Source of the DNA: Oxalobacteraceae bacterium
Lineage (GTDB): Bacteria; Pseudomonadota; Gammaproteobacteria; Burkholderiales; Burkholderiaceae_D
Reading direction: 5' to 3'
DNA: 64,000 bases
Assembly (NCBI GenBank): GCA_025352145.1
Contig: JANXTY010000018.1
Coordinates: forward strand, 1 to 64,000
The notes beneath the pieces were generated by a model. The model was not told the DNA's origin and made no database searches. It saw only the letters and a list, made by a program, of their open reading frames with translations. Below are positions 1-64,000 of the stretch, one piece after another. The translations under genes and the position numbers were made by a program. Every line of letters starts with the position of its first letter. Within the stretch, counting starts at the first letter, position 1.

Positions 1-24
1 GCACTATTTTGGAAGGATCCAGTG

Positions 25-570
25 ATGTCACGGCTCGCAAGCGGGATAGATGCGCTAGCACGCGCACAACAAGCTATAGCCTCAGCACAAACCATTGAGC
101 AATTACGGCAAGCACAAGCCGTAGTACTGCCGCTAGAGTATGGTTTGAGTATTGTACAAACAGCGCAGCTCATTGGCGTTTCGCCCGGTTGGGTGTGTCG
201 TTTGCGTGTCAAATTCATCGAAGGGAAAGTGGTCAATACGGATGCACAGTCGGCACGCGGCGGGCGCAAGCGAGAGAATTTGAGCGTAGATCAGGAGCGT
301 GAATTTCTTGCTCCTTTTTTTGAAAAGGCCAGTAGAGGAGGCATCCTAGTCGCGGGGGAAATCAAGGTTGCACTAGAGGCGAAATTGGGTCGGTCAGTTG
401 CTCGGGCATCGGTCTATAACCTGCTGCATCGTCATAATTGGAGAAAACTTGTGCCGGACAAGCATCACCGGCAAAGTGATCCGGAAGCCCAAGTTGAATG
501 GAAAAAAAACTCCGGTCAAAGATCGACGACATCAGTCAAAGCCGGACAGAGAAAAAGCCCATCAAATTAA
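25..570 (+). CDS. IS630-family transposase, N-terminal frame (helix-turn-helix part)
   Basis: This is the first half of a split IS630 transposase. It carries a helix-turn-helix DNA-binding region (around residues 45-65, with the run GVSPGWVCRLR) and then the linker LLHRHNWRKL that normally leads straight into the catalytic domain. A GTG lies directly before the ATG at 25. The frame runs into an A8 tract (502-509) where the next frame begins 1 base back; zero-frame codons AAA-AAC there form the heptamer A AAA AAC, a classical -1 slippery site. After the tract the residues stop resembling the family. Full-length transposase probably needs a -1 shift, as is known for several IS families; a plain inactivating mutation is the alternative. 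Confidence 0.8.
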   Translation: MSRLASGIDALARAQQAIASAQTIEQLRQAQAVVLPLEYGLSIVQTAQLIGVSPGWVCRLRVKFIEGKVVNTDAQSARGGRKRENLSVDQEREFLAPFFEKASRGGILVAGEIKVALEAKLGRSVARASVYNLLHRHNWRKLVPDKHHRQSDPEAQVEWKKNSGQRSTTSVKAGQRKSPSN

Positions 571-1082
571 TGTTTCAGGACGAAGCACGTTTTGGCCGTA
601 TCAGCGATATTCGGCGGTGCTGGGCGCCAAAACCGATACGTCCATTATGCCAGGGCATGCTCACACATGAATACACTTATGCCTATGGTGCAGTCGATGT
701 CTGTACCGGGGAACTGGACAGCCTGATCCTGCCGCAAGTCAATACTATTTGCATGCAGGTTTTTATCGACGAAGTAGCAGCAAGGCATCCCAAGTCACAT
801 ATTGTCATGGTAATGGATGGGGCGGGATGGCATCGAAGTGACGAACTCAACGTGCCCGATGGTATGCGCATTTTGCATCTGCCACCTTACGCTCCTGAAC
901 TCAATTCTATGGAGCATGTGTGGGATGAGCTACGTGAAAAATTCTTTCATACTCTCGTCTTCGACAGCCTTGATGCGCTTGAAAACCAACTCGTACTTGC
1001 TCTCAAAACACTCGAAAGCAATCATGACAGAGTCCACTCTATTGTGGCATGGGATTGGATAATTAATTCACTAAAGAAATAG
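498..1082 (+). CDS. IS630-family transposase, C-terminal DDE frame
   Basis: This frame holds the catalytic RNase H-like domain of the IS630 transposase. The three acidic residues are visible: Asp in FQDEARFG (about residue 28), Asp in MVMDGAGWH, and Glu in PELNSMEHVWDELREK. The C-terminus is complete. The ATG at 498 lies inside the other frame and probably is not the true start; the natural product is likely the frameshift fusion with the upstream helix-turn-helix frame. The catalytic triad is intact, so the element may still be active if frameshifting works. Confidence 0.85.
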   Translation: MEKKLRSKIDDISQSRTEKKPIKLMFQDEARFGRISDIRRCWAPKPIRPLCQGMLTHEYTYAYGAVDVCTGELDSLILPQVNTICMQVFIDEVAARHPKSHIVMVMDGAGWHRSDELNVPDGMRILHLPPYAPELNSMEHVWDELREKFFHTLVFDSLDALENQLVLALKTLESNHDRVHSIVAWDWIINSLKK

Positions 1083-1126
1083 AATTGGAATAATACCCCG
1101 ATCCAAAGCCAAAAAAATTAAACCAG

Positions 1127-1564
1127 TCATCGACTCCAGCATTGGGTAATATCCATTTCGGCACTTTGTCCTGACAGGCCACGTTGGCCGGATTGATCAA
1201 GCATAAATGTCCCACATTTATCCGGCATAGAACTCACCGGTGTCGCTAATAAAGTGTAGGTGGTTGATGTCACAGCAGGGTCTGTTGCTAAAGTGACGTC
1301 ATAGCGCTTTTTGCCTGTTCTGGGCGACTGAGAAAAAGTCGCAGGCAATTTCACGCCATCGTAGCGATTATTAACGGTAAATTGCTGCTCCATCCAATGG
1401 CGTGCTTCCAACAAATTGGCACGCGCTTCAAGACGCTGAGCACGTCGCAAGTGTTCGGTGTAATTGGGCAAACCAATGGCAGCCAATATCGCAACAACGA
1501 CAACCGTGACCATTATTTCAACCAAAGTGAATCCACCTTGTGCAACCAACCTACCTTGCTTCAT
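1127..1564 (-). CDS. pilE: type IV pilin-like protein PilE (minor pilin)
   Basis: A prepilin with a short basic leader (MKQGRLVAQGG) followed by the class III signal motif FTLVEIMV, where PilD would cleave after Gly and methylate Phe; Glu5 is present. About 145 residues in all. Two Cys near the C-terminus (CGTF and QCWSR) fit the disulfide loop of pilins. I chose the ATG at 1564 because it gives a normal-length leader and has AGG six bases upstream; longer versions from 1666 would add 34 unlikely residues. It is last in the fimT-pilV-pilW-pilX-pilY1-pilE operon, the position of pilE in Pseudomonas-type clusters, and probably primes or sits within the pilus tip complex. Confidence 0.85.
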   Translation of the reverse strand: MKQGRLVAQGGFTLVEIMVTVVVVAILAAIGLPNYTEHLRRAQRLEARANLLEARHWMEQQFTVNNRYDGVKLPATFSQSPRTGKKRYDVTLATDPAVTSTTYTLLATPVSSMPDKCGTFMLDQSGQRGLSGQSAEMDITQCWSR

Positions 1565-1638
1565 AAAAATCCTGTCACTACGTTCTTGGTGGTTAAAATT
1601 GGATGAGTGCATTTTCAGCATCTGAATTAGCAACCGAA

Positions 1639-3666
1639 TTAGTAGCCGACAAATATCTGACGCCATGTTCTGAGAATAGGAGCGCCAGACGGTTGAACAT
1701 GGAATATTTGCAATCCAGATCCATCTTTTTTGTTGATCGCAATCTCATAGCTCCGACCACTCTTTTCCCCTGTCTGTTCAACCTCGGGATCAACCGCGCT
1801 ATTTTCAACGCTATTGGAAATGCCGGGTTTAATTTGTCTTGTCTTATTTCCTATGCTTGGTTTTTTCGCGTTGATAATAAAAACAGGACTCGCAGCCGTA
1901 GGGGAAATCACGACCGAGCTTGCATTTTTATCGTCAAATAACGAAGTACCATAAGCTGCGCCAGTAAGATAGTTGACAGCCAAGAGTTGTGAAATCCCAC
2001 TCACATTACACAAGGAACTGTCACTGGCTCCGGGAGCGTAGGTGGCAACACTTAACACATCTCCCACGACGACAGGTTCGCCCACTATATGCTCGCCGCT
2101 GAGCACATTAAAATCGATATACCAGCCGCGCTTGCTTTTCCAATCAATTACATTGGCGCTCACGCCCCGATTGCCATTAGTGAGCGGTATCAATTTTTGT
2201 TCTATCAATGCAAAATTTCGGCCTGTGGTAATGGCCGTGCTAAATATACCGGCTGGATCCCAAATTCCATATAGGCTATCTATGGGGCGGCTCCGCTGAT
2301 CGGTGTCGTTCACATATTTCCCCGTGCCGAATATCACCATATAACCTCCTTGCGGAGAAAATTCGATGATGGGTTCGCTTGTAATCGGCTGGGTTTCAGT
2401 ACCATTTTTAGCGACAAATAAAGGTTTTCCCTCAAATGCGATTTTCCAGTGTGACGGATCGCTATCGCTTAAATCAAACTTCCAAAGGTTACCCTGCAAA
2501 TCTCCGGCATACGCCGTAATCAGTTCACGACTACTGTTAAATAAAAAAGCAGGGGGCGACAAACCATTCGGCTGTGCTACCTCACCAACGCCTTCCAATT
2601 TTTTAATCAAAGCACCGTTCGATAGATTAACTACATATAAAACTGCTCTATTATTTTTACTATCGTAGCCGTTACCAAATACAGCAACCCAATCACCAGT
2701 TCTGCTTCTGGCTATGTAGGCTCTACCCAGGACATATCCCAAATCTGCGAAATCCCCCTCGGCATTCAACTCCCATTTAATAGTGGCAGCGCCTAAAGAG
2801 TCAGGATGGGTTATATCCAGCGCAAAAATACTTTTAGCGCCTGCGCCAGTTGAACCTATAAGATAATTTCCCCAAGCTCCGTCCAAGTACGCATCGCCCT
2901 CCGTGATCTGACCATCTACAAAATAATGATGGCCATAATTCGGATCACTCAGCTTCTTTAAATGTCGATATACCGAGTTGGGGACATAGGCAAATCCTTC
3001 GACGCCCGTGGTAGCGTTAAATTGGTGAAGCATGCCATCGTTGGCCCCAACATAAATAGCCGGCGTATGTAATTTCTTGCTCTCGACAAAAGCTGGGTAG
3101 CTGCTACTCCCCTTCAAGCCAGTAATTTTTCGAAAACCGAAATCCGTATCTTTGACGAACAAGGGAACGGAATTCACGATATCGCCCAAAGGATTTACCC
3201 TATTACGATACGGGCCGCCATTTCTTCGTTCTTTAGATGTCTCTCCACGCAGATATTGAAGCAAACTCCCCGACTGACCGTCTCCCAAATCGGCTTTCTG
3301 TTGCTCACTCAAATTAGCGAATAGAAATTCTTTACCGGAACCTATCTGCGAATTCCATGTGAAAATTTTTCGTTGGCTAAAAGAAGGAATTTTTTCTGCG
3401 GCATCCCATTGTTCACTACCAATCTCACCCCGTGATCCAATGCTTACCGCACGTAAATGCCCGCTCCATGTCACCGGATCGAAACTAGATACATAGGCCC
3501 AATTTCCATGCGCCGCCATCTTTTTAGAAGCAAAGGTCGGCGCACCAACAGCACACATTTGAGGCTGTTGCGATACGTCGGCCATTACCAGATTGTGCGT
3601 GGCAAGAAATAGAAAAATCGCTCTACTTGCAATATTTCTCCCTTTTTTTGAAAAAATAATTTTCAT
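1639..3666 (-). CDS. pilY1: PilY1/PilC-type pilus tip protein, short form lacking the N-terminal vWA region
   Basis: This is the tip-associated adhesin and assembly factor of type IV pili. After a signal peptide (about residues 1-29) the protein enters almost at once the C-terminal beta-propeller found in all PilY1 proteins: FDPVTWSGHL (62-71), GSLLQYLRG (133-141), NRVNPLGDIVNSVP (155-168) and YVGANDGMLHQF (205-216). At 675 residues it is much shorter than the usual 1000 or more; the part before the propeller, which normally has a von Willebrand A fold, is absent. The start has a clear AGGTGA ribosome site, so the short form does not look like a start-call error. It lies 48 bases after pilX. 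The role inferred is pilus assembly and retraction control, possibly without the mechanosensing module. Confidence 0.85.
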   Translation of the reverse strand: MKIIFSKKGRNIASRAIFLFLATHNLVMADVSQQPQMCAVGAPTFASKKMAAHGNWAYVSSFDPVTWSGHLRAVSIGSRGEIGSEQWDAAEKIPSFSQRKIFTWNSQIGSGKEFLFANLSEQQKADLGDGQSGSLLQYLRGETSKERRNGGPYRNRVNPLGDIVNSVPLFVKDTDFGFRKITGLKGSSSYPAFVESKKLHTPAIYVGANDGMLHQFNATTGVEGFAYVPNSVYRHLKKLSDPNYGHHYFVDGQITEGDAYLDGAWGNYLIGSTGAGAKSIFALDITHPDSLGAATIKWELNAEGDFADLGYVLGRAYIARSRTGDWVAVFGNGYDSKNNRAVLYVVNLSNGALIKKLEGVGEVAQPNGLSPPAFLFNSSRELITAYAGDLQGNLWKFDLSDSDPSHWKIAFEGKPLFVAKNGTETQPITSEPIIEFSPQGGYMVIFGTGKYVNDTDQRSRPIDSLYGIWDPAGIFSTAITTGRNFALIEQKLIPLTNGNRGVSANVIDWKSKRGWYIDFNVLSGEHIVGEPVVVGDVLSVATYAPGASDSSLCNVSGISQLLAVNYLTGAAYGTSLFDDKNASSVVISPTAASPVFIINAKKPSIGNKTRQIKPGISNSVENSAVDPEVEQTGEKSGRSYEIAINKKDGSGLQIFHVQPSGAPILRTWRQIFVGY

Positions 3667-3713
3667 TTTTATTTCACCTGCCAGCAGATTCTGCGGAATA
3701 TTTTTTTGATCAT

Positions 3714-4226
3714 TTATATTCTTAAATAGCTTTGCAAAGAGATGACGGAATCCGTGCTGGCTGGGCCATAAGCACGAACGGTAATCCTGAAGGGGTAAAT
3801 CAGTGGCTTATCCTCATAACTACGGGAGATTTCCGGCAATTGCGTCCTATCATTGATCAGTTCAACCATACATCGGGGGGCCTTGGAAAGATGCAACGAC
3901 TCCTTCAATCCAGTAATAACCATCGATTTTTGGTCGTCAGACCAGTTCGCGTCCACCTCAAAATTATTCGTATTTTCATCGGCTTCCAAAGGTGCCGGGT
4001 CCATTCGATAGCGATCTGGATACTGCGCATAAGCCTGCACGGTTTGTTCACAATACCGAAGCGCCTGTTCGGCTGCATGAAAAGTGGTCAGTTGCATACT
4101 TAGATTTCCCGCCATCTTTTCATTCATGGTTGCACTCTTGATGGTAGTTATGCCGAGCAACGAAATGATTACTAGAACAATCAAAACAATAATCAGGGTG
4201 ACGCCCGCTTGATGATTCCGAACCAT
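3714..4226 (-). CDS. pilX: minor pilin-associated protein PilX
   Basis: A 170-residue PilX-family protein. The N-terminus has the PilX_N pattern: short leader MVRNHQAGVTLI, then a long hydrophobic helix (about residues 9-30), then the conserved TIKSATMNEKMAGN and FHAAEQALRYCE, which are typical of PilX and not of major pilins. It is part of the priming complex with PilV, PilW, FimT and PilY1 at the inner membrane. It begins 12 bases after pilW ends and is followed 48 bases later by pilY1, so it is almost certainly co-transcribed. Confidence 0.88.
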   Translation of the reverse strand: MVRNHQAGVTLIIVLIVLVIISLLGITTIKSATMNEKMAGNLSMQLTTFHAAEQALRYCEQTVQAYAQYPDRYRMDPAPLEADENTNNFEVDANWSDDQKSMVITGLKESLHLSKAPRCMVELINDRTQLPEISRSYEDKPLIYPFRITVRAYGPASTDSVISLQSYLRI

Positions 4227-4237
4227 GCGCTTTGCTC

Positions 4238-5128
4238 CTAATATCTCGCCAGAGATGCAGTATTTCGAGGTGCAAAAACACTGTGGAATATGCCTCTCAA
4301 TCTGCTATCCGTTGAAGTGATTTTCGTACCAGAACAATTAAAATATTTTTGTGCTGTGCCGCCGATGATCCTGCTATCACTGACGAGCTGAAAACAAATC
4401 ATCACTCCCCTCACCTTTCTCCAGCTTTCATTTTGATCAGCAGAGTTTCCCATTACTTGAGAAGCTGTTACATACCCGTCTGGTATTTGATCATTGTCAG
4501 AGTCAATCCCAAGAGAAATAACGAAATCCTCCACATTCCCCAGGATCGGTTGCGGCGTGACATTGCCATTGCCAGCACAATACAAAGAGGCATTAACATC
4601 ACCACTTTTTTTATGCAAGAAAAAACGATTAATCACATATTTCACATCACCGGAATTAAATGGCGCCCCATTAATATTGAATTTTGGCTCTTGCCCATTG
4701 CAATCGGCACCGGCTCCGGTAAGCGATTGATAATTATTGTCCACCGCATACATTACTTCTATTGCAGGAAATCCTTTCCCATCTTTCCCGCAACTAAAAT
4801 CCCCATTTGTGCCAGAAGAAAAACCATTCTCACAGGCTCGGATGCCTGGATAGGTAAACGCCGTAGCATGACGTATGTCTTGATTCGAGGTGGAAGCAAA
4901 GAGTGGAGAAAAACCAGATTGAATGATGTTTTTCTTAAACAAAGTCAGGACATAATTTCCATCTTCACGCATACGCCCATTTTCATCTTGCAACCGATAA
5001 CTACTGTTGCATCTCAAGAAAATACCCAATGCCATTCCACTAATCAATAAACCGATGGTAGTGCTTATCATCAATTCAATCAGCGTGCGCCCTCTTTGTC
5101 CCCGCATAAAAATAGATATCAATTTCAT
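4238..5128 (-). CDS. pilW: minor pilin PilW
   Basis: A PilW-family minor pilin of about 296 residues. It has the leader MKLISIFMRGQRGRTLIELM with cleavage expected before TLIEL, followed by a hydrophobic helix, then the conserved NSSYRLQDENGRMREDGNYV. The start at 5128 is chosen because its ATG overlaps the TGA of pilV as ATGA, the classical translational coupling; an ATG at 5152 would overlap pilV further and lengthen the leader by eight residues. Several Cys in the body suggest disulfides. Large for a pilin, as PilW proteins usually are. Confidence 0.88.
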   Translation of the reverse strand: MKLISIFMRGQRGRTLIELMISTTIGLLISGMALGIFLRCNSSYRLQDENGRMREDGNYVLTLFKKNIIQSGFSPLFASTSNQDIRHATAFTYPGIRACENGFSSGTNGDFSCGKDGKGFPAIEVMYAVDNNYQSLTGAGADCNGQEPKFNINGAPFNSGDVKYVINRFFLHKKSGDVNASLYCAGNGNVTPQPILGNVEDFVISLGIDSDNDQIPDGYVTASQVMGNSADQNESWRKVRGVMICFQLVSDSRIIGGTAQKYFNCSGTKITSTDSRLRGIFHSVFAPRNTASLARY

Positions 5129-5598
5129 GGAAGGACATTCGTAGAAAAACAATGTACTCCGCCTAATTCTTTAGAATTCTCTGCGTAGCCAGGATCTTTA
5201 TAGCAAACAGAAATCTTCATACCCGTTTTTATATCTCCCGATATTTCTCCGCGTCCTTCTGGCAAATTTCGTGATAATTCCTGAAGCCATGTAGCTACGT
5301 CAAACGCAGCAATTTGATTGCTTGAACAGGTGCCGGCACCACTACACGTGGGCACTGTTCCAGCGGACATGCTGTCAGCAGAAGCCATATATTTCCCGTC
5401 ATGCGCGGCTTGCGTATTTGCCCGTATACGTTCCGCCATGTCAGACATTGCGATGCTAGCAATCGATCTGAAATGTGCAGTTTTTTGATAGCGCAATGAT
5501 GAAGCCTGGAGACCAGCCATTCCCAACAAGCCAAAAGCGATAAGTGTCATAGCAATTAGGATTTCCAACATCCCAAATCCCGATTGAAAGCGATTCAT
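5125..5598 (-). CDS. pilV: minor pilin PilV
   Basis: A PilV-family pseudopilin of about 157 residues. The prepilin motif is SGFGMLEILIAM with a long hydrophobic helix, then SLRYQKTAHFRSIASIAMSD, typical of PilV where the helix continues to DMAERIRAN. The start at 5598 forms an ATGA overlap with the fimT stop codon; an in-frame ATG two codons upstream (5604) is less likely. It is predicted to act in the minor pilin complex that initiates pilus assembly and anchors PilY1. Confidence 0.87.
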   Translation of the reverse strand: MNRFQSGFGMLEILIAMTLIAFGLLGMAGLQASSLRYQKTAHFRSIASIAMSDMAERIRANTQAAHDGKYMASADSMSAGTVPTCSGAGTCSSNQIAAFDVATWLQELSRNLPEGRGEISGDIKTGMKISVCYKDPGYAENSKELGGVHCFSTNVLP

Positions 5599-6173
5599 GT
5601 GCAACTAGTCGCCTCTTTGATTAGCCGCAGACGCCCGGTGCGCGCAATACAAATCTGCCGACGAAATAGGCCATTGCTATTAAAATTAAATCCAGTTCCA
5701 GTCAGGTTGCCGATTGGCTCTCCTGTCCCATTAAATGTAATATTTCTCGCATTGCTAGCTGAAGTTTGAATCGAATGCATCCCAACTCGCATAGGACCTT
5801 GTCGAAGCAAGATAATTTCTTTAGGCTCTCTCGTTCCGACTCCGATACGCGCACTATTTTCGATAAATACGATCCAACCAGTTGACCAGTCCGCCGATTC
5901 TGCAGAACCAGAATCGGCTCTGTTGCAGATGGCCAACTCACCCGCTTCGGCATTGCTGCTACGACATATCGTCACTAGTTTCGCCCGCATAACGGCCTCT
6001 GAACGGGCAAGTTCAAATGCACCAACAAAAGCATTTACATTGGTAGATACCTCACTGTCCATAAGCAGGTTGCGAAATGAGGGAATCGCAAGCGACAACA
6101 AAATGACAGCCATCGCCATTGCCATCATTAACTCAACCAAGGTAAAACCTCGCGTATATATTCTCGGGTGCAT
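5595..6173 (-). CDS. fimT: GspH/FimT-family minor pseudopilin
   Basis: First gene of the minor pilin operon. The leader MHPRIYTRG precedes FTLVELMMAM, the type IV prepilin cleavage site with Glu5, and the mature part has the FimT pattern NAFVGAFELARSEAVMRAKLVTIC and the later GWIVFIENS. I chose the ATG at 6173 to give a short leader; GAGG lies upstream although a little far (about 13 bases), so the ATG at 6203 remains possible. FimT and FimU proteins form the tip pseudopilin, and some FimT bind DNA during natural transformation. Whether this one binds DNA cannot be seen. Confidence 0.82.
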   Translation of the reverse strand: MHPRIYTRGFTLVELMMAMAMAVILLSLAIPSFRNLLMDSEVSTNVNAFVGAFELARSEAVMRAKLVTICRSSNAEAGELAICNRADSGSAESADWSTGWIVFIENSARIGVGTREPKEIILLRQGPMRVGMHSIQTSASNARNITFNGTGEPIGNLTGTGFNFNSNGLFRRQICIARTGRLRLIKEATSCT

Positions 6174-6633
6174 TAATGAATTACTACCTCTTGACGCAAG
6201 CATCCATTGCCTTGGGAATGTTGTTGAAAGATATGAGAAGCGACGCAATGCTGAAGCTATTGCCGTCCACAAAGATACGTAATTATCTATTAATTTAAGT
6301 TATTAATATAGTTAATTAATCTAATTAATGTAATATTTTTTGAGGGTGGTTAGCGGAGGATGTGAAATAGCCAGGAAGCGCCGACGATCCGAGCATAAAA
6401 ATGAATCTCTCTAATGGGGCCTCAATCTATGATGTCGATGCAAGCCTTACTTCCGCTGCAAAGGAATCTATTTTGCGGAAACGCACGGTAAAATAAAATA
6501 CTTGGCGCGATTGAACCGAAGGGTCGTGAATGCCATTAGTGAAAATTCATTCCCTGCGCACAAAGCAATCTTAAAAAATATTTCTGCCTATCTCCCTAGC
6601 TGCATTAATGCAATAATTTTTGATTAGAAAAAT
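6174..6633. other. intergenic region between fimT and slyD
   Basis: No gene was found in these 460 bases. The stretch 6285-6345 is very rich in A and T with repeated TTAAT and TTAATTAA steps and lies just upstream of fimT on its strand, which would suit a promoter with an UP-like element for the pilus operon. No convincing -35/-10 pair could be fixed. The right part leads to slyD, whose ribosome site is weak. Confidence 0.4.
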
Positions 6634-7110
6634 ATGAAAATAGAAAAAAATACCGCTGTAACTCTGCACTATAAAGTGATGAATACCCAGGGCCAGTTAT
6701 TAGAAAAAAACAGTGGCCCCCTGGTTTATTTACATGGCGGTTATGGGAATATTTTCCCCAAGATTGAGGATGTATTAGATGACCAAATAGTGGGCTACCA
6801 AACCATTATTGAACTCCAACCCGATGAGGCTTTCGGCTTGCGTGACGAGAATCTGGTTCAAGTCATTTCTAAGAGTCAGTTTCCTCCGGGCGTCAAGGTA
6901 GGTGGCCAGCTTCAAGGTAATAGCGAAAGCGGACATCCACAAACTTTCACCGTTATGAAAATAAAGGGGGATCAAATCATGCTTGACGGCAACCACCCAA
7001 TGGCAGGAAAAATCTTGCGCTTTAGCCTAACGGTGCAGGGAATTCGTGCCGCGACTGAAGAAGAAATCGCCCACGGCCACGTACATGGTGAGCACGGCCA
7101 CCACCATTGA
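6634..7110 (+). CDS. slyD: FKBP-type peptidyl-prolyl isomerase SlyD
   Basis: A 158-residue SlyD-type chaperone and prolyl isomerase. It has the split FKBP fold of the family: the N-terminal strand KNTAVTLHYKVMNTQGQ, the IF insertion around residues 70-125, and VMKIKGDQIMLDGNHPMAGK, where DGNHPLAG is the family signature. The C-terminal tail is rich in His (HGHVHGEHGHHH), as expected for the nickel-binding tail that supplies hydrogenase maturation in other bacteria, though here it is short. It stands alone, between the pilus operon and a degenerate insertion element. Confidence 0.93.
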   Translation: MKIEKNTAVTLHYKVMNTQGQLLEKNSGPLVYLHGGYGNIFPKIEDVLDDQIVGYQTIIELQPDEAFGLRDENLVQVISKSQFPPGVKVGGQLQGNSESGHPQTFTVMKIKGDQIMLDGNHPMAGKILRFSLTVQGIRAATEEEIAHGHVHGEHGHHH

Positions 7111-7272
7111 GTACGAGAAAATTTATCTTTGGCAACGCCGTATGTTTAACTTGCTGAGGTGTCTCAAAGGCCCTGGTAACCCGTGACCCGCTTGAATGGG
7201 GCTCTACCTTTGATCGTGTTGATCGCCTTCTTGCTCCTGGTGGCGAATGTAAGATCGAACCATTTCTTCTAA

Positions 7273-7644
7273 GAACTTGTTCAAGATCTTTTCAGCAGCA
7301 ACACGAAGAAAGCCAAGGAAGCGAATTGAAGGCTAGTATTGAGTTTTCTCTTCCACGTCCGATGCCTTGGCATTCCACTGACAGAAATACGAATACACCG
7401 TGCTCGATTTAGGAAAATCACTTGGCAACATTCGCCACTGACAGCCACTTTTTAGCACATACAGAACACCACAAAATGCCTCGTACAAATCAACCTGCCT
7501 TGGCTTGGTCCGCTTCCTTGCGTTTTCCAGTAACTCTCGGACTATTTCGTACTGCTCTCGAGTTATCTCGCTTGGGTAAACTCTTCTCATCCAGACAATT
7601 TACGAAGCACAGATTTTTTGTGCAAAAAAATCTTGAACAGGTTC
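7273..7644 (-). mobile_element. internally deleted IS5-family element with intact ends
   Basis: The ends are inverted repeats: GAACTTGTTCAAGATCTTTT on the left (from 7273) matches the reverse complement of the right end (to 7644) apart from two transitions over 20 bases. The element is flanked on both sides by TAA (7270-7272 and 7645-7647), the TNA-type target duplication known for the IS1031/IS5 group. Inside, only the first and last parts of the transposase remain, so the total is 372 bp instead of the usual 800-900. It may still be moved in trans by a full-length relative. Confidence 0.85.
7281..7590 (-). pseudogene. IS5-family transposase remnant (N- and C-terminal ends only)
   Basis: From 7590 the frame gives the IS5 N-terminal domain (YPSEITREQYEIV, VLYVLKSGCQWRMLPSDFPK, STVYSYFCQW) for about 75 residues. 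Around 7350 the family match jumps, in another frame, to the extreme C-terminus (KRKLNTSLQFASLAFFVLL, ending in KRS and a stop at 7281-7283). The entire catalytic middle is gone. The open frame of 85 residues ending at 7333 should therefore not be taken as a functional protein. On its own the N-terminal fragment keeps the DNA-binding region and might act as a repressor of transposition; this is speculation. Confidence 0.85.
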
Positions 7645-7701
7645 TAACATAAGATAAATAAAACCCAGCAGCCTGACTTCTCTGTCCAGCTGCCATGAAC
7701 T

Positions 7702-8250
7702 TTAAAAATTCGGTTTACTGGAAGCTTTATTGTATGCTTCGACACCAGCCATAATCTCAATTTTCGCTTCATCTGGACCAAACCAACCTTGTATTTTGAC
7801 CCATTTCCCCTTTTCAAGATCTTTGTAATGCTCGAAGAAATGCTGGATTTGACTCAAACGCAATTCGTTCATGTCTGCAGGTTTTTGCCAGTGTTTATAA
7901 ATCGGCAGGATGGCATCAACCGGCACCGCCAATACCTTGGCATCGCCCCCAGCTTCATCAGTCATTTTCAATACACCAACCGCACGGCAACGCACGACGA
8001 CGCCGGGAAATAATGGAAATGGCGTGATCACCAAAACATCAACCGGATCACCATCATCGGCAATCGTATGCGGAATGTAGCCATAGTTGCAGGGATAGTG
8101 CATCGCAGTACCCATAAAACGATCCACAAAAATCGCGCCTGACTCTTTATCGACCTCATATTTAATTGGATCGGCGTTCATGGGAATTTCGATGATGACA
8201 TTGAAGTCATTGGGTAAGTCGCGGCCAGCGGAAACTTTATTTAGACTCAT
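7702..8250 (-). CDS. ppa: inorganic pyrophosphatase, family I
   Basis: Soluble pyrophosphatase of 182 residues, hydrolysing diphosphate to phosphate and so pulling biosynthetic reactions forward. Active-site signatures are present: [15 protein letters not shown], the [11 protein letters not shown] stretch and DGDPVDVLV (the three-Asp motif of family I), then [14 protein letters not shown] near the end. Length is normal for the bacterial hexameric enzyme. It lies downstream of hemY with about 90 bases between, and the separate leader suggests its own promoter. Confidence 0.96.
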
Positions 8251-8341
8251 AATTTTTGGGTAGCTATAGGCAAATTTTAGGAGCGGTAATTATAGCGAAA
8301 TTTACCCAAAATTTTGCGCCGCAACACAAAATGCTTTGCAA

Positions 8342-9538
8342 CTACAACCTTGTGGCAAGCGCACATTGTCTGTAATGGCCTGCCGCCTCTTCTGCATGAC
8401 CTAACGCCTCATGGAATTGAGCCAGTTTAAGATGCGATTCCTGTAATGTGCGCGGCGAAACAGCATCCGACAACGCCTGCTCCAAATAACGCTGGGCCTT
8501 ACCCCAGAGTTTTTGTCGGAGGCATAAAGAGCCTAAAGTCAGCATTAGCTCAGCATCGGTTGGTCGCTCTATCAGCCATGCCTCACAATTCTCAATTTGT
8601 GCCAGCAAGACAGGGGATCCCTCCGCAGCCGCCGATTCACGGTACGCACGCACCAATCGATCATCCCAGTCTGCCGCCAACGCGCTTTCTACCACTGAGC
8701 GCGCTTCGTCATGTAATCCTCTGGCATTAAATGCGTTAGCAGCACGAGAAGCAACGAATGGTGTCTGTCTATGGGCTTCAGGAATACTCGCCCAGACCTG
8801 TCGAATCGATTCAACATCGTGCGATCTACTCGTTAACAAGTCCTCATAAGCGAGTTCACGCAAGCGGTGGGACAACGCTGGATGGAGTGCGTGATTTTTA
8901 TCGAGAGACCTCACTAAACGTAACACTTCTGGCCAGTTCCTTGCCTGTTGGTGCGCTTTTAAGGCCCACTGCATGGCATGAATATGCCGCATGCCGCTCA
9001 AACTTAACTCTCTCACTGCATCCAGTGCAGCTTCATGTTGATGATCGTCAACAAACAATTCCGTCATCGTCATTAAACGCGCTGTTTTCAACGCTTTATC
9101 ATCTTTGATCCGTGTCAACCAAGCGTCCCGACGTGTCAGTTGACGCATGCGATGGGCGGCACGCGCACCAATTAAGGCCGCCACGCCGACATTATCAGGT
9201 AATTCAGTTGCCCTTGACGCAGCCTTTTCAGCATGCCCGAAGCGCCCCTCAAATAACGCTTTAAGCGCCTCACGTAATGCTTTATTTCCTTCCCGGATAC
9301 GCTTTTCCTGACGGTAAGCAGCGACTAACCGAGGCATATTTTGAGCTGCTCGGATCGCACGCAAAAGCATGTCAATCAAGGTAAACAACAAAATCAATAA
9401 CAACAGAAAAAAATTTAGTGACAGATCCACCCGATACGGCGGGTAGAAAAAAACTACATTGCCGGGGTTATAAGTTAACACTACCGCCACACCAATGGCA
9501 ACCGCAAACAAGGCAATTAGCCAAAGGAATAATCGCAT
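8342..9538 (-). CDS. hemY: HemY-like inner-membrane TPR protein
   Basis: A 398-residue protein of the proteobacterial HemY family (not the protoporphyrinogen oxidase of Gram-positives). Two membrane segments lie at about residues 3-22 and 40-62, followed by LLRAIRAAQNMPRLVAAYRQEKR and a long helical TPR-like body (for example the run EALKALFEGRFGHAEKAAS). It follows hemX after four bases. The family is tied to haem synthesis by gene order and a role in coproporphyrinogen or protoporphyrin steps has been suggested; the exact function is not settled. Confidence 0.88.
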   Translation of the reverse strand: MRLFLWLIALFAVAIGVAVVLTYNPGNVVFFYPPYRVDLSLNFFLLLLILLFTLIDMLLRAIRAAQNMPRLVAAYRQEKRIREGNKALREALKALFEGRFGHAEKAASRATELPDNVGVAALIGARAAHRMRQLTRRDAWLTRIKDDKALKTARLMTMTELFVDDHQHEAALDAVRELSLSGMRHIHAMQWALKAHQQARNWPEVLRLVRSLDKNHALHPALSHRLRELAYEDLLTSRSHDVESIRQVWASIPEAHRQTPFVASRAANAFNARGLHDEARSVVESALAADWDDRLVRAYRESAAAEGSPVLLAQIENCEAWLIERPTDAELMLTLGSLCLRQKLWGKAQRYLEQALSDAVSPRTLQESHLKLAQFHEALGHAEEAAGHYRQCALATRL

Positions 9539-9542
9539 GGTA

Positions 9543-10697
9543 TCAAGGCTTCACTTTGTAGGTACGAACTGCGTTCAAACTCTCTGCCAAGGTTGGCATT
9601 TCGATGGACAAATTGCTTCCCTGAACTTGCTTTAAGAACGCTTGCGCTGTTTGGGTTTGCTTGGCACGGGTATCGAAGTACTTGGTTATGGCCTCCTGTC
9701 CAGCGATCATATCGCTCCGAAATGCCATTTCATTCCGCGACAATAGAGCAAACCGCGCATTCAATAAGCGGAGCTTTACATTCTCGCGCGCGAAATAAGC
9801 TTGGGTCGGAGATACTAACAAAGCGTCAGGAGTATTGACACTGCGTACCTGGATAAGTTGTCTAATTTCGCTCGACATCTCACTACTCCAACTCTGCCAT
9901 TTATCCTCCAACCTAGTCCACCAAGAAGGTATTCCAGCATCAGGTCTACCCCCATTTTTACTAACGGTGTGAAGCAATATCCTCATGGGCTTCTTGGGTT
10001 GGGTTGCGGGCAACGCTGGCTTTTCATCCGACAATAGGGGTAAGGTGTCGATTTGACTGATCACGCTATCGAGTCGCAACGCGATTCCAGTTAAGTCCAG
10101 ACTGGGCAAAGATTTGAGCCTGTCTACATCTTTGGCAATAGCCCGCCGAATATTAATGAATTGGGGCTTATCAGAACGAGACAAACTACGGTCAGCATTT
10201 TGCAACGCAATCAAAGCACCTTGCACATTGCCTGCAAGCTGCAACTGCTGACTTGCGGTGGACAAAACCTGTTCGATTTCAGCAAGCGCCCAATCATCAC
10301 GATTCTTCGATAAATCCTGATACAGCTGCTCAAGCGCCAATTGTTGATTCTGGGATTCGGCCTGCTTATTTTCCAGTACGCTGACTTTGGCCTGCAACTC
10401 TTTGACGCTGTCTTGTGCAGTTTTTGCGAAAAATTTGGCTTCTGCCATCGTGAGGTCGCCGCTTTGTAGACGGTGAGCGATCTCCTCACGAAGGTTTTTG
10501 ATATTCGATTGAAAGTACCACCACTCACCAGCCAACAGTAAGCCAAGTACAACAACAGTGAATGGCAGCGGTTTTCTCAATCGCATCAGCCATGATTTTT
10601 TTTTGCTCGAAGAGGTCATGTCGGCGCTCTGTGGGCTGACATTGGTATTAACCCCAGAGGGGGCTCCGGGCGAGGGGGAAGTTGGCAGTTCGTTCAT
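9543..10697 (-). CDS. hemX: HemX-like membrane protein of the haem operon
   Basis: A 384-residue HemX-family protein: a Pro/Ser-rich cytoplasmic tail (1-38), one membrane helix (about 45-65: PFTVVVLGLLLAGEWWYF), then a long coiled coil (KELQAKVSVLENKQAESQNQ) and a periplasmic helical domain. Databases often label it uroporphyrinogen-III C-methyltransferase, but no SAM-methyltransferase motifs are visible and the label is probably a carry-over. Its ATG overlaps the hemD stop as ATGA. The role inferred is scaffold or regulator of tetrapyrrole enzymes. Confidence 0.88.
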   Translation of the reverse strand: MNELPTSPSPGAPSGVNTNVSPQSADMTSSSKKKSWLMRLRKPLPFTVVVLGLLLAGEWWYFQSNIKNLREEIAHRLQSGDLTMAEAKFFAKTAQDSVKELQAKVSVLENKQAESQNQQLALEQLYQDLSKNRDDWALAEIEQVLSTASQQLQLAGNVQGALIALQNADRSLSRSDKPQFINIRRAIAKDVDRLKSLPSLDLTGIALRLDSVISQIDTLPLLSDEKPALPATQPKKPMRILLHTVSKNGGRPDAGIPSWWTRLEDKWQSWSSEMSSEIRQLIQVRSVNTPDALLVSPTQAYFARENVKLRLLNARFALLSRNEMAFRSDMIAGQEAITKYFDTRAKQTQTAQAFLKQVQGSNLSIEMPTLAESLNAVRTYKVKP

Positions 10698-11473
10698 GAC
10701 GGCAATTGTAACGCGGCAAGCAATCGTTCGTCGCCTGATCCGGTAAGGGTAATTTTCTGAAAACCTAGCATTTTTGCAGTTTCCGCGATACGGGCATGCG
10801 GCACAATAACATGTTGCTGTTGCATTTTTGCGACTCCATGCACATTATCAATCTGCGTCACCATCGACATCAAAATCCCCAAAGCTTCTGAACTAGTCAC
10901 AATCCAGTCGCTTCGCCTATCCAACAAACCATGTAGTTTTGCATACAGGATATGATCTAGCACAGGTGCAACCCGACGATATCCGGCTACTTGGATCACT
11001 TGCACGCCAGCAGACTGCAAGGCGTCCGCCAAAAATTCACGTCCAGTTTCGCCACGGATAATCAACACACGTTTTCCGCACAAAATATTCAGGTCCAAAA
11101 TCTCAAGTAATGTCTCGGAATCGGTGCGCTCAGGATCGGAGGGAATAAAAATTGTGGCGTTAGATTCGTTGATGCCATGTGCAGCCAGCGCAACACGACT
11201 GCCCTCACCCATGATTGCAATCGCAACCTGTATCGGCCAAGTACTCAATTGGGCAAAGCAAGCATCAATCGCATTGGCACTGACGAAAACGACCATCTCG
11301 TAGGCCGACAAATCGCGTAGAGCATCATGGAAAGAAGTCTGGTCGGCCAGGGGATAAATTTCCAGCAGAGGCAACACAACGACGTCCCTGCTAAGAGCAG
11401 CAACGCGTTCGGCTAGCAACTTAGCCTGCGCCAAAGGACGTGTGATGACAACGCTGTTAGCTATGTTGGACAT
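10694..11473 (-). CDS. hemD: uroporphyrinogen-III synthase
   Basis: Closes and inverts ring D of hydroxymethylbilane to make uroporphyrinogen III. About 259 residues in two Rossmann-like halves; [21 protein letters not shown] at the N-terminus, [29 protein letters not shown] and [12 protein letters not shown] are family landmarks. The ORF is open upstream to 11518, overlapping hemC; the ATG at 11473 (or 11479, with GGA just upstream) fits the family N-terminus. Overlaps hemC upstream and hemX downstream, so the three are translationally coupled. Confidence 0.92.
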
Positions 11474-12419
11474 TCGCATTCGATTCCGCAACACATGCCG
11501 CCAAAATACCATTGGCATCTTGCGCGCTTAAAGCGCTAGCGACCTGACTACCCAAGGCCGCAGGCATATCAGCAGGACCACGCGCCTCTGCCGTCACCAT
11601 ACGTTTTCCATCCGGTGTCGCGACCATTGCACGTAAATGCATCACGCCGTCTTCCACTATCGCAAATGCGGCAAGAGGAATTTGGCAACTACCACCAAAT
11701 GCCCTCGACACGGATCGTTCTGCCGTCACAGCTTGAGCGCTCGCAAGATGATTTAAGGGCGCCAATAGCTGGCTCAGGTCTGCGCGATTCGAAAGTATTT
11801 CAATCGCCATAGCACCTTGCCCGGCAGCAGGAAGACTTTGCCCGGGCGGCATCAAACTGCGAATTCGGTCTGGCAAACCGAGGCGCTTCAGTCCCGCTGC
11901 GGCCAAGATAATGGCTGCATATTCGCCGCGATCAAGCTTGCCAAGTCGTGTATCCAAGTTACCGCGCAACGGTCGAATGAGCAATTGCGGAAAACGCGCC
12001 GAAATCAGGGACTGACGACGCAGGCTACTGGTACCAACTACAGCTCCCCCAGGCAGGGCATCAAGTGATTCATAATCATTCGAAACAAATGCATCGCGTG
12101 GATCTTCGCGTTCAAGCACCGCTGCCAAAGCAAAACCATCGGGCAATTCCATGGGAACATCTTTCAGGGAATGCACCGCCAGGTCAGCATATCCCTCTGC
12201 CATCGCCATTTCCAATTCCTTGATAAACAATCCTTTACCACCGACTTTTGACAGCGTCCGATCTAGAATTTGGTCGCCACGTGTCGTCATCCCAAGAATT
12301 TTTATGTTGCACTGCGGATATAATAAAGAAAGTTGTGCGCGAACATGCTCAGCTTGCCACATGGCGAGACGACTTTCGCGTGAAGCAATGACTAGCTTTG
12401 AGGGAGGAGATACTTTCAA
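11457..12419 (-). CDS. hemC: porphobilinogen deaminase (hydroxymethylbilane synthase)
   Basis: Joins four porphobilinogens into hydroxymethylbilane. Landmarks: [19 protein letters not shown] at the N-terminus, [39 protein letters not shown], and [18 protein letters not shown], whose Cys holds the dipyrromethane cofactor. The start is uncertain: no ATG is present. A TTG at 12419 gives the family-like N-terminus ([15 protein letters not shown]), while a GTG at 12497 would add 26 residues of no clear kind. It is the first gene of hemCDXY and diverges from ppc. Confidence 0.93.
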
Positions 12420-12551
12420 AATGAATTCTTTCGCAATCGATAATTCGGACCGCAAATATGTTGCGAGGATCAAGTGGTAAATTTTATCATGTAGCACCAG
12501 ATCGTCACCCCCAGCCTTCTTTCATTCCAAAAATTACGGTAATCGTCCATC

Positions 12552-15404
12552 ATGGCCAACCAACCTCGCAAAGCACACTCTGTTACCATCGATAAAGACG
12601 CCCCCCTAAAAGAGGATATCCGTTTACTAGGGCGCCTATTGGGCGATGTCCTACGTGACAGAGAGGGCGACGATGTCTTCAAGATTGTTGAAACTATTCG
12701 CCAGACTGCGGTACGTTTTCACCGTGAATCGGATGCCAAAGCGGGGACTGAACTAAACACAATGTTAAAAAAACTGAGCCGAGATCAGACTATTTCGGTT
12801 GTACGCGCATTTTCATATTTTTCCCACCTCGCCAATATCGCAGAAGACCAACATCACATCCGTCGCCGTCGAGCGCATTTAATGGCTGGTTCTACACCCC
12901 AGCAAGGAAGCGTCGCATTTGCCCTGTCCAAATTAGGGAATGCAGGCGTGAGCAAGGCGACCGTTAAATCATTCTTCAAAGAGGCCTTAATTTCACCTGT
13001 CTTGACCGCACATCCTACTGAAGTGCAGCGCAAGAGTATTCTCGATGCTGAGCGCGACATCGCCCACCTGCTGGCGGAGCGCGACTCGCCGCTAACGCCT
13101 AAAGAGCGAATTCAAAATACCGAATTGCTGCAAGCCCGCATCGCCACGCTGTGGCAAACTCGGATGCTACGTTACACCAAACTGACAGTCGCCGATGAAA
13201 TCGACAATGCATTATCGTATTACCGCATCACTTTTTTACGTGAATTACCTGGCCTCTACGACGATATAGAAACAGATATCGCTGTGCAATATCCATCCAA
13301 ATCAGTACCTTCAAAAACACACAATGCCCTCTCCTTATTCGTGCAAATGGGTAGTTGGATCGGTGGGGATCGTGATGGCAATCCGAATGTGAATGCCAGT
13401 ACGATGCAACATGCTTTAAAGCGACAATCAAGCACCATTCTGGATTTCTACCTGGAAGAACTACATGCACTCGGCGCCGAATTATCGATTTCGAGTTTAA
13501 TGGTTGGCACCACGCCAGAATTGCTGGTGCTAGCGGACGCCGCATTGGACCTTTCAGCCAATCGCACCGATGAACCCTACCGTCGGGCGTTGGTGGGCAT
13601 ATACGCACGCCTAGCGGCAACCACACGTGTGCTAGGAACCAGCAATACTCTGCGCAAAGAAGTTACGAACGCAACGCCGTACGCTTCTGCTGCCAAATTT
13701 TGCGAAGATTTGCAAGTTTTGGTCGATTCACTCAAAGCGCACCACGGTACGGTCCTAGTCAAACCACGTTTGGCCACACTCAAGCGCGCTGCGGAAATCT
13801 TTGGATTCCATCTCGCCACGCTCGACATGCGCCAAAGCTCGGATGTGCACGAAAGAGTGCTAACCGAACTATTCTCTTGCGCCCGGATCGAGGGTAATTA
13901 TGCCGGCCTGACCGAACAACAAAAAGTCACGCTGTTACTTGGCGAATTAAGTCAGCCGCGCCAGTTATATTCGCCTTATCTTGATTATTCCGACGAGACC
14001 AATTCGGAGTTAACCATCTTGCGCACCGCAAAAGAAATTCGGCAACGTTTTGGTTCAGCGGCCATACGCAATTACATTATTTCTCACACTGAAGAAGTCT
14101 CAGATTTGCTAGAAGTATTGCTCCTGCAAAAAGAGACGGGTTTATTACGCGCTAATTGGCATGCAACTTCCGACCAACTCCATGCCGAACTCGATTTAAT
14201 GGTCATCCCTTTATTCGAGACCATCCCCGATCTGCAACGCGCCTCCGACATTATGGAGCGCATCATGGCAATCCCTCAGTTCAGGCACCTAATTGCTAAG
14301 CAAGGCGATTTACAAGAAGTGATGCTGGGATATTCCGACTCTAACAAAGATGGCGGCTTCCTTACATCCAACTGGGAGTTATACAAAGCAGAAACCCATT
14401 TGGTCAAAATATTCGATCGTGCAGGCGTTAAATTGCGTCTGTTTCATGGCCGAGGCGGTACTGTGGGCCGTGGTGGTGGACCAAGTTACGAAGCGATTTT
14501 AGCGCAACCAACTGGCACCGTTAATGGCCAAATTCGTCTGACAGAACAAGGCGAAATTATCGCCTCAAAATTCTCCAATGCGGAGATTGGCCGTCGCAAT
14601 CTAGAGCTATTGGTGGCAGCCACACTAGAGGCGAGCCTAATGCCGCATCCTACCGAAACCCAGCACACAAAAAAACTGGCCGAGTTTGAAAAAATCATGG
14701 CCGAGCTATCCGATATTGCCTATAAAGGCTATCGCAATCTGGTGTACGAAACAGCGGGATTCACCGATTATTTTTTCTCTGCCACCCCTATCGCCGAGAT
14801 CGCCGAACTCAACATCGGATCACGTCCGGCATCCCGTAAATCTACGCGCCGCATCGAAGATTTACGTGCTATTCCATGGGGATTCTCGTGGGGCCAATGT
14901 CGATTACTACTGCCTGGTTGGTACGGTTTCGGCACCGCAGTGTCGAGCTGGCTGGAAGACAGCGATCCCAAAGTAAAAACCAAGAAACTCGCTACCTTGC
15001 GAACCATGTATAAAGAATGGCCGTTCTTTGCCACCCTGCTTTCGAACATGGACATGGTACTGGCAAAAACCGACTTAGCCGTCGCCTCGCGCTATGCTGA
15101 ACTCGTCGCGGACAAAGAACTGCGCAATAGCATTTTCAAACGTATCGCAGACGAGCACGAACGCACCTCGGTCAACATGCAAGCAATCACAGGGGCTAAG
15201 GAACGACTCGCCAGTAATCCATTATTGGCACGCTCAATCAAGAATCGTTTTGCTTACCTCGATCCGCTTAACCACTTGCAAGTAGAACTCATCAGACGGC
15301 ATCGTGCAGTTGCAAATGACAAAAGTAAAGTGGATGAACGCGTGCATCGCGGAATTCATCTATCGATTAATGGAATTGCAGCCGGGTTGCGCAATACAGG
15401 ATGA
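12552..15404 (+). CDS. ppc: phosphoenolpyruvate carboxylase
   Basis: Makes oxaloacetate from PEP and bicarbonate to refill the TCA cycle. At 950 residues it is complete. Active-site regions: LTAHPTEVQRKS (around 150-160, catalytic His), MLGYSDSNKDGG (around 595), FHGRGGTVGRGGGP (around 635) and the invariant C-terminus GIAAGLRNTG. It is divergent from hemC, a gene order found throughout the Burkholderiales. The ribosome site before the ATG is poor; no earlier start is available in frame close by. Confidence 0.97.
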   Translation: MANQPRKAHSVTIDKDAPLKEDIRLLGRLLGDVLRDREGDDVFKIVETIRQTAVRFHRESDAKAGTELNTMLKKLSRDQTISVVRAFSYFSHLANIAEDQHHIRRRRAHLMAGSTPQQGSVAFALSKLGNAGVSKATVKSFFKEALISPVLTAHPTEVQRKSILDAERDIAHLLAERDSPLTPKERIQNTELLQARIATLWQTRMLRYTKLTVADEIDNALSYYRITFLRELPGLYDDIETDIAVQYPSKSVPSKTHNALSLFVQMGSWIGGDRDGNPNVNASTMQHALKRQSSTILDFYLEELHALGAELSISSLMVGTTPELLVLADAALDLSANRTDEPYRRALVGIYARLAATTRVLGTSNTLRKEVTNATPYASAAKFCEDLQVLVDSLKAHHGTVLVKPRLATLKRAAEIFGFHLATLDMRQSSDVHERVLTELFSCARIEGNYAGLTEQQKVTLLLGELSQPRQLYSPYLDYSDETNSELTILRTAKEIRQRFGSAAIRNYIISHTEEVSDLLEVLLLQKETGLLRANWHATSDQLHAELDLMVIPLFETIPDLQRASDIMERIMAIPQFRHLIAKQGDLQEVMLGYSDSNKDGGFLTSNWELYKAETHLVKIFDRAGVKLRLFHGRGGTVGRGGGPSYEAILAQPTGTVNGQIRLTEQGEIIASKFSNAEIGRRNLELLVAATLEASLMPHPTETQHTKKLAEFEKIMAELSDIAYKGYRNLVYETAGFTDYFFSATPIAEIAELNIGSRPASRKSTRRIEDLRAIPWGFSWGQCRLLLPGWYGFGTAVSSWLEDSDPKVKTKKLATLRTMYKEWPFFATLLSNMDMVLAKTDLAVASRYAELVADKELRNSIFKRIADEHERTSVNMQAITGAKERLASNPLLARSIKNRFAYLDPLNHLQVELIRRHRAVANDKSKVDERVHRGIHLSINGIAAGLRNTG

Positions 15405-15705
15405 TCGAATTGGACCCGTACTATTGCATTATTTGTAAGTCGCGCCAATTACGCGCCGATCCATTTTTCTCGCCGCAGTAACGACATGAGGCACAATCCA
15501 TGCCAGATTATGCTGCTTGGATTTCCCTCTCGTGACTCCACCATCATGCATCAGGTAAGACGCTTTTACGGCTTAATACCCTCAATAAATTATCTATAAA
15601 ACAGTACTGCAATTGTAATTCCGCTTGACTCTGGGAAAGCGGGTTACGTACACTGACCTATTATTCATGTACCGTTTATTGCTTTTTATGCAGTGTTAGA
15701 AAGTT
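15405..15705. other. intergenic region ppc-mltD
   Basis: These 301 bases hold no supported gene. The right-hand part carries the candidate promoter for mltD (15625-15654). No clear terminator for ppc was seen. Confidence 0.45.
15625..15654 (+). promoter_or_regulatory. candidate sigma-70 promoter of mltD
   Basis: TTGACT (15625-15630), 18-base spacer, TACACT (15649-15654). Transcription would begin near 15661, about 45 bases before the mltD ATG. Confidence 0.5.
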
Positions 15706-17223
15706 ATGCGCCCGATAAAATTTACCCCCTTACTATTTGCGACGCTCGTCTTGATTGGCGCCCCGCTTCTCTCGCACGCAAGCGATATCGCGCTCCCTAC
15801 ATTTCGTCAAGATATAAAACTTACGTCAATCAACCCGACCGAACCGCGCTCAAACGCAATGGCCGACACCGTATTTGACTTGACTGAAGCAACGCCCGAA
15901 ATATTAGGTATTGAAGAGGTCGATGTATGGGCCCGTCTGCGTAAAGGTTTTGCCATTCCAGACTTAGACAATCCCTTGGTCACAACGCAGTTAAATTGGT
16001 ACAGCGCCCGTCCCGACTACATCTTGCGTACTACCACCCGTGCATCACGCTACCTTTTTCATGTGGTTCAAGAACTTGAAGTGCGCGGCATGCCAACCGA
16101 ATTAGCATTGTTGCCGTTCATTGAGTCCGCATTTAACCCCCAAGCGTTATCAACCGCTAAAGCAGCAGGCATGTGGCAGTTCATTCCATCGACTGGCCGC
16201 GATTTCAATCTGAAGCAGACAATGTTTAAAGACGAGCGTTGCAGCGTTCTGGCCTCTACCAATGCCGCATTAGATTATTTACAGAAACTCCATGGCATGT
16301 TTGGTGATTGGCAATTGGCACTGGCAGCCTACAATTGGGGTGAAGGCTCTGTTCAACGCGCCATCAAAAAGAATGAGGCAGCGGGGCGACCGATTGATTT
16401 CAATAGCCTTTCTGCCTTAATGCCAGCAGAAACACGCAATTACGTCCCCAAATTACAAGCCGTCAAAAATATTATTGCCAATCCCCAGCAATACGGGATC
16501 TCACTTCAAAAAGTGGAAAATCAGCCGTATTTCGTGACAATCGGCAAAACTCGCGATATTGACGTTAAAGTTGCGGCTCAGTTGGCTGAGTTATCCATCG
16601 ATGAATTCAAAGCATTGAACCCGCAGTTCAATCGCCCTGTCATCACAGGCAGCAGTAAAACCCAAATCTTGCTACCACAGGAAAATGCCGAAATATTCAA
16701 AACCAATTTAGAGCAATGGAAAGGCCCTCTCTCATCCTGGACTACGCATAAGGTCATTAAACGCGAACGCATAGAAAATATTTCCAAACTTTTTCACACA
16801 TCGCCCGAAATGATTAGGGAGGTCAACCACATCCCACCAAAAATGTTGATAAAAGCAGGCTCCACGTTATTAGTGCCGAAATCAGCCAGTTCACAGGACA
16901 AAGACATTGCGCCGGAAATCTACGATAACGCCTTGATGAGCGTAGAGCGTGATAGCCCGGCAACTAAACGTATCGCTGTCAGAGTAGGAAAACGGGATAA
17001 TTTGGCTACCGTCGCAAAACGTTATCAGGTCAGCGTGGGGCAACTAAAAATGTGGAACAAACTCAAAGAGGAAAAAATCGTGGCTGGTCAAAGCTTGCAT
17101 ATACAAGTGCCCATACGTATTGCCACGATCAAGAAACATGGCAAACTGACTGCGCGCTCTCACCCCCATAAAGGACACGCGGGAAAAACCATCGTCGCTC
17201 AAACACGCAGACACATAGGCTAA
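15706..17223 (+). CDS. mltD: membrane-bound lytic murein transglycosylase D with LysM domains
   Basis: A periplasmic peptidoglycan-cleaving enzyme of 505 residues. Signal peptide at 1-25 (ending LLSHAS; no lipobox Cys is obvious). The SLT domain has the catalytic Glu at about 140 in LPFIESAFNP, followed by AKAAGMWQFIPSTGRDF and LALAAYNWGEGSVQRA. Two LysM-like modules follow at about 345-395 and 425-475 (the second VGKRDNLATVAKRYQVSVGQL). It acts in wall turnover. No partner genes lie next to it. Confidence 0.93.
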   Translation: MRPIKFTPLLFATLVLIGAPLLSHASDIALPTFRQDIKLTSINPTEPRSNAMADTVFDLTEATPEILGIEEVDVWARLRKGFAIPDLDNPLVTTQLNWYSARPDYILRTTTRASRYLFHVVQELEVRGMPTELALLPFIESAFNPQALSTAKAAGMWQFIPSTGRDFNLKQTMFKDERCSVLASTNAALDYLQKLHGMFGDWQLALAAYNWGEGSVQRAIKKNEAAGRPIDFNSLSALMPAETRNYVPKLQAVKNIIANPQQYGISLQKVENQPYFVTIGKTRDIDVKVAAQLAELSIDEFKALNPQFNRPVITGSSKTQILLPQENAEIFKTNLEQWKGPLSSWTTHKVIKRERIENISKLFHTSPEMIREVNHIPPKMLIKAGSTLLVPKSASSQDKDIAPEIYDNALMSVERDSPATKRIAVRVGKRDNLATVAKRYQVSVGQLKMWNKLKEEKIVAGQSLHIQVPIRIATIKKHGKLTARSHPHKGHAGKTIVAQTRRHIG

Positions 17224-17457
17224 ACGCCTCACAAATTTTTCGATGACACCTACTCTGAAGGTAGCTTCGACCTAATAAAAAAACGATTCGCTTACTGTCG
17301 GACACTCTTTACGCAGCATGGCCACAGATTATTCTCCGTCAAAAGTTGCTGCCAGCGCCGTGACATTCTACAATCTCGGGTGCGTTCGCAAAAAGAACAA
17401 CAATTACAATAAATAACCCTTATCGTACAAAATAAACGATAGTCTCTGGAGTTTTTC

Positions 17458-18246
17458 ATGGCGTTTTTGCAAGGTAAAAAAATTCTTATCACTGGATTGT
17501 TATCCAATCGGTCTATTGCCTACGGCATCGCAAAGGCATGCCACCGTGAAGGTGCTGAACTAGCATTCACCTACGTAGGGGACCGGTTTAAAGAGCGCAT
17601 TACGGATTTCGCAAAAGAATTCGATAGTGAACTCATTTTTGATTGCGATGTCGGCAGCGACGACCAAATCAATGCGCTTTTCGCAGATCTAGCCAAATCT
17701 TGGGAACATCTCGACGGCTTGGTACATGCGATCGGCTTTGCCCCGCGTGAAGCCATTGCTGGGGATTTCCTCGACGGACTTTCCCGCGAGGCTTATAAAA
17801 TCGCACACGACATTTCCGCCTACAGTTTTCCGGCGATGGCCAAAGCAGCCTTGCCGATGCTAAGGGCCAATTCATCTTTGCTAACGCTCAGCTACCTTGG
17901 GGCCCTACGCGCCATTCCTTACTACAACACCATGGGCCTCGCCAAGGCATCCCTGGAAGCAAGCGTGCGCTATCTAGCGGAGTCGCTTGGGAAAAAAGGC
18001 ATCCGCGCAAATGGTATTTCGGCAGGGCCGATTAAGACCCTCGCAGCAAGTGGGATCAAAGATTTTGGAACACTACTTGGCTTTGTTGCTGCCCACGCCC
18101 CACTGCGTCGCAATGTCACAATCGACGAGGTCGGTAACGCCGCAGCATTCTTGTTGTCCGATTTGGCATCTGGAATTACGGGTGAAATAACCTACGTCGA
18201 TGGCGGCTTCTCGCATGTGATGGGACTCAATGCCGAGTCTTATTAA
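17458..18246 (+). CDS. fabI: enoyl-[acyl-carrier-protein] reductase (NADH), FabI
   Basis: Performs the last reduction of each fatty-acid elongation cycle. SDR fold of 262 residues with the FabI-type nucleotide site [20 protein letters not shown], the [10 protein letters not shown] stretch, and the active-site pattern [21 protein letters not shown], where the two Tyr and the Lys match FabI of E. coli. Start supported by TGGAG about seven bases upstream. The leader contains a short inverted repeat (TATCGT/ACGATA) next to the ribosome site, possibly regulatory. Confidence 0.96.
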
Positions 18247-18617
18247 ATTGCATCTGCCGACGACTAAACACGGGTCATCATAAGCATCCTTTAACCAACA
18301 ATCTTAGGTGGAAACCCCCTGTTTCGACCGAAATGTTGAAGCAAGGCTGGACAAAGAAAATAAATCCTGTATAGTCCGATTTTTGCAGCGCAGCACGCCG
18401 CAAAAAAATAGATGTAATTTAGCAGCATCGCAAGCCTTCGCCGCCCTCATGGGTGCCGCTATCAAAGCCATTCCGCCCAGTGTGTCGAACCTGACACCGT
18501 CCCGGCGCAAAGCTTTTGTGCCGAAATTTCTTTCATTTGAGTCATTTCGTTTTGGTTGGCGTTGCTATTTAGCGCTCCGTGCATTTGTATGGGCGCGGAT
18601 TTATACGAAAGAAAATA
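18247..18617 (+). promoter_or_regulatory. long leader and promoter of the rhlE-like helicase gene
   Basis: No protein gene is supported in these 371 bases. A good sigma-70 promoter is visible: TGGACA (18348-18353), 16-base spacer, TATAGT (18370-18375). Transcription from about 18382 would leave a leader of roughly 235 nucleotides. It contains a hairpin (TTTTTGC near 18378 pairing with GCAAAAA near 18405) and a second stem around 18503-18523 (CGGCGCAAA against TTTGTGCCG). DEAD-box genes of this group are often cold-controlled through such leaders; that link is inferred. Confidence 0.55.
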
Positions 18618-20030
18618 ATGACTTTTGAAGCACTTGGTCTACACACCTCCATCCTTAAAGCACTAACCGAAGCCGGCTATACAAAACCGACTGGCGTGCA
18701 GTTGCAAGCAATTCCTGCGGCCATAGGAGGCCGGGATTTGTTGGTTTCCTCGCAAACCGGCTCTGGAAAAACAGCCGCATTCATGTTACCGGCACTACAC
18801 AAATTCGTCTCCACCGAGCAGCAAACAGTGGCAGCTACCAAAACGCCAAATCAGGAAAATCAATCGGCCCGCGCACGAGGAGATCGTCCCCGCTTTAAAG
18901 CTGCCCAGCCAAAAATGCTGGTATTAACGCCAACGCGCGAATTGGCTTTACAGGTAACCACAGCTACCGATAAATACAGCTCACAAGCACGGCGTATCAA
19001 AGCTGTGTCCATTCTGGGCGGCATGCCTTACCCGAAACAAATGCAATTACTGGCAAAAAATCCAGAGATTCTGGTGGCAACTCCAGGTCGCCTGATCGAT
19101 CACATGGAATCAGGAAAAATAGATTTCTCACAACTGGAAATCTTGGTACTGGACGAGGCTGATCGCATGCTCGACATGGGCTTCATCGATGACATCGAAA
19201 AAATCGTCGCGGCCACCCCTGAATCCCGTCAGACCATGCTGTTCTCCGCTACGCTGGATGGCGTTGTCGGCAACATGGCCAAACGTATCACCCGCAATCC
19301 ACTGGTTATTCAAATCGCTGGATCGGCAAGCAAACATGAAAACATTCAACAACGTGTGCATTTCGTCGATGATCTTTCCCATAAAAACCGCCTGCTGGAT
19401 CATTTATTACGCGATACAACATTGGATCAAGCTGTCGTATTTACAGCAACCAAACGTGATGCAGACACCATTGCCGACCGCTTAAATATCGCTGGCTTCT
19501 CCGCTGCTGCCTTGCATGGCGACATGCACCAAGGTGCCCGCAACCGCACGCTTGACGGCATGCGTCGTGGTCAGGTCAAAGTCTTGGTTGCTACCGATGT
19601 CGCTGCGCGCGGTATCGACGTTCCAACCATTACCCACGTATTCAATTACGATCTGCCTAAATTCCCGGAAGACTACGTACATCGCATTGGCCGTACCGGC
19701 CGCGCTGGTCGTAACGGCCTTGCTATTTCACTCGTCAATCATGCTGAAAGCATGAACGTTAAACGAATTGAACGCTTTACCAAACAATTGATTCCAGTCG
19801 ATGTCGTCGAAGGTTTTGAGCCAAAGAAAACTGCCTCCGCACCAAGGTCGGGCCAACGTCCAGGTAACTGGAAACCAGGTGACAATCGTAGTGCGCCAAG
19901 CAAGCCCGGCCAGCGTACCTTCAGCAAACCTGCAGCGCCACGTAAGGATGGAGGTAGCGGTGGTTACAAAGGTGCAGACTCACGTACCGGAGACACCGGC
20001 AGTGCACGCCGTTCTTATGGGGATCGCTGA
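18618..20030 (+). CDS. rhlE: DEAD-box ATP-dependent RNA helicase, RhlE-like
   Basis: An RNA helicase of about 470 residues acting in RNA remodelling or ribosome assembly. Motifs in order: Q-motif GVQLQAIPA, Walker A SSQTGSGKTAAF, PTRELALQV, TPGRLIDHM, DEADRMLDMGF, FSATLD, and VATDVAARGID, HRIGRTGRAGR in the second RecA domain. The tail after about residue 400 is basic and rich in Gly, Ser and Pro, as in RhlE. The ATG at 18618 begins MTFEALGL, the family N-terminus; an upstream in-frame ATG at 18579 would add 13 residues. A strong terminator follows. Confidence 0.94.
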   Translation: MTFEALGLHTSILKALTEAGYTKPTGVQLQAIPAAIGGRDLLVSSQTGSGKTAAFMLPALHKFVSTEQQTVAATKTPNQENQSARARGDRPRFKAAQPKMLVLTPTRELALQVTTATDKYSSQARRIKAVSILGGMPYPKQMQLLAKNPEILVATPGRLIDHMESGKIDFSQLEILVLDEADRMLDMGFIDDIEKIVAATPESRQTMLFSATLDGVVGNMAKRITRNPLVIQIAGSASKHENIQQRVHFVDDLSHKNRLLDHLLRDTTLDQAVVFTATKRDADTIADRLNIAGFSAAALHGDMHQGARNRTLDGMRRGQVKVLVATDVAARGIDVPTITHVFNYDLPKFPEDYVHRIGRTGRAGRNGLAISLVNHAESMNVKRIERFTKQLIPVDVVEGFEPKKTASAPRSGQRPGNWKPGDNRSAPSKPGQRTFSKPAAPRKDGGSGGYKGADSRTGDTGSARRSYGDR

Positions 20031-20061
20031 TCGGAAATTACTGGATTAAGTAAAAATAATT

Positions 20062-20094
20062 AAAAGCCGCCAAATTTTTCTGGCGGCTTTTTTA
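20062..20094 (+). terminator. Rho-independent terminator after rhlE
   Basis: GCCGCCA and TGGCGGC form a seven-pair stem around an eight-base A/T-rich loop, followed by six T. It ends the helicase transcript. Confidence 0.93.
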
Positions 20095-20234
20095 TTAAAT
20101 GAATGGGCACAAAAAATCGCGGGCAAGTAGACTAATGGCCAGTCAAGCTGAGGACTCAGTTTTATTGACGAAGAATAAGAAAATTTGCGGTACAGTTAGC
20201 AGATAATATTGAAAACAACTTTCTCGAGAGTGCG

Positions 20235-20723
20235 ATGAAAATTAATTTTACGAAAAAAGAATATCGGGATCTGATTGATATTTTAGAACTGGCCGAGTGG
20301 GTGCTGCATGCGCACGTAACAGACCGGGAGGATACCAAAAAATATCGGGATCTTATTCAAAAGATTTTTGCCAGCGCTAAAGAAATGGATTGCGGAGAGT
20401 ATATTCAGTTCATTCCTAAACTAGGTGCCTATTACCCAACCAAATTGTATGAAGATTCCTCTGACACCATGCGCAATATTGAGCAGTTCCAAGAAGACTC
20501 ATTCTGGGAAGAATTGATCGCCAAGTTAGCGGAACGAGATGCTGCACGGCGCCTGGCACCGAAGCGCCTGGGCGACTTAAACTTTGAAGAACTATATAAC
20601 GAGCTCACCATCGATGAAGAAAAATGGGCGCAAGAATTTGAATCCAATGGCATTGAGCGACTTGAGCTAAACGATACACAAGCACCGTCAGAAATTGTCC
20701 TAAACAAAATTGCACTCCATTAA
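20235..20723 (+). CDS. hypothetical acidic protein, 162 residues
   Basis: I do not recognise this family. The protein is acidic, without signal peptide or membrane segment, and looks helical: FTKKEYRDLIDILELAEWVLHA, then a DREDTKKYRDLIQKIF stretch and a Glu-rich end (LTIDEEKWAQEF). Codon use is like its neighbours. The preceding bases have GAG about seven bases before the ATG. It lies 35 bases before selD and on the same strand, so it may share its transcript, but nothing visible ties it to selenium. Confidence 0.75.
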   Translation: MKINFTKKEYRDLIDILELAEWVLHAHVTDREDTKKYRDLIQKIFASAKEMDCGEYIQFIPKLGAYYPTKLYEDSSDTMRNIEQFQEDSFWEELIAKLAERDAARRLAPKRLGDLNFEELYNELTIDEEKWAQEFESNGIERLELNDTQAPSEIVLNKIALH

Positions 20724-20758
20724 CCCCGGTCTTTGCATAAATTCGGGAGACCCTCACC

Positions 20759-21817
20759 ATGACCGTATCGGCCAATCAAAAAATTAAACTTACCTCGTTT
20801 TCCCACGGAGGGGGTTGCGGCTGTAAAATCGCACCCGGCATATTGGCCGAAATATTAAAAAATTCCAATGGCTTCCCAGTGCCAAAAGAACTGATGGTCG
20901 GTATAGAAACCGCCGATGACGCTGCGGTCTATCGACTTAATGACGAACAAGCGCTGATCGCCACAACCGATTTTTTTATGCCTATCGTCGACGATCCATA
21001 TGATTTCGGGCGCATTGCAGCAACAAATGCGATATCCGATGTGTATGCGATGGGTGGTACGCCGATTATGGCGCTCGCATTAGTCGGCATGCCCATCCAT
21101 AAGCTACCGATCGAAATGATCGGTCAGATTATCCGTGGTGGCGAATCGGTCTGCGCCAAGGCAGGCATACCCATCGCAGGCGGGCACACCATCGATTCTG
21201 TCGAGCCAATTTATGGGCTGGTCGTCCTAGGTCTGGTACATCCGTCCAAGGTCAAACGCAACGCCGATGCACTGGCCGGAGACATCCTTATTCTCGGCAA
21301 GCCCCTGGGCGTTGGCATAATGTCTGCGGCATTAAAAAATGGCGCGCTGGACGCAGAAAGCTATGCCGCAATGATAGCCAATACCACCCAGCTCAATAAG
21401 CCTGGCCAAACCTTATCCGGCCTACCAGAAGTACACGCCATGACCGATGTAACAGGGTTCGGATTACTAGGACATTTATTGGAACTGGCCCGGGGATCTG
21501 GACTGCACGCCAAACTGCACATGTCTCACATTCCATTTCTACCTGGCGTTCAACAACTAGCAGAGAATGGTTTTGTGACAGGGGCATCAGACCGCAACTG
21601 GGCCGCATATGGCCATGACGTCAGTCTGGCTGACGTCATCACACCCACACAAAAAATGCTGCTGACAGATCCTCAAACATCAGGCGGACTGCTGGTTTCT
21701 TGTGCTCGGGAAGCAGTAGAAAAAGTACTGGCTTTGTTTGCAAGCGAAGGATTTTTGCATGCTGCAGTCATCGGCGAAATGTCTGTAGGGGCCACCGGAA
21801 TAGAAGTGTCCGCGTGA
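20759..21817 (+). CDS. selD: selenide, water dikinase (selenophosphate synthetase)
   Basis: Makes selenophosphate, the selenium donor for selenocysteine and selenouridine. 352 residues, complete. The active-site stretch is SFSHGGGCGCKIAP (about residues 13-26); the catalytic position is Cys, encoded by a normal codon, so this is not a selenoprotein. GRIAATNAISDVYAMGG and DVTGFGLLGHL are family landmarks. The other selenium genes (selA, selB, selU) are not in the window, so the use of its product here is unknown. A perfect 10-bp inverted repeat lies inside the coding region (21615-21639). Confidence 0.96.
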   Translation: MTVSANQKIKLTSFSHGGGCGCKIAPGILAEILKNSNGFPVPKELMVGIETADDAAVYRLNDEQALIATTDFFMPIVDDPYDFGRIAATNAISDVYAMGGTPIMALALVGMPIHKLPIEMIGQIIRGGESVCAKAGIPIAGGHTIDSVEPIYGLVVLGLVHPSKVKRNADALAGDILILGKPLGVGIMSAALKNGALDAESYAAMIANTTQLNKPGQTLSGLPEVHAMTDVTGFGLLGHLLELARGSGLHAKLHMSHIPFLPGVQQLAENGFVTGASDRNWAAYGHDVSLADVITPTQKMLLTDPQTSGGLLVSCAREAVEKVLALFASEGFLHAAVIGEMSVGATGIEVSA

Positions 21818-21956
21818 CTAATATCGCACAAAGTTCTGGGATGCAAAGTATTGCCAGGCTTTTTTAAGGCTCCTTCCATCCACGGCAACACGGATGTCGG
21901 CAACGGCTGAGTGCTTAAGATAAGCTACAATAACGCATCATTTTTCCTCAAAAATC

Positions 21957-22751
21957 ATGCGCCAATATCTCGACTTCATGCGCCATGTCTACGAACATGG
22001 CAGCGACAAAACCGACCGTACCGGCACCGGCACTAAATCGGTATTCGGTTATCAAATGCGCTTTAATCTGCAAGAGGGGTTTCCTTTGGTGACAACCAAA
22101 AAACTTCATCTGAAATCCATTATTCATGAATTGATCTGGTTTCTGGCAGGCTCAACCAATATCCACTATTTAAAAGAGAACGGCGTCTCTATCTGGGACG
22201 ACTGGGCCGATCCTCAAGGCAATCTAGGACCGATCTATGGTTACCAGTGGCGCAACTGGCCCGCCCCCGACGGTAAGCACATCGACCAGATTGCCCAAGT
22301 GATGGAGCAGATTAAACACAATCCCGATTCGCGCCGCATGATCGTATCAGCGTGGAATGTGGCTGACATCCCCCAGATGAAATTACCCCCCTGCCACGCA
22401 CTGTTTCAGTTTTATGTGGCCGATGGAAAATTGTCCTGCCAGTTATATCAACGTAGCGCCGACATCTTCCTCGGTGTGCCATTCAATATCGCTTCCTATG
22501 CGCTGCTCACGCACATGATGGCACAGCAAGCGGGTTTAGCCGTAGGCGACTTTATCTGGACCGGCGGTGACTGCCATTTGTATTCCAACCACATCGATCA
22601 AGTGCGAGAGCAATTGTCGCGCGCACCGTTAGCGATGCCAATACTCTCCATCAAACGCCAGCCCGATTCCATTTTCGGTTATCAATTCGATGACTTCGAC
22701 ATTCTCAGCTACGCCTCGCATCCCCACATCAAAGCCCCGGTAGCCGTCTGA
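21957..22751 (+). CDS. thyA: thymidylate synthase
   Basis: Methylates dUMP to dTMP using methylene-tetrahydrofolate. 264 residues, the E. coli length. Signatures: [17 protein letters not shown] (folate/nucleotide site), [15 protein letters not shown] with the nucleophilic Cys, [20 protein letters not shown] and the C-terminal KAPVAV. It ends two bases before folA begins, a coupled pair that regenerates folate after dTMP synthesis. Confidence 0.97.
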
Positions 22752-22752
22752 C

Positions 22753-23238
22753 ATGGCCCAATTAACCATCATCGTGGCCACCGATAACCGTGGTGGCATC
22801 GGCATCAGAAACACGCTGCCCTGGCGTCTGCCAGAGGATCTAGCGCATTTCAAGCGCACCACTTCCGGGCACCCGATCATCATGGGGCGCAAGACTTTCG
22901 ACTCCATAGGTAGAGCCTTACCCAATCGACGCAATATCGTCATCACCCGTAATCCCACTTGGTCACACGAAGGCGTCGAAGTCGTCGACTCCATTCAGAA
23001 CGCCATTGCATTAACTAGCGAAGCCGATGCCTTTATCATTGGGGGCGCGCAAATTTATGCTGAGGCTCTGCCCCATACCCGACGCTTGATCATCACAGAA
23101 ATCAAACAACATTTTGACTGCGACGCATTTTTTCCGGCGATTAGCAAAACACAATGGAAAGAAGTCGCACGTGAGCAAGTACATTCCAACAGCAACGATC
23201 TCGATTATGCATTCGTCACCTACGAACGCATCACATAA
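22753..23238 (+). CDS. folA: dihydrofolate reductase
   Basis: Reduces dihydrofolate made by ThyA back to tetrahydrofolate. 161 residues of the chromosomal type: IIVATDNRGGIGIRNTLPW at the N-terminus, RLPEDLAHFKRTTSGHPIIMGRKTF, then FIIGGAQIYAEAL. The acidic active-site residue is Glu in LPEDLAHF, as in some proteobacterial enzymes (Asp in E. coli). Start lies two bases after the thyA stop. Confidence 0.96.
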   Translation: MAQLTIIVATDNRGGIGIRNTLPWRLPEDLAHFKRTTSGHPIIMGRKTFDSIGRALPNRRNIVITRNPTWSHEGVEVVDSIQNAIALTSEADAFIIGGAQIYAEALPHTRRLIITEIKQHFDCDAFFPAISKTQWKEVAREQVHSNSNDLDYAFVTYERIT

Positions 23239-23291
23239 GCGAAACGCAAACACACACCCCGCAAAACCGCCCATCATTCACAGGAGAACAC

Positions 23292-23921
23292 ATGTCAGAA
23301 CACGGTTTCCACGTACACGGCCCCCACGATCATGTAGTCGAACATGCAGCCCATGGCAGCGACGATTTTTCTGGCAAGATTGCCGTGATGACTGCGATCC
23401 TCGCCACAGTCGGCGCAATGTTCGGCTATCAAGGTGGTGCCACCCAAAACGACGCCGCAATGCTCAAGAATGATGCTGCCATCAAAAAAACGGCAGCCTC
23501 GAATCAATGGAATTTTTACCAGTCAAAATCAAACAAACAAAATCTAGCCGAACTCGCGCTAGCCTTGCCAGGCATCGATCAGGAAAAATATAAATCCGAA
23601 GTACTTCGCTACAAAAGAGAAAAAGAAGAGATCAAAAAAGAGGCCGACAAACTGGAGGCGGAATCAATTGATCTGAACAGAAAATCGGACGAATCCATGC
23701 ACCAGCATCATCAATGGGCTTTAGCCACCACCGCTGAACAAATCGCTATTTCTTTGGCAGCCATCACCCTTCTCACCCGCAAAACCTGGTTACAGTATGC
23801 GGCTTACGGCATCGCCGCTATCGGCATTGTGCTGGGTGGTTTGGCCTGGATGCACGTTGATCCAATTAGCCAACTGGCGGAGCACACGCCCCCTGCTGCG
23901 GTAATAGCACCCACGCATTAA
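23292..23921 (+). CDS. DUF4337 family membrane protein
   Basis: A 209-residue protein matching the DUF4337 pattern: His-rich N-terminus (HGFHVHGPHDHVVEHAAHG), a first membrane helix (about 32-47, AVMTAILATVGAMFGYQGG), a soluble helical part with NDAAMLKNDAAIKKTAASNQW and a charged coiled coil (YKREKEEIKKEADKLEAES, about 110-128), then two more hydrophobic segments (about 148-163 and 170-190). Function is unknown. The clustering of His at the N-terminus hints at metal contact, which is only a guess. Ribosome site CAGGAG is good. Confidence 0.8.
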   Translation: MSEHGFHVHGPHDHVVEHAAHGSDDFSGKIAVMTAILATVGAMFGYQGGATQNDAAMLKNDAAIKKTAASNQWNFYQSKSNKQNLAELALALPGIDQEKYKSEVLRYKREKEEIKKEADKLEAESIDLNRKSDESMHQHHQWALATTAEQIAISLAAITLLTRKTWLQYAAYGIAAIGIVLGGLAWMHVDPISQLAEHTPPAAVIAPTH

Positions 23922-23935
23922 ATCTTTTTACAGAA

Positions 23936-23967
23936 GCTATAAACTCCAACATGCGGGAGTTTATAGC
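23936..23967. terminator. stem-loop between convergent genes
   Basis: GCTATAAACTCC pairs with GGAGTTTATAGC around a short loop. There is no strong T run on the plus side, so termination efficiency is uncertain. It lies between the DUF4337 gene and the convergent esterase gene. Confidence 0.6.
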
Positions 23968-24024
23968 TCGATGGAAAGATTAGGTATGATTCGTTTTTAA
24001 GATCTACCGTTTCACCCGCCCTTG

Positions 24025-25755
24025 TCAAGGTTGTACAAGTGACACGGCCCGGCCTTTATCCGATAAAAAAGTGGCGAGCGGATTCCCTTTAAGTCCCTTT
24101 AAGCCAACCACGACACGCTCAGCATTAAGTTTCGCACCAGCATCGGTGCTGTGCGTGCGCGGGTCTGCAAAAAGTGTATTCAATTTCTCGTCGTCTATCT
24201 TGCGATAGACATCTGTGACAAGCATGGTAAGGTCGATATAGTACACACCTGCTGCTCTCGCCACTGCTTCGTCCCACTCGGCGATGTTGGCAAATTCACG
24301 TCCATTTTCGGATTTACCCTTATGAGGGACTGGCGAACAAAGAATGACCTGAACACCTTTCGCCTTCGCATCCGAAACGAACTTCGCCATATACCAGCCG
24401 AAGGTATGTACCAGTTCCTTGCTACCGTCTGCCTTGGTGTCCTCGACGGTTTCGGGTCCAATGCCAGCGCCGGAAGGACGGCCTTTCGCTGCGGGGTCAC
24501 CAATGCGGCCACCATCATTGTGGCCAAATTGAATGATGACGATGTCGCCTTGCTTCAACTGTTCGGCTACTTTATCCCAACGGCCTTCGGTAAAAAAAGT
24601 GCGGCTACTACGTCCACCTATCGCATGATTGACGACGTTGATTTTGCTGGTATCGAAAAATGGAGCGATGCGTTCACCCCAGCCGAACATACCGTTTTTG
24701 CCGCCACTCTTTACGGTGGAATCACCCACAATAAAAAAAGTAGGTAATTGGGGATTAATAACTTTTTCCTCTACCACTTTAGAAGCATCGACGACGGGGC
24801 GATCATCTTCGGCCAAGCTACGGCCTTTGGGACTTAAAAAAGCCAGCAATGGGTGGTTCTTGAGTTTGTGAAGCCCGGTAATCACCAGTTGTGCATTCAG
24901 CTCGGCACCGGCAAGATTAGTATGAGTATGCTCATCAGGCGTCACAGTAGGAAACAGCTTCATCACTGCATCGTGGCCAAGTTCATCATATTTATTGGCG
25001 GCCAACTCATTGAGATCGATAAAGCCGACCTTTTCCTGACGCGCAGCTTCCTCTGCCCAACCACCGTAAGTGCCTTTAGCCCGCCCCGCTTTTCCTGCAG
25101 CATCCCAGCCTTTGCGTGGGATCAATGAACAGATTATAGGTGTTGCACCCTTTGCTTTGGCATCGGCGACAAACTTACGCAAATACCACCCATAGGTATG
25201 TACAACCTCATGCTTCTTGGTGAGAAGATTGTCAATTTCTTCAGTCTCGTCCCCATTACCTTTAATGGTAGCGCGGGCACGGGTGGCATCATTGATGGCA
25301 CCCCCATCGTTATGACCAAATTGCATGATCACGAAATCGCCTGGTTTCACCAGCGCTAGCGTGCTCTCCCATTGACCTCCCGTCAAATAGGTGCGACTAC
25401 TGAGTCCACCGACAGCACGATTAACAACGTTAATTTTATTTTTATCGAAATACGCTGCAATCGGATTCCCCCAACCCCACTGCCCTTCGGCACCTTTACC
25501 CTGACCATCGTCTTGACCGTTGCGCACGGTAGAGTCGCCAATCAAAAATACAGAAGGCAACTGGGCGTTTGCCGGTACTGGCATCGGCACCTTGCCTTTA
25601 ACAGGGTCGGTATTAACTGCTGCAGGCAACGCGCTCTTAGCATTCGCAGGGGCGGAACTAACCGGGGTTGGCGATACGTTCGCGGAAGGAGATTGCACAT
25701 GGGAGCATCCGGTGCAAAAAAGAGCAAGGCTTAGCAATATTGATCGTGTCAGCAT
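24025..25755 (-). CDS. lipoprotein with two tandem CE12-like (rhamnogalacturonan acetylesterase) SGNH domains
   Basis: 576 residues. A lipobox-like LALFCTGCSHV places Cys near residue 17, so it is likely lipid-anchored. After a Pro/Ala-rich linker come two related SGNH hydrolase domains: the first with VFLIGDSTVRNG, NRAVGGLSSRTYL, MQFGHNDGG and DEHTHTNLAGA; the second with FFIVGDSTVKSG, NHAIGGRSSRTFF, IQFGHNDGG and RTHSTDAGAK. Each has its own Ser, Gly, Asn and Asp/His set, so both look active. CE12 enzymes remove acetyl groups from rhamnogalacturonan and related pectins. The rest of the pectin genes lie to its right. Confidence 0.88.
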   Translation of the reverse strand: MLTRSILLSLALFCTGCSHVQSPSANVSPTPVSSAPANAKSALPAAVNTDPVKGKVPMPVPANAQLPSVFLIGDSTVRNGQDDGQGKGAEGQWGWGNPIAAYFDKNKINVVNRAVGGLSSRTYLTGGQWESTLALVKPGDFVIMQFGHNDGGAINDATRARATIKGNGDETEEIDNLLTKKHEVVHTYGWYLRKFVADAKAKGATPIICSLIPRKGWDAAGKAGRAKGTYGGWAEEAARQEKVGFIDLNELAANKYDELGHDAVMKLFPTVTPDEHTHTNLAGAELNAQLVITGLHKLKNHPLLAFLSPKGRSLAEDDRPVVDASKVVEEKVINPQLPTFFIVGDSTVKSGGKNGMFGWGERIAPFFDTSKINVVNHAIGGRSSRTFFTEGRWDKVAEQLKQGDIVIIQFGHNDGGRIGDPAAKGRPSGAGIGPETVEDTKADGSKELVHTFGWYMAKFVSDAKAKGVQVILCSPVPHKGKSENGREFANIAEWDEAVARAAGVYYIDLTMLVTDVYRKIDDEKLNTLFADPRTHSTDAGAKLNAERVVVGLKGLKGNPLATFLSDKGRAVSLVQP

Positions 25756-26117
25756 GGGAAATGGTTCCGCTATAAAAAGTTTGGCTGAAAAATAATTCGG
25801 CGATTTAACTGGAACATCAAATATACAAGGGATGAGAAATATGAATTAAATCTAATTACCCTAAAGCAAGTATGCCTCAAGCTAGACATCGCAACAAGCC
25901 CCAGGATCAGGCTAGCGTAATACTCACCTGTTGGGACTCATCTGATTATCCTGCTCGTTTATCTGCGTTGTCACCAGAATCTGCTCAAATAAAACTGCCT
26001 TCATGTCAAAACATTCACAAAATATATATTTAAGATAATGGAAAGTGATTTTGTTTATATGATGCGACGCATCATAATTCAGCTCTTGGAATTTTAAACA
26101 TAATCAAAGGAAATAAA
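25756..26117. promoter_or_regulatory. divergent intergenic region with a 19-bp palindrome
   Basis: These 362 bases separate the tandem esterase gene (minus) from the DUF4214 gene (plus). No gene was found. TATGATGCGACGCATCATA (26058-26076) is a perfect palindrome around one central base, some 40 bases before the DUF4214 start, and looks like an operator for a dimeric regulator. AAAGGA precedes the ATG at 26118. Confidence 0.5.
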
Positions 26118-26951
26118 ATGATTGCCAGTACTAGTTTGTTAAATGGGTCCAATGAGTCTTTTCCCGGCGTGTATCTGAATGACATCGGTGATACGATGCC
26201 CTCCCATATTGATACCTTACAAATTCTTGATAGCACCCCCCTCATGGATTACAACGATATTGTCCAGGGTCTCTACATTTCATTTTTTGGTCGTCCTGCC
26301 GACAGCACTGGGCTGACCAATTTCGAGGCCGCATTTGCCACAATCAATGCACCTAAAGACATTCAAGTATTAGAAGCCGCATACAACACTGATACCGACA
26401 TCCAAAAATTAGTGGACAGTTTTGGTTCCAGCGCCGAATCAAAAGCTCTGTATAGCGGAGATACAAGCGACTTTGTGACCGCTATTTACCAAAATGTCCT
26501 CAATCGTGCGCCGGATGCTGAAGGGCTGGCCTATTGGGTCGACGCCATCGACCGTGGCGTATTGACCCAATCGCACGCATCGTTTTCGATCATGGCAGGT
26601 GCTATGGCTAACGGCACTGCGGAAGGTCTGATTGATCAACAGCTGATTGCAAAAAAGATCATGCTCGGGTCGGATTTTACTTCTGCAATCGATACGCCAT
26701 CTGAAGCAAACAGCTACAATGGAGACGCTGCTGCTGCCACTGCACGGGCAATGCTTGCCACTGTCACGCCTACCGCAGATCCGTCTACATTTAAGTCCCT
26801 CGTCGATGCCACGCTCGATTTTCTACAAGCGAATAATACAACGACAGAACCTGCACCAATCGGAAACGTTCAAGCCGAATCACACGGGATCGCGGTTGCG
26901 CTCATTGGGATAGTGGATCTCGCTGGAGTTGTAGCGCATCTGTCGCATTAG
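26118..26951 (+). CDS. DUF4214 domain-containing protein
   Basis: 277 residues. Two DUF4214-type segments are visible: DIVQGLYISFFGRPADSTGLTNF (about 49-70) and FVTAIYQNVLNRAPDAEGLAYW (about 120-141); the pattern ..LYxxxLxRxPDxxGLxYW is diagnostic. The domain occurs in secreted surface and RTX-associated proteins. No N-terminal signal peptide is seen, so export would need a type I system, whose genes are not here. The protein is acidic and rich in Ala, Asp and Thr. The C-terminus ends in a hydrophobic stretch (GIAVALIGIVDLAGVVAHL). Function is unknown. Confidence 0.8.
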   Translation: MIASTSLLNGSNESFPGVYLNDIGDTMPSHIDTLQILDSTPLMDYNDIVQGLYISFFGRPADSTGLTNFEAAFATINAPKDIQVLEAAYNTDTDIQKLVDSFGSSAESKALYSGDTSDFVTAIYQNVLNRAPDAEGLAYWVDAIDRGVLTQSHASFSIMAGAMANGTAEGLIDQQLIAKKIMLGSDFTSAIDTPSEANSYNGDAAAATARAMLATVTPTADPSTFKSLVDATLDFLQANNTTTEPAPIGNVQAESHGIAVALIGIVDLAGVVAHLSH

Positions 26952-27144
26952 CATTCGAACCGGGTGTGTATACATCGTTTTTCCAAAGTGGATGTAAGAC
27001 CAGATGCTCAATGTCGGGGATGCGATTTCCAATCAATTAATATTGGTTGGCATCCATTGTTACAACAGATTCATTGCGTTTTCGCCATTTGTAAGAAACG
27101 ATAGAGCGGCTGGTGAAAGCCGCCCCCCCCTGAAACTGAAAAAA

Positions 27145-27190
27145 GAAGCTTCGATTTAAGAATATTCGACGCTTCCTTTTATTTATTTTC
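27145..27190 (+). terminator. Rho-independent terminator
   Basis: GAAGCTTCGA pairs with TTCGACGCTTC with one mismatch, followed by CTTTTATTTATTTT. It would end the DUF4214 transcript; the A-rich left flank could also serve the convergent GH105 gene. The remainder of the roughly 300-base gap 26952-27250 shows no gene. Confidence 0.7.
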
Positions 27191-27250
27191 CGCCACATAA
27201 CGGAGCGATAATTTACTCTACCGAAATTGGTGTGACGGTAAAACGCCCAA

Positions 27251-28657
27251 TCACTTCACGCTTGATTTAAGCTGCAACGCACTGTCATTGATTTCAAAGG
27301 TGTTGGCCTTCAGCATAGTGATGATTTCAGCGCCCGCCAGCAGAACCGGTCCATAACCATGCGCTGCGAAAACATTCACTGGCCGATAAGCATAAAAGGC
27401 AGGATCGAATCCCATACCAGTCCCTACGCAAGTTCCCTCGACTTGGCCTTTGACGTTGACTTTAGTGGAGACCGCATTCCATCCCAGTAGGGCAACCGGA
27501 GCATAGGCTTTCTTATCTACAAAGCCGCGGTTGACGGCGCGGGCAATGGCGAAGGTATAAATAGCGGTAGCGGATGTTTCAAGATAAGTATCGTTGCGGT
27601 CAAGCAGTTGGTGCCAAAAGCCGGTTCCGTCCTGATAAGAAGCCAAGCCCTTCACATGCGCACGCAATTGCTCTAGCACGGCGTTGTAACCCGGATGATC
27701 GGGCGGCAATACATCGAGCAACTCGACCATTGCCATAACCGCCCAGCCATTTGCTCTGGCCCAATGAAACTGTGGATGCACGTCCATCTCTTGTACCCAG
27801 CCATGCATGTACACTCCTTTTTCTTTATTGAACATGCGTTGTGAATACTGGAGTATCTGCTTGACCGCGTCGTCATAATATTTGCGCTCGCCGGTGAGCT
27901 TTCCCATCTGGGCCAGCGTCGGCACACCCATGAACAGATCATCTAACCAAAGCGTATTAGGCTGTGGGCGATTACGCGCCAGAGTACCGTCAGGCAATCG
28001 GAATTCTTCGTGGCTGACATAATCGGTGCACGCATTAATAACGGGACGCAAATTCAATTCCATGCCCGCCCTTGTTACCTTGATCATGGACGCACATACC
28101 GCACCGGCATCGTCTAAAGCATGGGGCGCCATGATCCAGCCGCTCTTCGCATTGTTTTTTAATTGCTCTCCATAAAAAGGGGCCATGTCGGCAATGAGCT
28201 TCAGGCGTTTGGCCACGTAATCGGTATAGCGTTGGTCACCGGTCACGCTACCGGCTAGCAGCATACCTGCATAAGTCACGCCCCACTCATAGCTGGTCAA
28301 TCTGAAAGTGCCCGGTGCCAGTATCACATCACTATAAGCTTTGGTGAAATCGGTGATTTCCGCTTTTGTATTTTTGTTGATAATTTTAGCGGGTGTGACA
28401 GCATCGAGGTAGCTAAAAACCCGGTTCAGAACTTTGGATACATCTTCTATGGCGGGATTGCCGTAAGGGGTAGGATAATTCGGTTTCATCAGGTGCAGAG
28501 GCGCCGTGACGTCGTTGGTTTGAACTTTGGCTGCCGGTTTTGCGACGGAGGCAGCTGTCGCTGGTACATGCAGTGTCCATGACAAGGACATTGCAAGTAG
28601 GGTTGATTTCAACAACGTGCCTGCTTGAGGAAATTTTATGGGGGTCGTTCTTTTCAT
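27251..28657 (-). CDS. GH105/GH88-type unsaturated rhamnogalacturonyl hydrolase, secreted
   Basis: 468 residues with a signal peptide (about 1-35, ending VPATAAS). The (alpha/alpha)6-barrel family is recognised by VTYAGMLLAGSVTGDQRY, LDDAGAVCASMIKV (catalytic Asp region), NTLWLDDLFMGVPTLAQMGKLT, HWARANGWAVMAMVELLDVLP and GTGFWHQLLDR. GH105 enzymes remove the unsaturated galacturonate left by rhamnogalacturonan lyases, giving rhamnose and a keto-deoxyuronate. It lies beside the PL26-type lyase, which produces that kind of substrate. Fine substrate choice cannot be read. Confidence 0.9.
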   Translation of the reverse strand: MKRTTPIKFPQAGTLLKSTLLAMSLSWTLHVPATAASVAKPAAKVQTNDVTAPLHLMKPNYPTPYGNPAIEDVSKVLNRVFSYLDAVTPAKIINKNTKAEITDFTKAYSDVILAPGTFRLTSYEWGVTYAGMLLAGSVTGDQRYTDYVAKRLKLIADMAPFYGEQLKNNAKSGWIMAPHALDDAGAVCASMIKVTRAGMELNLRPVINACTDYVSHEEFRLPDGTLARNRPQPNTLWLDDLFMGVPTLAQMGKLTGERKYYDDAVKQILQYSQRMFNKEKGVYMHGWVQEMDVHPQFHWARANGWAVMAMVELLDVLPPDHPGYNAVLEQLRAHVKGLASYQDGTGFWHQLLDRNDTYLETSATAIYTFAIARAVNRGFVDKKAYAPVALLGWNAVSTKVNVKGQVEGTCVGTGMGFDPAFYAYRPVNVFAAHGYGPVLLAGAEIITMLKANTFEINDSALQLKSSVK

Positions 28658-28726
28658 ATGGCCTCTTATATTTTCCTGTTATTTGATGTGGAACTACATT
28701 ATTAAAAATATTTTTTAGCCGGTATT

Positions 28727-29431
28727 TTATTCCAACCGGTAAATCATAAAATCATCAATTTCCTGTCGTGATTGTGTAGTGCGGAAACCGAAATATCCCT
28801 CCCGCAACGGATTAGGATCCTGATAAGAAAAAAAAACATTGCCATCTACCAGCACGCGGCTGCAACCGTTATATACCGTAATTTGTACTGAGTATTCTTT
28901 GTTCGGTTCCAATAGGTGGGCTTTATCGGTCAGGTCGGTCAACAGTACGCGTTCGCCGTTTCCGGCGTATTTGCGAAACCGCGTGGTGGAGTTAGTATTG
29001 CCACCGATCCCAGCGTAGTACAGCAGCAACCCATCGTATTGGCTGAAGATGCCGTTGCGGGTGAAAATGTTGCTGCTTTTTGGATCGCTCGCCATCCAGA
29101 ATTGGTTGAGATCGGAAAGCCGGTCGTTCTTGCCATGATTCATAATGACTTTGCGTTTGTAGCTAATCATGAGATTGCCAGACAATTTTTCTTTGAACCA
29201 GGCGGTAGCGCCGCCGGCCACATCGATCAGCAATTTCTGGTCATTGATGGTGATGGTCGAAGAAGAATTAGGAGCGAATTCCGATACCCATTGATCCAGT
29301 GTGCCGCTGAAATCGTCTTTGTATAAAAGTGCAGCTATTTTCCCCGGTGTACCACAGGATTCGGACGCTGATGTCTGTGCCAGCAGCGGCACACTGAGAA
29401 AAAGAAAAGTAATCAGAACTAAATTTTTCAT
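28727..29431 (-). CDS. secreted DUF6250-like protein of the pectin locus
   Basis: 234 residues with a clear signal peptide (MKNLVLITFLFLSVPLLAQ). The mature part looks like a concanavalin-type beta-sandwich: LLYKDDFSGTLDQWVSE, LLIDVAGGATAWFKEKL, ISYKRKVIMNHGKNDRLSDLNQFW, and YFGFRTTQSRQEIDDFMIY at the end. This resembles the family known as DUF6250, met near rhamnogalacturonan enzymes. I cannot assign a reaction; binding of, or lysis in, the polymer are both possible. It sits 12 bases after the PL26 gene, in one operon with it. Confidence 0.75.
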   Translation of the reverse strand: MKNLVLITFLFLSVPLLAQTSASESCGTPGKIAALLYKDDFSGTLDQWVSEFAPNSSSTITINDQKLLIDVAGGATAWFKEKLSGNLMISYKRKVIMNHGKNDRLSDLNQFWMASDPKSSNIFTRNGIFSQYDGLLLYYAGIGGNTNSTTRFRKYAGNGERVLLTDLTDKAHLLEPNKEYSVQITVYNGCSRVLVDGNVFFSYQDPNPLREGYFGFRTTQSRQEIDDFMIYRLE

Positions 29432-29443
29432 GGGAGAAATTTA

Positions 29444-32233
29444 CTATTTCGGTGTGGGACGATTGACGTTTGGTGGCGAAACGCTCCTTTCCGAACGTCC
29501 GCCCCGCATACCAAATCCACCCTCCGGTGCAGCAGGAAGTTCGGTCGGCAATACGTCCGCGCATAACGCAAGAATTTCGATCATTGAAAGGCTCGTTTGC
29601 GCGGCGTCATTAGTCGAAATACTGAATGATTCATGCACAGGATTGAGCGAATCGGGGCCGCTAACCACTTGCTGTCTAAGCTCACGTGCTCGACTCAAGG
29701 AAACAATCGCTCGCTGCGCAAATGCGGGATTTTTGGTGTGCGCATAGGCATAGGCAGCTAGACGCGGACCGCCTTGCGCATTCTCGACCATGCTGCCATC
29801 TGCACCTTCGTTGCCGGTGATTTTGTCCTTTTCCAGCACCTCTGCCGGGGCCCCGCCTAGCCGCGTATATTGCAGCCATGCTTTCGCAAAATCGTTACGA
29901 CCGAGTAAGGGAACCAGTTCAAACATCACCTGCGCTCCGCCTTGAATCGTGGCCAAGTTGTACGTCACCGGCACCTGCTTTCCTTCGACAGGATCAGGAA
30001 TCGGGAATAGTTTTCCGGTTGTCGGATCGTAGCCTACGGTCATGCTACCACCGCCCTTAAGCGGGCCGATGCGGCTGCCACCCATATTCGGGTTGAGTCC
30101 GTTACGCACGCCAGAGCGCAACCAGTACGGCATGGCGAGAATGGCATCTACACCCGCGTTAATACGGTCGCGCCACCTCGGATCACCGGTACGTTCCCAC
30201 TCCGTCATCCAGTTACCCGCGAGTACAAACCAGTCGGGACCAATACGGATGCGGCCCGGATATTTCGGATCTTGCGGTAATACCGGTTGTGCCAAGCGCA
30301 TCGGGTCATTTGCCACGATTGCGAGATCGGATGTGAGTTGTTCACGCAGGATATCGCCGATGCGTTCATCCGTCGTCAGGTAGTAATAAGGTCGCCAATG
30401 GGCCGCCTGACTGATGCGTGCTTCTTTCGCGCCATCGCCCCACTTAACCACATTGTGGCGCGAACCTAGTCCGGCCATCGGCCCCAAGTGATACACGGCC
30501 GTCTCGCTGGTATTGCGGGTCAACGCTTCCGCCATCTTAAACACGTCAGCACGTCCGGTGCGCAGGTAACTGGTCCAGAGCCACAGCGGCGTGCCTAGTT
30601 CCGTGTTATCCCACGCGTGGCCACCGAAATCGTAATACCAGACATGTCCCTCTTTGTTATAACTGTGAATGAAGTCGCCGTAATACCAGAAGCCATACCA
30701 GTACCGCTCGTCCACCTGTTGCTTGTAAAACGCCAACACTGAATCGAGTCGATTCTCCACTGCCGCCTTCAATGGGGTCGAGCGATCCGGCAGGCCCCAT
30801 ACGCCCAATACGCCGGTTGAATGTAGATAGCTTGGTGACGTCACCAGCAACGCAGGCCGCTCGCCCATCTGCGCCATCGCAACCATTGCCGCTTTAGTCG
30901 GCACTTCGCTGGTCGGATAAATGGTAATTTCACTGGTACGCGCCACACCGTAAGCCTGACTCATGCCAGGCTGCACATCTTCATAAGTGGCGTTCAGTCC
31001 GTGTGCGCGAGTATCGTAGTGCCGCATATCCATCGCCGGTGCCTCAGGTGACCAGAGCCATGCCGTCAATTGTGCCGCATCCTTGGCTGCACCACGCACC
31101 TCTAAACCACTCGGGTAAGATTGCCAGAAATCCTTGACGCTCAGTGCAAGGCCGCCGCTGACATCCCCAACGAAAGCGAGACCAGAAGCCCGCTTCCCTG
31201 CACCTGCAAATACCCAGGAGCTTTGGGCATTGGTACGCTTATGGATAATGAACCCATCGGGCGAGGGTTGCGTCAGCTTATAGTCACTCCAGATGGCATA
31301 TTGTTCGGTGTCGTTCGCCGCATAGTAACGCTCGCCATCGATTTTCTGTCCGGCAACCTGTGTAGCATTGCCCGGACCTGGTTGAATCGGTTCCGCCCAC
31401 AATCCACCTTCGGCTCCTGAAAAACGGATATGACGGTTTTGCGATTGTTCACGCATCGGCACTGTGAATGTAAGGCCTATGCCACGAATGAAATCTTTTT
31501 CTTGATCGCCGTCGTATACCATCGTATGCACTACCCGGATTGCTTCTTGACCCGCATAGAAATAAAGACGAACGCTAAATGGCAACCACTCGCGTATGCC
31601 ATTAACTGCCTTGTGCACGCCCTCGACTTTGATGACGGCACGGACGGAACCGGACTGCTCGACGGTTACCTTACTTATTTTACTCACGAATTTATCCCGC
31701 CGGGGCAGCGTACCTTCGTCCGGCTCCGGCCCATTTTGAAGGATGCACACCAGTTGCCCTGCGCGCGCCACCTCACGCCCTTTTATCCAAATCGACTCAA
31801 TCAAATTCACCCCGGACGTCAGCAATCGTGCCTTCATGGTGCCGGTATCAATGTCGATGGCAGTGGCGTCCTGCTTGAGCATCAATTTCGAGCCGCCCGT
31901 CATCGCACTTGTGCCGGCAGTCAGCTGAAAAGGTCCCGCAACGTTGCCAGAAGCCACGGTCGCAAACCCACTCCACTTTAACGAACCATCGGGCCAATAC
32001 GCCAAGGGCCACGTTTGCAGCGGCATTGATTTGCCCTCACCATCTTTCAAGGTGAATGCCTGTTCCCTCGACGTACTCCCCTTCGGCCATGGCACCCCCC
32101 AGCTCACACCGCTTTTTAATGCAGGTGCAGTTTGACCTAGCCAAGCGACTTCCACCTTGTCTGCAGCAACGGCCACCGCAGAAAACGACAACAACCAACA
32201 AATAATGGGGAACTTGCGAAGAAATGGTCTCAT
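29444..32233 (-). CDS. PL26-type exo-rhamnogalacturonan lyase family protein
   Basis: 929 residues with a signal peptide (about 1-24, ending VAVAA). The N-terminal RIFT-type barrel has VSWGVPWPKGS, FTLKDGEGKSMPLQTWPLAYWPDGSLKWSG, and the later barrel has HVWYYDFGGHAWDNTELGTPLWLW and HNVVKWGDGAKEARISQAAHWRPYYYLT. This matches the exo-rhamnogalacturonan lyase (PcRGLX-like, PL26) family, which cuts unsaturated disaccharides from rhamnogalacturonan I by beta-elimination. It heads the minus-strand operon with the DUF6250-like and GH105 genes. Enzyme class is well supported; activity on RG-I is inferred. Confidence 0.85.
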   Translation of the reverse strand: MRPFLRKFPIICWLLSFSAVAVAADKVEVAWLGQTAPALKSGVSWGVPWPKGSTSREQAFTLKDGEGKSMPLQTWPLAYWPDGSLKWSGFATVASGNVAGPFQLTAGTSAMTGGSKLMLKQDATAIDIDTGTMKARLLTSGVNLIESIWIKGREVARAGQLVCILQNGPEPDEGTLPRRDKFVSKISKVTVEQSGSVRAVIKVEGVHKAVNGIREWLPFSVRLYFYAGQEAIRVVHTMVYDGDQEKDFIRGIGLTFTVPMREQSQNRHIRFSGAEGGLWAEPIQPGPGNATQVAGQKIDGERYYAANDTEQYAIWSDYKLTQPSPDGFIIHKRTNAQSSWVFAGAGKRASGLAFVGDVSGGLALSVKDFWQSYPSGLEVRGAAKDAAQLTAWLWSPEAPAMDMRHYDTRAHGLNATYEDVQPGMSQAYGVARTSEITIYPTSEVPTKAAMVAMAQMGERPALLVTSPSYLHSTGVLGVWGLPDRSTPLKAAVENRLDSVLAFYKQQVDERYWYGFWYYGDFIHSYNKEGHVWYYDFGGHAWDNTELGTPLWLWTSYLRTGRADVFKMAEALTRNTSETAVYHLGPMAGLGSRHNVVKWGDGAKEARISQAAHWRPYYYLTTDERIGDILREQLTSDLAIVANDPMRLAQPVLPQDPKYPGRIRIGPDWFVLAGNWMTEWERTGDPRWRDRINAGVDAILAMPYWLRSGVRNGLNPNMGGSRIGPLKGGGSMTVGYDPTTGKLFPIPDPVEGKQVPVTYNLATIQGGAQVMFELVPLLGRNDFAKAWLQYTRLGGAPAEVLEKDKITGNEGADGSMVENAQGGPRLAAYAYAHTKNPAFAQRAIVSLSRARELRQQVVSGPDSLNPVHESFSISTNDAAQTSLSMIEILALCADVLPTELPAAPEGGFGMRGGRSERSVSPPNVNRPTPK

Positions 32234-32602
32234 GGAATTACCGGGAAGAAGAAGGTGGCTTCTGTATGCAGCTTTAGCAAAACACAGATAAAAATGGACA
32301 AGGAATAGGAGGAAGAATTCCGCACCCCGACGGCCCGCACTAGGGCAAACTCTCAGAATAGTAACGCATTAGAACTTACCCAAAAACCCTATAAATGTAA
32401 CGATGTGTAAATTACCTAAAATGCGATTTAATCAAATCTCCCCATGTAAAACAGGTAGCTAATCGGATTGGATTGAGCGTCAGGGATATAGCCGTTCGAT
32501 CATGTTTTTCCAGAATGAGCGTAAATTTTCCCGAAAAGGATTCCCTATCCGCCTTTGCCTGCCCCATTTATAATCCATGTTTTCTTAAGGATTGAAATCA
32601 CA
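32234..32602. promoter_or_regulatory. divergent control region between PL26 and GH43 genes
   Basis: No gene is seen in these 369 bases. Toward the GH43 gene, TATAAT (32569-32574) is a perfect -10 box without a good -35, which suggests an activator-dependent promoter; AAGGA follows before the ATG. The left part serves the PL26 operon but I could not fix its promoter. Confidence 0.45.
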
Positions 32603-33529
32603 ATGAATGCTATCCGCACCCTTGTTTTTTTAATGGTAGCTATATTGAACTCGCTCAATGCCAATGCCGCCACATTAATATCGCAGCGTTTTTGCGCCGA
32701 CCCATCCGTGCATTTTTTCGCAGGAAAATTCTACCTTTATGCCACCAACGATCAGGACAATAGCGGCAAATATTGGGACTCAACGGATTGGCGCTTGTTT
32801 ACCTCGACCAATTTAAATACCTGGGAAGACAACGGTTCATTTCTTTCGGCAAAAATTTTTGCATGGGCAGGTGAAAAAGCGAAAGCCTGGGCGCCAGAAG
32901 CGGCGGAACGCAATCATCAATACTATTTTTATGCGCCTGTCGGCGGCAAACAAATTGGCGTGGCCGTAAGCCAATCGCCACAAGGCCCTTTTAAGGATGC
33001 ACGGCAAAGTCCCTTGGTAGAAAGTCCACGCGATCAAAATGCCGGAGACGAACCAATCGATCCTGCGGTCTTTATCGATGACGACGGTCAAGCGTATTTA
33101 TATTTTGGAACCCGCATTCCCAAAGTGGTCGCGCTCACCAAAGACATGATCCATTTGCAGGGAGAAATTAAAAATGTGGTAATCAACGGCTTTCCTGCGG
33201 ATGACGCGAAAAAAAAATACGGTGAAGCACCTTATTTACACAAGCATCAAGGACTTTATTATTTTTCGTTTTCTACCGGGTGGCCCGGGCAAATTGTGTA
33301 TGCCACAGCAAGCAGCCCCCTGGGGCCCTTTCAATATCGCGGAGTTATCATCGACTACTTGCCCATTTCAACCAATCATCACGCGATTATTGAACATGAA
33401 GGTGAAACCACACTTTTTTACCATAACAAAACTGCGGTAAGTGGCGGCAATTTCAAACGACATATTTTTCAGGATAAGTTAACCTACACAGAAAATGGGG
33501 AAATTAATCCGATTAGTCTTGCACAATAA
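32603..33529 (+). CDS. secreted glycoside hydrolase family 43 protein
   Basis: About 308 residues with a signal peptide (ending NANAAT). Five-bladed propeller marks: the general base Asp in RFCADPSVHFF (about 30), the pKa-modulating Asp in DPAVFIDDDGQAYLYFG, and the acid Glu in GEAPYLHKHQGLYY. GH43 enzymes act on arabinan, xylan and galactan side chains, so this one probably trims neutral side chains of pectin; which sugar is not visible. I chose the ATG at 32603 because it begins the signal peptide and follows AAGGA; an upstream ATG at 32555 lies before the -10 box. Confidence 0.88.
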   Translation: MNAIRTLVFLMVAILNSLNANAATLISQRFCADPSVHFFAGKFYLYATNDQDNSGKYWDSTDWRLFTSTNLNTWEDNGSFLSAKIFAWAGEKAKAWAPEAAERNHQYYFYAPVGGKQIGVAVSQSPQGPFKDARQSPLVESPRDQNAGDEPIDPAVFIDDDGQAYLYFGTRIPKVVALTKDMIHLQGEIKNVVINGFPADDAKKKYGEAPYLHKHQGLYYFSFSTGWPGQIVYATASSPLGPFQYRGVIIDYLPISTNHHAIIEHEGETTLFYHNKTAVSGGNFKRHIFQDKLTYTENGEINPISLAQ

Positions 33530-33818
33530 AAATGCGCTGCAAAAATTTTTGCACGCTTCTCATCGACGCACCAAACCTTGGGATGCATCCACCTATTGAT
33601 TTCAATTGACTTAAGTCGATCGGTTCTATATATTTATAAAACCAGTTAATCACTTAATAAGGCGACCATTAAGTTATTTTTGATTCGTCCTTTTCAACTG
33701 GTTAATTCCGTACCAGCACACTGTTTCTAGAAACGCTGCCAACCGGACACATGACCTTCTCTGTACCTATTCTGTACCTAATAACGAGTGCCAATTTGCG
33801 CTTTATGAAAAAAATCTT
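33530..33818 (+). promoter_or_regulatory. promoter and operator region of the sugar uptake/catabolic operon
   Basis: A strong sigma-70 promoter is present: TTGACT (33606-33611), 17-base spacer, TATATT (33629-33634). Directly at the expected start point lies AAACCAGTTAAT (33639-33650), and 50 bases on AACTGGTTAAT (33696-33706), whose CTGGT also pairs with ACCAG at 33712-33716. Such paired CTGGT/ACCAG sites overlapping the start of transcription suit repression by a GntR- or LacI-type regulator; the GntR gene at 41 kb is the natural candidate. No gene lies in the gap. Confidence 0.6.
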
Positions 33819-35390
33819 ATGCAGCTAGCAAGCACGGCCGCCAATTCCGACCCGTCCATCCCCGCCGTTTCACCCATGACACTTTTGTCTTTGAATAATG
33901 TGACGAAACGATTTCCTGGCGTGCTTGCGTTAGATCGCGTCAGTTTTATGCTTAATAAAGGCGAGGCGCACGCTGTCTGTGGAGAAAACGGTGCCGGTAA
34001 ATCGACCCTGATGAAAATCATCAGCGGCGTGTACCAACCCGATGAAGGCACTATTTTTTTCAAAGGATGCGAACGCCGCTTTGCCTCCAGCATGGAAGCA
34101 GAAGCAGCGGGCATCGCCATCATTCATCAAGAGCTCAACTTGATTCCCCATCTGTCGGTGGCTGAAAATATTTTTCTAGCGCGCGAACCGAAAAAAGGAT
34201 GGTTTATCGACAAAGCAAAGATGAATGCCGATGCACAAGTCTGCCTCGACCGCTTGAAGGTGAGCATCAAGCCAGGCGACCAGGTTAAAACCCTTTCTAT
34301 CGCACAGCAACAGATGGTCGAGATCGCCAAGGCCTTGTCCTTGAACGCGGAAGTCTTGATCATGGATGAACCGACCTCATCGCTTACTGAAACAGAAACC
34401 GTGCAGCTGTTCGAGATCATTAATGAACTCAAACAAAATGGGGTAGGCATCGTTTATATCTCCCATCGTTTAGATGAGCTGCAATACATCATTGACCGCG
34501 TGACGGTGATGCGCGATGGTAAATACGTCAGCACCGATCACTTCCATGAAATCGTGATCGATGACATCGTCGCAAAAATGGTCGGCCGCTCACTCGACGA
34601 AAAATTCCCTGAGCGCAAATCAACGCCGACTGACAAGTCCTTGCTTACCGTCACCAATCTGTCCAGAAAAGACCGGTTCGGCCCCATTGATTTCGTTTTG
34701 AAAGAGGGAGAAATACTGGGATTCGCCGGATTGATGGGATCTGGCCGGACTGAAGTAGCACGCGCGATTTTTGGCGCCGATCCTATTTCCTCCGGGCAGG
34801 TCTTTCTGGGCAAAGAGGAGGTGACGATCCACTCACCGGTCGATGCAATTGCACACGGCATTGCTTATCTTTCGGAAGACCGCAAAAGTCATGGCCTGGC
34901 TATTGGCATGCCGGTCGCCAGCAATATCACCTTAACGAATGTGGCCGCCGTTGCAGACCGTTTTGGTTTCATTCAATCAGCAAAAGAAAAAATAGCCGCA
35001 CAAACTTATATCGACGCCTTGGGCATTAAAACGCCGTCAGCACAAAATATCGTCAAGAACCTGTCGGGTGGGAATCAGCAAAAAATCGTGATCGCCAAAT
35101 GGCTGTTCCGTGGCTCCAGAATCATGTTTTTCGATGAACCGACACGCGGCATCGACGTGGGCGCAAAATTTGCAATTTACCAGTTGCTCGACGAGTTGGC
35201 GGGACAAGGGATCGGCGTGGTATTGATCAGCTCAGAGCTACCGGAAATTCTTGGCATGACGGACCGCATCGCCGTTTTCCATCAAGGAAAAATCGCCGCC
35301 ATATTAAAGACCAGTGACACGTCCCAGGAAGAGATCATGCGTTACGCATCAGGCACAAAATTAGGAAATACCGCAACAGTGAGTCAATAA
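33819..35390 (+). CDS. sugar ABC transporter, double ATP-binding subunit (RbsA/MglA type)
   Basis: 523 residues with two ABC cassettes in tandem, as in the ribose/galactose/fucose-type importers. First cassette: Walker A GENGAGKSTLMK, signature LSIAQQQMVEIAKAL, Walker B LIMDEPTSSL. Second: degenerate Walker A GLMGSGRTE and signature LSGGNQQKIVIAKWL. The protein powers uptake together with the permease and binding protein that follow. A second ATG at 33876 could also be the start, since the first 19 residues are not conserved-looking. First gene after the promoter at 33606. Confidence 0.94.
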   Translation: MQLASTAANSDPSIPAVSPMTLLSLNNVTKRFPGVLALDRVSFMLNKGEAHAVCGENGAGKSTLMKIISGVYQPDEGTIFFKGCERRFASSMEAEAAGIAIIHQELNLIPHLSVAENIFLAREPKKGWFIDKAKMNADAQVCLDRLKVSIKPGDQVKTLSIAQQQMVEIAKALSLNAEVLIMDEPTSSLTETETVQLFEIINELKQNGVGIVYISHRLDELQYIIDRVTVMRDGKYVSTDHFHEIVIDDIVAKMVGRSLDEKFPERKSTPTDKSLLTVTNLSRKDRFGPIDFVLKEGEILGFAGLMGSGRTEVARAIFGADPISSGQVFLGKEEVTIHSPVDAIAHGIAYLSEDRKSHGLAIGMPVASNITLTNVAAVADRFGFIQSAKEKIAAQTYIDALGIKTPSAQNIVKNLSGGNQQKIVIAKWLFRGSRIMFFDEPTRGIDVGAKFAIYQLLDELAGQGIGVVLISSELPEILGMTDRIAVFHQGKIAAILKTSDTSQEEIMRYASGTKLGNTATVSQ

Positions 35391-35498
35391 ATTAAATACT
35401 GAAACGTGCACACAAGTGCGCATTCGACCCATTGCATCACCCTGCATAACCGAGACCCTATGCAGCAGCCACCAGCCAAAAATACAGCGGAGAAAATC

Positions 35499-36482
35499 AT
35501 GAACGATCAACAAAAAGACTGGATACAGAAATTTGCCGCATTCGGTAGCCTGTTGGCGCTGGGTGTGGTGTTCTCCCTAACGAGTGACGCATTCTTTTCC
35601 GTGAATAATGGGATGAGCGTCGCCTTGCAGGTGACTTCCATTGCATTTCTGGGGATAGGTGCGACCTGCGTCATCATCACTGGCGGCATTGACCTGAGCG
35701 TGGGATCCGTACTTGCTTTGGCAGGTGTCGCCGCTGCAATGACCGTGAAGGCAGGTATGCCGGTTCCGGTCGGAATGGTTGTCGGGCTGGTCGTCGGCGC
35801 TTTCTGCGGTTTATGCAATGGCTTATGCATCACGCATTTGAAACTGCCTCCATTTATTGCGACACTCGGCATGATGCTCGTTGCCCGTGGAGTGGCGCTC
35901 CAGATCACCGGCGCGCGTCCCGTATCGGGACTCCCGGAAGAATTCGGCACGCTGGGAAACGGTACGCTTTTTCGTATCGTGCGAGAAAGCAGCGGCCCCT
36001 TTCCTGATGTCGTGTTTCCAGGGATTCCTTATCCGGTATTGCTGATGACGGTACTTGCCATCGTAATTGCCATCATGCTTAACCGTACCACCTTCGGACG
36101 TCATATCTATGCCGTAGGCTCCAACGCTGAAGCAGCTCGTCTGTCTGGTGTTAAAGTGGCACGCGTTACCTTATGGACTTACGTTATTTCTGGCACGCTG
36201 GCTGGGCTGACAGGGTGCGTCCTGATGTCGCGCTTGGTGACGGCGCAACCCAACGAAGGCGTCATGTATGAACTCGATGCGATTGCAAGTGCAGTCATCG
36301 GCGGCACCTCGCTGATCGGCGGAATTGGCACCATTTCTGGCACGGTCATCGGCGCCTTTGTCATCGGCATTTTGCGCAACGGCCTGAATATGAATGGGGT
36401 CTCTAGTTTCGCGCAACAAATCGTCATCGGGCTCGTCATCCTGCTCACGGTCTGGATCGATCAGATGCGAAATCGACGTTAA
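35499..36482 (+). CDS. sugar ABC transporter permease (RbsC type)
   Basis: About 327 residues with eight or more hydrophobic segments; the conserved EAA-like loop of the family reads RTTFGRHIYAVGSNAEAARLSGVKV, and AIASAVIGGTSLIGGIGT is also typical of RbsC-like permeases. I prefer the ATG at 35499: GGAG lies seven bases upstream, whereas ATGs at 35406 and 35460 have no ribosome site and would add a polar N-terminus. The stop codon falls inside the left arm of a long palindrome. Confidence 0.92.
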   Translation: MNDQQKDWIQKFAAFGSLLALGVVFSLTSDAFFSVNNGMSVALQVTSIAFLGIGATCVIITGGIDLSVGSVLALAGVAAAMTVKAGMPVPVGMVVGLVVGAFCGLCNGLCITHLKLPPFIATLGMMLVARGVALQITGARPVSGLPEEFGTLGNGTLFRIVRESSGPFPDVVFPGIPYPVLLMTVLAIVIAIMLNRTTFGRHIYAVGSNAEAARLSGVKVARVTLWTYVISGTLAGLTGCVLMSRLVTAQPNEGVMYELDAIASAVIGGTSLIGGIGTISGTVIGAFVIGILRNGLNMNGVSSFAQQIVIGLVILLTVWIDQMRNRR

Positions 36483-36607
36483 GGCTACGCTGATTAAGTA
36501 TAGCGAGCGCACCGAGTTTGTACTGAGAAGCGCAGCCGTACGACTGTACGGTGAGCATCGCAAATGCAAAATCGGGGTGCGCAGTAACTTAATCAGCGTA
36601 GCCTTAA
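36479..36607. repeat. 129-bp imperfect palindrome between permease and binding-protein genes
   Basis: The outer arms are perfect 21-bp inverted repeats (36479-36499 and 36587-36607, starting TTAAGGCTACGCTGATTAAG). Inside, GCGCACC (36507-36513) pairs with GGTGCGC (36576-36582), and at the centre CCGTAC and GTACGG enclose GACT (36536-36551). The transcript could fold into one long branched hairpin. It resembles a REP/BIME-type or MITE-like interspersed element. Sited between permease and binding protein, it may stabilise or uncouple parts of the operon message. Confidence 0.85.
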
Positions 36608-36696
36608 GCCTTGATTGGAAAATGAAGCGGCTCGTCGAAATACAGCGTGGAGCACAAAAACAAGTGTCATCAATTCATTACAAACCGAGAGAACAT

Positions 36697-37656
36697 ATGA
36701 AAATCTTTAAAAAATTATCCTTCAGCCTACTGGCCAGCATGCTGACTTTATCTGCAAGCAGTACTGTCGCGTTCGCGGCGAATCGAGAAATTGCAGTGAT
36801 CGTCAAATCCGCCAATTCCAATTTTTGGCAAAACGTACAAAAAGGCGCTGCCGCTTCCATCAAGAAAGCCCAGGGTTATACCCTGTCTTTTCAGGGACCT
36901 GCATCCGAATCAGCCATCGCTGATCAGGTTAACATGGTGGAAAATGCGGTCAATAGGAAAGTAGCTGGCATCGTACTGGCCGCTTCCGATGCAGACGCCT
37001 TAATCCCCTCCATCAAAAAAGCATGGGAAGCAAAAATCCCGGTCGTCCTGATTGACTCCCAAATTTCTGACTCTGGAAAACAATATTACCAATCATTTTT
37101 GTCCACCGACAATGAGGCAGCAGGTGCCCTTTGTGCAAAAGAGCTGATCGCCAAAGTGGGCAAGACCGGCAAGATCGCAATCATGTCCTATGTTCCCGGC
37201 GCCGGGTCCGAGGTTGGACGGGTGGGTGGCTTTACGAAATATATCAATGCCAATTCAAAGCTGAAAATCATCGGCCCTTTCTATTCGCAGTCACAGATGG
37301 CTACGGCGTTGAATCAAACTACTGACGTGCTCACTTCACATCCCGACCTGGTAGGAATTTTCGGGGCCAATGAACCAACCGCCATCGGCATGGCACGTGC
37401 TGTCGCTCAAGCGGGAAAAGCAGGAAAAGTGACTGCGATTGGTTTTGATGGCAATCAAGATGAACAAGGATTTATCAAGGATGGCACCTTACATACCATC
37501 GCCGTTCAAGATTCCTACCAAATGGGTTTCCTGGGAGTGAAAACATTGATCAGTGTGATAGAAGGAAAAGCCGTGCCAAAATTTGTCAACACCGGTGTCT
37601 TCATGGTCAATAAGAAGAACATCGAGCAGCCCGAAGCCAAGAACGTATTGTATTAA
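36697..37656 (+). CDS. sugar ABC transporter substrate-binding protein (RbsB type)
   Basis: 319 residues with a signal peptide (about 1-27, ending VAFAAN). Periplasmic binding fold type I: EIAVIVKSANSNFWQNVQKGA, AGIVLAASDADALIPSIKKA, IPVVLIDSQI, FLSTDNEAAGALCAKEL, GFDGNQDEQGFIKDGT. The ligand cannot be read; from context L-fucose, L-galactose or a small pectin product is likely. The open frame begins farther up, but this ATG starts the signal peptide and has CGAGAGAA upstream. Separated from the permease gene by the long palindrome. Confidence 0.93.
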   Translation: MKIFKKLSFSLLASMLTLSASSTVAFAANREIAVIVKSANSNFWQNVQKGAAASIKKAQGYTLSFQGPASESAIADQVNMVENAVNRKVAGIVLAASDADALIPSIKKAWEAKIPVVLIDSQISDSGKQYYQSFLSTDNEAAGALCAKELIAKVGKTGKIAIMSYVPGAGSEVGRVGGFTKYINANSKLKIIGPFYSQSQMATALNQTTDVLTSHPDLVGIFGANEPTAIGMARAVAQAGKAGKVTAIGFDGNQDEQGFIKDGTLHTIAVQDSYQMGFLGVKTLISVIEGKAVPKFVNTGVFMVNKKNIEQPEAKNVLY

Positions 37657-37753
37657 GCAGCCCATCTTAAGCAGCCACTCGTTCTATTTTTCTCGAAAAA
37701 ATCGCGTGCATGAATGCATTTATCTACCGTGTGTGAATAATCAGGATTAAAAA

Positions 37754-38767
37754 ATGATGAAAAGTCTTGTTTGCGAAAAGCCAGGCATTCTCCGTATGGC
37801 ACAAAAACCTATGCCAGTACGCAAGCCCGATGAAGTGTTGATTCGCATCCGACGCGTCGGAATTTGTGGAACCGATATGCATATTTTTCAGGGCTCCCAG
37901 CCTTTTCTGGAGTACCCACGCGTGATGGGACATGAATTAGCAGGTGAAGTAGTGGAGGCACCACCTGCATCCAGACTAGCAGTCGGGGATGTAATCTACG
38001 TCATGCCGTATATGTCATGCGGAACATGTGTCGCTTGCAAAAAAGGGAAAACCAATTGCTGCGCCAAAATGCAGGTACTGGGCGTACACCGGGATGGCGG
38101 CCTCACTGAATATCTGTCCATTCCCGCGCAATTTGCATTCAAAACAGAGGGCATATCGCTCGACGATGCGGCCATGATCGAATTTCTGGCTATTGGCGCC
38201 CATGCAGTCCGGCGCGCTGCCATCGAACCCGGGCAAAAAACATTGGTTGTCGGTGCCGGTCCGATCGGTATGGCAACTGCGTTGTTTGCCCGCCTGCGGG
38301 GAGCGCAAGTGTGTGTATTGGATACCCGCGCAGACCGCCTTCAATTTTGTCGCGACGCTTTGCACGTTGCAAAAACCGTTGAAGTCGGGCCGGATGATAA
38401 GGAACAATTGGCCGAATTTACTCACCAGGATTTTTTCGATGCCGTATTTGATGCCACGGGAAATGCCCAGGCCATGAAGCGCGGCTTTGAATTTGTGGCG
38501 CACGGCGGCAGCTATATCCTGGTATCCATCGTACGAGATGAGATTTCTTTTTCCGATCCTGAATTTCATAAACGAGAAACCACTTTACTCGGTAGTCGCA
38601 ATGCGACAATCGAAGATTTCGAAGCGGTATTAACAGCAATGCGTGCCGGCTTGGTACCAACCAAGCTGCTCAACACACACCGCTCTACATTGGATGACCT
38701 TGCGGCTACTTTCCCACAATGGCTGCAACCATCGGCCGGCGTCATCAAAGCCATTGTCGAGTGCTGA
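37754..38767 (+). CDS. zinc-dependent medium-chain dehydrogenase, possibly L-galactonate 5-dehydrogenase (LgoD-like)
   Basis: 337 residues of the sorbitol/threonine dehydrogenase type. Catalytic zinc site: VGICGTDMHIF and MGHELAGEV; structural zinc Cys cluster CGTCVACKKGKTNCC; NAD-binding VVGAGPIGMATALFARLRGA. In E. coli a protein of this kind (YjjN/LgoD) oxidises L-galactonate to D-tagaturonate. The next gene is a tagaturonate-reductase-like protein and then KDG kinase, exactly the following steps, which makes that role attractive here. The assignment is from context; other polyols or aldonates are possible. Confidence 0.85.
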   Translation: MMKSLVCEKPGILRMAQKPMPVRKPDEVLIRIRRVGICGTDMHIFQGSQPFLEYPRVMGHELAGEVVEAPPASRLAVGDVIYVMPYMSCGTCVACKKGKTNCCAKMQVLGVHRDGGLTEYLSIPAQFAFKTEGISLDDAAMIEFLAIGAHAVRRAAIEPGQKTLVVGAGPIGMATALFARLRGAQVCVLDTRADRLQFCRDALHVAKTVEVGPDDKEQLAEFTHQDFFDAVFDATGNAQAMKRGFEFVAHGGSYILVSIVRDEISFSDPEFHKRETTLLGSRNATIEDFEAVLTAMRAGLVPTKLLNTHRSTLDDLAATFPQWLQPSAGVIKAIVEC

Positions 38768-38774
38768 TTCGATT

Positions 38775-39896
38775 ATGAATCCAATCCTGCAATTTGGCAC
38801 CAGCCGCTTTCTCCAGGCACATGCCGACCTGTTCATCAGCGAGGCGCTCCACCGAGGTGAAGCACTGGGTAACATCACGGTCGTTCAAACCAGCAACAAC
38901 ACGCAAAGCCTGCTGCGTGTGGCGGCCTTTAATCGCGCCGAAGGATATCCGGTGCGGATACGCGGCTGGCAAAATGGTGCTCCGTTCAACGCGGAACAAC
39001 ATGTTACCTCTGTCACCGAAGCACTACAGGCAGAGCGCGACTGGCCTGTGTTGCTAGAACGCATTGCCAAGCATGTTCAGGTCATTATTTCCAATACGGG
39101 TGATCAGGGTTACGCCCTGTCCGAGAGGGACCATGCCGCGTGCCTGACCAGCCCAAGCGCTCCAGTCGGTTTTCCTGCCAAACTGCTGACGCTGTTGTAT
39201 GCGCGTTATCAGCATAACGCTGCGCCTATTACTCTCTTTCCCTGCGAGCTGGTCACACGTAATGGCGATGTCCTGCGCGGATTAATCTGCACGCTGGCGC
39301 GGCAATGGAATGTAAGCAGCGCATTTTTGACCTATCTGGAGCGTGATTGCATTTGGGTGAACTCACTTGTCGATCGCATTGTGTCAGAGCCGCTTGATCC
39401 GATTGGCGCCGTTGCGGAACCCTACGCGCTTTGGGCAATAGAACAACAGCCCGGAATGACGCTGCCGTGCCATCATCCAAGCATGATTGTCACTGACAAT
39501 CTGGAACGCTATGAGCGGCTCAAGTTGTTTCTGCTTAATCTGGGGCATACCTATATGGCCGATCAATGGCTTGTAAACGCTCGTTCGGCGGATGAAACGG
39601 TGCTGCAAGCCATGTCCAATCCTCGACTGTCTTCGGAACTGGACAACGTATGGCAAGAAGAGGTGTTACCTGTCTTCGCAGCACTGGGCGAAGATGCGAT
39701 TGCACGTGCATATTTGGAGCAGGTTAAAGAACGTTTTCGCAACCCTTTCCTCGCACATCGCCTGGCAGACATCGCTCAAAACCATCGCGAAAAAAAGCAA
39801 CGGCGCTTCAAACCGGTAGTGGCGTTAACGGAGAAACTAGGTCTCCCCATCAAACAACCGCGATTACGTGCCGCGCTTGCTGGAGATAATCGATGA
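38775..39896 (+). CDS. mannitol dehydrogenase-family oxidoreductase, tagaturonate reductase (UxaB)-like
   Basis: 373 residues, shorter than E. coli UxaB (about 480). Family marks: ILQFGTSRFLQAHADLFI at the N-terminus (nucleotide site), IISNTGDQGYAL, FPAKLLTLLYARY, LFPCELVTRNGDVL, LVDRIVSEPLD, and LKLFLLNLGHTYMA with the Lys-x5-Asn-x2-His catalytic pattern. UxaB reduces D-tagaturonate to D-altronate with NADH. Start at 38775, eight bases after the preceding gene; the longer open frame overlaps that gene. Overlaps a 14-bp triple repeat at its stop codon. Confidence 0.83.
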   Translation: MNPILQFGTSRFLQAHADLFISEALHRGEALGNITVVQTSNNTQSLLRVAAFNRAEGYPVRIRGWQNGAPFNAEQHVTSVTEALQAERDWPVLLERIAKHVQVIISNTGDQGYALSERDHAACLTSPSAPVGFPAKLLTLLYARYQHNAAPITLFPCELVTRNGDVLRGLICTLARQWNVSSAFLTYLERDCIWVNSLVDRIVSEPLDPIGAVAEPYALWAIEQQPGMTLPCHHPSMIVTDNLERYERLKLFLLNLGHTYMADQWLVNARSADETVLQAMSNPRLSSELDNVWQEEVLPVFAALGEDAIARAYLEQVKERFRNPFLAHRLADIAQNHREKKQRRFKPVVALTEKLGLPIKQPRLRAALAGDNR

Positions 39897-39932
39897 GAGA
39901 CCCACGATGAGAGACCCACGATGAGAGACCCG
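39891..39932 (+). repeat. three tandem copies of a 14-bp unit at a gene junction
   Basis: The unit CGATGAGAGACCCA occurs at 39891-39904, 39905-39918 and, with one final change, 39919-39932. The first copy contains the stop of the uxaB-like gene; the last supplies GAGAG seven bases before the start of the kinase. Each copy offers an ATG and a GAGAG, so copy number could tune coupling between the two genes. Confidence 0.95.
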
Positions 39933-39934
39933 CT

Positions 39935-40873
39935 ATGAAAGGCCAATTCTGGTCGCTGGGCGAATGCATGCTCGAAATGCAAAATAGCACTAGCGATACA
40001 TTCACGACAGCGGCAGCCGGCGACACGTATAACGCGGCCGTCTATCTGAAACGGATTCTACCCGCAGCCGACGTGCGTTATGTAAGTGCGTTGGGTAACG
40101 ATCCCATCAGCCAGCGAATTCGTATGCAAGTGCGTGTTCATAACATCGATGACTCACTCATTGCAGCTTTACCCGAGCGACTGCCCGGCCTGTATTTAAT
40201 AGAAAATGATCCCCAAGGCGAAAGGCGGTTTCATTATTGGCGTCAAAACTCTGCAGCCCGCGACATGCTCAGTGGAAGCCATTTACAAAAAATAATTTCC
40301 GCCCTCCCTGATTGCGGCGCATTGCTATTCACCGGCATTACTTTAGCCATTTTAGATCAGTCCCGACGTGAGACATTACTTAGAATCGCCAGTGAAATTC
40401 GTCAGCAGGGTGGCTGGGTGATTGTCGATAATAATTATCGCCCTTCCCTTTGGGCGTTGGACGATCCCGGTTATTGGTTGTCAAGAGCCATAGATGTTAG
40501 CACCCACGCCTTGCTCGGTTTTGACGACGAGGCTGCCTTATTTGCCGACGTTACTCCCGATGCCGTGATTAATCGTATTCGCGCACGTAATCGTGACGTT
40601 GAAATTATCATCAAGTTAGGCGCTTCCGGTTGCCTGGTAGCGCCACCTGGTGAGGCATCCATTCACGTATCGGCAATGGCAGTTCCCGTTGTAGATACTA
40701 CTGCAGCAGGAGATAGCTTCAACGGCGCATACTTGGCGGCCCGCATTTTTGGCCTGACGCCGCTAGCATCGGCCGAACTGGCATGCCGGCTGGCAGAGCG
40801 CGTCGTGGGGAAAGTGGGGGCGATCATTCCCGCGAATGCGATGGCCGATTTAGTGTTAGTCCCCGCCGTGTAA
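39935..40873 (+). CDS. kdgK: PfkB-family sugar kinase, 2-dehydro-3-deoxygluconokinase-like
   Basis: 312 residues of the ribokinase/PfkB family. SLGECMLEM at the N-terminus and AAAGDTYNAAVYLKR (substrate site), FHYWRQNSAARDML (typical of KDG kinases), and the anion-hole/base motif VDTTAAGDSFNGAYL with the catalytic Asp. It would phosphorylate KDG to KDPG, which an aldolase outside the window would split. It follows the uxaB-like gene after the 14-bp repeats. Confidence 0.88.
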   Translation: MKGQFWSLGECMLEMQNSTSDTFTTAAAGDTYNAAVYLKRILPAADVRYVSALGNDPISQRIRMQVRVHNIDDSLIAALPERLPGLYLIENDPQGERRFHYWRQNSAARDMLSGSHLQKIISALPDCGALLFTGITLAILDQSRRETLLRIASEIRQQGGWVIVDNNYRPSLWALDDPGYWLSRAIDVSTHALLGFDDEAALFADVTPDAVINRIRARNRDVEIIIKLGASGCLVAPPGEASIHVSAMAVPVVDTTAAGDSFNGAYLAARIFGLTPLASAELACRLAERVVGKVGAIIPANAMADLVLVPAV

Positions 40874-41054
40874 CCCAACGTAGTCATGCAAAATAAAACG
40901 AATCAGGACTTAGGCAAAAACACCCCCGCAAGGCCGGACGGGGAAGGCAATACGCTTGCAGAACAAATAGGCACATCTATAGACACCCCCCGGCTGGGGC
41001 GATTTTACGTAAGTCTTACCAATAAAATGTTAACGCCATTTACTTCGTGCTCTC

Positions 41055-42023
41055 ATGGCGATCTACTCTTACAAGAGCGCATTGTCCAGACAGGCCCCGC
41101 TAAATCCCATGTCAAAACCCCCTACACTCTACAAACGGACGACCAACCTGTTATTGACCTTGATCGCCGAAAAAATCGCGGTGGGCGACGTCCTGCCCTC
41201 CGAACAATTCTTGGCGACAGCGTGTCATTCGAGCCGAACCGTGGTACGCAATGTCATCGCTTATTTGCACACGCGTCAGATAATCAATGGCCTCGCACAA
41301 CGAGAAATTGTCCGAGCGCCGATTGCCGAGGATTATTTCGATGTGGCCGAATTACAATCGGGGTCACAACGTATTCAACATGTCATGATGGAGCGGGTCT
41401 TCCAAAGCGACATGCAGCCGGGGGCGGAATTTTCAGAAGTAGAATTGGCGCGCGAAGCCGGAACAAGTACGGTGAGCGTGCGAGAGTTCCTCATCGGGTT
41501 TTCGCGCTTTGGCCTGATCGAGAAAAAACCGCAAGGGGGATGGCGCTTGTGTGCGTTCGACCTGTCGTTTGCGAAAGAATTAGCCGACATGCGGCAAATG
41601 TTCGAGATCACGGCGATCGAGCATTGTTGCAGCCTGGGCCCATCCGATCCAGTCTATCTGGAACTCCACCGTCTGATTGCCAAACACGAAAAACTGGAGC
41701 CCAAAATAAAAACGCGCTACGGAGAATTTCCCACCCTCGACCGCGAATTTCATACCTTTCTGATCGGCTTACTCAACAATCGATTTGCTCAGGATTTTTA
41801 CGATATCGTTTCCTTTGTTTTTCACTATCACTATCAGTGGGACAAACGCGAAGAAATGGAACGCAACAACTTCGCGTTGCAAGAACATCTCGCCATACTG
41901 CGCGCGTTGGCGACACGCAACTTGGATCAAGCGCTGCATTTAATGCGCAACCATTTGGATTCCGCCCGCGCATCGCTGATGAAATCGATCAGCACCCGCA
42001 AGCAACATCCGGTATTGCGCTAA
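41055..42023 (+). CDS. GntR/FadR-type regulator with two winged-helix domains and an FCD domain
   Basis: 322 residues. A first GntR-like winged helix lies at about 25-90 (IAVGDVLPSEQFLATACHSS, RTVVRNVIAYLHTRQI), and a second at about 106-165 (QPGAEFSEVELAREAGTSTV, SVREFLIGFSRFGLIEKK), followed by an all-helical FCD ligand domain (170-305) with likely metal ligands in DREFHTF, EHLAIL and MRNHLD. Normal family members have a single winged helix and about 230 residues. It lies between kdgK and the split dehydratase and probably controls the locus. The start may be the ATG at 41109 instead. Confidence 0.85.
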   Translation: MAIYSYKSALSRQAPLNPMSKPPTLYKRTTNLLLTLIAEKIAVGDVLPSEQFLATACHSSRTVVRNVIAYLHTRQIINGLAQREIVRAPIAEDYFDVAELQSGSQRIQHVMMERVFQSDMQPGAEFSEVELAREAGTSTVSVREFLIGFSRFGLIEKKPQGGWRLCAFDLSFAKELADMRQMFEITAIEHCCSLGPSDPVYLELHRLIAKHEKLEPKIKTRYGEFPTLDREFHTFLIGLLNNRFAQDFYDIVSFVFHYHYQWDKREEMERNNFALQEHLAILRALATRNLDQALHLMRNHLDSARASLMKSISTRKQHPVLR

Positions 42024-42146
42024 AGGCTCCATATTTTAGGACAGGGAAATTTAGGGCGGGAAAACGATGGAGACAGTCGCTGCATGACGAACCGACATTT
42101 TCGATATTTACTTTATAAAATTGATCCAATTTAAGGAGAGTACCGC

Positions 42147-42479
42147 ATGGTGACTTCATCCCAGACGACGCAGGCGACAGGCGTATTACTCATGGCCGAG
42201 CAAGACAACTGTCTTATCGCTCGTTCTGCATTGCACATAGGTGACATCGTGTTGATCGATGCGCGTCCCGTAATACTTACGCAGAACATCGACATCGGCC
42301 ACAAACTCGCACGCCGTGCGCTCGCCATTGGTGACAAAGTGCTGCGCTATGGCGCACCGATTGGCAGCGTCACTCACGCCATCGCAATCGGCGAGCATAT
42401 TCACACACACAATTTAGAGAGCGATTACATTCCGACCTACACCCTGAGTGGTGAAGGCCATCATTTTTTAGAAAGGTAA
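42147..42479 (+). CDS. UxaA-family dehydratase, small (SAF-domain) subunit
   Basis: 110 residues forming a SAF domain, the equivalent of the N-terminal part of E. coli altronate dehydratase: NIDIGHKLARRALAIGDKVLRYG, APIGSVTHAIAIGEHIHTHNLES. GGAG lies upstream of the ATG at the correct distance. The large subunit follows after five bases. In the Campylobacter fucose locus the UxaA-like protein is likewise split into two genes. Together the two should dehydrate an aldonate (D-altronate or L-fuconate) at C2-C3 using a metal. Confidence 0.9.
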   Translation: MVTSSQTTQATGVLLMAEQDNCLIARSALHIGDIVLIDARPVILTQNIDIGHKLARRALAIGDKVLRYGAPIGSVTHAIAIGEHIHTHNLESDYIPTYTLSGEGHHFLER

Positions 42480-42484
42480 TCCCC

Positions 42485-43732
42485 ATGCAAACGAGTGTGA
42501 ATACAAGCGTTCATGCCAACGTAAAGACCCCTTCAATTTCCGGCTATTTACGCGCAGATGGCCGTAAAGGGATACGCAATATTGTCGTCGTCGCTTACAT
42601 GGTGGAGTGCGCGCATCACGTAGCACGGCATGTGGTCAACGCATTTCCTGGTCAGGCAGTGCATCTGATCGGCTTTGCCGGATGCTTCCCCAACGAATAC
42701 GCCGATCAAGTCATGGGGAAGCTGGCAACGCACCCCAATGTCGGCGCAGTGTTGCTGGTATCTCTGGGCTGTGAAGGATTTAATAAACGGGGACTAGCCG
42801 AATTGATTCAAAACAGCGGCCGTCCAGTACATACCATCACGATTCAGGAAAACCACGGCACGCGCACCAGCGTCAAAAGCGGTGTTGAATGGGTCCAATG
42901 GGCACTCGACACCCTGGAGCAACAGCCACGGGTAGCGATGGGGCTGGACGAATTGGTGGTCGCCACCATTTGCGGCGGATCGGACAGTACGAGCGGCATT
43001 ACCGCTAACCCCGCCGTCGGGCGTGCATTTGATATGCTGGTTGAAGCTGGCAGCGCCTGTATTTTTGAAGAAACAGGAGAACTGGTCGGTTGCGAATATC
43101 ACATGAAGAACCGCGCCGTGTCGCCCGAACTAGGCGATGCGATTGTCAAGACGGTCGAGAAAGCGGCGAAGTATTACACCATCATGGGCCACGGAAGTTT
43201 TTCACCCGGCAATGCCGATGGTGGGTTGACTACGCAAGAAGAAAAATCCCTGGGCGCCTACGCCAAAAGCGGGGCATCGGAAATCAGCGGCATTCTAAAG
43301 CCTGGTGATCAAGCTCCTCCCGGCGGCTTGTATCTACTCGATGTAGTACCTGATGGCGAACCCCGTTTCGGCTTCCCTAATATTTCCGACAATGCCGAAA
43401 TAGTCGAGCTCATTTCTTGCGGAGCGCACATTACCTTGTTTACCACGGGACGCGGATCGGTCGTGGGCTCGGCGATTTCGCCCGTGATTAAAGTCTGCGC
43501 CAATCCGCACACCTATACACAGCTATCGGAAGACATGGACATCAACGCTGGGCGCATTCTCACTGGCGACGCCACACTCGATGAAGTCGGCACTGAAATT
43601 GTGACGATGATACGTGACGTTGCCAATGGGGCATTGAGTCAGTCCGAAGCATTGGGACATCAGGAATTTGTACTCACGTATAAACGTTTCGAGCCTTCCG
43701 GCCCGGGCTGTTTTCCCCTGCGTAAAGCCTGA
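42485..43732 (+). CDS. UxaA-family dehydratase, large subunit
   Basis: 415 residues matching the C-terminal catalytic part of altronate dehydratase: GYLRADGRKGIRNIVVVAYMVEC at the N-terminus, VSLGCEGFNKRGLAELI, TICGGSDSTSGITANPAVG, FEETGELVGCEYHM, GHGSFSPGNADGGLTTQEEKSLGAYAKSG, TTGRGSVVGSAISPVIKVCAN. Pairs with the SAF subunit five bases upstream. D-altronate and L-fuconate have the same configuration at C2 to C4, so a shared dehydratase for both is chemically sensible. Downstream genes favour L-fuconate, upstream ones D-altronate. Confidence 0.9.
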   Translation: MQTSVNTSVHANVKTPSISGYLRADGRKGIRNIVVVAYMVECAHHVARHVVNAFPGQAVHLIGFAGCFPNEYADQVMGKLATHPNVGAVLLVSLGCEGFNKRGLAELIQNSGRPVHTITIQENHGTRTSVKSGVEWVQWALDTLEQQPRVAMGLDELVVATICGGSDSTSGITANPAVGRAFDMLVEAGSACIFEETGELVGCEYHMKNRAVSPELGDAIVKTVEKAAKYYTIMGHGSFSPGNADGGLTTQEEKSLGAYAKSGASEISGILKPGDQAPPGGLYLLDVVPDGEPRFGFPNISDNAEIVELISCGAHITLFTTGRGSVVGSAISPVIKVCANPHTYTQLSEDMDINAGRILTGDATLDEVGTEIVTMIRDVANGALSQSEALGHQEFVLTYKRFEPSGPGCFPLRKA

Positions 43733-43800
43733 TGGTAATGCGCAGTCAGAAGTAACGGTAACCACAGCACTAACAATTTTCATCTTTTTTGATAGCCCTT

Positions 43801-44850
43801 ATGCTCGCTACAGACTCTATTGAACTACCCCGCAGCAATCTCAAGCTCACCGCATTAGGCATGGGCTGCGCCATCATCGGCGGCTTATATCGCGCCACCC
43901 GTGAAGAAGATGCGCGTGCCGCCGTGGATGAGGCTTGGGAACTTGGATTACGCTATTTCGATACCGCACCCTACTACGGGTTCACCTTGTCCGAACATCG
44001 GCTCGGCGCGGCTTTGCGCAAAAGGCCTCGTCAGGATTACGTGATCAGCACTAAGGTCGGACGCCTGATGAAGCCGGATGCGTCCGTCAAACCCGGCGAA
44101 AACGATTGGGCAACGCCGTTGCCGTTCCGTCCTGTGTACGACTATACCTACGATGCCATCATGCGGTCGCACGAAGACAGTTTGCAACGCTTGGGATTGG
44201 CACACGTCGACATCTTGTTTGTGCATGATATCGGCCGCATGACGCATGGCGACCAGCATATGCACTATTGGAAACAGCTAACGACTGGAGGCGGATTTAA
44301 AGCGCTGGACGAACTGCGCAACAGCGGTCAAGTCGCCGCCATCGGACTAGGCGTGAACGAATGGGAAATCGTCGTAGACAGCATGCAAGAAATCGACCTC
44401 GATTGCACCCTGTTAGCGGGCCGCTATACCTTGCTAGAGCAGACAAGCCTGTCACCTTTGCTCGACGCTTGCGAACGCGCCGGTAATGCTATCGTCATTG
44501 GCGGCCCATTCAATTCAGGCATTCTGGTGGGTAATCGAAAATTTAATTATCAGGATGCCCCGCCTGAGATCATCAGTCGAGTCGAAAAACTGGAAACGGT
44601 CTGCCGCGCGTTTTCGGTACCGCTGCCCGCTGCCGCCTTGCAGTTCCCAATGGCGCATCCGGCGGTCGTGTCCTGCATTCCCGGCGGTAGAGATGTAGCA
44701 CAGCTGCGCCAAAATGCCGCATGGTTTGACCTGCCGATACCGGACGAATTGTGGGTCACGCTTAAAACCCAAGGATTAGTGGACGAGCGCGCACCGCTGC
44801 CAGTATCTTCGCCATCGCTCTCACCCCTCCCCTCCGCAGGAACAGCGTGA
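43801..44850 (+). CDS. aldo/keto reductase, L-fucose (L-galactose) 1-dehydrogenase-like
   Basis: 349 residues of the AKR family of the D-threo-aldose/L-fucose dehydrogenase group: LTALGMGCAIIGGLYRA, catalytic Tyr in YFDTAPYYGFTLSEHRLG, Lys in VISTKVGRLM, VDILFVHDIGR, and the coenzyme site CIPGGRDVAQLRQN. Enzymes of this group oxidise L-fucose to L-fucono-lactone and generally also take L-galactose, which has the same ring stereochemistry. I use the ATG at 43801; a TTG at 43789 is the only longer choice. Its stop overlaps the lactonase start. Confidence 0.86.
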   Translation: MLATDSIELPRSNLKLTALGMGCAIIGGLYRATREEDARAAVDEAWELGLRYFDTAPYYGFTLSEHRLGAALRKRPRQDYVISTKVGRLMKPDASVKPGENDWATPLPFRPVYDYTYDAIMRSHEDSLQRLGLAHVDILFVHDIGRMTHGDQHMHYWKQLTTGGGFKALDELRNSGQVAAIGLGVNEWEIVVDSMQEIDLDCTLLAGRYTLLEQTSLSPLLDACERAGNAIVIGGPFNSGILVGNRKFNYQDAPPEIISRVEKLETVCRAFSVPLPAAALQFPMAHPAVVSCIPGGRDVAQLRQNAAWFDLPIPDELWVTLKTQGLVDERAPLPVSSPSLSPLPSAGTA

Positions 44851-45674
44851 TGCGGATCGATGCTCATCAACATTTCTGGCTGCTAGAAAAACGGGCGGGC
44901 GCATGGCCGCCGCCTGAGCTGGCAGCGATTTACCGCGACCACCTGCCGCCCCAACTACAACCGCTCTTGGTACAGCATCATATCGATGCAACCGTGCTAG
45001 TGCAGTCCATGCCAAACGAAGACGATACGCACTTCCTGCTGAACTTGGCCGCACATCATTCATTCATTCAAGCCGTGGTCGGTTGGGTCGATCTGAAGAC
45101 AGCGGATGCAGCGCAGCGCATCGATGTCCTGGCACAAAATCCAAAGCTCAAAGGATTGCGGCCGATGCTGCAAGATCTGCCCGAAGATAACTGGATTGCC
45201 GATCCTGCCCTGGCACCTGCAATCGAAGCGATGCAACGCCATCGGCTCAGTCTGGACGCGCTAGTCTTGCCGCACCATTTGCCCGCGCTACTGGTCTTCG
45301 CAAACCGGTTTCCATCCATGCCGATTGTGATCGATCATGCCGCCAAACCCCCTATCGCAGCAAGAGAATTACAACCCTGGAAAGATGATATCGCTCGCTT
45401 GGCGGCACTGCCGCAAGTTTATTGCAAGCTGTCGGGCATGGTGAACGAGGCAGAACCGCAATGGAAAACTGTCGATCTTCAACCCTATGTTGACCACCTA
45501 TTGAACAGCTTCGGCCCGCAGCGTGTGCTGTGGGGCAGTGACTGGCCTGTACTCAATCTGGTGGCAGATTATGGGCGTTGGATCGATGCCACCGAGCTAC
45601 TGCTTGCCAATTTGACTCCGCAAGAAAAGCAAAAGGTACTGGGCCTGAATGCGCAGCATTTTTATCGAATTTAA
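44850..45674 (+). CDS. amidohydrolase-2 family lactonase, L-fuconolactonase-like
   Basis: 274 residues of the COG3618 group, which includes L-fucono-1,5-lactonase and L-rhamnono-lactonase. TIM-barrel marks: MRIDAHQHFWLLE (His-x-His), VGWVDLKTADAAQ, KGLRPMLQDLPEDNW, MPIVIDHAAKPP, VYCKLSGMVNEAEP, RVLWGSDWPVLNLV (Asp). It would open the lactone made by the AKR next door to the free aldonate. ATG overlaps the AKR stop codon (TGATG), so the two are coupled; a GTG one codon up is possible. Confidence 0.9.
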   Translation: MRIDAHQHFWLLEKRAGAWPPPELAAIYRDHLPPQLQPLLVQHHIDATVLVQSMPNEDDTHFLLNLAAHHSFIQAVVGWVDLKTADAAQRIDVLAQNPKLKGLRPMLQDLPEDNWIADPALAPAIEAMQRHRLSLDALVLPHHLPALLVFANRFPSMPIVIDHAAKPPIAARELQPWKDDIARLAALPQVYCKLSGMVNEAEPQWKTVDLQPYVDHLLNSFGPQRVLWGSDWPVLNLVADYGRWIDATELLLANLTPQEKQKVLGLNAQHFYRI

Positions 45675-45695
45675 TAAAGAAAAGGTAGTAGCGTC

Positions 45696-46025
45696 ATGCA
45701 AAGAATGGGAATGGTAATCGGCATCGATCCAGAAAAAATTGGCGAATACAAAATCTTGCACGCCGCCGTCTGGCCGCAGGTCTTATCCACTTTAAAAAAA
45801 GCGAACGTACAGAACTACAGTATTTTTTTACGCGAGCCAGAGAATTTGCTGTTTGGCTATTGGGAGTATCTCGGCAGCGATTTCGACGCCGACATGGCAG
45901 CCATAGCAGAGGATGCCGAAACACGGCGCTGGTGGACCTTCTGCAGCCCCTGTCAGGTGCCGCTCGCCTCGCGCGCAGAAGGTGAACATTGGGCCATGAT
46001 GCCGCAAATATTTTACATGCCATGA
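45696..46025 (+). CDS. rhaM: L-rhamnose/L-fucose mutarotase (RhaM/DUF718 family)
   Basis: 109 residues. Interconverts the anomers of a 6-deoxy-hexose so that the dehydrogenase gets the form it prefers. Family marks: IDPEKIGEYKILHAAVWPQVL, NYSIFLREPENLLFGYWEY, AEDAETRRWWTFCSPCQVPL, EGEHWAMMPQIFYMP. Members named RhaM act on L-rhamnose; homologues in fucose loci act on L-fucose, which the neighbours suggest here. AAAGG lies upstream. Followed by an 80-bp palindromic element. Confidence 0.92.
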   Translation: MQRMGMVIGIDPEKIGEYKILHAAVWPQVLSTLKKANVQNYSIFLREPENLLFGYWEYLGSDFDADMAAIAEDAETRRWWTFCSPCQVPLASRAEGEHWAMMPQIFYMP

Positions 46026-46056
46026 ATTTGGCGGCCTTCATATACTTTAAAAAGCC

Positions 46057-46136
46057 AACTATTGAGCGCAGGGGAAGGTGCAGTTTTAGCCCTACTCCCG
46101 ATCACAGGAAAGGGCCATACCCCTCGCTCAATAGTT
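46057..46136. repeat. 80-bp imperfect palindrome between mutarotase and SDR genes
   Basis: Outer arms AACTATTGAGCG (46057-46068) and CGCTCAATAGTT (46125-46136) are perfect complements and continue as AGGGG / CCCCT. Inner GCCCT and AGGGC also pair. It would form a long hairpin in the message between two catabolic genes. The sequence is unrelated to the element at 36479. Confidence 0.85.
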
Positions 46137-46176
46137 ACAAAAAACGTGCATTATTTTTTACCATGGGGATTAAAAG

Positions 46177-46932
46177 ATGACTGGAAGATTGCAAGGAAAG
46201 ATCGCGCTCGTTACGGCGGCAGGTCAAGGCATTGGACGCGCCACAGTAGAAGCCTATCTGCGTGAAGGCGCGCAAGTGATCGCCACCGATATCAATGAAA
46301 CCCATCTGGCCGCGCTGCATTCACTGCCGGGGTGCAAGGTTCGCCCGCTCGATGTGACCGATCCCCAAGCCATTTCGGCATTGGCGAGCGAACTTGGCAA
46401 GATCGATATTTTGTTCAACTGCGCAGGTTACGTCGATAGCGGTTCCATTCTTGATTGCAGTGAAGACGCGTGGGATTTCTCGTTCAATATCAATGTGCGG
46501 TCTATGTATCGTTTAATTCGGGCGTTCTTGCCGGGCATGATCGAGCAAGGCTCAGGTTCCATCATCAATATGTCTTCCGTAGCGTCGAGCATCAAGGGAG
46601 TGTCTAATCGCTTTGTGTATACCACGACAAAAGCAGCGGTCATCGGCATGACTAAATCGGTCGCTTTTGACCTCGTCACACAAGGGGTTCGCTGCAATGC
46701 AATTTGCCCGGGTACAGTCGAGTCGCCGTCACTACAAAATCGGATCGAAATACAAGCGAAAGAAAGCGGGCAAAGTGTCGAAACCGTGTTTGCCGCTTTC
46801 GCCGCACGCCAGCCGCTAGGCCGCCTGGGGTGCACAACAGAGATCGCTGCGCTAGCTGTGTATCTGGGTTCGGATGAATCTGCATTTACTACCGGCACAA
46901 CACAGATTATTGATGGCGGCTGGTCAAACTAA
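46177..46932 (+). CDS. SDR oxidoreductase, 2-keto-3-deoxy-L-fuconate 4-dehydrogenase-like
   Basis: 251 residues, classical short-chain dehydrogenase. Nucleotide site VTAAGQGIGRATVEAYLREGA with Asp after ATDIN, NCAGYVDSG, catalytic Ser in NMSSVASSIKG and YTTTK. In non-phosphorylative deoxyhexose routes an enzyme of this type oxidises 2-keto-3-deoxy-L-fuconate (or -rhamnonate) at C4 to the 2,4-diketo acid. The FAH-fold hydrolase that splits that product follows 27 bases later. The start has GGGGAT upstream. Confidence 0.87.
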   Translation: MTGRLQGKIALVTAAGQGIGRATVEAYLREGAQVIATDINETHLAALHSLPGCKVRPLDVTDPQAISALASELGKIDILFNCAGYVDSGSILDCSEDAWDFSFNINVRSMYRLIRAFLPGMIEQGSGSIINMSSVASSIKGVSNRFVYTTTKAAVIGMTKSVAFDLVTQGVRCNAICPGTVESPSLQNRIEIQAKESGQSVETVFAAFAARQPLGRLGCTTEIAALAVYLGSDESAFTTGTTQIIDGGWSN

Positions 46933-46959
46933 ATTTAACAAACTCTTCAAGGAAATAAA

Positions 46960-47826
46960 ATGAAATTAATGCGATATGGCACAAAAGGAAATGAGAAACC
47001 AGCTCTGATGGATGCGGACGGACAAGTACGATGCCTATCTGGTGTGATACCCGACATTACAGCGGCTATCTTAAGTTCCGACAATCTAAAACGCTTGGCA
47101 GCGCTAGACGTGAAAGCGCTGCCTGTGGTTTCCCAACCTGGACGCATTGCGCCACCCTACAGTGGTACTGGAAAATTTATCTGTGTTGGTTTGAACTATG
47201 CAGACCATGCTGCCGAATCAGGCATGGCCGTCCCTGCCGAGCCGGTATTATTCATGAAAGCAACCAGCGCTATTATCGGCTGCAACGACCCTGTCGTCCT
47301 CCCGCAAAATTCTATCAAAAGCGATTGGGAAGTAGAGCTAGGCGTCGTGATTGGCACAACAGCGAGATATGTGCCCGAAGCAAATGCAATGGAATATGTA
47401 GCTGGTTATTGCGTCGTCAATGATTTGTCCGAACGTGAATATCAACTCGAGCGAGGCGGACAATGGGATAAGGGAAAAGGCTGCGACACCTTCGGCCCAA
47501 TCGGTCCTTGGTTGGTAACTACAGATGAAGTAGCGGATCCACAGAACCTGGACTTATGGCTTGAAGTTAATGGCAAAAAATATCAGCAAGGGACTACTAG
47601 AACAATGGTGTTTACGGTCGCGCATCTGGTGAGCTACATCAGCCGGTTCATGACTCTTTATCCGGGTGACATCATCAGCACCGGTACACCGCCGGGCGTT
47701 GGTCTTGGTCAGAAGCCTTCGCCTGTTTTCCTGAAACCGGGAGACCAGATGCGTCTGGGCATCACGGGGCTGGGTGTGCAAAGCCAAACTACGCATGCGT
47801 GGAATCCTGCGTTGATCGACGGGTAA
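46960..47826 (+). CDS. fumarylacetoacetate hydrolase-family protein, 2,4-diketo-3-deoxy-L-fuconate hydrolase-like
   Basis: 288 residues, FAH fold. Marks: KFICVGLNYADHAAESG, EPVLFMKATSAIIG, SDWEVELGVVIGT (metal Glu), GYCVVNDLSEREYQLE, KGCDTFGPIGPWLVT, DIISTGTPPGVGLGQ. It would cleave 2,4-diketo-3-deoxy-L-fuconate (or -rhamnonate) to pyruvate and L-lactate, finishing the deoxyhexose branch without phosphorylation. The order AKR, lactonase, mutarotase, SDR, FAH is a known non-phosphorylative set. AAGGAA lies upstream of the start. Confidence 0.9.
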   Translation: MKLMRYGTKGNEKPALMDADGQVRCLSGVIPDITAAILSSDNLKRLAALDVKALPVVSQPGRIAPPYSGTGKFICVGLNYADHAAESGMAVPAEPVLFMKATSAIIGCNDPVVLPQNSIKSDWEVELGVVIGTTARYVPEANAMEYVAGYCVVNDLSEREYQLERGGQWDKGKGCDTFGPIGPWLVTTDEVADPQNLDLWLEVNGKKYQQGTTRTMVFTVAHLVSYISRFMTLYPGDIISTGTPPGVGLGQKPSPVFLKPGDQMRLGITGLGVQSQTTHAWNPALIDG

Positions 47827-47948
47827 ATAAAGCGTAATGGGGTGTGAACCATTATTTTGAAAAAATCTTTGAAAATAATGGTCAACTATTTCGCTACACT
47901 ATTCGCATTCAAATTTGATCGATTTTTCCTAGGATGAGGACTGACGCA

Positions 47949-49505
47949 ATGACCCTTTCCCACCTGCTTCAACGATTTTTTGTCATCTCGTCCGCATTCG
48001 TATTGACAACGACGGTTTCACACGCAGCGGTGCAATGCCCGCCGATTTTTTCCGATCACATGGTCATTCAACGTGAGATGGCGGTTCCGGTTTGGGGAAA
48101 CGCGGCACCCGACGAAGAAGTCACCGTAGAGTTTGCTGGACAGAGGAAAACAGTACGCGCCGCTGCCGACGGCCGCTGGCAAATACGCCTGGCACCCCTC
48201 GCAACCAGTACGGCACCACGCATTTTCAAAGTACACGCCTCCAATGAACTCACTTTTTCAGATGTCTTGGTCGGCGAAGTCTGGCTCGCTTCCGGCCAAT
48301 CGAATATGGAAAAGCCGATCGGTGGACAACGCGGGCAAAAACCAACCGACAATGCAGAAGCCGAAATTCGCGATGCCGATCACCCATTGCTCCGATTATT
48401 CCAGGTGCCGCGTAACGGCATATCGCAGCCAGACGACCTCACCCAGCAATGGCTGGCCAGTACGCCAGAAGCGGTAGAAAAAATGCATTTCTCGGCAGCG
48501 GGTTATTTCTTCGGACGCGAATTACTGCGTGATCTGAAGGTGCCGATTGGCATCATTCACACCAGTTTCGGCGGTACCCGCATTGAGCCATGGACACTGG
48601 CCGAAGGTTTCGCTGCTGTACCGAGCCTGAAGGATTTTGCAACCGCAGCCGCGACCGGCCAAAAATTTAACAGCACGATTGGTGCCAGTCTGTACCACTC
48701 GATGGTGGAACCGCTGGTGCCTTACGCGCTGCGCGGCTTTATCTGGTACCAGGGCGAGTCTAATCTCATGAATATCGAATCGGCGATCTACACGGATAAA
48801 ATGCGCGCGCTCATCGGCGGCTGGCGCACTGCTTGGGACCGTACCGATGCACCATTTTATTATGTACAGATCGCACCTTACCGTTACTCAGTGCGCAAAT
48901 CAGCACGGCCACTATCGGTCGAGGCGCTGCCCATGTTCTGGGAAGCGCAAACACGGGCACTTGCCATTCCCCACACCGGCATGACGGTCATTACCGACCT
49001 GGTAACAGACCTGGACGACATTCATCCAACCAACAAGCGTGACGTCGGTCGCCGCCTCGCTGCGCTCGCGCTGAGCGATACCTATGGACGCACTGGCATC
49101 GCCACCTCCGGCCCGGTCTTCACGCACGCGACTACGCATGGCACTGAGTTTGAAATTTCATTTGCCCATGCAGAAGGACTTGCTAGCCGCGATGGGCAAG
49201 CTCTCACTGGCTTCATCATCGCCGGTGCAGACCGGCAGTTCGTGCCCGCCACAGCATTCGTGCACGAAGAAAAAATAATCCTCACTGCGCCCGAAGTAGC
49301 GCTGCCGGTCGCCGCCCGCTTCGCCTGGCATGAGACAACCATGACCAACCTGATCAACGGTGTCGGCCTGCCCGCATGGTCGTTTCGCACCGACGATTGG
49401 CCGGTGGATATTACTGGGCCGGCCACACCGGCAGACCTGCCACCTCCACCCAAACCGATAGAGACTGTGCCCTCGTCTGTGGTGCCGACAACCCCCATCC
49501 ATTGA
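47949..49505 (+). CDS. secreted sialate O-acetylesterase-family (SASA) carbohydrate esterase
   Basis: About 518 residues with signal peptide (ending SHAAVQ). Marks: PPIFSDHMVIQREMAVPVWG (N-terminal beta domain), VWLASGQSNMEKPIGG with the catalytic Ser, GTRIEPWTLAEGF, YQGESNLMN and DDIHPTNKRDVGRRLA with the Asp and His. Despite the name, enzymes of this group in plant-polysaccharide loci remove acetyl groups from pectin, xylan or xyloglucan. Start at 47949 has GAGG upstream; 47934 is also in frame. The C-terminus is rich in Pro. Confidence 0.88.
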   Translation: MTLSHLLQRFFVISSAFVLTTTVSHAAVQCPPIFSDHMVIQREMAVPVWGNAAPDEEVTVEFAGQRKTVRAAADGRWQIRLAPLATSTAPRIFKVHASNELTFSDVLVGEVWLASGQSNMEKPIGGQRGQKPTDNAEAEIRDADHPLLRLFQVPRNGISQPDDLTQQWLASTPEAVEKMHFSAAGYFFGRELLRDLKVPIGIIHTSFGGTRIEPWTLAEGFAAVPSLKDFATAAATGQKFNSTIGASLYHSMVEPLVPYALRGFIWYQGESNLMNIESAIYTDKMRALIGGWRTAWDRTDAPFYYVQIAPYRYSVRKSARPLSVEALPMFWEAQTRALAIPHTGMTVITDLVTDLDDIHPTNKRDVGRRLAALALSDTYGRTGIATSGPVFTHATTHGTEFEISFAHAEGLASRDGQALTGFIIAGADRQFVPATAFVHEEKIILTAPEVALPVAARFAWHETTMTNLINGVGLPAWSFRTDDWPVDITGPATPADLPPPPKPIETVPSSVVPTTPIH

Positions 49506-49541
49506 ACGGGTCTGAATAAAATTTTAAAACGATTGCTCCTC

Positions 49542-51932
49542 ATGAAAACTTTATTTCGCTCTGTGCTCTATCTCATGTTCGCCTTCGTTGCGACTGTTAC
49601 CACTGCAGCCGACCTGACGCTGCGTTACGACAAACCAGCGCCAGACACCCCGCAAGGCTGGGAACGCGAAGCACTACCCATCGGCAATGGCCGCATCGGT
49701 GCAATGATTTTCGGCCAGCCAGCGCGCGAACGGGTTCAGTTCAACGACATCACACTCTGGACCGGCGACGACAAAGCTATGGGAGCGTATCAGCCTTTTG
49801 GCGACGTCTTCATCAACCTACCGGGCCACGATACTGGCACAAGCAATTATGTCCGTGAACTCGATCTTGAACAAAGCGTGCATCGCGTCAGCTATGTAAG
49901 GGAAGGGATTCAATTTCACCGCGAAACCTTTGCCAGCCATCCGGCGCAAGTAATCGTCATGCGCCTGACGGCGAATAAACCCGGCAGCTATACGGGTTCC
50001 ATCGAGCTGACTGATATGCATGAGGCACGCATCACCGCTTCTGGCAATCGCATCTATTCCACCGGCTCACTAGCCGGTTTTATCCAACCAGCACGCCGTC
50101 GTGGAAATCAAACCCCACCACCACTACCGGCTCCCTCCACCAATGTGATGGATTACGCCGGCCAAGTGCACGTAGTAAACGAAGGTGGCAAGCTCACGCT
50201 CGATGGCAACAAAATTACCTTCACCGATTGCAATACACTCACCCTCATTCTCGGCGCCGGGACGAGTTACAGCTTTGATCCGGCCAAACGATTCCAGGGC
50301 GATCACCCACTGCCTCGCGTTTCGGCACAAGTGAACGCAGCGATGGCCCGCCCGTGGACAGAACTCATGGCTGAACATCAAAACGATTTTCATGCACTGT
50401 TTGGGCGGGTCGCCCTCAACCTCGGCGAAGCTACGCCACAACGCCGTGCGCTGAGCACCGACAAGCGCATTGAGACCTACACGGCCGAAGGAAACGATCC
50501 CGGACTGGAAGCACAATTTTTTCAGTTTGGCCGCTACCTGCTTATCTCCAGCTCCCGTGATTCACTCCCTGCCAACCTGCAAGGGCTCTGGAACAATAGC
50601 CTCACACCACCCTGGAATTCTGATTACCATACCAACATCAACATTCAGATGAATTATTGGCCGGCCGAACCCGCTAACCTCCGCGAATCGGCTCACCCTT
50701 TCTTTAATTTCGTACGAGGTGTAACGCCGATCTACCGCCAGCTCATTGCTGAAACAGCTGCACGTGCTGCCCCACATCCGCGCGCAGCAAGCGCCTCACC
50801 CGACCCCAATGGACGCCTCCGTCCACTTGAGGAAACCTTTCTTACGGCCACCGGCAAACCGGTGCGCGGCTGGACGGTGCGTACCGAGTCGAATCCTTTC
50901 GGCGCTACAGGCTACACGTGGAATAAAACTGCCAACGCCTGGTACGCCCAGCATTTCTGGGAACATTACGCATTCACTCAAGACAAGGAATTTCTCCGCA
51001 CCGTCGCCTATCCAATGATGAAAGAGGCCTGCCAATTCTGGCAGGACAGCCTGAAGGTTTTACCTGATGGCCGCCTCGTCGCCCCGAATGGCTGGTCACC
51101 GGAACACGGCCCCATCGAAGATGGCATCACCTACGACCAGGAAATCATCTGGGATTTATTCAACAATACTGTCGAAGCAGCCGATGCCCTGGGCACCGAC
51201 CAAATTTTCCGTAATCAAATCGCTGCCATGCGCGACAAACTCGCCGTGCCGCGCATCGGTAGTTGGGGACAAATACTCGAATGGCTGGATGAGAAAAAAG
51301 ATCCGATACTCGACACAGCAAGCGATACGCATCGCCATGTCTCCCATCTGTTCGCGCTGTTTCCCGGCCGCCAGATTTCACCCACCACAACCCCCGCGCT
51401 CGCAGCGGCAGCCCGCAAGACACTCGAAGGCCGCGGTGATGCAGGTACGGGCTGGTCTATGGCATGGAAAACGGCATACTGGGCTCGTCTGCAGGATGGC
51501 GATCATGCCTACAAAATGTTACAAGGCCAACTCGCCAAGCCCGGCGCCCGCGCCGCCCAGCAAACTGGCACCGGCACGGAGACCAACAACGCCGGCGGTA
51601 CTTACCAGAATATGTTTGATGCACATCCCCCCTTTCAGATCGACGGCAATTTCGGTGCCACCGCCGCCATCTGCGAAATGCTCGTGCAATCCCAGACTGG
51701 CGAAATCCATTTGCTCCCGGCCCTGCCTTCTGCCTGGGCAACCGGTTCTGTCAAAGGTCTACGTGCCCGCGGTGGATTTGAAATCGATCTCGCCTGGACG
51801 AACGGTAAACTCGCTACCGCAACGGTTCATTCTGTGGCAGGTTCCGGGGGCGGAAAAATCCGTTATGACGACAAAGTTATCGAACTCCACCTCAAACCGG
51901 GCGAATCAAAAACACTGGGGGGGAATTGGTAG
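49542..51932 (+). CDS. GH95-family alpha-L-fucosidase (or alpha-L-galactosidase)
   Basis: About 796 residues with a signal peptide (ending TVTTAAD). Marks: [65 protein letters not shown] (catalytic region), [61 protein letters not shown]95 removes alpha-1,2-linked L-fucose, and some members prefer L-galactose, from xyloglucan and pectin. It would feed sugars to the L-fucose/L-galactose route upstream. The ATG at 49542 starts the signal peptide. Confidence 0.92.
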
Positions 51933-52113
51933 CTGCATACGCCTGGAACAACAGGAAATACGGGTTGCAGCCCAATAAAAGTGAGAACCTCCCACCTTGC
52001 GGAAATACGTGTCGGTGGCAAAGAAAATACTCATTTGGTAGAACACGTCTTCGAAATTGTTTACGCAAAGCAGAGCTATGGAATCTACAAGTTGAACTGA
52101 ATACTATCGCCTC

Positions 52114-52154
52114 AAAAAAAATGGTTACATACCGAAGTATGTAACCATTTTTTT
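52114..52154. terminator. strong bidirectional terminator
   Basis: ATGGTTACATAC and GTATGTAACCAT form a perfect 12-pair stem with a CGAA loop, flanked by A8 on the left and T7 on the right, so it can stop transcription in either direction: the tRNA transcript on the minus strand and any read-through from the GH95 gene. Confidence 0.93.
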
Positions 52155-52162
52155 ACTGAACT

Positions 52163-52239
52163 TGGTTGCGGGGACAGGATTTGAACCTGTGACCTTCGGG
52201 TTATGAGCCCGACGAGCTGCCAGACTGCTCCACCCCGCG
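52163..52239 (-). tRNA. initiator tRNA-fMet (anticodon CAT)
   Basis: 77 nucleotides including an encoded CCA. The acceptor starts C-G-C-G-G-G-G and its first base faces A, the unpaired C1-A72 that marks initiator tRNA. The anticodon stem is TCGGG-CTCATAA-CCCGA with the three G-C pairs typical of initiators; the T-loop is GTTCAAATC. It is a single gene, directly followed by the bidirectional terminator. Confidence 0.97.
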
Positions 52240-52432
52240 TCTGATGTGAAGGATCATACAGGGCATCCTCATCTAAAGCAACTACAATTAGTGTTTGGAG
52301 CGCCGGTGATACACTAAATGTTGTGGCACAGAGCATTCAATAATATTTTTATAGTAACCAATACGAGTACTACACAATCGTCCCGACAAGGCATTACGAC
52401 GTTCCCCGACTATCCCCTTACCCGACCTTATT

Positions 52433-53014
52433 ATGAAATTCTGTTCCGAATGCGCTCATCCGGTTTCCCTCCTTGTCCCTCCCGACGATAATCGACAACG
52501 CCATGTCTGCAGCCAATGCGGCCTGATTCATTATCAAAATCCGAAAATAGTAGTGGGGTCCATACCGGTATGGGAACAAGAGGGGAACGCCCATATTCTT
52601 TTGTGCAGACGTGCAATCGAACCACGCATGGGCTATTGGACCTTGCCTGCTGGATTTATGGAAAACAATGAAACTACCCAAGATGCGGCCCAGCGAGAAA
52701 CCATCGAAGAGGCAGGTGCCCATATCGAATTACGTCAACTTTTTTCTCTACTGAATGTGCCTCACGTTCATCAGGTACATCTTTTTTATCACGCAACTTT
52801 GCTCGACCTTGACTATGCAGCCGGAGTCGAAAGTCTCGAAGTATCTTTATTCCAAGAGGCAAACATTCCTTGGGATAAGATCGCCTTTCCAACAGTAACC
52901 CACACGTTGAAGTTATTTTTTGCCGATCACGCCAACATCAAAAATGGTTCCACAACTAGCTTTGGCTTCCATACCCATGACATTAGGCAGCCTTTACGCT
53001 CACCTGACTTGTAG
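52433..53014 (+). CDS. Nudix hydrolase with N-terminal zinc ribbon
   Basis: 193 residues. N-terminal Cys pairs (CSEC ... CSQC) form a zinc ribbon, as in NADH pyrophosphatase relatives. The Nudix box is seen as GFMENNETTQDAAQRETIEE (Gly-x5-Glu-x7-Arg-Glu-x2-Glu-Glu; about residues 82-101). Such proteins hydrolyse nucleoside diphosphates linked to another group; ADP-ribose or NADH-like substrates are typical but not provable here. It stands alone and is convergent with flgL. Confidence 0.9.
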   Translation: MKFCSECAHPVSLLVPPDDNRQRHVCSQCGLIHYQNPKIVVGSIPVWEQEGNAHILLCRRAIEPRMGYWTLPAGFMENNETTQDAAQRETIEEAGAHIELRQLFSLLNVPHVHQVHLFYHATLLDLDYAAGVESLEVSLFQEANIPWDKIAFPTVTHTLKLFFADHANIKNGSTTSFGFHTHDIRQPLRSPDL

Positions 53015-53094
53015 TAAAGGATATTTGATCTCTTGGACACTGTCCGAGGAAGTCTCATTCTCGGTATCTAAAGCGTATTGCGCGTGTGAGCAAC

Positions 53095-54309
53095 TCAAGA
53101 AATAAAATTAAACAGGGAAAGCCCTGCAACTTTAATGAATGATTTTTGCGCAGCCTCAAGTGCTGTTTGCTGTGCTGAAAAATTCGACAACGCGCTGGTG
53201 TAGTCCAGATCTTGCAGCTGGGACAGTGTGGTTTTGTATTGAATACTCAAATCGGAACCCGTATTGTCAAGGGCATCAAGTTCCTTCAAACGCGAACCAA
53301 TCGATGCCCGCACCGATAAAATGTTATCCAGCGCTTTATCGGCATTGTCATTCGCAACGCTCAATCCATTGGTGAGCGCCGCTTGGGCCGTGGCGCCAAT
53401 GGAAGGTTTACCGAGCGTCGCAATCAGGTTCGTCAAGGTGGTAAATATGCTTTGATTAGTGCTAGGCGCGACCATAAATTGATCGCCATTGGCAGGCGCA
53501 CCGGTGACGCTCAACTGCAATCCATCGAATGCGATGGATTGACTGCTCACATAAGGATTGGCCGCAGGCGGTACGGGTAAACCTGTGGTCGTATCAAGTA
53601 CGTCATACGTTGTCACACCAGCGGCAACGGTAAACGTGACCGCATAATTATGATTGGTCAGCGCGGCGGTGTTGGTCACCGAACCCGAAGACACGATACC
53701 AGACCCCGTATTCGCAGCGCTGGCAGAGGTCGCAAAAATACCATTACCTGTTTTGTTATGCTCGAATACCGAGTCACCGCTGTCATTTAACGCTATCTGA
53801 CGCGAAGTAGAAACCTGTAGCAACTGCTGCCCTTGGTCACCCTGATATTGCGCCCCCGTGGCTGTTTTATTGAAAGGTTGGATCGAAGTCTGGTAGCCCG
53901 AAAATATGTATTTACCTGAGCCATCCACGGTATTAGCCAGGTTAAGAAGACTGTCGAGACTCGACTGCAAGGAGACTGCAAGGGAAGCACGATCAGACGT
54001 CGTCATCGCCCCACTACCTGCATTGACGATGTGTGTTTTGATGTCTTGGAACAGTTCGGTTACGCCAGATAGCGCGGTCTCTTGCTTTGACAATGCATTC
54101 GTCGCATTTTGGCGATTGATTGCAAATTGGCTGTTGATATTATCCGATTGCGTAACCTCTAGCGCTTGCGCAGAAGCAACCGGGTCATCCGCCCCACTCA
54201 GCATGCGGCGACCGGTGGACAACTGCTGTTGTGTTTTTGCCAGACCCGACTGCAGATCACCGATTTGTGTCGTTGCGGAAGAATAAATGGTATTGGTGCT
54301 GATGCGCAT
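53095..54309 (-). CDS. flgL: flagellar hook-associated protein 3 FlgL
   Basis: 404 residues. Joins hook and filament together with FlgK. N-terminal flagellin-like coiled coil MRISTNTIYSSATTQIGDLQSG, then LSTGRRMLSGADDPVASAQA, and a C-terminal helix SQLQDLDYTSALSNFSAQQTALEAAQKSFIKVAGLSLFNFI. The middle is variable and rich in Thr, Ser and Asn. It is last in the flg operon, 34 bases after flgK. Confidence 0.94.
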   Translation of the reverse strand: MRISTNTIYSSATTQIGDLQSGLAKTQQQLSTGRRMLSGADDPVASAQALEVTQSDNINSQFAINRQNATNALSKQETALSGVTELFQDIKTHIVNAGSGAMTTSDRASLAVSLQSSLDSLLNLANTVDGSGKYIFSGYQTSIQPFNKTATGAQYQGDQGQQLLQVSTSRQIALNDSGDSVFEHNKTGNGIFATSASAANTGSGIVSSGSVTNTAALTNHNYAVTFTVAAGVTTYDVLDTTTGLPVPPAANPYVSSQSIAFDGLQLSVTGAPANGDQFMVAPSTNQSIFTTLTNLIATLGKPSIGATAQAALTNGLSVANDNADKALDNILSVRASIGSRLKELDALDNTGSDLSIQYKTTLSQLQDLDYTSALSNFSAQQTALEAAQKSFIKVAGLSLFNFIS

Positions 54310-54343
54310 GATTCACCCCATCTGAATAAATTAGGAACGTCTC

Positions 54344-56515
54344 TTAATGCCCTAAGGACAGCAACACATCGAGCAAACTGCTGGCTATCTGCATGACTTT
54401 TCCTGCAGCCTGATAGGCCTGCTGGTAACGGAGCAGGTTCGATGCTTCTTCATCCAGATTCACCCCCGAAACTGATTGCTGCGCGGCAGTCACCTGCTCA
54501 AGCAGCTTGGTTCCCGCATCGCCTGTTACTTGCAGTTCCCGCGCCTTGTTACCGACCGAACCGACAAGCTGGGCATAAGCGCTTTGAAAGCTCGCCGTCG
54601 TCGCCCCCCCTGCCTTACCCAGTAAGGTATTCTTGCTTTGCAATCCCGCCAACAATAACGCGTTGCGATTGTCACCCAGACCGCCGCTATTAGGAGCAAT
54701 AGTAAAGGTGTCGCCATTAGCGGGTGTACCGCTGAGCGTAAAATTGATACCGCCTACACTGACCGTTGCCCCCGCTGTGTAAGTCACTGGCGTTCCAGCG
54801 GAAAAAGGAGAACCTGCTACGGCAACGCCATTGTTGGTCACACTGACATCGAGATAAGGCGGAAAGCCACTCAATTTATTAGTCGCCGAATTGTAAGTCA
54901 GCGTCGTGCTAGGAATCCCGACTGAATAACTGCCAGTCACAATCGGAATACCACTAATTTCAGTCTTGCCAAAATTAACGATATCGCCCGTGGTGTAATT
55001 GACTGGGGTACCCGCAGCATACGTAGTGGGCACACCGGCAGTCGTCACCGTTACCGGCAGCAAGGGAGGAAATCCACTCAGCTTGCCGGTCCCCGAATTG
55101 TAGGACAAGGTAAGCGTGGGAATGACATCCGTCGCAGCAATGACACCCGCACTAATCTTGCCGGAACCCAAATTAGCATTGGTGGCAGAAGTACGGATCG
55201 GGGCGGCCACCGCAATGTCCGTATTGCTGGTGATAGCAACGCCAAATCCACTACTGGCATTGACCGTGGGCTTAATAATAAAATTGTCATCGATCGTAAA
55301 ACTACCTGACGCCAAATTGATAGTAAAGCCCTCATTCACTGCGGCCACCTGCGCCGCTGCAAAGGTCGTACTGGAAAGCACCGTGTTATCCGAAAGCCGC
55401 AACAAAGAATAAGCGCCTGCGCCTGTATTTTTGAGTTGGTAGTCACTGCCCGTGAGCAGACTCACATCACCTAACGTGGAAGAGACAAGAGCATTCGTGC
55501 CCGCATTATTTTTACTATTAGGATTAACGACCGGTGTAGTCACATTAAAAAAATCTTTACCCACCGCCCCATTCTGATCTTGTCCCAATTTATGCTGGGC
55601 ATTAAACGTGCTCGTTAATCCAGCGGCGATCAGCCCAAGCGAATTTTGCGCAGCATCGAGCGTCTTTGCCCGGAAATCAAGAATGCCGCCAAGATTACCG
55701 CCAGTGATCACACTTTCGGGCAACGCAACGATGCTTCCATTGGCTAAAAATCCGACTTCGGTCCGGCTCAGGTCGGTAGGCGAACTGGTCACTGTCAGCG
55801 GATAAGCTTTAGCCCCCACCACCAAGGGCTGTCCGTTGCCAATGGAGACGTTATAACTACCATCGCTTTGTTTGAGGGTAGTGACCTTCACCTCTTTACT
55901 CAGATCGGAAATTAATTGATCGCGCTGATCGTACAAATCATTGGGCAAGACGCTCGCATTATTGGCTAACACACTGATCGAATCATTCAGTTTGGCAATC
56001 GAATCGGCATAAGTGTTGATAGTGACGACACTCGATGCTATCCGGCTATTGGCACCGGCGCGTAATTCCATCAACCGCCCATCCATACTTTGAAAGCGCC
56101 CCGCCAGCTCATTCGCCCCCGACAATACTGCCTGACGGGATGGCGTGTCATTAGGATTGGCACTTAAACTTTGTACGCTGCTAAAAAAATCCTGTAAAGC
56201 GGACGACAAACCAGCCGAGGGATCGGCAAACATATTATCGATCTGATTGATCTGCGTCTTGTGTGCGTCAATCGCACTTTTTGCGCTCTGTGCGGTAAGT
56301 ACTTGCGAGCCAATAAATTGATCATAGACCCGCTCAATGCTCAAAACAGCAGTGCCGCCGCCAACGCCGCCCTGTGCCTGCGCAGCGCCTTGAATCACAG
56401 TCTGACGACTAAAGCCCGGGGTAGCAGCATTGGCTATATTGTGCGCAGTCGTAGACAATCCGACCTGCGCAGCAGTGATAGCGCTTTTACCAATACCGAA
56501 GATGCCGGAGCTCAT
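54344..56515 (-). CDS. flgK: flagellar hook-associated protein 1 FlgK, with an internal duplication
   Basis: 723 residues, longer than usual (about 550-650). N-terminus SAITAAQVGLSTTAHNIANAATPGFSRQTV and C-terminus VNLDEEASNLLRYQQAYQAAGKVMQIASSLLDVLLSL are standard. The extra length lies in the outer domain: two related segments at about 467-525 and 536-600 share YNS.T.KLSGFPP, V.VT, AGTPV.YT.G and a following beta strand. This outer part faces the medium and varies between species. Forms the hook-filament junction with FlgL. Follows flgJ after about 230 bases of non-coding sequence (56516-56743). Confidence 0.94.
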   Translation of the reverse strand: MSSGIFGIGKSAITAAQVGLSTTAHNIANAATPGFSRQTVIQGAAQAQGGVGGGTAVLSIERVYDQFIGSQVLTAQSAKSAIDAHKTQINQIDNMFADPSAGLSSALQDFFSSVQSLSANPNDTPSRQAVLSGANELAGRFQSMDGRLMELRAGANSRIASSVVTINTYADSIAKLNDSISVLANNASVLPNDLYDQRDQLISDLSKEVKVTTLKQSDGSYNVSIGNGQPLVVGAKAYPLTVTSSPTDLSRTEVGFLANGSIVALPESVITGGNLGGILDFRAKTLDAAQNSLGLIAAGLTSTFNAQHKLGQDQNGAVGKDFFNVTTPVVNPNSKNNAGTNALVSSTLGDVSLLTGSDYQLKNTGAGAYSLLRLSDNTVLSSTTFAAAQVAAVNEGFTINLASGSFTIDDNFIIKPTVNASSGFGVAITSNTDIAVAAPIRTSATNANLGSGKISAGVIAATDVIPTLTLSYNSGTGKLSGFPPLLPVTVTTAGVPTTYAAGTPVNYTTGDIVNFGKTEISGIPIVTGSYSVGIPSTTLTYNSATNKLSGFPPYLDVSVTNNGVAVAGSPFSAGTPVTYTAGATVSVGGINFTLSGTPANGDTFTIAPNSGGLGDNRNALLLAGLQSKNTLLGKAGGATTASFQSAYAQLVGSVGNKARELQVTGDAGTKLLEQVTAAQQSVSGVNLDEEASNLLRYQQAYQAAGKVMQIASSLLDVLLSLGH

Positions 56516-56743
56516 ATTTTTCTCTTTTAATCTGTTACGTCACATTTACATCAACGGCACGATGCCGAAAAACTTGAACCATACTTGAATGCTCTACGCT
56601 TAATGAATCCTATTGACAGCACTTACGCAAAAACAAACAAGTAGGGGGTTCCTTATCTACGTCGAATTAGGTATTACGTAACTACATATTACGTAAATAC
56701 AATCGGGCACTCGCCCTATGGATAGGCTTTTCTCTAGCCCTGA

Positions 56744-57580
56744 TTAAGTCAAGGAATGATGGATGATGCGCGTCAGCTTGGCGGCATAATGCGGGTCAGT
56801 TGCATAACCTGCGCGCTGCAATCCCTCTGCAAAACCTTTGACATCCTGCGCATTGGCCAAGACATTTTCATAACGCGGATTATTTTTCAAGAGCTTGGCG
56901 TAATCACGAAATGCATCGGCATAAGAATCATAAGCGCGAAATTTCTCCATCTTGGTCTGCAGCACGCCGTTCACATATTCCGTGGTGGCCGTTTCGGTGA
57001 CACGTCCCTGCCATCCTCCGGTGGCTTTAATCCCAAAAAGGTTATGGCTGGGTGTGCCGTCTTTCGTTGGAATTTCTCGTTTTCCCCACCCACTTTCGAG
57101 TGCTGCCTGGCCGATCATGAAGTTGGCCGGGATCCCCGTAATGAGGCTCGCTTCTTCAGCATGTGCCATCAATTTTTCTTGGAAGGCTTTGACATGGGGG
57201 GCTTGATTTACGGACGATTTCTGCGCGTCGTCAGGGCTGAGCTGTGGGCTAACTATTCTCTCTGTAGACTGCGCAGGTACCACATTCGAGAGTTGGCGGA
57301 TCAAGACATCGGCCAAACCGACGCCACGCTTGGCCAGATTCTGACTTAACTGCTGATCCAGCATCGAGGTATACATGCGACTTTGCTCATTGTCGAACGC
57401 GCCCTCCTGGGGTGTCGCGTCACGCATACTTTTGAGCATCATGTTCATGAACAAGGCTTCAAATTGTTTGGCGGCAGCACTTAATGCCTCCGGCGAATTT
57501 TTTTGTGCAGCCTGGCGCAACTCCGCCAAGCCTTTGGTATCGACGGCCAGCTTGCCAGATAGATCGGCTTGATTAATCAT
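56744..57580 (-). CDS. flgJ: flagellar rod-capping protein and peptidoglycan hydrolase FlgJ
   Basis: 278 residues with two domains: an N-terminal rod-cap domain (about 20-100, FEALFMNMMLKSMRDATPQEG, YTSMLDQQLSQNLAKRGVGLA) and a C-terminal glucosaminidase domain (about 140-275, IPANFMIGQAALESGWGKRE, NLFGIKATGGWQG, YATDPHYAAKL). The catalytic Glu lies in ALESGWG. The enzyme opens the cell wall for the rod. Two-domain FlgJ is the beta/gammaproteobacterial form. Starts nine bases after flgI. Confidence 0.95.
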   Translation of the reverse strand: MINQADLSGKLAVDTKGLAELRQAAQKNSPEALSAAAKQFEALFMNMMLKSMRDATPQEGAFDNEQSRMYTSMLDQQLSQNLAKRGVGLADVLIRQLSNVVPAQSTERIVSPQLSPDDAQKSSVNQAPHVKAFQEKLMAHAEEASLITGIPANFMIGQAALESGWGKREIPTKDGTPSHNLFGIKATGGWQGRVTETATTEYVNGVLQTKMEKFRAYDSYADAFRDYAKLLKNNPRYENVLANAQDVKGFAEGLQRAGYATDPHYAAKLTRIIHHSLT

Positions 57581-57588
57581 AGGAAGGC

Positions 57589-58725
57589 CTAAATAATTTC
57601 TAACTCGGCATGCAATGAGCCTGCCGCCTTCATCGCTTGCAAAATGGCCAGCAAGTCTTGGGGCGTGGCTCCAATGGCATTGAGCGCTTTCACCACTTCT
57701 GAAAGAGAAGCGCCTTCTTTCAGCATCAGCACTTGTCCCGCGTCTTTTTTGATATCGAGTTGCGAATTTTGGACTGCCACGGTCTGACCACCGAACAGCG
57801 CTGCGGGCTGGCTAACTGTCGTGTCAGTGTTGATGACAATCGTGAGATTGCCATGCGAGACAGCACATTTATCGAGAGTAACGGCCTGATTCATCACAAC
57901 GGAACCGGTGCGCGCATTCATAATGACGCGAGCTGCAGCTTGAGCCGGGCTGACTGAAATATTTTCCAACCCGCCCAAGAAAGCCACACGCTGATCGCTC
58001 CCTGGGGGGGTGCGCACCCGAATCACACGACCGTCAAGCGCAGCCGCCGTGTCGGTACCGTACTGTTGGTTGATCGCATTCACTACTCGGCTTGCCGTTG
58101 AAAAATCGGTGTCGTTAAGCTCCAGATGGATCTCGTTATTTTGTCCCAATACCGAAGTTACAGTACGCTCTACTGTCGCTCCTGATGAAATGCGACCAAC
58201 ACTCAAATGATTAACTTGCACTTTACTGCCCGCCGATGCTGCACCAACACCCCCCACCAGCACACTGCCTTGCGCCATTGCATAAATCTGATTATCCGCC
58301 CCTTTGAGTGGCGTCATCAGCAAAGTCCCGCCGCGCAGGCTTTTGGCATTTCCCATCGACGACACCGTGATGTCCAATGTTTGGCCGCTTTGTGCAAAAG
58401 CGGGCAACGAAGTCGTCACCACCACAGCAGCCACATTCTTGAGCTGCAAGCTGGTGCCGATAGGCAGACTGATGCCCGCCTGCTGCAACATACTGATCAC
58501 GCTTTGCACTGTAAATGGTGTTTGCGTAGTCTGGTCACCGCTGCCATCAAGTCCCACTACCAGACCGTAGCCAATCAACTGATTTTGCCGCACCCCTTGA
58601 ATGCTGGCCAGGTCTTTCAAACGCTCGGCATTACACGGCGCGGATAGAAGCAGCGCCAGGCAAATGAGTCCGTAATTGGCGAACCGAAATTTCTTTATCA
58701 GCAGCAGTACATATCCGGTTCTCAT
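57589..58725 (-). CDS. flgI: flagellar P-ring protein FlgI
   Basis: About 378 residues. Periplasmic P-ring, the bushing around the rod in the peptidoglycan layer. After a signal peptide (ending SAPCNA) come ERLKDLASIQGVRQNQLIGYGLVVGLDGSGDQT and QTPFTVQSVISMLQQAG, the family N-terminus. The open frame continues far upstream into flgH; the ATG at 58725 has AGG six bases before and gives the right length (an ATG at 58737 is next best). Ends SLHAELEII. Confidence 0.94.
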   Translation of the reverse strand: MRTGYVLLLIKKFRFANYGLICLALLLSAPCNAERLKDLASIQGVRQNQLIGYGLVVGLDGSGDQTTQTPFTVQSVISMLQQAGISLPIGTSLQLKNVAAVVVTTSLPAFAQSGQTLDITVSSMGNAKSLRGGTLLMTPLKGADNQIYAMAQGSVLVGGVGAASAGSKVQVNHLSVGRISSGATVERTVTSVLGQNNEIHLELNDTDFSTASRVVNAINQQYGTDTAAALDGRVIRVRTPPGSDQRVAFLGGLENISVSPAQAAARVIMNARTGSVVMNQAVTLDKCAVSHGNLTIVINTDTTVSQPAALFGGQTVAVQNSQLDIKKDAGQVLMLKEGASLSEVVKALNAIGATPQDLLAILQAMKAAGSLHAELEII

Positions 58726-58738
58726 TTTCTGCCTCATT

Positions 58739-59455
58739 CTAAAGCGGGAGGACACTGTGGAAAAATCGGGAAAACATACCCACAATTTGGGCCTGATCCA
58801 TCCGGCTATTGGTTCTATATTCAAAGCGCGCATCGGCCACCTGGGTTGACGAGACGGTGTTGGATGCGCTGATCGTACCTGGATTAACGACACCAGAAAA
58901 ACGGATAAATTCAATGCCTTTATCTAATGCCACTTGCTTCTCACCGCTCACGAGAAGATTGCCATTAGCCAGTACATCGATCACCGTAACGCTGATCGCG
59001 CCAGTAAAAGTATTGCTCGCCGACGCCGCAGCTTTATCCGCCGATTTCAATCCCGATGTCGATGAAACTGTAGAGCTTCCTTGCAAAGAGGTGAGCGGCT
59101 TTCCAGATAATTCTTGCAGTACGCGCAGTGGCACTCCCGTCATTTGCGGGCCAGTCATAGCAATACTGCCTGACGTATCATCCGAGCTGGCTCCGGCTTT
59201 GGCGACACTGGTATTTTCACTGATAGCAATAATTAAAAGATCGCCTACCAAGCGCGCCCGTCTGTCCTCGAACAAAGGCCGATAAGAAGCTGCTTGAAAA
59301 ATAGCCCCATTGGTCTGAGGCATGGCATTGGCCTGCTGCGGCTGAATGGTGGTGGGCGATTGCACAATAGAACTGGGCACCGTTGAACAAGCCGCCAACA
59401 TCAGCGGCATGCTCCATCGCGCAACGGAAAAATATTTCTTAAAATGTGTTTTCAT
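58739..59455 (-). CDS. flgH: flagellar L-ring lipoprotein FlgH
   Basis: 238 residues. Outer-membrane L-ring. Lipobox MLAACSTVP near residue 18-26. Marks: GAIFQAASYRPLFEDRRARLVGDLLIIAISENTSVAKAG, NGNLLVSGEKQVALDKGIEFIRFSGVVNP, and DARFEYRTNSRMDQAQIVGMFSRFFHSVLP at the end. Lies about 20 bases after flgG and just before flgI. Confidence 0.95.
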   Translation of the reverse strand: MKTHFKKYFSVARWSMPLMLAACSTVPSSIVQSPTTIQPQQANAMPQTNGAIFQAASYRPLFEDRRARLVGDLLIIAISENTSVAKAGASSDDTSGSIAMTGPQMTGVPLRVLQELSGKPLTSLQGSSTVSSTSGLKSADKAAASASNTFTGAISVTVIDVLANGNLLVSGEKQVALDKGIEFIRFSGVVNPGTISASNTVSSTQVADARFEYRTNSRMDQAQIVGMFSRFFHSVLPL

Positions 59456-59476
59456 CCCAATCTCACCTAAGCGATC

Positions 59477-60259
59477 TTACAACTGAGAAAGCCTTTGCAA
59501 CATCTGATCGGAAGTAGTGATCGCCTTGCTGTTGATTTCGTAGGCACGCTGAGTCTGAATCATATTGACCAGTTCTTCGACCACATTCACATTCGATGTT
59601 TCCACATAACCCTGAGACAGCGTACCCGAGCCATTGGTCCCCGGCGTATTGGTTCCAGGGCTGCCAGATGCGCTGGTTTCAACATACAAGTTTTCGCCCT
59701 TGCTTTCCAAGCCGGCCGGATTGACGAACGTGGCCAGTTGTAAAGACCCCACCTGAGTGGCGCTAGCAGATCCGGCCTGGGTGACAGAAACCGTTCCGTC
59801 TCGTGCCACTGTGATGCTCGTTGCCGTCGAGGGAATCGTGATAGCGGGTTGAATCACGTAACCGCTGGAAGTGACGAGTTGACCCTGGCTGTCGCTCTGG
59901 AATGAGCCATCGCGGGTATAAGCAGCAGTACCGTCAGGCAGCAATACCTGGAAAAAACCTGCTCCCTGAATTGCCACATCTTTGTCGTTACTGGTTTGCT
60001 GTAAATTGCCTTGGGAAAAAATACGCTCGGCCGCCACCGGCCGCACGCCGGTACCAATTTGCAGACCCGATGGTAACTGCGTCTGTTGGGACGATTGCGC
60101 GCCCGGCTGCCGCAAATTTTGATATAACAGATCCTCGAACACCGCGCGTGAACGCTTAAAACCGCTAGTGCTGACATTGGCCAGGTTATTGGAAATAACA
60201 TCCATCTGCGTTTGCTGCGCATCCAGACCGGTTTTAGAAATCCATAGGGAACGAATCAT
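59477..60259 (-). CDS. flgG: flagellar distal rod protein FlgG
   Basis: 260 residues. Distal rod. N-terminus [45 protein letters not shown], with the family extra loop for the rod, and [44 protein letters not shown] at the end. Length and motifs are standard. AGGAG precedes the start. Separated from flgF by 236 bases that show no gene. Confidence 0.96.
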
Positions 60260-60495
60260 TTTTTTCTCCTCAAACCCGCTTCATCGTCACCCATCTCCGC
60301 TGTCTGGACCAGGTGCTCCAACCCTACATTCGCGCACAATCCGTTAGATGAAAACAATCTCCCGAATTTATGCAAAGATCGGGCTAGTAAGGTGCGCGAG
60401 GCACATCCTACAAACTACGGTTCACCAATCCAGATCAACCCTTATTCGAACCAGATCAATCGCTGTGCCACGTCACTATCTTCACCCACGATCGA

Positions 60496-61236
60496 TCAAA
60501 CCAAAGCCAAGAGCTGCGTTGCTTTTCCGGCATTTGCTTCCGCATTCTTCATTAAGTTCATCTGCATTTCAAACTGACGCGCCAAGCTGATCATGCTAAC
60601 CATCGCATCCACCACGTTGACATTGCTACCCTCCAACGCACCGCCGACCAGCGCTACACCCGCATCGGCCTCCGCCGGTTCACCGTTCCTGGTACGAAAC
60701 AGACCATCATCGCCACGCACGATGGAATCTTCCGGCGGATTAACCAATTTGATGCGCCCCAAGATGGTGGACGCGCCCGGCTTGATACCAGTCGCAATCG
60801 CCGAAACAGTGCCGTCTTTGGCGATAGATACTGTCACGTCTGGCGGAATGCTGATCGGCCCGCCATCGCCAAGTATGTTCACGCCGCTTTGCGTTTGAAG
60901 CACACCATTCGGGCTCAGATTCAAACTGCCATGACGGGTATACGCTTCCGAACCATCTTCCAATTGCAGCGCAATCCAGCCCTTTCCTTGAATCGCCACA
61001 TCCAGATCGCGCGCCGTTTGTTGCAACACGCCCGGAGTAAAGTCCGTTCCAATCGTCGAGTCCACCACAAAGGCACGGGTTGGCAAACCATCGCTAATAA
61101 CGGGAACCGCACGGAAAGAATTCAACTGCGCACGAAAGCCCGAGGTAGTCGCATTGGCCAGATTATTCGACGTATTGGCCTGCTGCTCCAGGATGTGCTT
61201 GGCACCTGTCATAGCGGTATAAATTAAGCGATCCAT
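60496..61236 (-). CDS. flgF: flagellar proximal rod protein FlgF
   Basis: About 246 residues. Proximal rod. N-terminus MDRLIYTAMTGAKHILEQQANTSNNLANATTSGFRAQLN and C-terminus SNVNVVDAMVSMISLARQFEMQMNLMKNAEANAGKATQLL. I take the ATG at 61236, which follows a GGAGGA ribosome site; the in-frame ATG at 61251 covers that site. Between flgE and flgG as usual. Confidence 0.95.
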   Translation of the reverse strand: MDRLIYTAMTGAKHILEQQANTSNNLANATTSGFRAQLNSFRAVPVISDGLPTRAFVVDSTIGTDFTPGVLQQTARDLDVAIQGKGWIALQLEDGSEAYTRHGSLNLSPNGVLQTQSGVNILGDGGPISIPPDVTVSIAKDGTVSAIATGIKPGASTILGRIKLVNPPEDSIVRGDDGLFRTRNGEPAEADAGVALVGGALEGSNVNVVDAMVSMISLARQFEMQMNLMKNAEANAGKATQLLALV

Positions 61237-61301
61237 TTCCTCCTCCTGCAATTTTTCTGTGTTCCTAATTCAAGGCATTGACGTAGAAACTAACATAGGC
61301 A

Positions 61302-62522
61302 TTAACGCAAATTCACCAGCGTCTGCAAAACCTGATCCTGCGTTTTGATCGTCTGTGCATTAGCTTGATATACGCGCTGCGCAGTAATCATCTGCACCAA
61401 TTCAGCGGTCAAATCGACGTTCGAATTTTCTACGGCAGAAGCCTGCAACACCCCATTGCTACCTGTATTGGGTTCGGCGACCAAAGCCGCGCCAGACGAC
61501 GCTGTTTCTGCCCAGGCATTATTGCCAAGGGGCGATAAGCCATTGGGGTTGGTGAAATTGGCAAGTACGACCTGACCTAACGTCAGCGACTGCCCGTTGG
61601 TATAACGAGCCAGAATGACCCCGTCCGATCCCGCATTAAATCCAGATAGTCGGCCTGATGTATAACCGTCTTGGGTTAGCGTGTTCACGCTAAACGTTGC
61701 TCCGAATTGTGTGCTTCCCGCAAAATTAAAAGTCGTCAGCAAGGGAGTAACGGCACCGGTAGGCGGCACCAGGGCCAAGGAGAGAGGCACGACCGCTGCC
61801 GGTGTCACCAAGGCGCCAGATGAACTAAAAGTCATGGCCGTTGTGCTAGATACCGGCATATTGCCGTCAATCACAAAATTACAGTTCCAGGCGCTCGCTG
61901 CCGTTTTTACAAAATAGGTCTGCAACACATGCGGATTACCAAGGGAGTCGTATACATTGACTGAGGTCGCGTTGTTGTAGCTAGTCGGATCGGTTGGATC
62001 GAAGAGGGGCGTAGCTGGAATAGCTGAACGCGAATCAAGGTTCATCACCCCTTTGATGATAGCCGTCGGTAGCGGATTAAGGTCCGCGCTGTTTACTCGT
62101 AGAGCCACCGGTGCGCCCTTCGAAAGAACACCTTTGGCGCTCGCCATATAACCAGTGAGCTGAGCGCCCTGTGCATTGACGATGAAACCATTCTTATCCA
62201 GCGAAAATTGGCCATTGCGCGAATACTGTACCGTGCCATTGATAATAGTCCGAAAAAATCCGCCGCCATTAATCGCAATGTCGAGCGGATTGCTAGAAGA
62301 CTCGATATTCCCCTGGGTAAACTGCTGGGCAATCTGCGATACCTTGGTACCAATCCCGGCCTGATTTCCACCTGCACCGGTAAGCGAACTAGCGTACACA
62401 TCAGCGAACTGCGCCTGAGAACCCTTAAACCCGACGGTATTGGCGTTAGCGACGTTGTTACCAATGACATCGAGCTGTTTCGATGCACCGTTCAGACCAC
62501 TCAACCCCTGTTGGAAACTCAT
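61302..62522 (-). CDS. flgE: flagellar hook protein FlgE
   Basis: 406 residues. Main hook subunit. N-terminus MSFQQGLSGLNGASKQLDVIGNNVANANTVGFKGSQAQFADVYA and C-terminus VENSNVDLTAELVQMITAQRVYQANAQTIKTQDQVLQTLVNL. Central domains are of normal size. The gene follows flgD after about 57 bases, preceded by AGGAG. Confidence 0.96.
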   Translation of the reverse strand: MSFQQGLSGLNGASKQLDVIGNNVANANTVGFKGSQAQFADVYASSLTGAGGNQAGIGTKVSQIAQQFTQGNIESSSNPLDIAINGGGFFRTIINGTVQYSRNGQFSLDKNGFIVNAQGAQLTGYMASAKGVLSKGAPVALRVNSADLNPLPTAIIKGVMNLDSRSAIPATPLFDPTDPTSYNNATSVNVYDSLGNPHVLQTYFVKTAASAWNCNFVIDGNMPVSSTTAMTFSSSGALVTPAAVVPLSLALVPPTGAVTPLLTTFNFAGSTQFGATFSVNTLTQDGYTSGRLSGFNAGSDGVILARYTNGQSLTLGQVVLANFTNPNGLSPLGNNAWAETASSGAALVAEPNTGSNGVLQASAVENSNVDLTAELVQMITAQRVYQANAQTIKTQDQVLQTLVNLR

Positions 62523-62579
62523 TTTGTTCTCCTAGTTTGCGGACACAAGCAATGGATCCGTTTTTAACGCGCATTGCAA

Positions 62580-63251
62580 TTAAAGGATCTGACGGATATC
62601 CGCCAGATTCACACTACCGATATAGGGGACATTGAGCGTCACGCCTTTACTGCTGGTCGAAACACTGGCCACCTCACCAACGGATAAATTCGTGACATCC
62701 GTTACTTTCTGCCCAGTTCGGGTGGCTGCAACCTCAAAGGTGTATTGACCGTCGGCAACCGCTTTGCCATCCTCATCTTTTCCATCCCACTGCAAAGGCA
62801 AGGTACCGCTATTCTGCGCACCCAGATCCATCCGGCGCACGGTACTACCCGCTTTGTCCCGAACGGTCACTTGCACCTGGTCTGCAGGTGATGCCAAGTC
62901 AAGACCGAACAAGGCTTTTCCCCCACTTAAATTCATGCTTGAACCCGCAACCAGAACGCTATGGCCGATCATGTTGGCAGCCTGCAGCGACTGACTGGAT
63001 TGATAACTGCCCATCAATCCTTCCAGCGTCTTATTGAGCTTATCAATACCACTCACGGTGGACAATTGCGCCAGCTGACTCGTCACCTGGGCGTTATCCA
63101 AAGGATTGAGCGGATCCTGATTTTTCATCTGCGTGACCAAGAGGGTCATGAATCTATCCTGCGCCTCGCTAGCGCCTGATTTCGAAGTTGCCGCAGTGGG
63201 ATTCATCGCTGCTAAGACACTGGGAGATATGGTGTCGGATAGTGCATTCAT
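62580..63251 (-). CDS. flgD: hook cap protein FlgD
   Basis: 223 residues. Scaffold that caps the growing hook. Marks: DRFMTLLVTQMKNQDPLNPLDNAQVTSQLAQLSTVSGIDKLN near the N-terminus, then AANMIGHSVLVAG and the FlgD Tudor/Ig-like end (GTLPLQWDGKDEDGKAVADGQYTFEV). Located between flgC and flgE as in other flg operons. Confidence 0.95.
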   Translation of the reverse strand: MNALSDTISPSVLAAMNPTAATSKSGASEAQDRFMTLLVTQMKNQDPLNPLDNAQVTSQLAQLSTVSGIDKLNKTLEGLMGSYQSSQSLQAANMIGHSVLVAGSSMNLSGGKALFGLDLASPADQVQVTVRDKAGSTVRRMDLGAQNSGTLPLQWDGKDEDGKAVADGQYTFEVAATRTGQKVTDVTNLSVGEVASVSTSSKGVTLNVPYIGSVNLADIRQIL

Positions 63252-63326
63252 GGGTAACTCCTTTAGCCACTTGTGTAGGAATACTGCTGCTTATGCTAAA
63301 TCTGCCACTTCTGCTAAATCTGCCCA

Positions 63327-63731
63327 TTACTGTCCGAGTGTCAGCGTTTTCATCAACAATGTTTTTGCTGCATTCATCGTTTCCACATTGGTTTGATATG
63401 AGCGTGAAGCGGACATCATGTTGACCATTTCTTCGACCGCATTCACATTGGGCATGGCGACGTAACCCTTTTCGTCGGCCAGGGGGTGCTTGGGATCGTA
63501 AACCAGTTTTGGCGCAGAAGCATCTTCTATCACCTGCTGCACCTTAACCCCGCTAGCCTGCGAGCCATCGACCGGTGTCGCACTAAATATGACTTGCTTG
63601 GCGCGGTAAGGCTGCCCGGTGGAACTGGTCACGCTATCCGCATTAGCAAGATTGCTAGCCACCACATTGAGCCTTTGCGCCTGCGCACTCATCGCAGAAC
63701 CAGCCACATTAAAAATATTAAAGAGCGACAT
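63327..63731 (-). CDS. flgC: flagellar proximal rod protein FlgC
   Basis: 134 residues. Proximal rod. N-terminus [47 protein letters not shown], then [46 protein letters not shown] at the end. A spacer of 75 bases leads to flgD; flgB lies 25 bases upstream. Confidence 0.96.
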
Positions 63732-63756
63732 GATGATTGTCCTTTATTGGTCTGGT

Positions 63757-64000
63757 TTATTGACCCTGTATTGCGGCCAACATGTTTCTGATTTGCTGGT
63801 TAATCATCGTGATCCCAGCCTCATAGCGAATCGCATTATCTGCAAACTGATTGCGCTCAACATCCATATCCACCGTATTACCATCAACACTGCCCTGTAC
63901 CGTTCCGCGATATAACAAGGGGGCGCCCCCGGGGCCGGTTTCGGCGCCGCCTGCCTGATGCGCCAGATTCGTATTGGCAAGTGCCGTCGGCCCCTGTGAG
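63757..64000 (-). CDS. flgB: flagellar proximal rod protein FlgB, C-terminal part (cut by window edge)
   Basis: Reading from the edge, the frame gives about 80 residues: GPTALANTNLAHQAGG, YRGTVQGSVDGNTVDMDVER, NQFADNAIRYEAGITMINQQ and IRNMLAAIQGQ with a stop at 63757-63759. This is the typical FlgB C-terminus (GNTVDMDxE..Fa.N.l.Y.a...l). The N-terminus and the operon promoter lie beyond the window. It is the first known gene of flgBCDEFGHIJKL here. Confidence 0.93.
   Translation of the reverse strand, partial: SQGPTALANTNLAHQAGGAETGPGGAPLLYRGTVQGSVDGNTVDMDVERNQFADNAIRYEAGITMINQQIRNMLAAIQGQ

Follow-up and report, generated by a model that had tools for sequence, protein, structure and literature searches.

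The products of lgoTRD, uxaB, uxaA, kdgK and eda of E. coli degrade L-galactonate by the same reactions that are predicted here, and lguABCDEF of Luteolibacter LG18 carry L-galactose through L-galactonate, D-tagaturonate, D-altronate and KDG to KDPG (PMC12632266). BVU_0219/BVU_0222 of Bacteroides vulgatus are grouped with this lgu-type L-galactose route, as cited in PMC12632266. The non-phosphorylating L-fucose pathway called route 3, as described in Herbaspirillum huttiense and Paraburkholderia mimosarum, uses FucM, a dehydrogenase, a lactonase, a dehydratase, L-2-keto-3-deoxyfuconate 4-dehydrogenase (L-KDFDH) and a hydrolase, for all of which the present locus has counterparts or candidates; in P. 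mimosarum, a heteromeric UxaA has been proposed, from gene context, as the L-fuconate dehydratase (PMC6336799, PMC11199699). Leyn et al. (2017) described Halomonas loci that join lgoD/uxaA/uxaB with L-fucose genes: in Halomonas HL-48/HL-93 and in Chromohalobacter salexigens (Csal_1738-1731), lgoD, uxaA and uxaB/uxaF lie beside L-fucose/L-fuconate genes (COG0179, COG1028) (PMC5507952). The joint L-fucose/L-fuconate/L-galactonate loci of Halomonas, and the similar L-galactonate locus of Chromohalobacter, contradict an earlier note on the DNA analyzed here, which knew of no described operon joining the two branches.

Here we analyze a 64,000-nucleotide stretch of an Oxalobacteraceae genome (the window), in which one locus probably represents, judging from sequence, a dual operon for the look-alike plant sugars L-fucose and L-galactose, with shared AKR/lactonase entry, a shared heteromeric UxaA, and inversion of C5 in the L-galactose branch.

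Gene content of the locus

As the earlier note had stated, two enzyme sets lie together: all genes of sets 1 and 2 were found on the plus strand at 37754-47826 and belong to the families named there. The UxaA step, which it mentioned in brackets, is present as well and can be refined to two adjacent dehydratase genes located inside the locus, between set 1 and set 2.

33819-37656, +: sugar ABC transporter (ATPase 33819-35390, permease 35406-36482, binding protein 36694-37656; Pfam ABC_tran, BPD_transp_2, Peripla_BP_4)
37754-38767, +: putative Zn-dependent L-galactonate 5-dehydrogenase (LgoD-like)
38772-39896, +: putative short tagaturonate reductase (UxaB-like, 374 aa; Pfam Mannitol_dh domains)
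39935-40873, +: 2-dehydro-3-deoxygluconokinase (KdgK-like; NF052444; 41% to E. coli KdgK)
41055-42023, +: GntR/FCD transcription regulator (Pfam GntR and FCD), preceding the dehydratase pair, position kept in related loci
42147-42479, +: small subunit of heteromeric UxaA-type dehydratase (Pfam SAF)
42485-43732, +: large subunit (GD_AH) of heteromeric UxaA-type dehydratase (Pfam GD_AH_second and GD_AH_C)
43801-44850, +: putative AKR L-fucose/L-galactose 1-dehydrogenase (Aldo_ket_red)
44847-45674, +: putative L-fucono/L-galactono-lactonase (fuconolactonase-like amidohydrolase)
45696-46025, +: L-fucose mutarotase (FucM)
46177-46932, +: L-KDFDH (SDR)
46960-47826, +: L-2,4-diketo-3-deoxyfuconate/rhamnonate hydrolase (FAH family)
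47934-49505, +: SASA-family carbohydrate esterase (Pfam SASA)
49542-51932, +: GH95, alpha-L-fucosidase or alpha-L-galactosidase (Pfam GH95)

In set 1, the LgoD-like protein matches E. coli LgoD over its full length (44% over 335 aa, 278 bits, versus 32% and 142 bits for RspB). The top NCBIfam model for the short UxaB is tagaturonate reductase (210 bits, under the cut-off of 359), and its identity to E. coli UxaB is 26%. KdgK scores 276 bits against NF052444, under the cut-off of 400, and is the sole match to this model in the window's genome, where a KHG/KDPG aldolase is encoded on contig C24, directly 3' of an Edd-like gene.

In set 2, the solved proteins nearest to the AKR are L-galactose dehydrogenases (103 bits). 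The lactonase has L-fucono-1,5-lactonase as its top NCBIfam model (222 bits, under the cut-off of 400) and 4dlf as its nearest PDB entry (151 bits). The SDR matches PDB 8y11/8xwk (349 bits), which we take to be the H. huttiense L-KDFDH, and retains in the alignment all four substrate-binding residues of that enzyme, Arg148, Arg192, Arg214 and Trp252 (PMC11199699). The mutarotase scores 183 bits against the L-fucose mutarotase 7byu, versus at most 41 bits against YiiL and rhamnose mutarotases (35 to rhamnose mutarotase). The FAH hydrolase is nearest to 8gsr, an L-2,4-diketo-3-deoxyrhamnonate hydrolase (344 bits), although its substrate is common to the L-fucose and L-rhamnose routes.

The last match fits an assignment of set 2 to L-rhamnose and of set 1 to pectin uronates, as do the neighbors at 24-33.5 kb (rhamnogalacturonan lyase-like PcRGLX, GH88/GH105 and GDSL genes), which degrade the rhamnose-rich rhamnogalacturonan; the host is a pectin-digesting bacterium. 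UxaA-type dehydratases, however, suit the stereochemistry of L-fuconate and not that of L-rhamnonate, and this feature, together with the mutarotase scores and the conserved SDR residues, led us to reject the L-rhamnose assignment as highly improbable. Set 1 was likewise rejected as a uronate module: apart from the dehydratase, the window's genome has one more UxaA-family gene, but this encodes GarD (65% to E. coli GarD) rather than an altronate dehydratase and adjoins a uronate dehydrogenase gene, and galacturonate is predicted to be dealt with by this Udh/GarD pair, elsewhere in the genome.

The GH95 gene that, according to the earlier note, closes the locus is present nearby, but lies outside 37754-47826, behind the esterase gene. 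Its product has FucOB fucosidase as the top PDB match (545 bits) and carries His in place of Thr370 of BACOVA_03438, the alpha-L-galactosidase marker. We abandoned this position as an indicator of the sugar because it does not fix specificity (PMC8245568), and GH95 cannot be assigned to L-fucose or L-galactose by sequence.

Distribution of the gene sets and of the dehydratase

Among 146 Oxalobacteraceae genomes, LgoD is encoded in 10 and the heteromeric dehydratase in 9, with both present in 9 (Fisher p 1.5e-13, a value that ignores relatedness), and the two co-occur even when unlinked (G132). The block was found again across several genera of Oxalobacteraceae, with its genes arranged in three or more different orders, so that its arrangement is not due to chance. 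LgoD-encoding genomes without the short UxaB each encode another UxaB-family reductase, which adjoins uxaA in Massilia, Telluria and Janthinobacterium (50-54% to E. coli UxaB) and in Asticcacaulis (28%), and in one further genome (G095) scores 605 bits against the tagaturonate reductase model. These genome-wide complementation patterns, established here along with the gene identities and their conservation, support a tagaturonate reductase role for the short UxaB. Set 2 and the dehydratase occur without set 1 in about 50 mostly Burkholderiaceae loci, a combination predicted to be the plain L-fucose route. The ABC transporter adjoins set 1 also in L016, L017 and L228, and its binding protein alone in Rhizobacter L159; the Paraburkholderia L-fucose loci have a different ABC system (28-36% identical). 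Inverted-repeat scans of the regions preceding set 1, the dehydratase genes and the ABC transporter genes gave no operator common to all loci, and a shared operator was dropped as a candidate; promoter and terminator scans gave signals not above shuffles.

These distributions bear on an alternative in which set 2 is devoted to L-fucose alone, whereas set 1, although located beside it, serves L-galactonate from outside the cell or some other uronate; the two sets would then have transport or regulation in common, but the AKR, the lactonase and the dehydratase would not be shared. In its favor, the LgoD of E. coli uses L-galactonate that comes from outside. Halomonas imports L-galactonate and L-fuconate as acids via TRAP transporters (PMC5507952), and one genome (G077) carries an array of ZnDH, UxaB, full-length UxaA and PfkB without set 2. 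G077 is, however, the only sampled LgoD-encoding genome of the family that lacks the two-subunit dehydratase. Moreover, LgoD is tied to sugar-level entry by L228, where the order is ABC-LgoD-GntR-UxaA-AKR-lactonase-mutarotase, without SDR/FAH, and by P. lurida, where LgoD lies with the lactonase and a GH95. A separate module thus appears unlikely, and the comparative tests support the joint L-fucose/L-galactose operon.

The dehydratase itself is only 28% identical to E. coli UxaA; in almost every related locus, the genes of its SAF small subunit and its large subunit are adjacent. It is the only candidate L-fuconate dehydratase in the locus, as predicted from sequence. FucD is an enolase-type dehydratase. 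In a survey that covered dehydratases of the UxaA family and of the enolase type, neither the window's genome nor the Janthinobacterium genomes yielded a FucD-like enolase, and in three joint-locus Janthinobacterium genomes (G047, G091 and G135) the heteromeric dehydratase is the sole UxaA-family protein, so that one dehydratase probably serves both branches. The fork that the earlier note placed at the aldonate would probably be followed directly by a rejoining of the branches, since the sole dehydratase of the locus must act on L-fuconate and, very likely, also on D-altronate. Such broad use is not assured, given that the efficiency of C785_RS13685 on D-altronate is lower than that on D-arabinonate by a factor of about 6,700. 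Twelve positions separate the dehydratases of joint loci from those of L-fucose-only loci; these active-site positions were rejected as a marker because they largely track phylogeny, several being shared by Comamonadaceae-type loci without a nearby LgoD.

Most relatives of the locus have no KdgK or a truncated one, and the end of the L-galactose branch accordingly varies. In the three Janthinobacterium genomes, no KdgK match was detected at E<=1e-20, whereas LgoD, UxaB, UxaA, SDR and FAH are kept. Both sugars might then pass through a single non-phosphorylating branch, in which UxaA, SDR and FAH would turn L-galactonate, or the KDG formed after C5 inversion, into pyruvate and glycerate, with only an accessory role left for KdgK. 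The H. huttiense L-KDFDH indeed accepts L-KDGal (1480 per min per mM) and D-KDG (75) in addition to L-KDF (7900) (PMC11199699). We consider this quite improbable for the present locus, where KdgK, the only one of the genome, is intact; furthermore, in L228, L016 and L017, LgoD is retained together with UxaA while SDR and FAH are missing. In support of the dual operon, G116, which has a separate enolase-type L-fucose locus, lacks SDR and FAH in its copy of the present locus.

A proposed joint route for L-fucose and L-galactose

The earlier note's reading of set 1 as LgoD/UxaB/KdgK, of set 2 as the non-phosphorylating L-fucose route, and of the AKR and lactonase as a common entry is backed by sequence and comparative genomics. 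In the proposed dual operon, the ABC transporter and the L-fucose mutarotase would feed the AKR dehydrogenase and then the lactonase, which would take both sugars and yield L-fuconate or L-galactonate. L-fuconate would be dehydrated by the heteromeric UxaA; the SDR would oxidize the product at C4, and FAH would then cleave it into pyruvate and L-lactate. L-galactonate would be converted by LgoD to D-tagaturonate and by the short UxaB to D-altronate, with C5 inverted, and the same UxaA, which would mainly read C2-C4 of its substrate, would convert D-altronate to KDG; KdgK and the chromosomal Eda would then yield pyruvate and D-glyceraldehyde 3-phosphate. The inversion would be needed because L-glycerate would be the end product of L-galactose degraded by the L-fucose route; with C5 inverted by LgoD and UxaB, L-galactose would give a D-configured three-carbon product. 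We infer all activities, the shared entry and dehydratase, and this L-glycerate rationale.

A more specific version, conceivable but somewhat doubtful, is that one heteromeric UxaA dehydrates both L-fuconate and D-altronate, that the branch for L-galactose consists of a shunt of two enzymes that invert C5, added to the L-fucose pathway, and that in relatives without KdgK, KDG also leaves via the L-fucose dehydrogenase and hydrolase to pyruvate and D-glycerate. If the proposal is true, a 6-deoxy-sugar pathway has been widened to the hydroxylated parent sugar by just two enzymes flipping one stereocenter, with no new entry enzymes and no new dehydratase needed for L-galactose, and the little-studied two-subunit UxaA dehydratases have a dual function. 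It would also explain why the L-fucose pathway alone need not allow growth on L-galactose. Campylobacter jejuni is a case in point: its L-fucose dehydrogenase is only weakly active on L-galactose, and the bacterium showed no growth gain on this sugar (PMC6946681).

Comparison with known systems

Each described system differs from the locus in the window. In E. coli, the acid is the starting point, the genes are scattered, UxaA is a single chain, and UxaB has 483 aa rather than 374. The Luteolibacter LguA and the AKR of the window both belong to the L-galactose dehydrogenase group, but no L-fucose branch is described for lgu, and LguA is inactive on L-fucose, which argues against the shared AKR entry (PMC12632266). 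The route 3 layout, represented by the approximately 50 mostly Burkholderiaceae loci, lacks the LgoD/UxaB module. Halomonas and Chromohalobacter rely on TRAP uptake of acids and on an L-fuconate dehydratase named FucD (PMC5507952), whereas the locus in the window combines an ABC sugar transporter, AKR, lactonase and mutarotase with one heteromeric UxaA. Both routes have been described before; the novelty lies in the way in which they are combined, through entry at the sugar level and an apparently shared dehydratase.

Organization of the locus and assignment of its two enzyme sets

The genes of both branches lie in one run on the forward strand:

33819-51932, + strand: ABC sugar transporter through GH95 (gene calls and domain matches)

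The ABC transporter is followed by an LgoD-like Zn-dehydrogenase, a short UxaB-like reductase and KdgK (set 1), a GntR/FCD regulator, a two-gene UxaA-type dehydratase, the AKR, lactonase, mutarotase, SDR and FAH-family hydrolase (set 2), and finally a SASA esterase and GH95. LgoD and UxaB are separated by 4 bases, UxaB and KdgK by 38, and the two UxaA genes by 5; in set 2, the AKR and lactonase genes overlap by 4 bases, the mutarotase-SDR gap is 151 bases and the SDR-FAH gap 27. Wider gaps occur on both sides of the regulator. Upstream of the operon (24025-33529), Pfam domains identify rhamnogalacturonan lyase-like (PcRGLX), GH88/GH105, tandem GDSL esterase and GH43 genes, which therefore make up a pectin-breakdown neighborhood. 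At 22-1082 of the window, two overlapping frames resemble one transposase, presumably IS630-like, broken by a frameshift.

All functions were assigned by homology and genome content, with identities and E-values given per single protein. The Zn-dehydrogenase is closer to E. coli LgoD (44% identity over 335 residues, 278 bits) than to RspB (32%, 142 bits). The kinase, 41% identical to E. coli KdgK, is the sole NF052444 match in the genome. The top model of the short reductase, which is about 110 residues smaller than E. coli UxaB, is tagaturonate reductase (210 bits, below the 359 cut-off). A KHG/KDPG aldolase gene is located on a separate contig, directly after an Edd-like gene. These matches favor the earlier note's prediction of a Zn-dehydrogenase, UxaB-like reductase and KDG kinase for L-galactonate; the UxaA step, which the note gave in brackets, would be carried out inside the locus by the two-gene dehydratase, whose role with D-altronate is proposed from gene content.

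In set 2, the mutarotase scored 183 bits to a solved L-fucose mutarotase, compared with at most 41 bits to YiiL and L-rhamnose enzymes. The AKR is nearest to L-galactose dehydrogenases, and the best model of the lactonase is L-fucono-1,5-lactonase, both with moderate scores. The SDR (349 bits) matches PDB 8y11/8xwk, which we take to be the Herbaspirillum huttiense structures of L-2-keto-3-deoxyfuconate (L-KDF) 4-dehydrogenase from PMC11199699, the residue numbering fitting with an offset of 4. In the alignment, it retains Arg148, Arg192, Arg214 and Trp252, the L-KDF-binding residues (PMC11199699). The hydrolase scored 344 bits to L-2,4-diketo-3-deoxyrhamnonate hydrolase, the substrate of which is one compound common to the L-fucose and L-rhamnose routes (PMC11199699). 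An L-rhamnose reading of set 2 is unlikely, given the mutarotase scores for L-fucose and the conserved L-KDF residues. Taken together, these matches identify set 2 as the predicted non-phosphorylating L-fucose route, as the note had proposed.

A probably shared dehydratase and the proposed fork

The single dehydratase of the locus consists of a small SAF and a large GD_AH subunit. Such a pair was named L-fuconate dehydratase from gene context in Paraburkholderia mimosarum, and the related C785_RS13685 accepts D-arabinonate, which it strongly prefers, D-altronate, L-fuconate and L-galactonate, all of the same configuration at C2-C4 (PMC6336799). The genome's second UxaA-family protein is a GarD-like galactarate dehydratase (65% identity to E. 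coli GarD). Its gene adjoins that of a uronate dehydrogenase on contig C29 (L004:11287-13722), next to pectin-degrading genes, and the two represent an oxidative route for galacturonate outside this locus. The joint-locus genomes G047, G091 and G135, all three Janthinobacterium-type (the genus of J. psychrotolerans), lack a second UxaA-family gene, and neither in these nor in the window's genome did MR/MLE-type enzymes closely match an enolase-type L-fuconate dehydratase (FucD). From gene content, as surveyed for UxaA-family and MR/MLE-type enzymes, we infer that the two-subunit enzyme is the leading candidate to dehydrate both L-fuconate and D-altronate.

Both sugars would enter via the AKR and lactonase. 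L-fuconate would then pass through UxaA, the SDR and the FAH hydrolase to pyruvate and L-lactate, and L-galactonate taking this route would finish as L-glycerate, which we presume to be a dead end for these organisms. LgoD, as the oxidizing enzyme, and UxaB, as the reducing one, would instead invert C5 of L-galactonate, yielding D-altronate, whose C2-C4 would still suit the UxaA enzyme; the resulting KDG would be converted by KdgK and Eda to D-configured C3 units. No KdgK match at E<=1e-20 was found in G047, G091 and G135, which must dispose of KDG in some other way; L-KDF 4-dehydrogenase does act on D-KDG, at a low level (PMC11199699).

Related loci and co-occurrence

The large-subunit scan of named genomes yielded 80 loci. 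Fifty of these, mostly from Burkholderiaceae, were assigned to the L-fucose type: they contain the dehydratase, an AKR, SDR and FAH and, in most cases, a lactonase. Many have a different ABC transporter, and LgoD/UxaB orthologues are missing from their vicinity. Joint loci were seen in Janthinobacterium, Massilia, Duganella, Telluria and their relatives, as well as in one Asticcacaulis; their genes are arranged in at least three orders. The large-subunit tree broadly tracks taxonomy and is compatible with addition of LgoD/UxaB to an older L-fucose locus. A Massilia joint locus carries, at L078:15253-16383, a gene for an FMN-dependent enzyme of L-lactate dehydrogenase type, which fits L-lactate as the L-fucose-branch product.

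Several joint loci lack SDR and FAH. L228 (genome G095) combines LgoD, dehydratase, AKR, lactonase and mutarotase; L017 (G111) combines LgoD, UxaB, dehydratase, AKR and mutarotase, the SDR and FAH being elsewhere in the genome. Homologues of these two, with an MFS transporter and no dehydratase, lie apart from the joint locus at L057:8322-10092 (G111). L016, in the single-contig genome G116, has truncated KdgK (10566-10832, ~89 of 312 residues) and lactonase (14686-15144, ~156 of 275) genes, which, with the missing SDR and FAH, suggests that part of the operon is decaying; a second G116 locus encodes SDR and FAH together with a different ABC system and an L-fuconate dehydratase of the enolase type (549 bits to 1yey). 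Such layouts, with LgoD and the dehydratase retained and, in G116, a separate FucD-type locus, point to a probable L-galactose role for the joint-locus dehydratase.

In a sample of 146 Oxalobacteraceae genomes, LgoD-like genes are present in 10 and short UxaB in 9; the large dehydratase subunit is encoded by nine, every one of which has LgoD (Fisher p = 1.5e-13 for LgoD with the dehydratase; the co-occurrence tests ignore phylogeny and are uncorrected for relatedness). In Pseudoduganella lurida, LgoD and the dehydratase are unlinked, and LgoD lies beside lactonase and GH95. The tenth LgoD genome (G077) clusters LgoD, short UxaB, full-length UxaA and a PfkB kinase, with no set 2.

All LgoD genomes without short UxaB encode another UxaB-family reductase. 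Its identity to E. coli UxaB is 50-54% in the genomes of L069, L076, L078, L080 and L084, where it adjoins uxaA; in Asticcacaulis (L123) the identity is 28%, and the neighboring gene shares 53% with uxaA; in G095 it exceeds the tagaturonate reductase cut-off (605 bits). Canonical UxaB is present in 2 of the 20 genomes with both LgoD and short UxaB (p 4e-5 to 6e-4, uncorrected for relatedness). This pattern is as expected if the LgoD product is D-tagaturonate.

Comparison with known systems

In E. coli, the L-galactose route is known from L-galactonate onward. The route is also known in Bacteroides vulgatus and Luteolibacter (PMC12632266), and that of L-fucose in H. huttiense and Xanthomonas (PMC11199699). 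In C. jejuni, the L-fucose genes alone give no growth gain on L-galactose, on which the dehydrogenase is weakly active (PMC6946681). The GH95 suggested to release either sugar follows the SASA esterase at the end of the gene run; as to specificity, it is nearest to a fucosidase and carries His at the Thr/His position, which is not decisive (PMC8245568). The earlier note knew of no described operon joining both branches, but joint loci have already been reported in Halomonas, with TRAP uptake and FucD, and a similar L-galactonate locus in Chromohalobacter (PMC5507952). What appears to be new, as judged from sequence, is the predicted sugar-level entry common to both branches and the putative replacement of two dehydratases by one heteromeric UxaA.

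Follow-up and report, generated by a model that had tools for sequence, protein, structure and literature searches.

The whole stretch of DNA that was analyzed (64,000 nucleotides; hereinafter, the window) comes from an Oxalobacteraceae bacterium and contains two sets of sugar acid genes on the forward strand, set 1 and set 2, with a gene for a GntR/FCD-type regulator (41055..42023, forward strand; PF00392 and PF07729) between them. The regulator gene is followed on the same strand by the two ORFs of a split dehydratase, namely, a small SAF-domain subunit of 110 aa (42147..42479; PF08666, 24.8 bits with a cut-off of 21) and a catalytic subunit of 415 aa (42485..43732; PF20629 and PF04295, with Pfam scores of 98.7 bits for GD_AH_second and 266.7 bits for GD_AH_C). 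All three Pfam domains of the UxaA/GarD superfamily (COG2721) exceeded their cut-offs and were spread over two chains, which bears out the two-ORF split dehydratase proposed for positions 42147–43732 in the sequence-only reading of this DNA. The reading frames of the ORFs differ, and the stop of the small ORF is separated from the start of the catalytic ORF by 5 bases; RBS-like sequences precede both (AAGGAGAG 5′ of 42147 and GAAAGG 5′ of 42485), and a scan for promoters and terminators revealed no excess over shuffled sequences. The solved chain nearest to the small subunit was 3k3s, an ‘altronate hydrolase’ (E-value = 8e-12), and the subunit matched residues 10–83 of E. coli UxaA at 39%. The catalytic subunit was 32–33% identical to GarD and 28% identical to UxaA, and it matched the solved structure 6u7l (GarD) with an E-value of 4e-42. 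A frameshift or assembly artefact was ruled out as the cause of the split: of 100 loci encoding a relative of the catalytic subunit (80 on named contigs and 20 in order-level genomes), 98 kept the two ORFs separate and none had them fused, while in the two loci without a separate small ORF the catalytic gene lay about 220 bases or less from the end of the contig or stretch.

Set 2, on the forward strand, begins with an aldo/keto reductase gene (43801..44850; PF00248), whose product, a putative L-fucose/L-galactose 1-dehydrogenase, would carry out the upstream step common to both sugars; the nearest solved structures were L-galactose dehydrogenases (E-value = 3e-28), and the title of Horiuchi 1989, as cited in PMC10079672, names an ‘L-fucose (L-galactose) dehydrogenase’. 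It is followed by genes for an amidohydrolase, the putative L-fucono-1,5-lactonase (44847..45674; NF052480 FuconLaconase, 221.6 bits, which does not reach the cut-off of 400), a sugar mutarotase-like protein (45696..46025; family assigned by eye, with 71–81% homologues in Oxalobacteraceae loci), an SDR that is the putative L-2-keto-3-deoxyfuconate 4-dehydrogenase (46177..46932), and a putative 2,4-diketo-3-deoxy-aldonate hydrolase of the fumarylacetoacetate-hydrolase (FAH) family (46960..47826; NF053535, 447 bits, which does not reach the cut-off of 500). The SDR matched 8XWK/8Y11, the L-KDFDH of Herbaspirillum huttiense (E-value = 1e-103), and keeps the R-T-R-R signature of this enzyme (PMC11199699) with exact spacing (R145, T180, R189, and R211). 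As read from these genes, set 2 is a set for L-fucose utilization. In the Massilia and Duganella loci L077–L086, the SDR of the locus was just 36–41% identical to that of the window, and L-2-keto-3-deoxyfuconate may be oxidized there by a different enzyme.

Farther downstream on the forward strand, an esterase gene and then a gene for a GH95-type alpha-L-fucosidase/galactosidase were found (49533..51932; FucOB 7znz, E-value = 4e-162; catalytic-loop motif DYHTNIN), and the GH95 enzyme is the likely source of the sugars. The motif carries a fucosidase-like His at the subsite position; this residue was considered as a discriminator between L-fucose and L-galactose and dropped, since published work finds the position not decisive. 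A sugar ABC transporter (ATPase, permease, and binding protein; 33819..37656, forward strand) was assigned from its ORFs and their homologues at other loci, which reached 68–81% at the related Janthinobacterium loci L071–L075 and 63–77% at L195–L197, where they adjoin L-galactose loci with a fused dehydratase. Near the locus, the gene at 29447–32233 encodes a PcRGLX-like protein (rhamnogalacturonan-lyase-type) and that at 32579–33526 a GH43 protein, which suggests that the sugars come from pectin side chains.

Set 1, also on the forward strand, comprises genes for a Zn-dependent, LgoD-like putative L-galactonate 5-dehydrogenase (37754..38767; 44% to E. coli LgoD over 335 aa; best NCBIfam model NF007489, below its cut-off), a short UxaB-like putative D-tagaturonate reductase (38775..39896; NF002969, 209.7 bits with an unreached cut-off of 359; 26% to E. 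coli UxaB), and a KdgK-like putative 2-keto-3-deoxygluconate kinase (39935..40873; NF052444, 275.9 bits with an unreached cut-off of 400); the NCBIfam scores of most set 1 genes fall under the curated cut-offs. KDPG aldolase genes are located elsewhere in the genome. No gene for the uronate isomerase UxaC was found in the genome (a 74-contig draft, 97.5% complete), and D-galacturonate was therefore ruled out as a source of D-altronate via the isomerase. Because UxaC is absent and the Zn-dehydrogenase is LgoD-like, set 1 most likely leads from L-galactonate through D-tagaturonate to D-altronate and so would start from L-galactose; as expected of a D-altronate-forming L-galactose pathway, the 5-dehydrogenase and the tagaturonate reductase lie in one locus and the D-galacturonate source is excluded. 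The same group of transporter, aldo/keto reductase (AKR), lactonase, Zn-dehydrogenase (ZnADH), and UxaB genes stands beside a fused superfamily dehydratase in two loci of other families (L196 and L197). The kinase of set 1 may be needed because the related L-KDFDH handles 2-keto-3-deoxygluconate with a 105-fold lower efficiency than its own substrate (PMC11199699). Elsewhere in the genome, the GarD gene adjoins a uronate-dehydrogenase-like gene (G000:C29:159286-161721, equal to L012:8287-10722); together with the absence of UxaC, this indicates that D-galacturonate probably takes an oxidative route in this organism.

In the tree of 74 superfamily rows, the deep joins of which carry long branches and are not to be interpreted, the split enzymes formed a clade of their own (support 100/100) that contained the window enzyme nested among Oxalobacteraceae sequences; E. 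coli UxaA, the uxaABC enzymes, GarD, and the fused dehydratases of L-galactose loci fell outside it. The name UxaA used in the sequence-only reading holds as a superfamily label but, given the separate clade and the identity of 28%, not as a statement of orthology; the enzyme is placed by sequence in the split L-fuconate-dehydratase clade (FucC type) and not in UxaA proper. Both traits of the FucC type were observed, that is, two chains (a small SAF chain and a catalytic chain) and adjoining genes for L-fucose dehydrogenase, lactonase, L-KDFDH with its signature residues, and hydrolase. The clade occurs mainly at L-fucose loci, and split-clade genes accompanied by AKR, lactonase, SDR, and FAH genes and lacking set 1 occurred in 46 of the 100 loci. 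About 20 of the 100 split loci had non-fucose contexts, so a split enzyme does not by itself indicate a fucose locus. The split dehydratases of L056, L060, and L068, and in part those of L054–L070, 66–69% identical to that of the window, had non-sugar surroundings, with an enolase-superfamily gene, an HpcH/HpaI aldolase gene, a PALP-family gene, and a DSBA-like gene as neighbors; therefore, the clade is not purely L-fuconate-related.

A second dehydratase of the UxaA/GarD, enolase-superfamily, or ILVD/EDD type was not found within the window, in agreement with the earlier statement that the window holds no further dehydratase; the nearest one, IlvD, is encoded at 70861 of the same contig, past the window end. 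The genome-wide search covered the UxaA/GarD, enolase, and ILVD/EDD superfamilies and revealed in them no further enzyme that is an obvious candidate for dehydrating D-altronate or L-fuconate. The sole other PF20629 gene of the genome encodes GarD, galactarate dehydratase (TIGR03248, 926 bits with a cut-off of 731). The enolase superfamily was represented by DgoD and two GudD-like enzymes, and the ILVD/EDD superfamily by IlvD, Edd, and three enzymes of the PRK06131/PRK13017 type (pentonate-type); by these types, the enzymes of both superfamilies were set aside as candidates for the dehydratase, except for the three pentonate-type ones, to which no substrate is assigned.

Comparative analysis of 295 genomes of the family revealed the split enzyme in 25, the short UxaB in 24, and both in 22 (hypergeometric probability of 7e-28, a figure that overstates independence owing to the relatedness of the genomes); counted by genus, 7 were common, of 8 and 8 among 44 genera (1.6e-6). 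The two genes were at most about 8 kb apart in 20 of the 22 co-carriers. In half of these 20, the split enzyme was the sole superfamily member, with UxaB about 2.5 kb off, and in another 6, among them the window genome, GarD was the one additional member. In Janthinobacterium lividum, no superfamily member besides the split enzyme was found. A dedicated fused dehydratase usually accompanies set 1 when it is not located with the split enzyme: in G486 and G670, a fused L-galactose-type dehydratase lay less than 1 kb from a UxaB gene with no split enzyme near it, and in G580, where UxaB had no split enzyme nearby, a fused dehydratase was found elsewhere in the genome. An exception was G538, with set 1 about 170 kb from the split enzyme and with only the split enzyme and GarD representing the superfamily. 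Three genomes (G402, G408, and G414) carried ZnADH at the split locus and lacked the short UxaB; a classical uxaABC present in these genomes could complete the route. Extra non-GarD superfamily copies were found in G662 and G650.

Taken with the stereochemistry of the substrates, these data point to one enzyme for two sugars. The sequence-only reading had noted that D-altronate and L-fuconate are alike at C2, C3, and C4, which is correct; a C2–C4 comparison is printed for D-arabinonate, D-altronate, and L-galactonate in PMC6336799. Matching stereochemistry does not guarantee useful rates, however, since the efficiency of the fused enzyme C785_RS13685 with D-altronate was 6,700-fold lower than with D-arabinonate (PMC6336799), and the overlap is best regarded as permissive, not decisive. 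We infer both activities, the assembly of the subunits, and the order of the steps as follows. The pair would form a dehydratase of the UxaA/GarD superfamily that has two subunits, depends on iron, and removes water at C2/C3 from aldonates that share the configuration of L-fuconate at C2–C4. On the L-fucose side, it would convert L-fuconate into L-2-keto-3-deoxyfuconate. The aldo/keto reductase and lactonase of this route would also oxidize L-galactose to L-galactonate, the LgoD-like and UxaB-like enzymes would turn L-galactonate into D-altronate by inversion at C5, and the same split enzyme would then form 2-keto-3-deoxygluconate, to be phosphorylated by KdgK and cleaved by KDPG aldolase. We consider it likely, on genomic grounds, that one split enzyme serves the L-fucose and L-galactose branches in the window genome and in its Oxalobacteraceae relatives. 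The earlier proposal of one enzyme feeding both branches is thus retained as the best genomic reading, in view of the co-distribution and of the genome having no other obvious dehydratase, with the source of set 1 and the UxaA identity corrected. L-Galactonate and D-arabinonate are likely further substrates. With somewhat less confidence, we favor a history in which, in Oxalobacteraceae, a split-clade L-fuconate dehydratase displaced the fused D-altronate dehydratase of the L-galactose pathway and the loci merged, so that transporter, dehydrogenase, lactonase, and dehydratase became common to L-fucose and L-galactose, its 6-hydroxy analogue, and the branches would part only in between.

Among the alternatives, the one that survives best, although it is unlikely, is that the substrates of the split enzyme are limited to L-fuconate and, by direct dehydration, L-galactonate, with set 1 being an alternative sink whose D-altronate is dehydrated by an unrecognized enzyme encoded elsewhere (a side activity of GarD, or an ILVD/EDD enzyme). 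L-Galactonate has the L-fuconate configuration throughout, and set 1 may be a parallel route to the direct dehydration of this aldonate; moreover, L-KDFDH acts on L-2-keto-3-deoxygalactonate only 5.3-fold less efficiently than on its best substrate (PMC11199699), and, besides GarD, the genome encodes three ILVD/EDD enzymes without an assigned substrate. However, 10 related genomes without GarD keep set 1 beside the split enzyme, and most set 1 loci distant from the split enzyme have a fused UxaA/GarD dehydratase, which implicates this superfamily in the step. It is quite improbable that D-arabinonate or another aldonate is the physiological substrate, with L-fuconate and D-altronate being minor ones: a fused relative strongly prefers D-arabinonate (PMC6336799), the Campylobacter fuc operon is used for D-arabinose (PMC6946681), and the split loci outside fucose contexts fit this reading as well, whereas the nearby GH95 glycosidase, the L-KDFDH signature, and the lactonase indicate L-fucose. 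The notion that set 1 serves D-galacturonate by the classical isomerase pathway, with the split enzyme a true D-altronate dehydratase lying beside fucose genes by chance, agrees with the Pfam and general names UxaA, UxaB, and KdgK and with the pectin-type lyase and GH43 genes upstream but is largely refuted by the missing UxaC and hardly credible given the oxidative route indicated by GarD and its neighbor, a Zn-dehydrogenase with no role in the classical route, and the position of the split enzyme outside the UxaA clade.

Promiscuity of the aldonate-dehydratase family over these aldonates, and dual function, were reportedly described by Watanabe 2019, and the study of ACAV_RS08155 of Acidovorax avenae is said to have found that two dehydrogenases invert L-galactonate at C5 and that the resulting D-altronate is dehydrated, with an overlap with L-fucose use. 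ACAV_RS08155 is reportedly a single-chain enzyme, whereas in the window the split enzyme would occupy that role. A heteromeric L-fuconate dehydratase was proposed for Paraburkholderia mimosarum (A19U_RS0100650/655; PMC6336799), which resembles the window in having a UxaA/GarD-superfamily dehydratase encoded by two genes within an L-fucose locus of the non-phosphorylating type; dozens of loci of this kind from the Paraburkholderia/Caballeronia group were found among the related loci, and they lack the L-galactonate-inverting set 1 that adjoins in the window. The D-arabinonate dehydratase C785_RS13685 of Herbaspirillum huttiense, for which D-arabinonate, D-altronate, L-fuconate, and L-galactonate were assayed (PMC6336799), belongs to the same superfamily but is not heteromeric and strongly prefers D-arabinonate. 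The lgu cluster of Luteolibacter LG18 processes L-galactose via D-tagaturonate and D-altronate by LgoD-, UxaB-, and UxaA-type steps but lacks an L-fucose branch, and its L-glucose/L-galactose dehydrogenase LguA is inactive on L-fucose (PMC12632266). In Campylobacter, as in the window, the N-terminal part is encoded by a small gene and the C-terminal part by a large one in the L-fucose operon (Cj0482, 88 aa, and Cj0483, 389 aa; PMC9100392), whereas set 1 is not described there. The match to Campylobacter claimed from the sequence stands as regards the split but lends weaker support than supposed, because a Cj0483 knockout was reported as non-essential for L-fucose use (PMC9100392).

The dual role of the enzyme family is thus already published, mainly for single-chain members, and the window locus is a modest variant of it; what appears to be new is that, in a merged locus, both branches would depend on a single dehydratase, the split enzyme of the L-fucose locus. 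The guess about overlapping substrates thereby becomes cleanly testable, since one Janthinobacterium deletion should abolish growth on two sugars, and the locus offers a natural case of one superfamily enzyme apparently replacing another at a pathway branch. Possible uses are the correction of the automatic label ‘altronate dehydratase’ and the search for residues that set aldonate specificity. Only 7 alignment columns separated the set-1-bearing loci from the others, and two of them (A160 and S168) flank Cys163. Ala160 and Ser168 were present in all set-1-bearing Oxalobacteraceae enzymes, and the other split fucose-locus enzymes almost always had Gly; both residues were also common to two Oxalobacteraceae loci without set 1 at the locus, so they may be a lineage signal. 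Cys163, together with Cys42, Cys67, and Cys96, is a candidate iron ligand of the catalytic subunit, each of the four being kept in at least 73 of the 74 superfamily rows; the four conserved cysteines of the superfamily are iron ligands and are lost in sulfolactate sulfo-lyase (PMC6336799). One alignment row lacked three of the four, which would fit a sulfolactate sulfo-lyase, and this row may be L187, a divergent 412-aa superfamily member from the Maritalea porphyrae genome.
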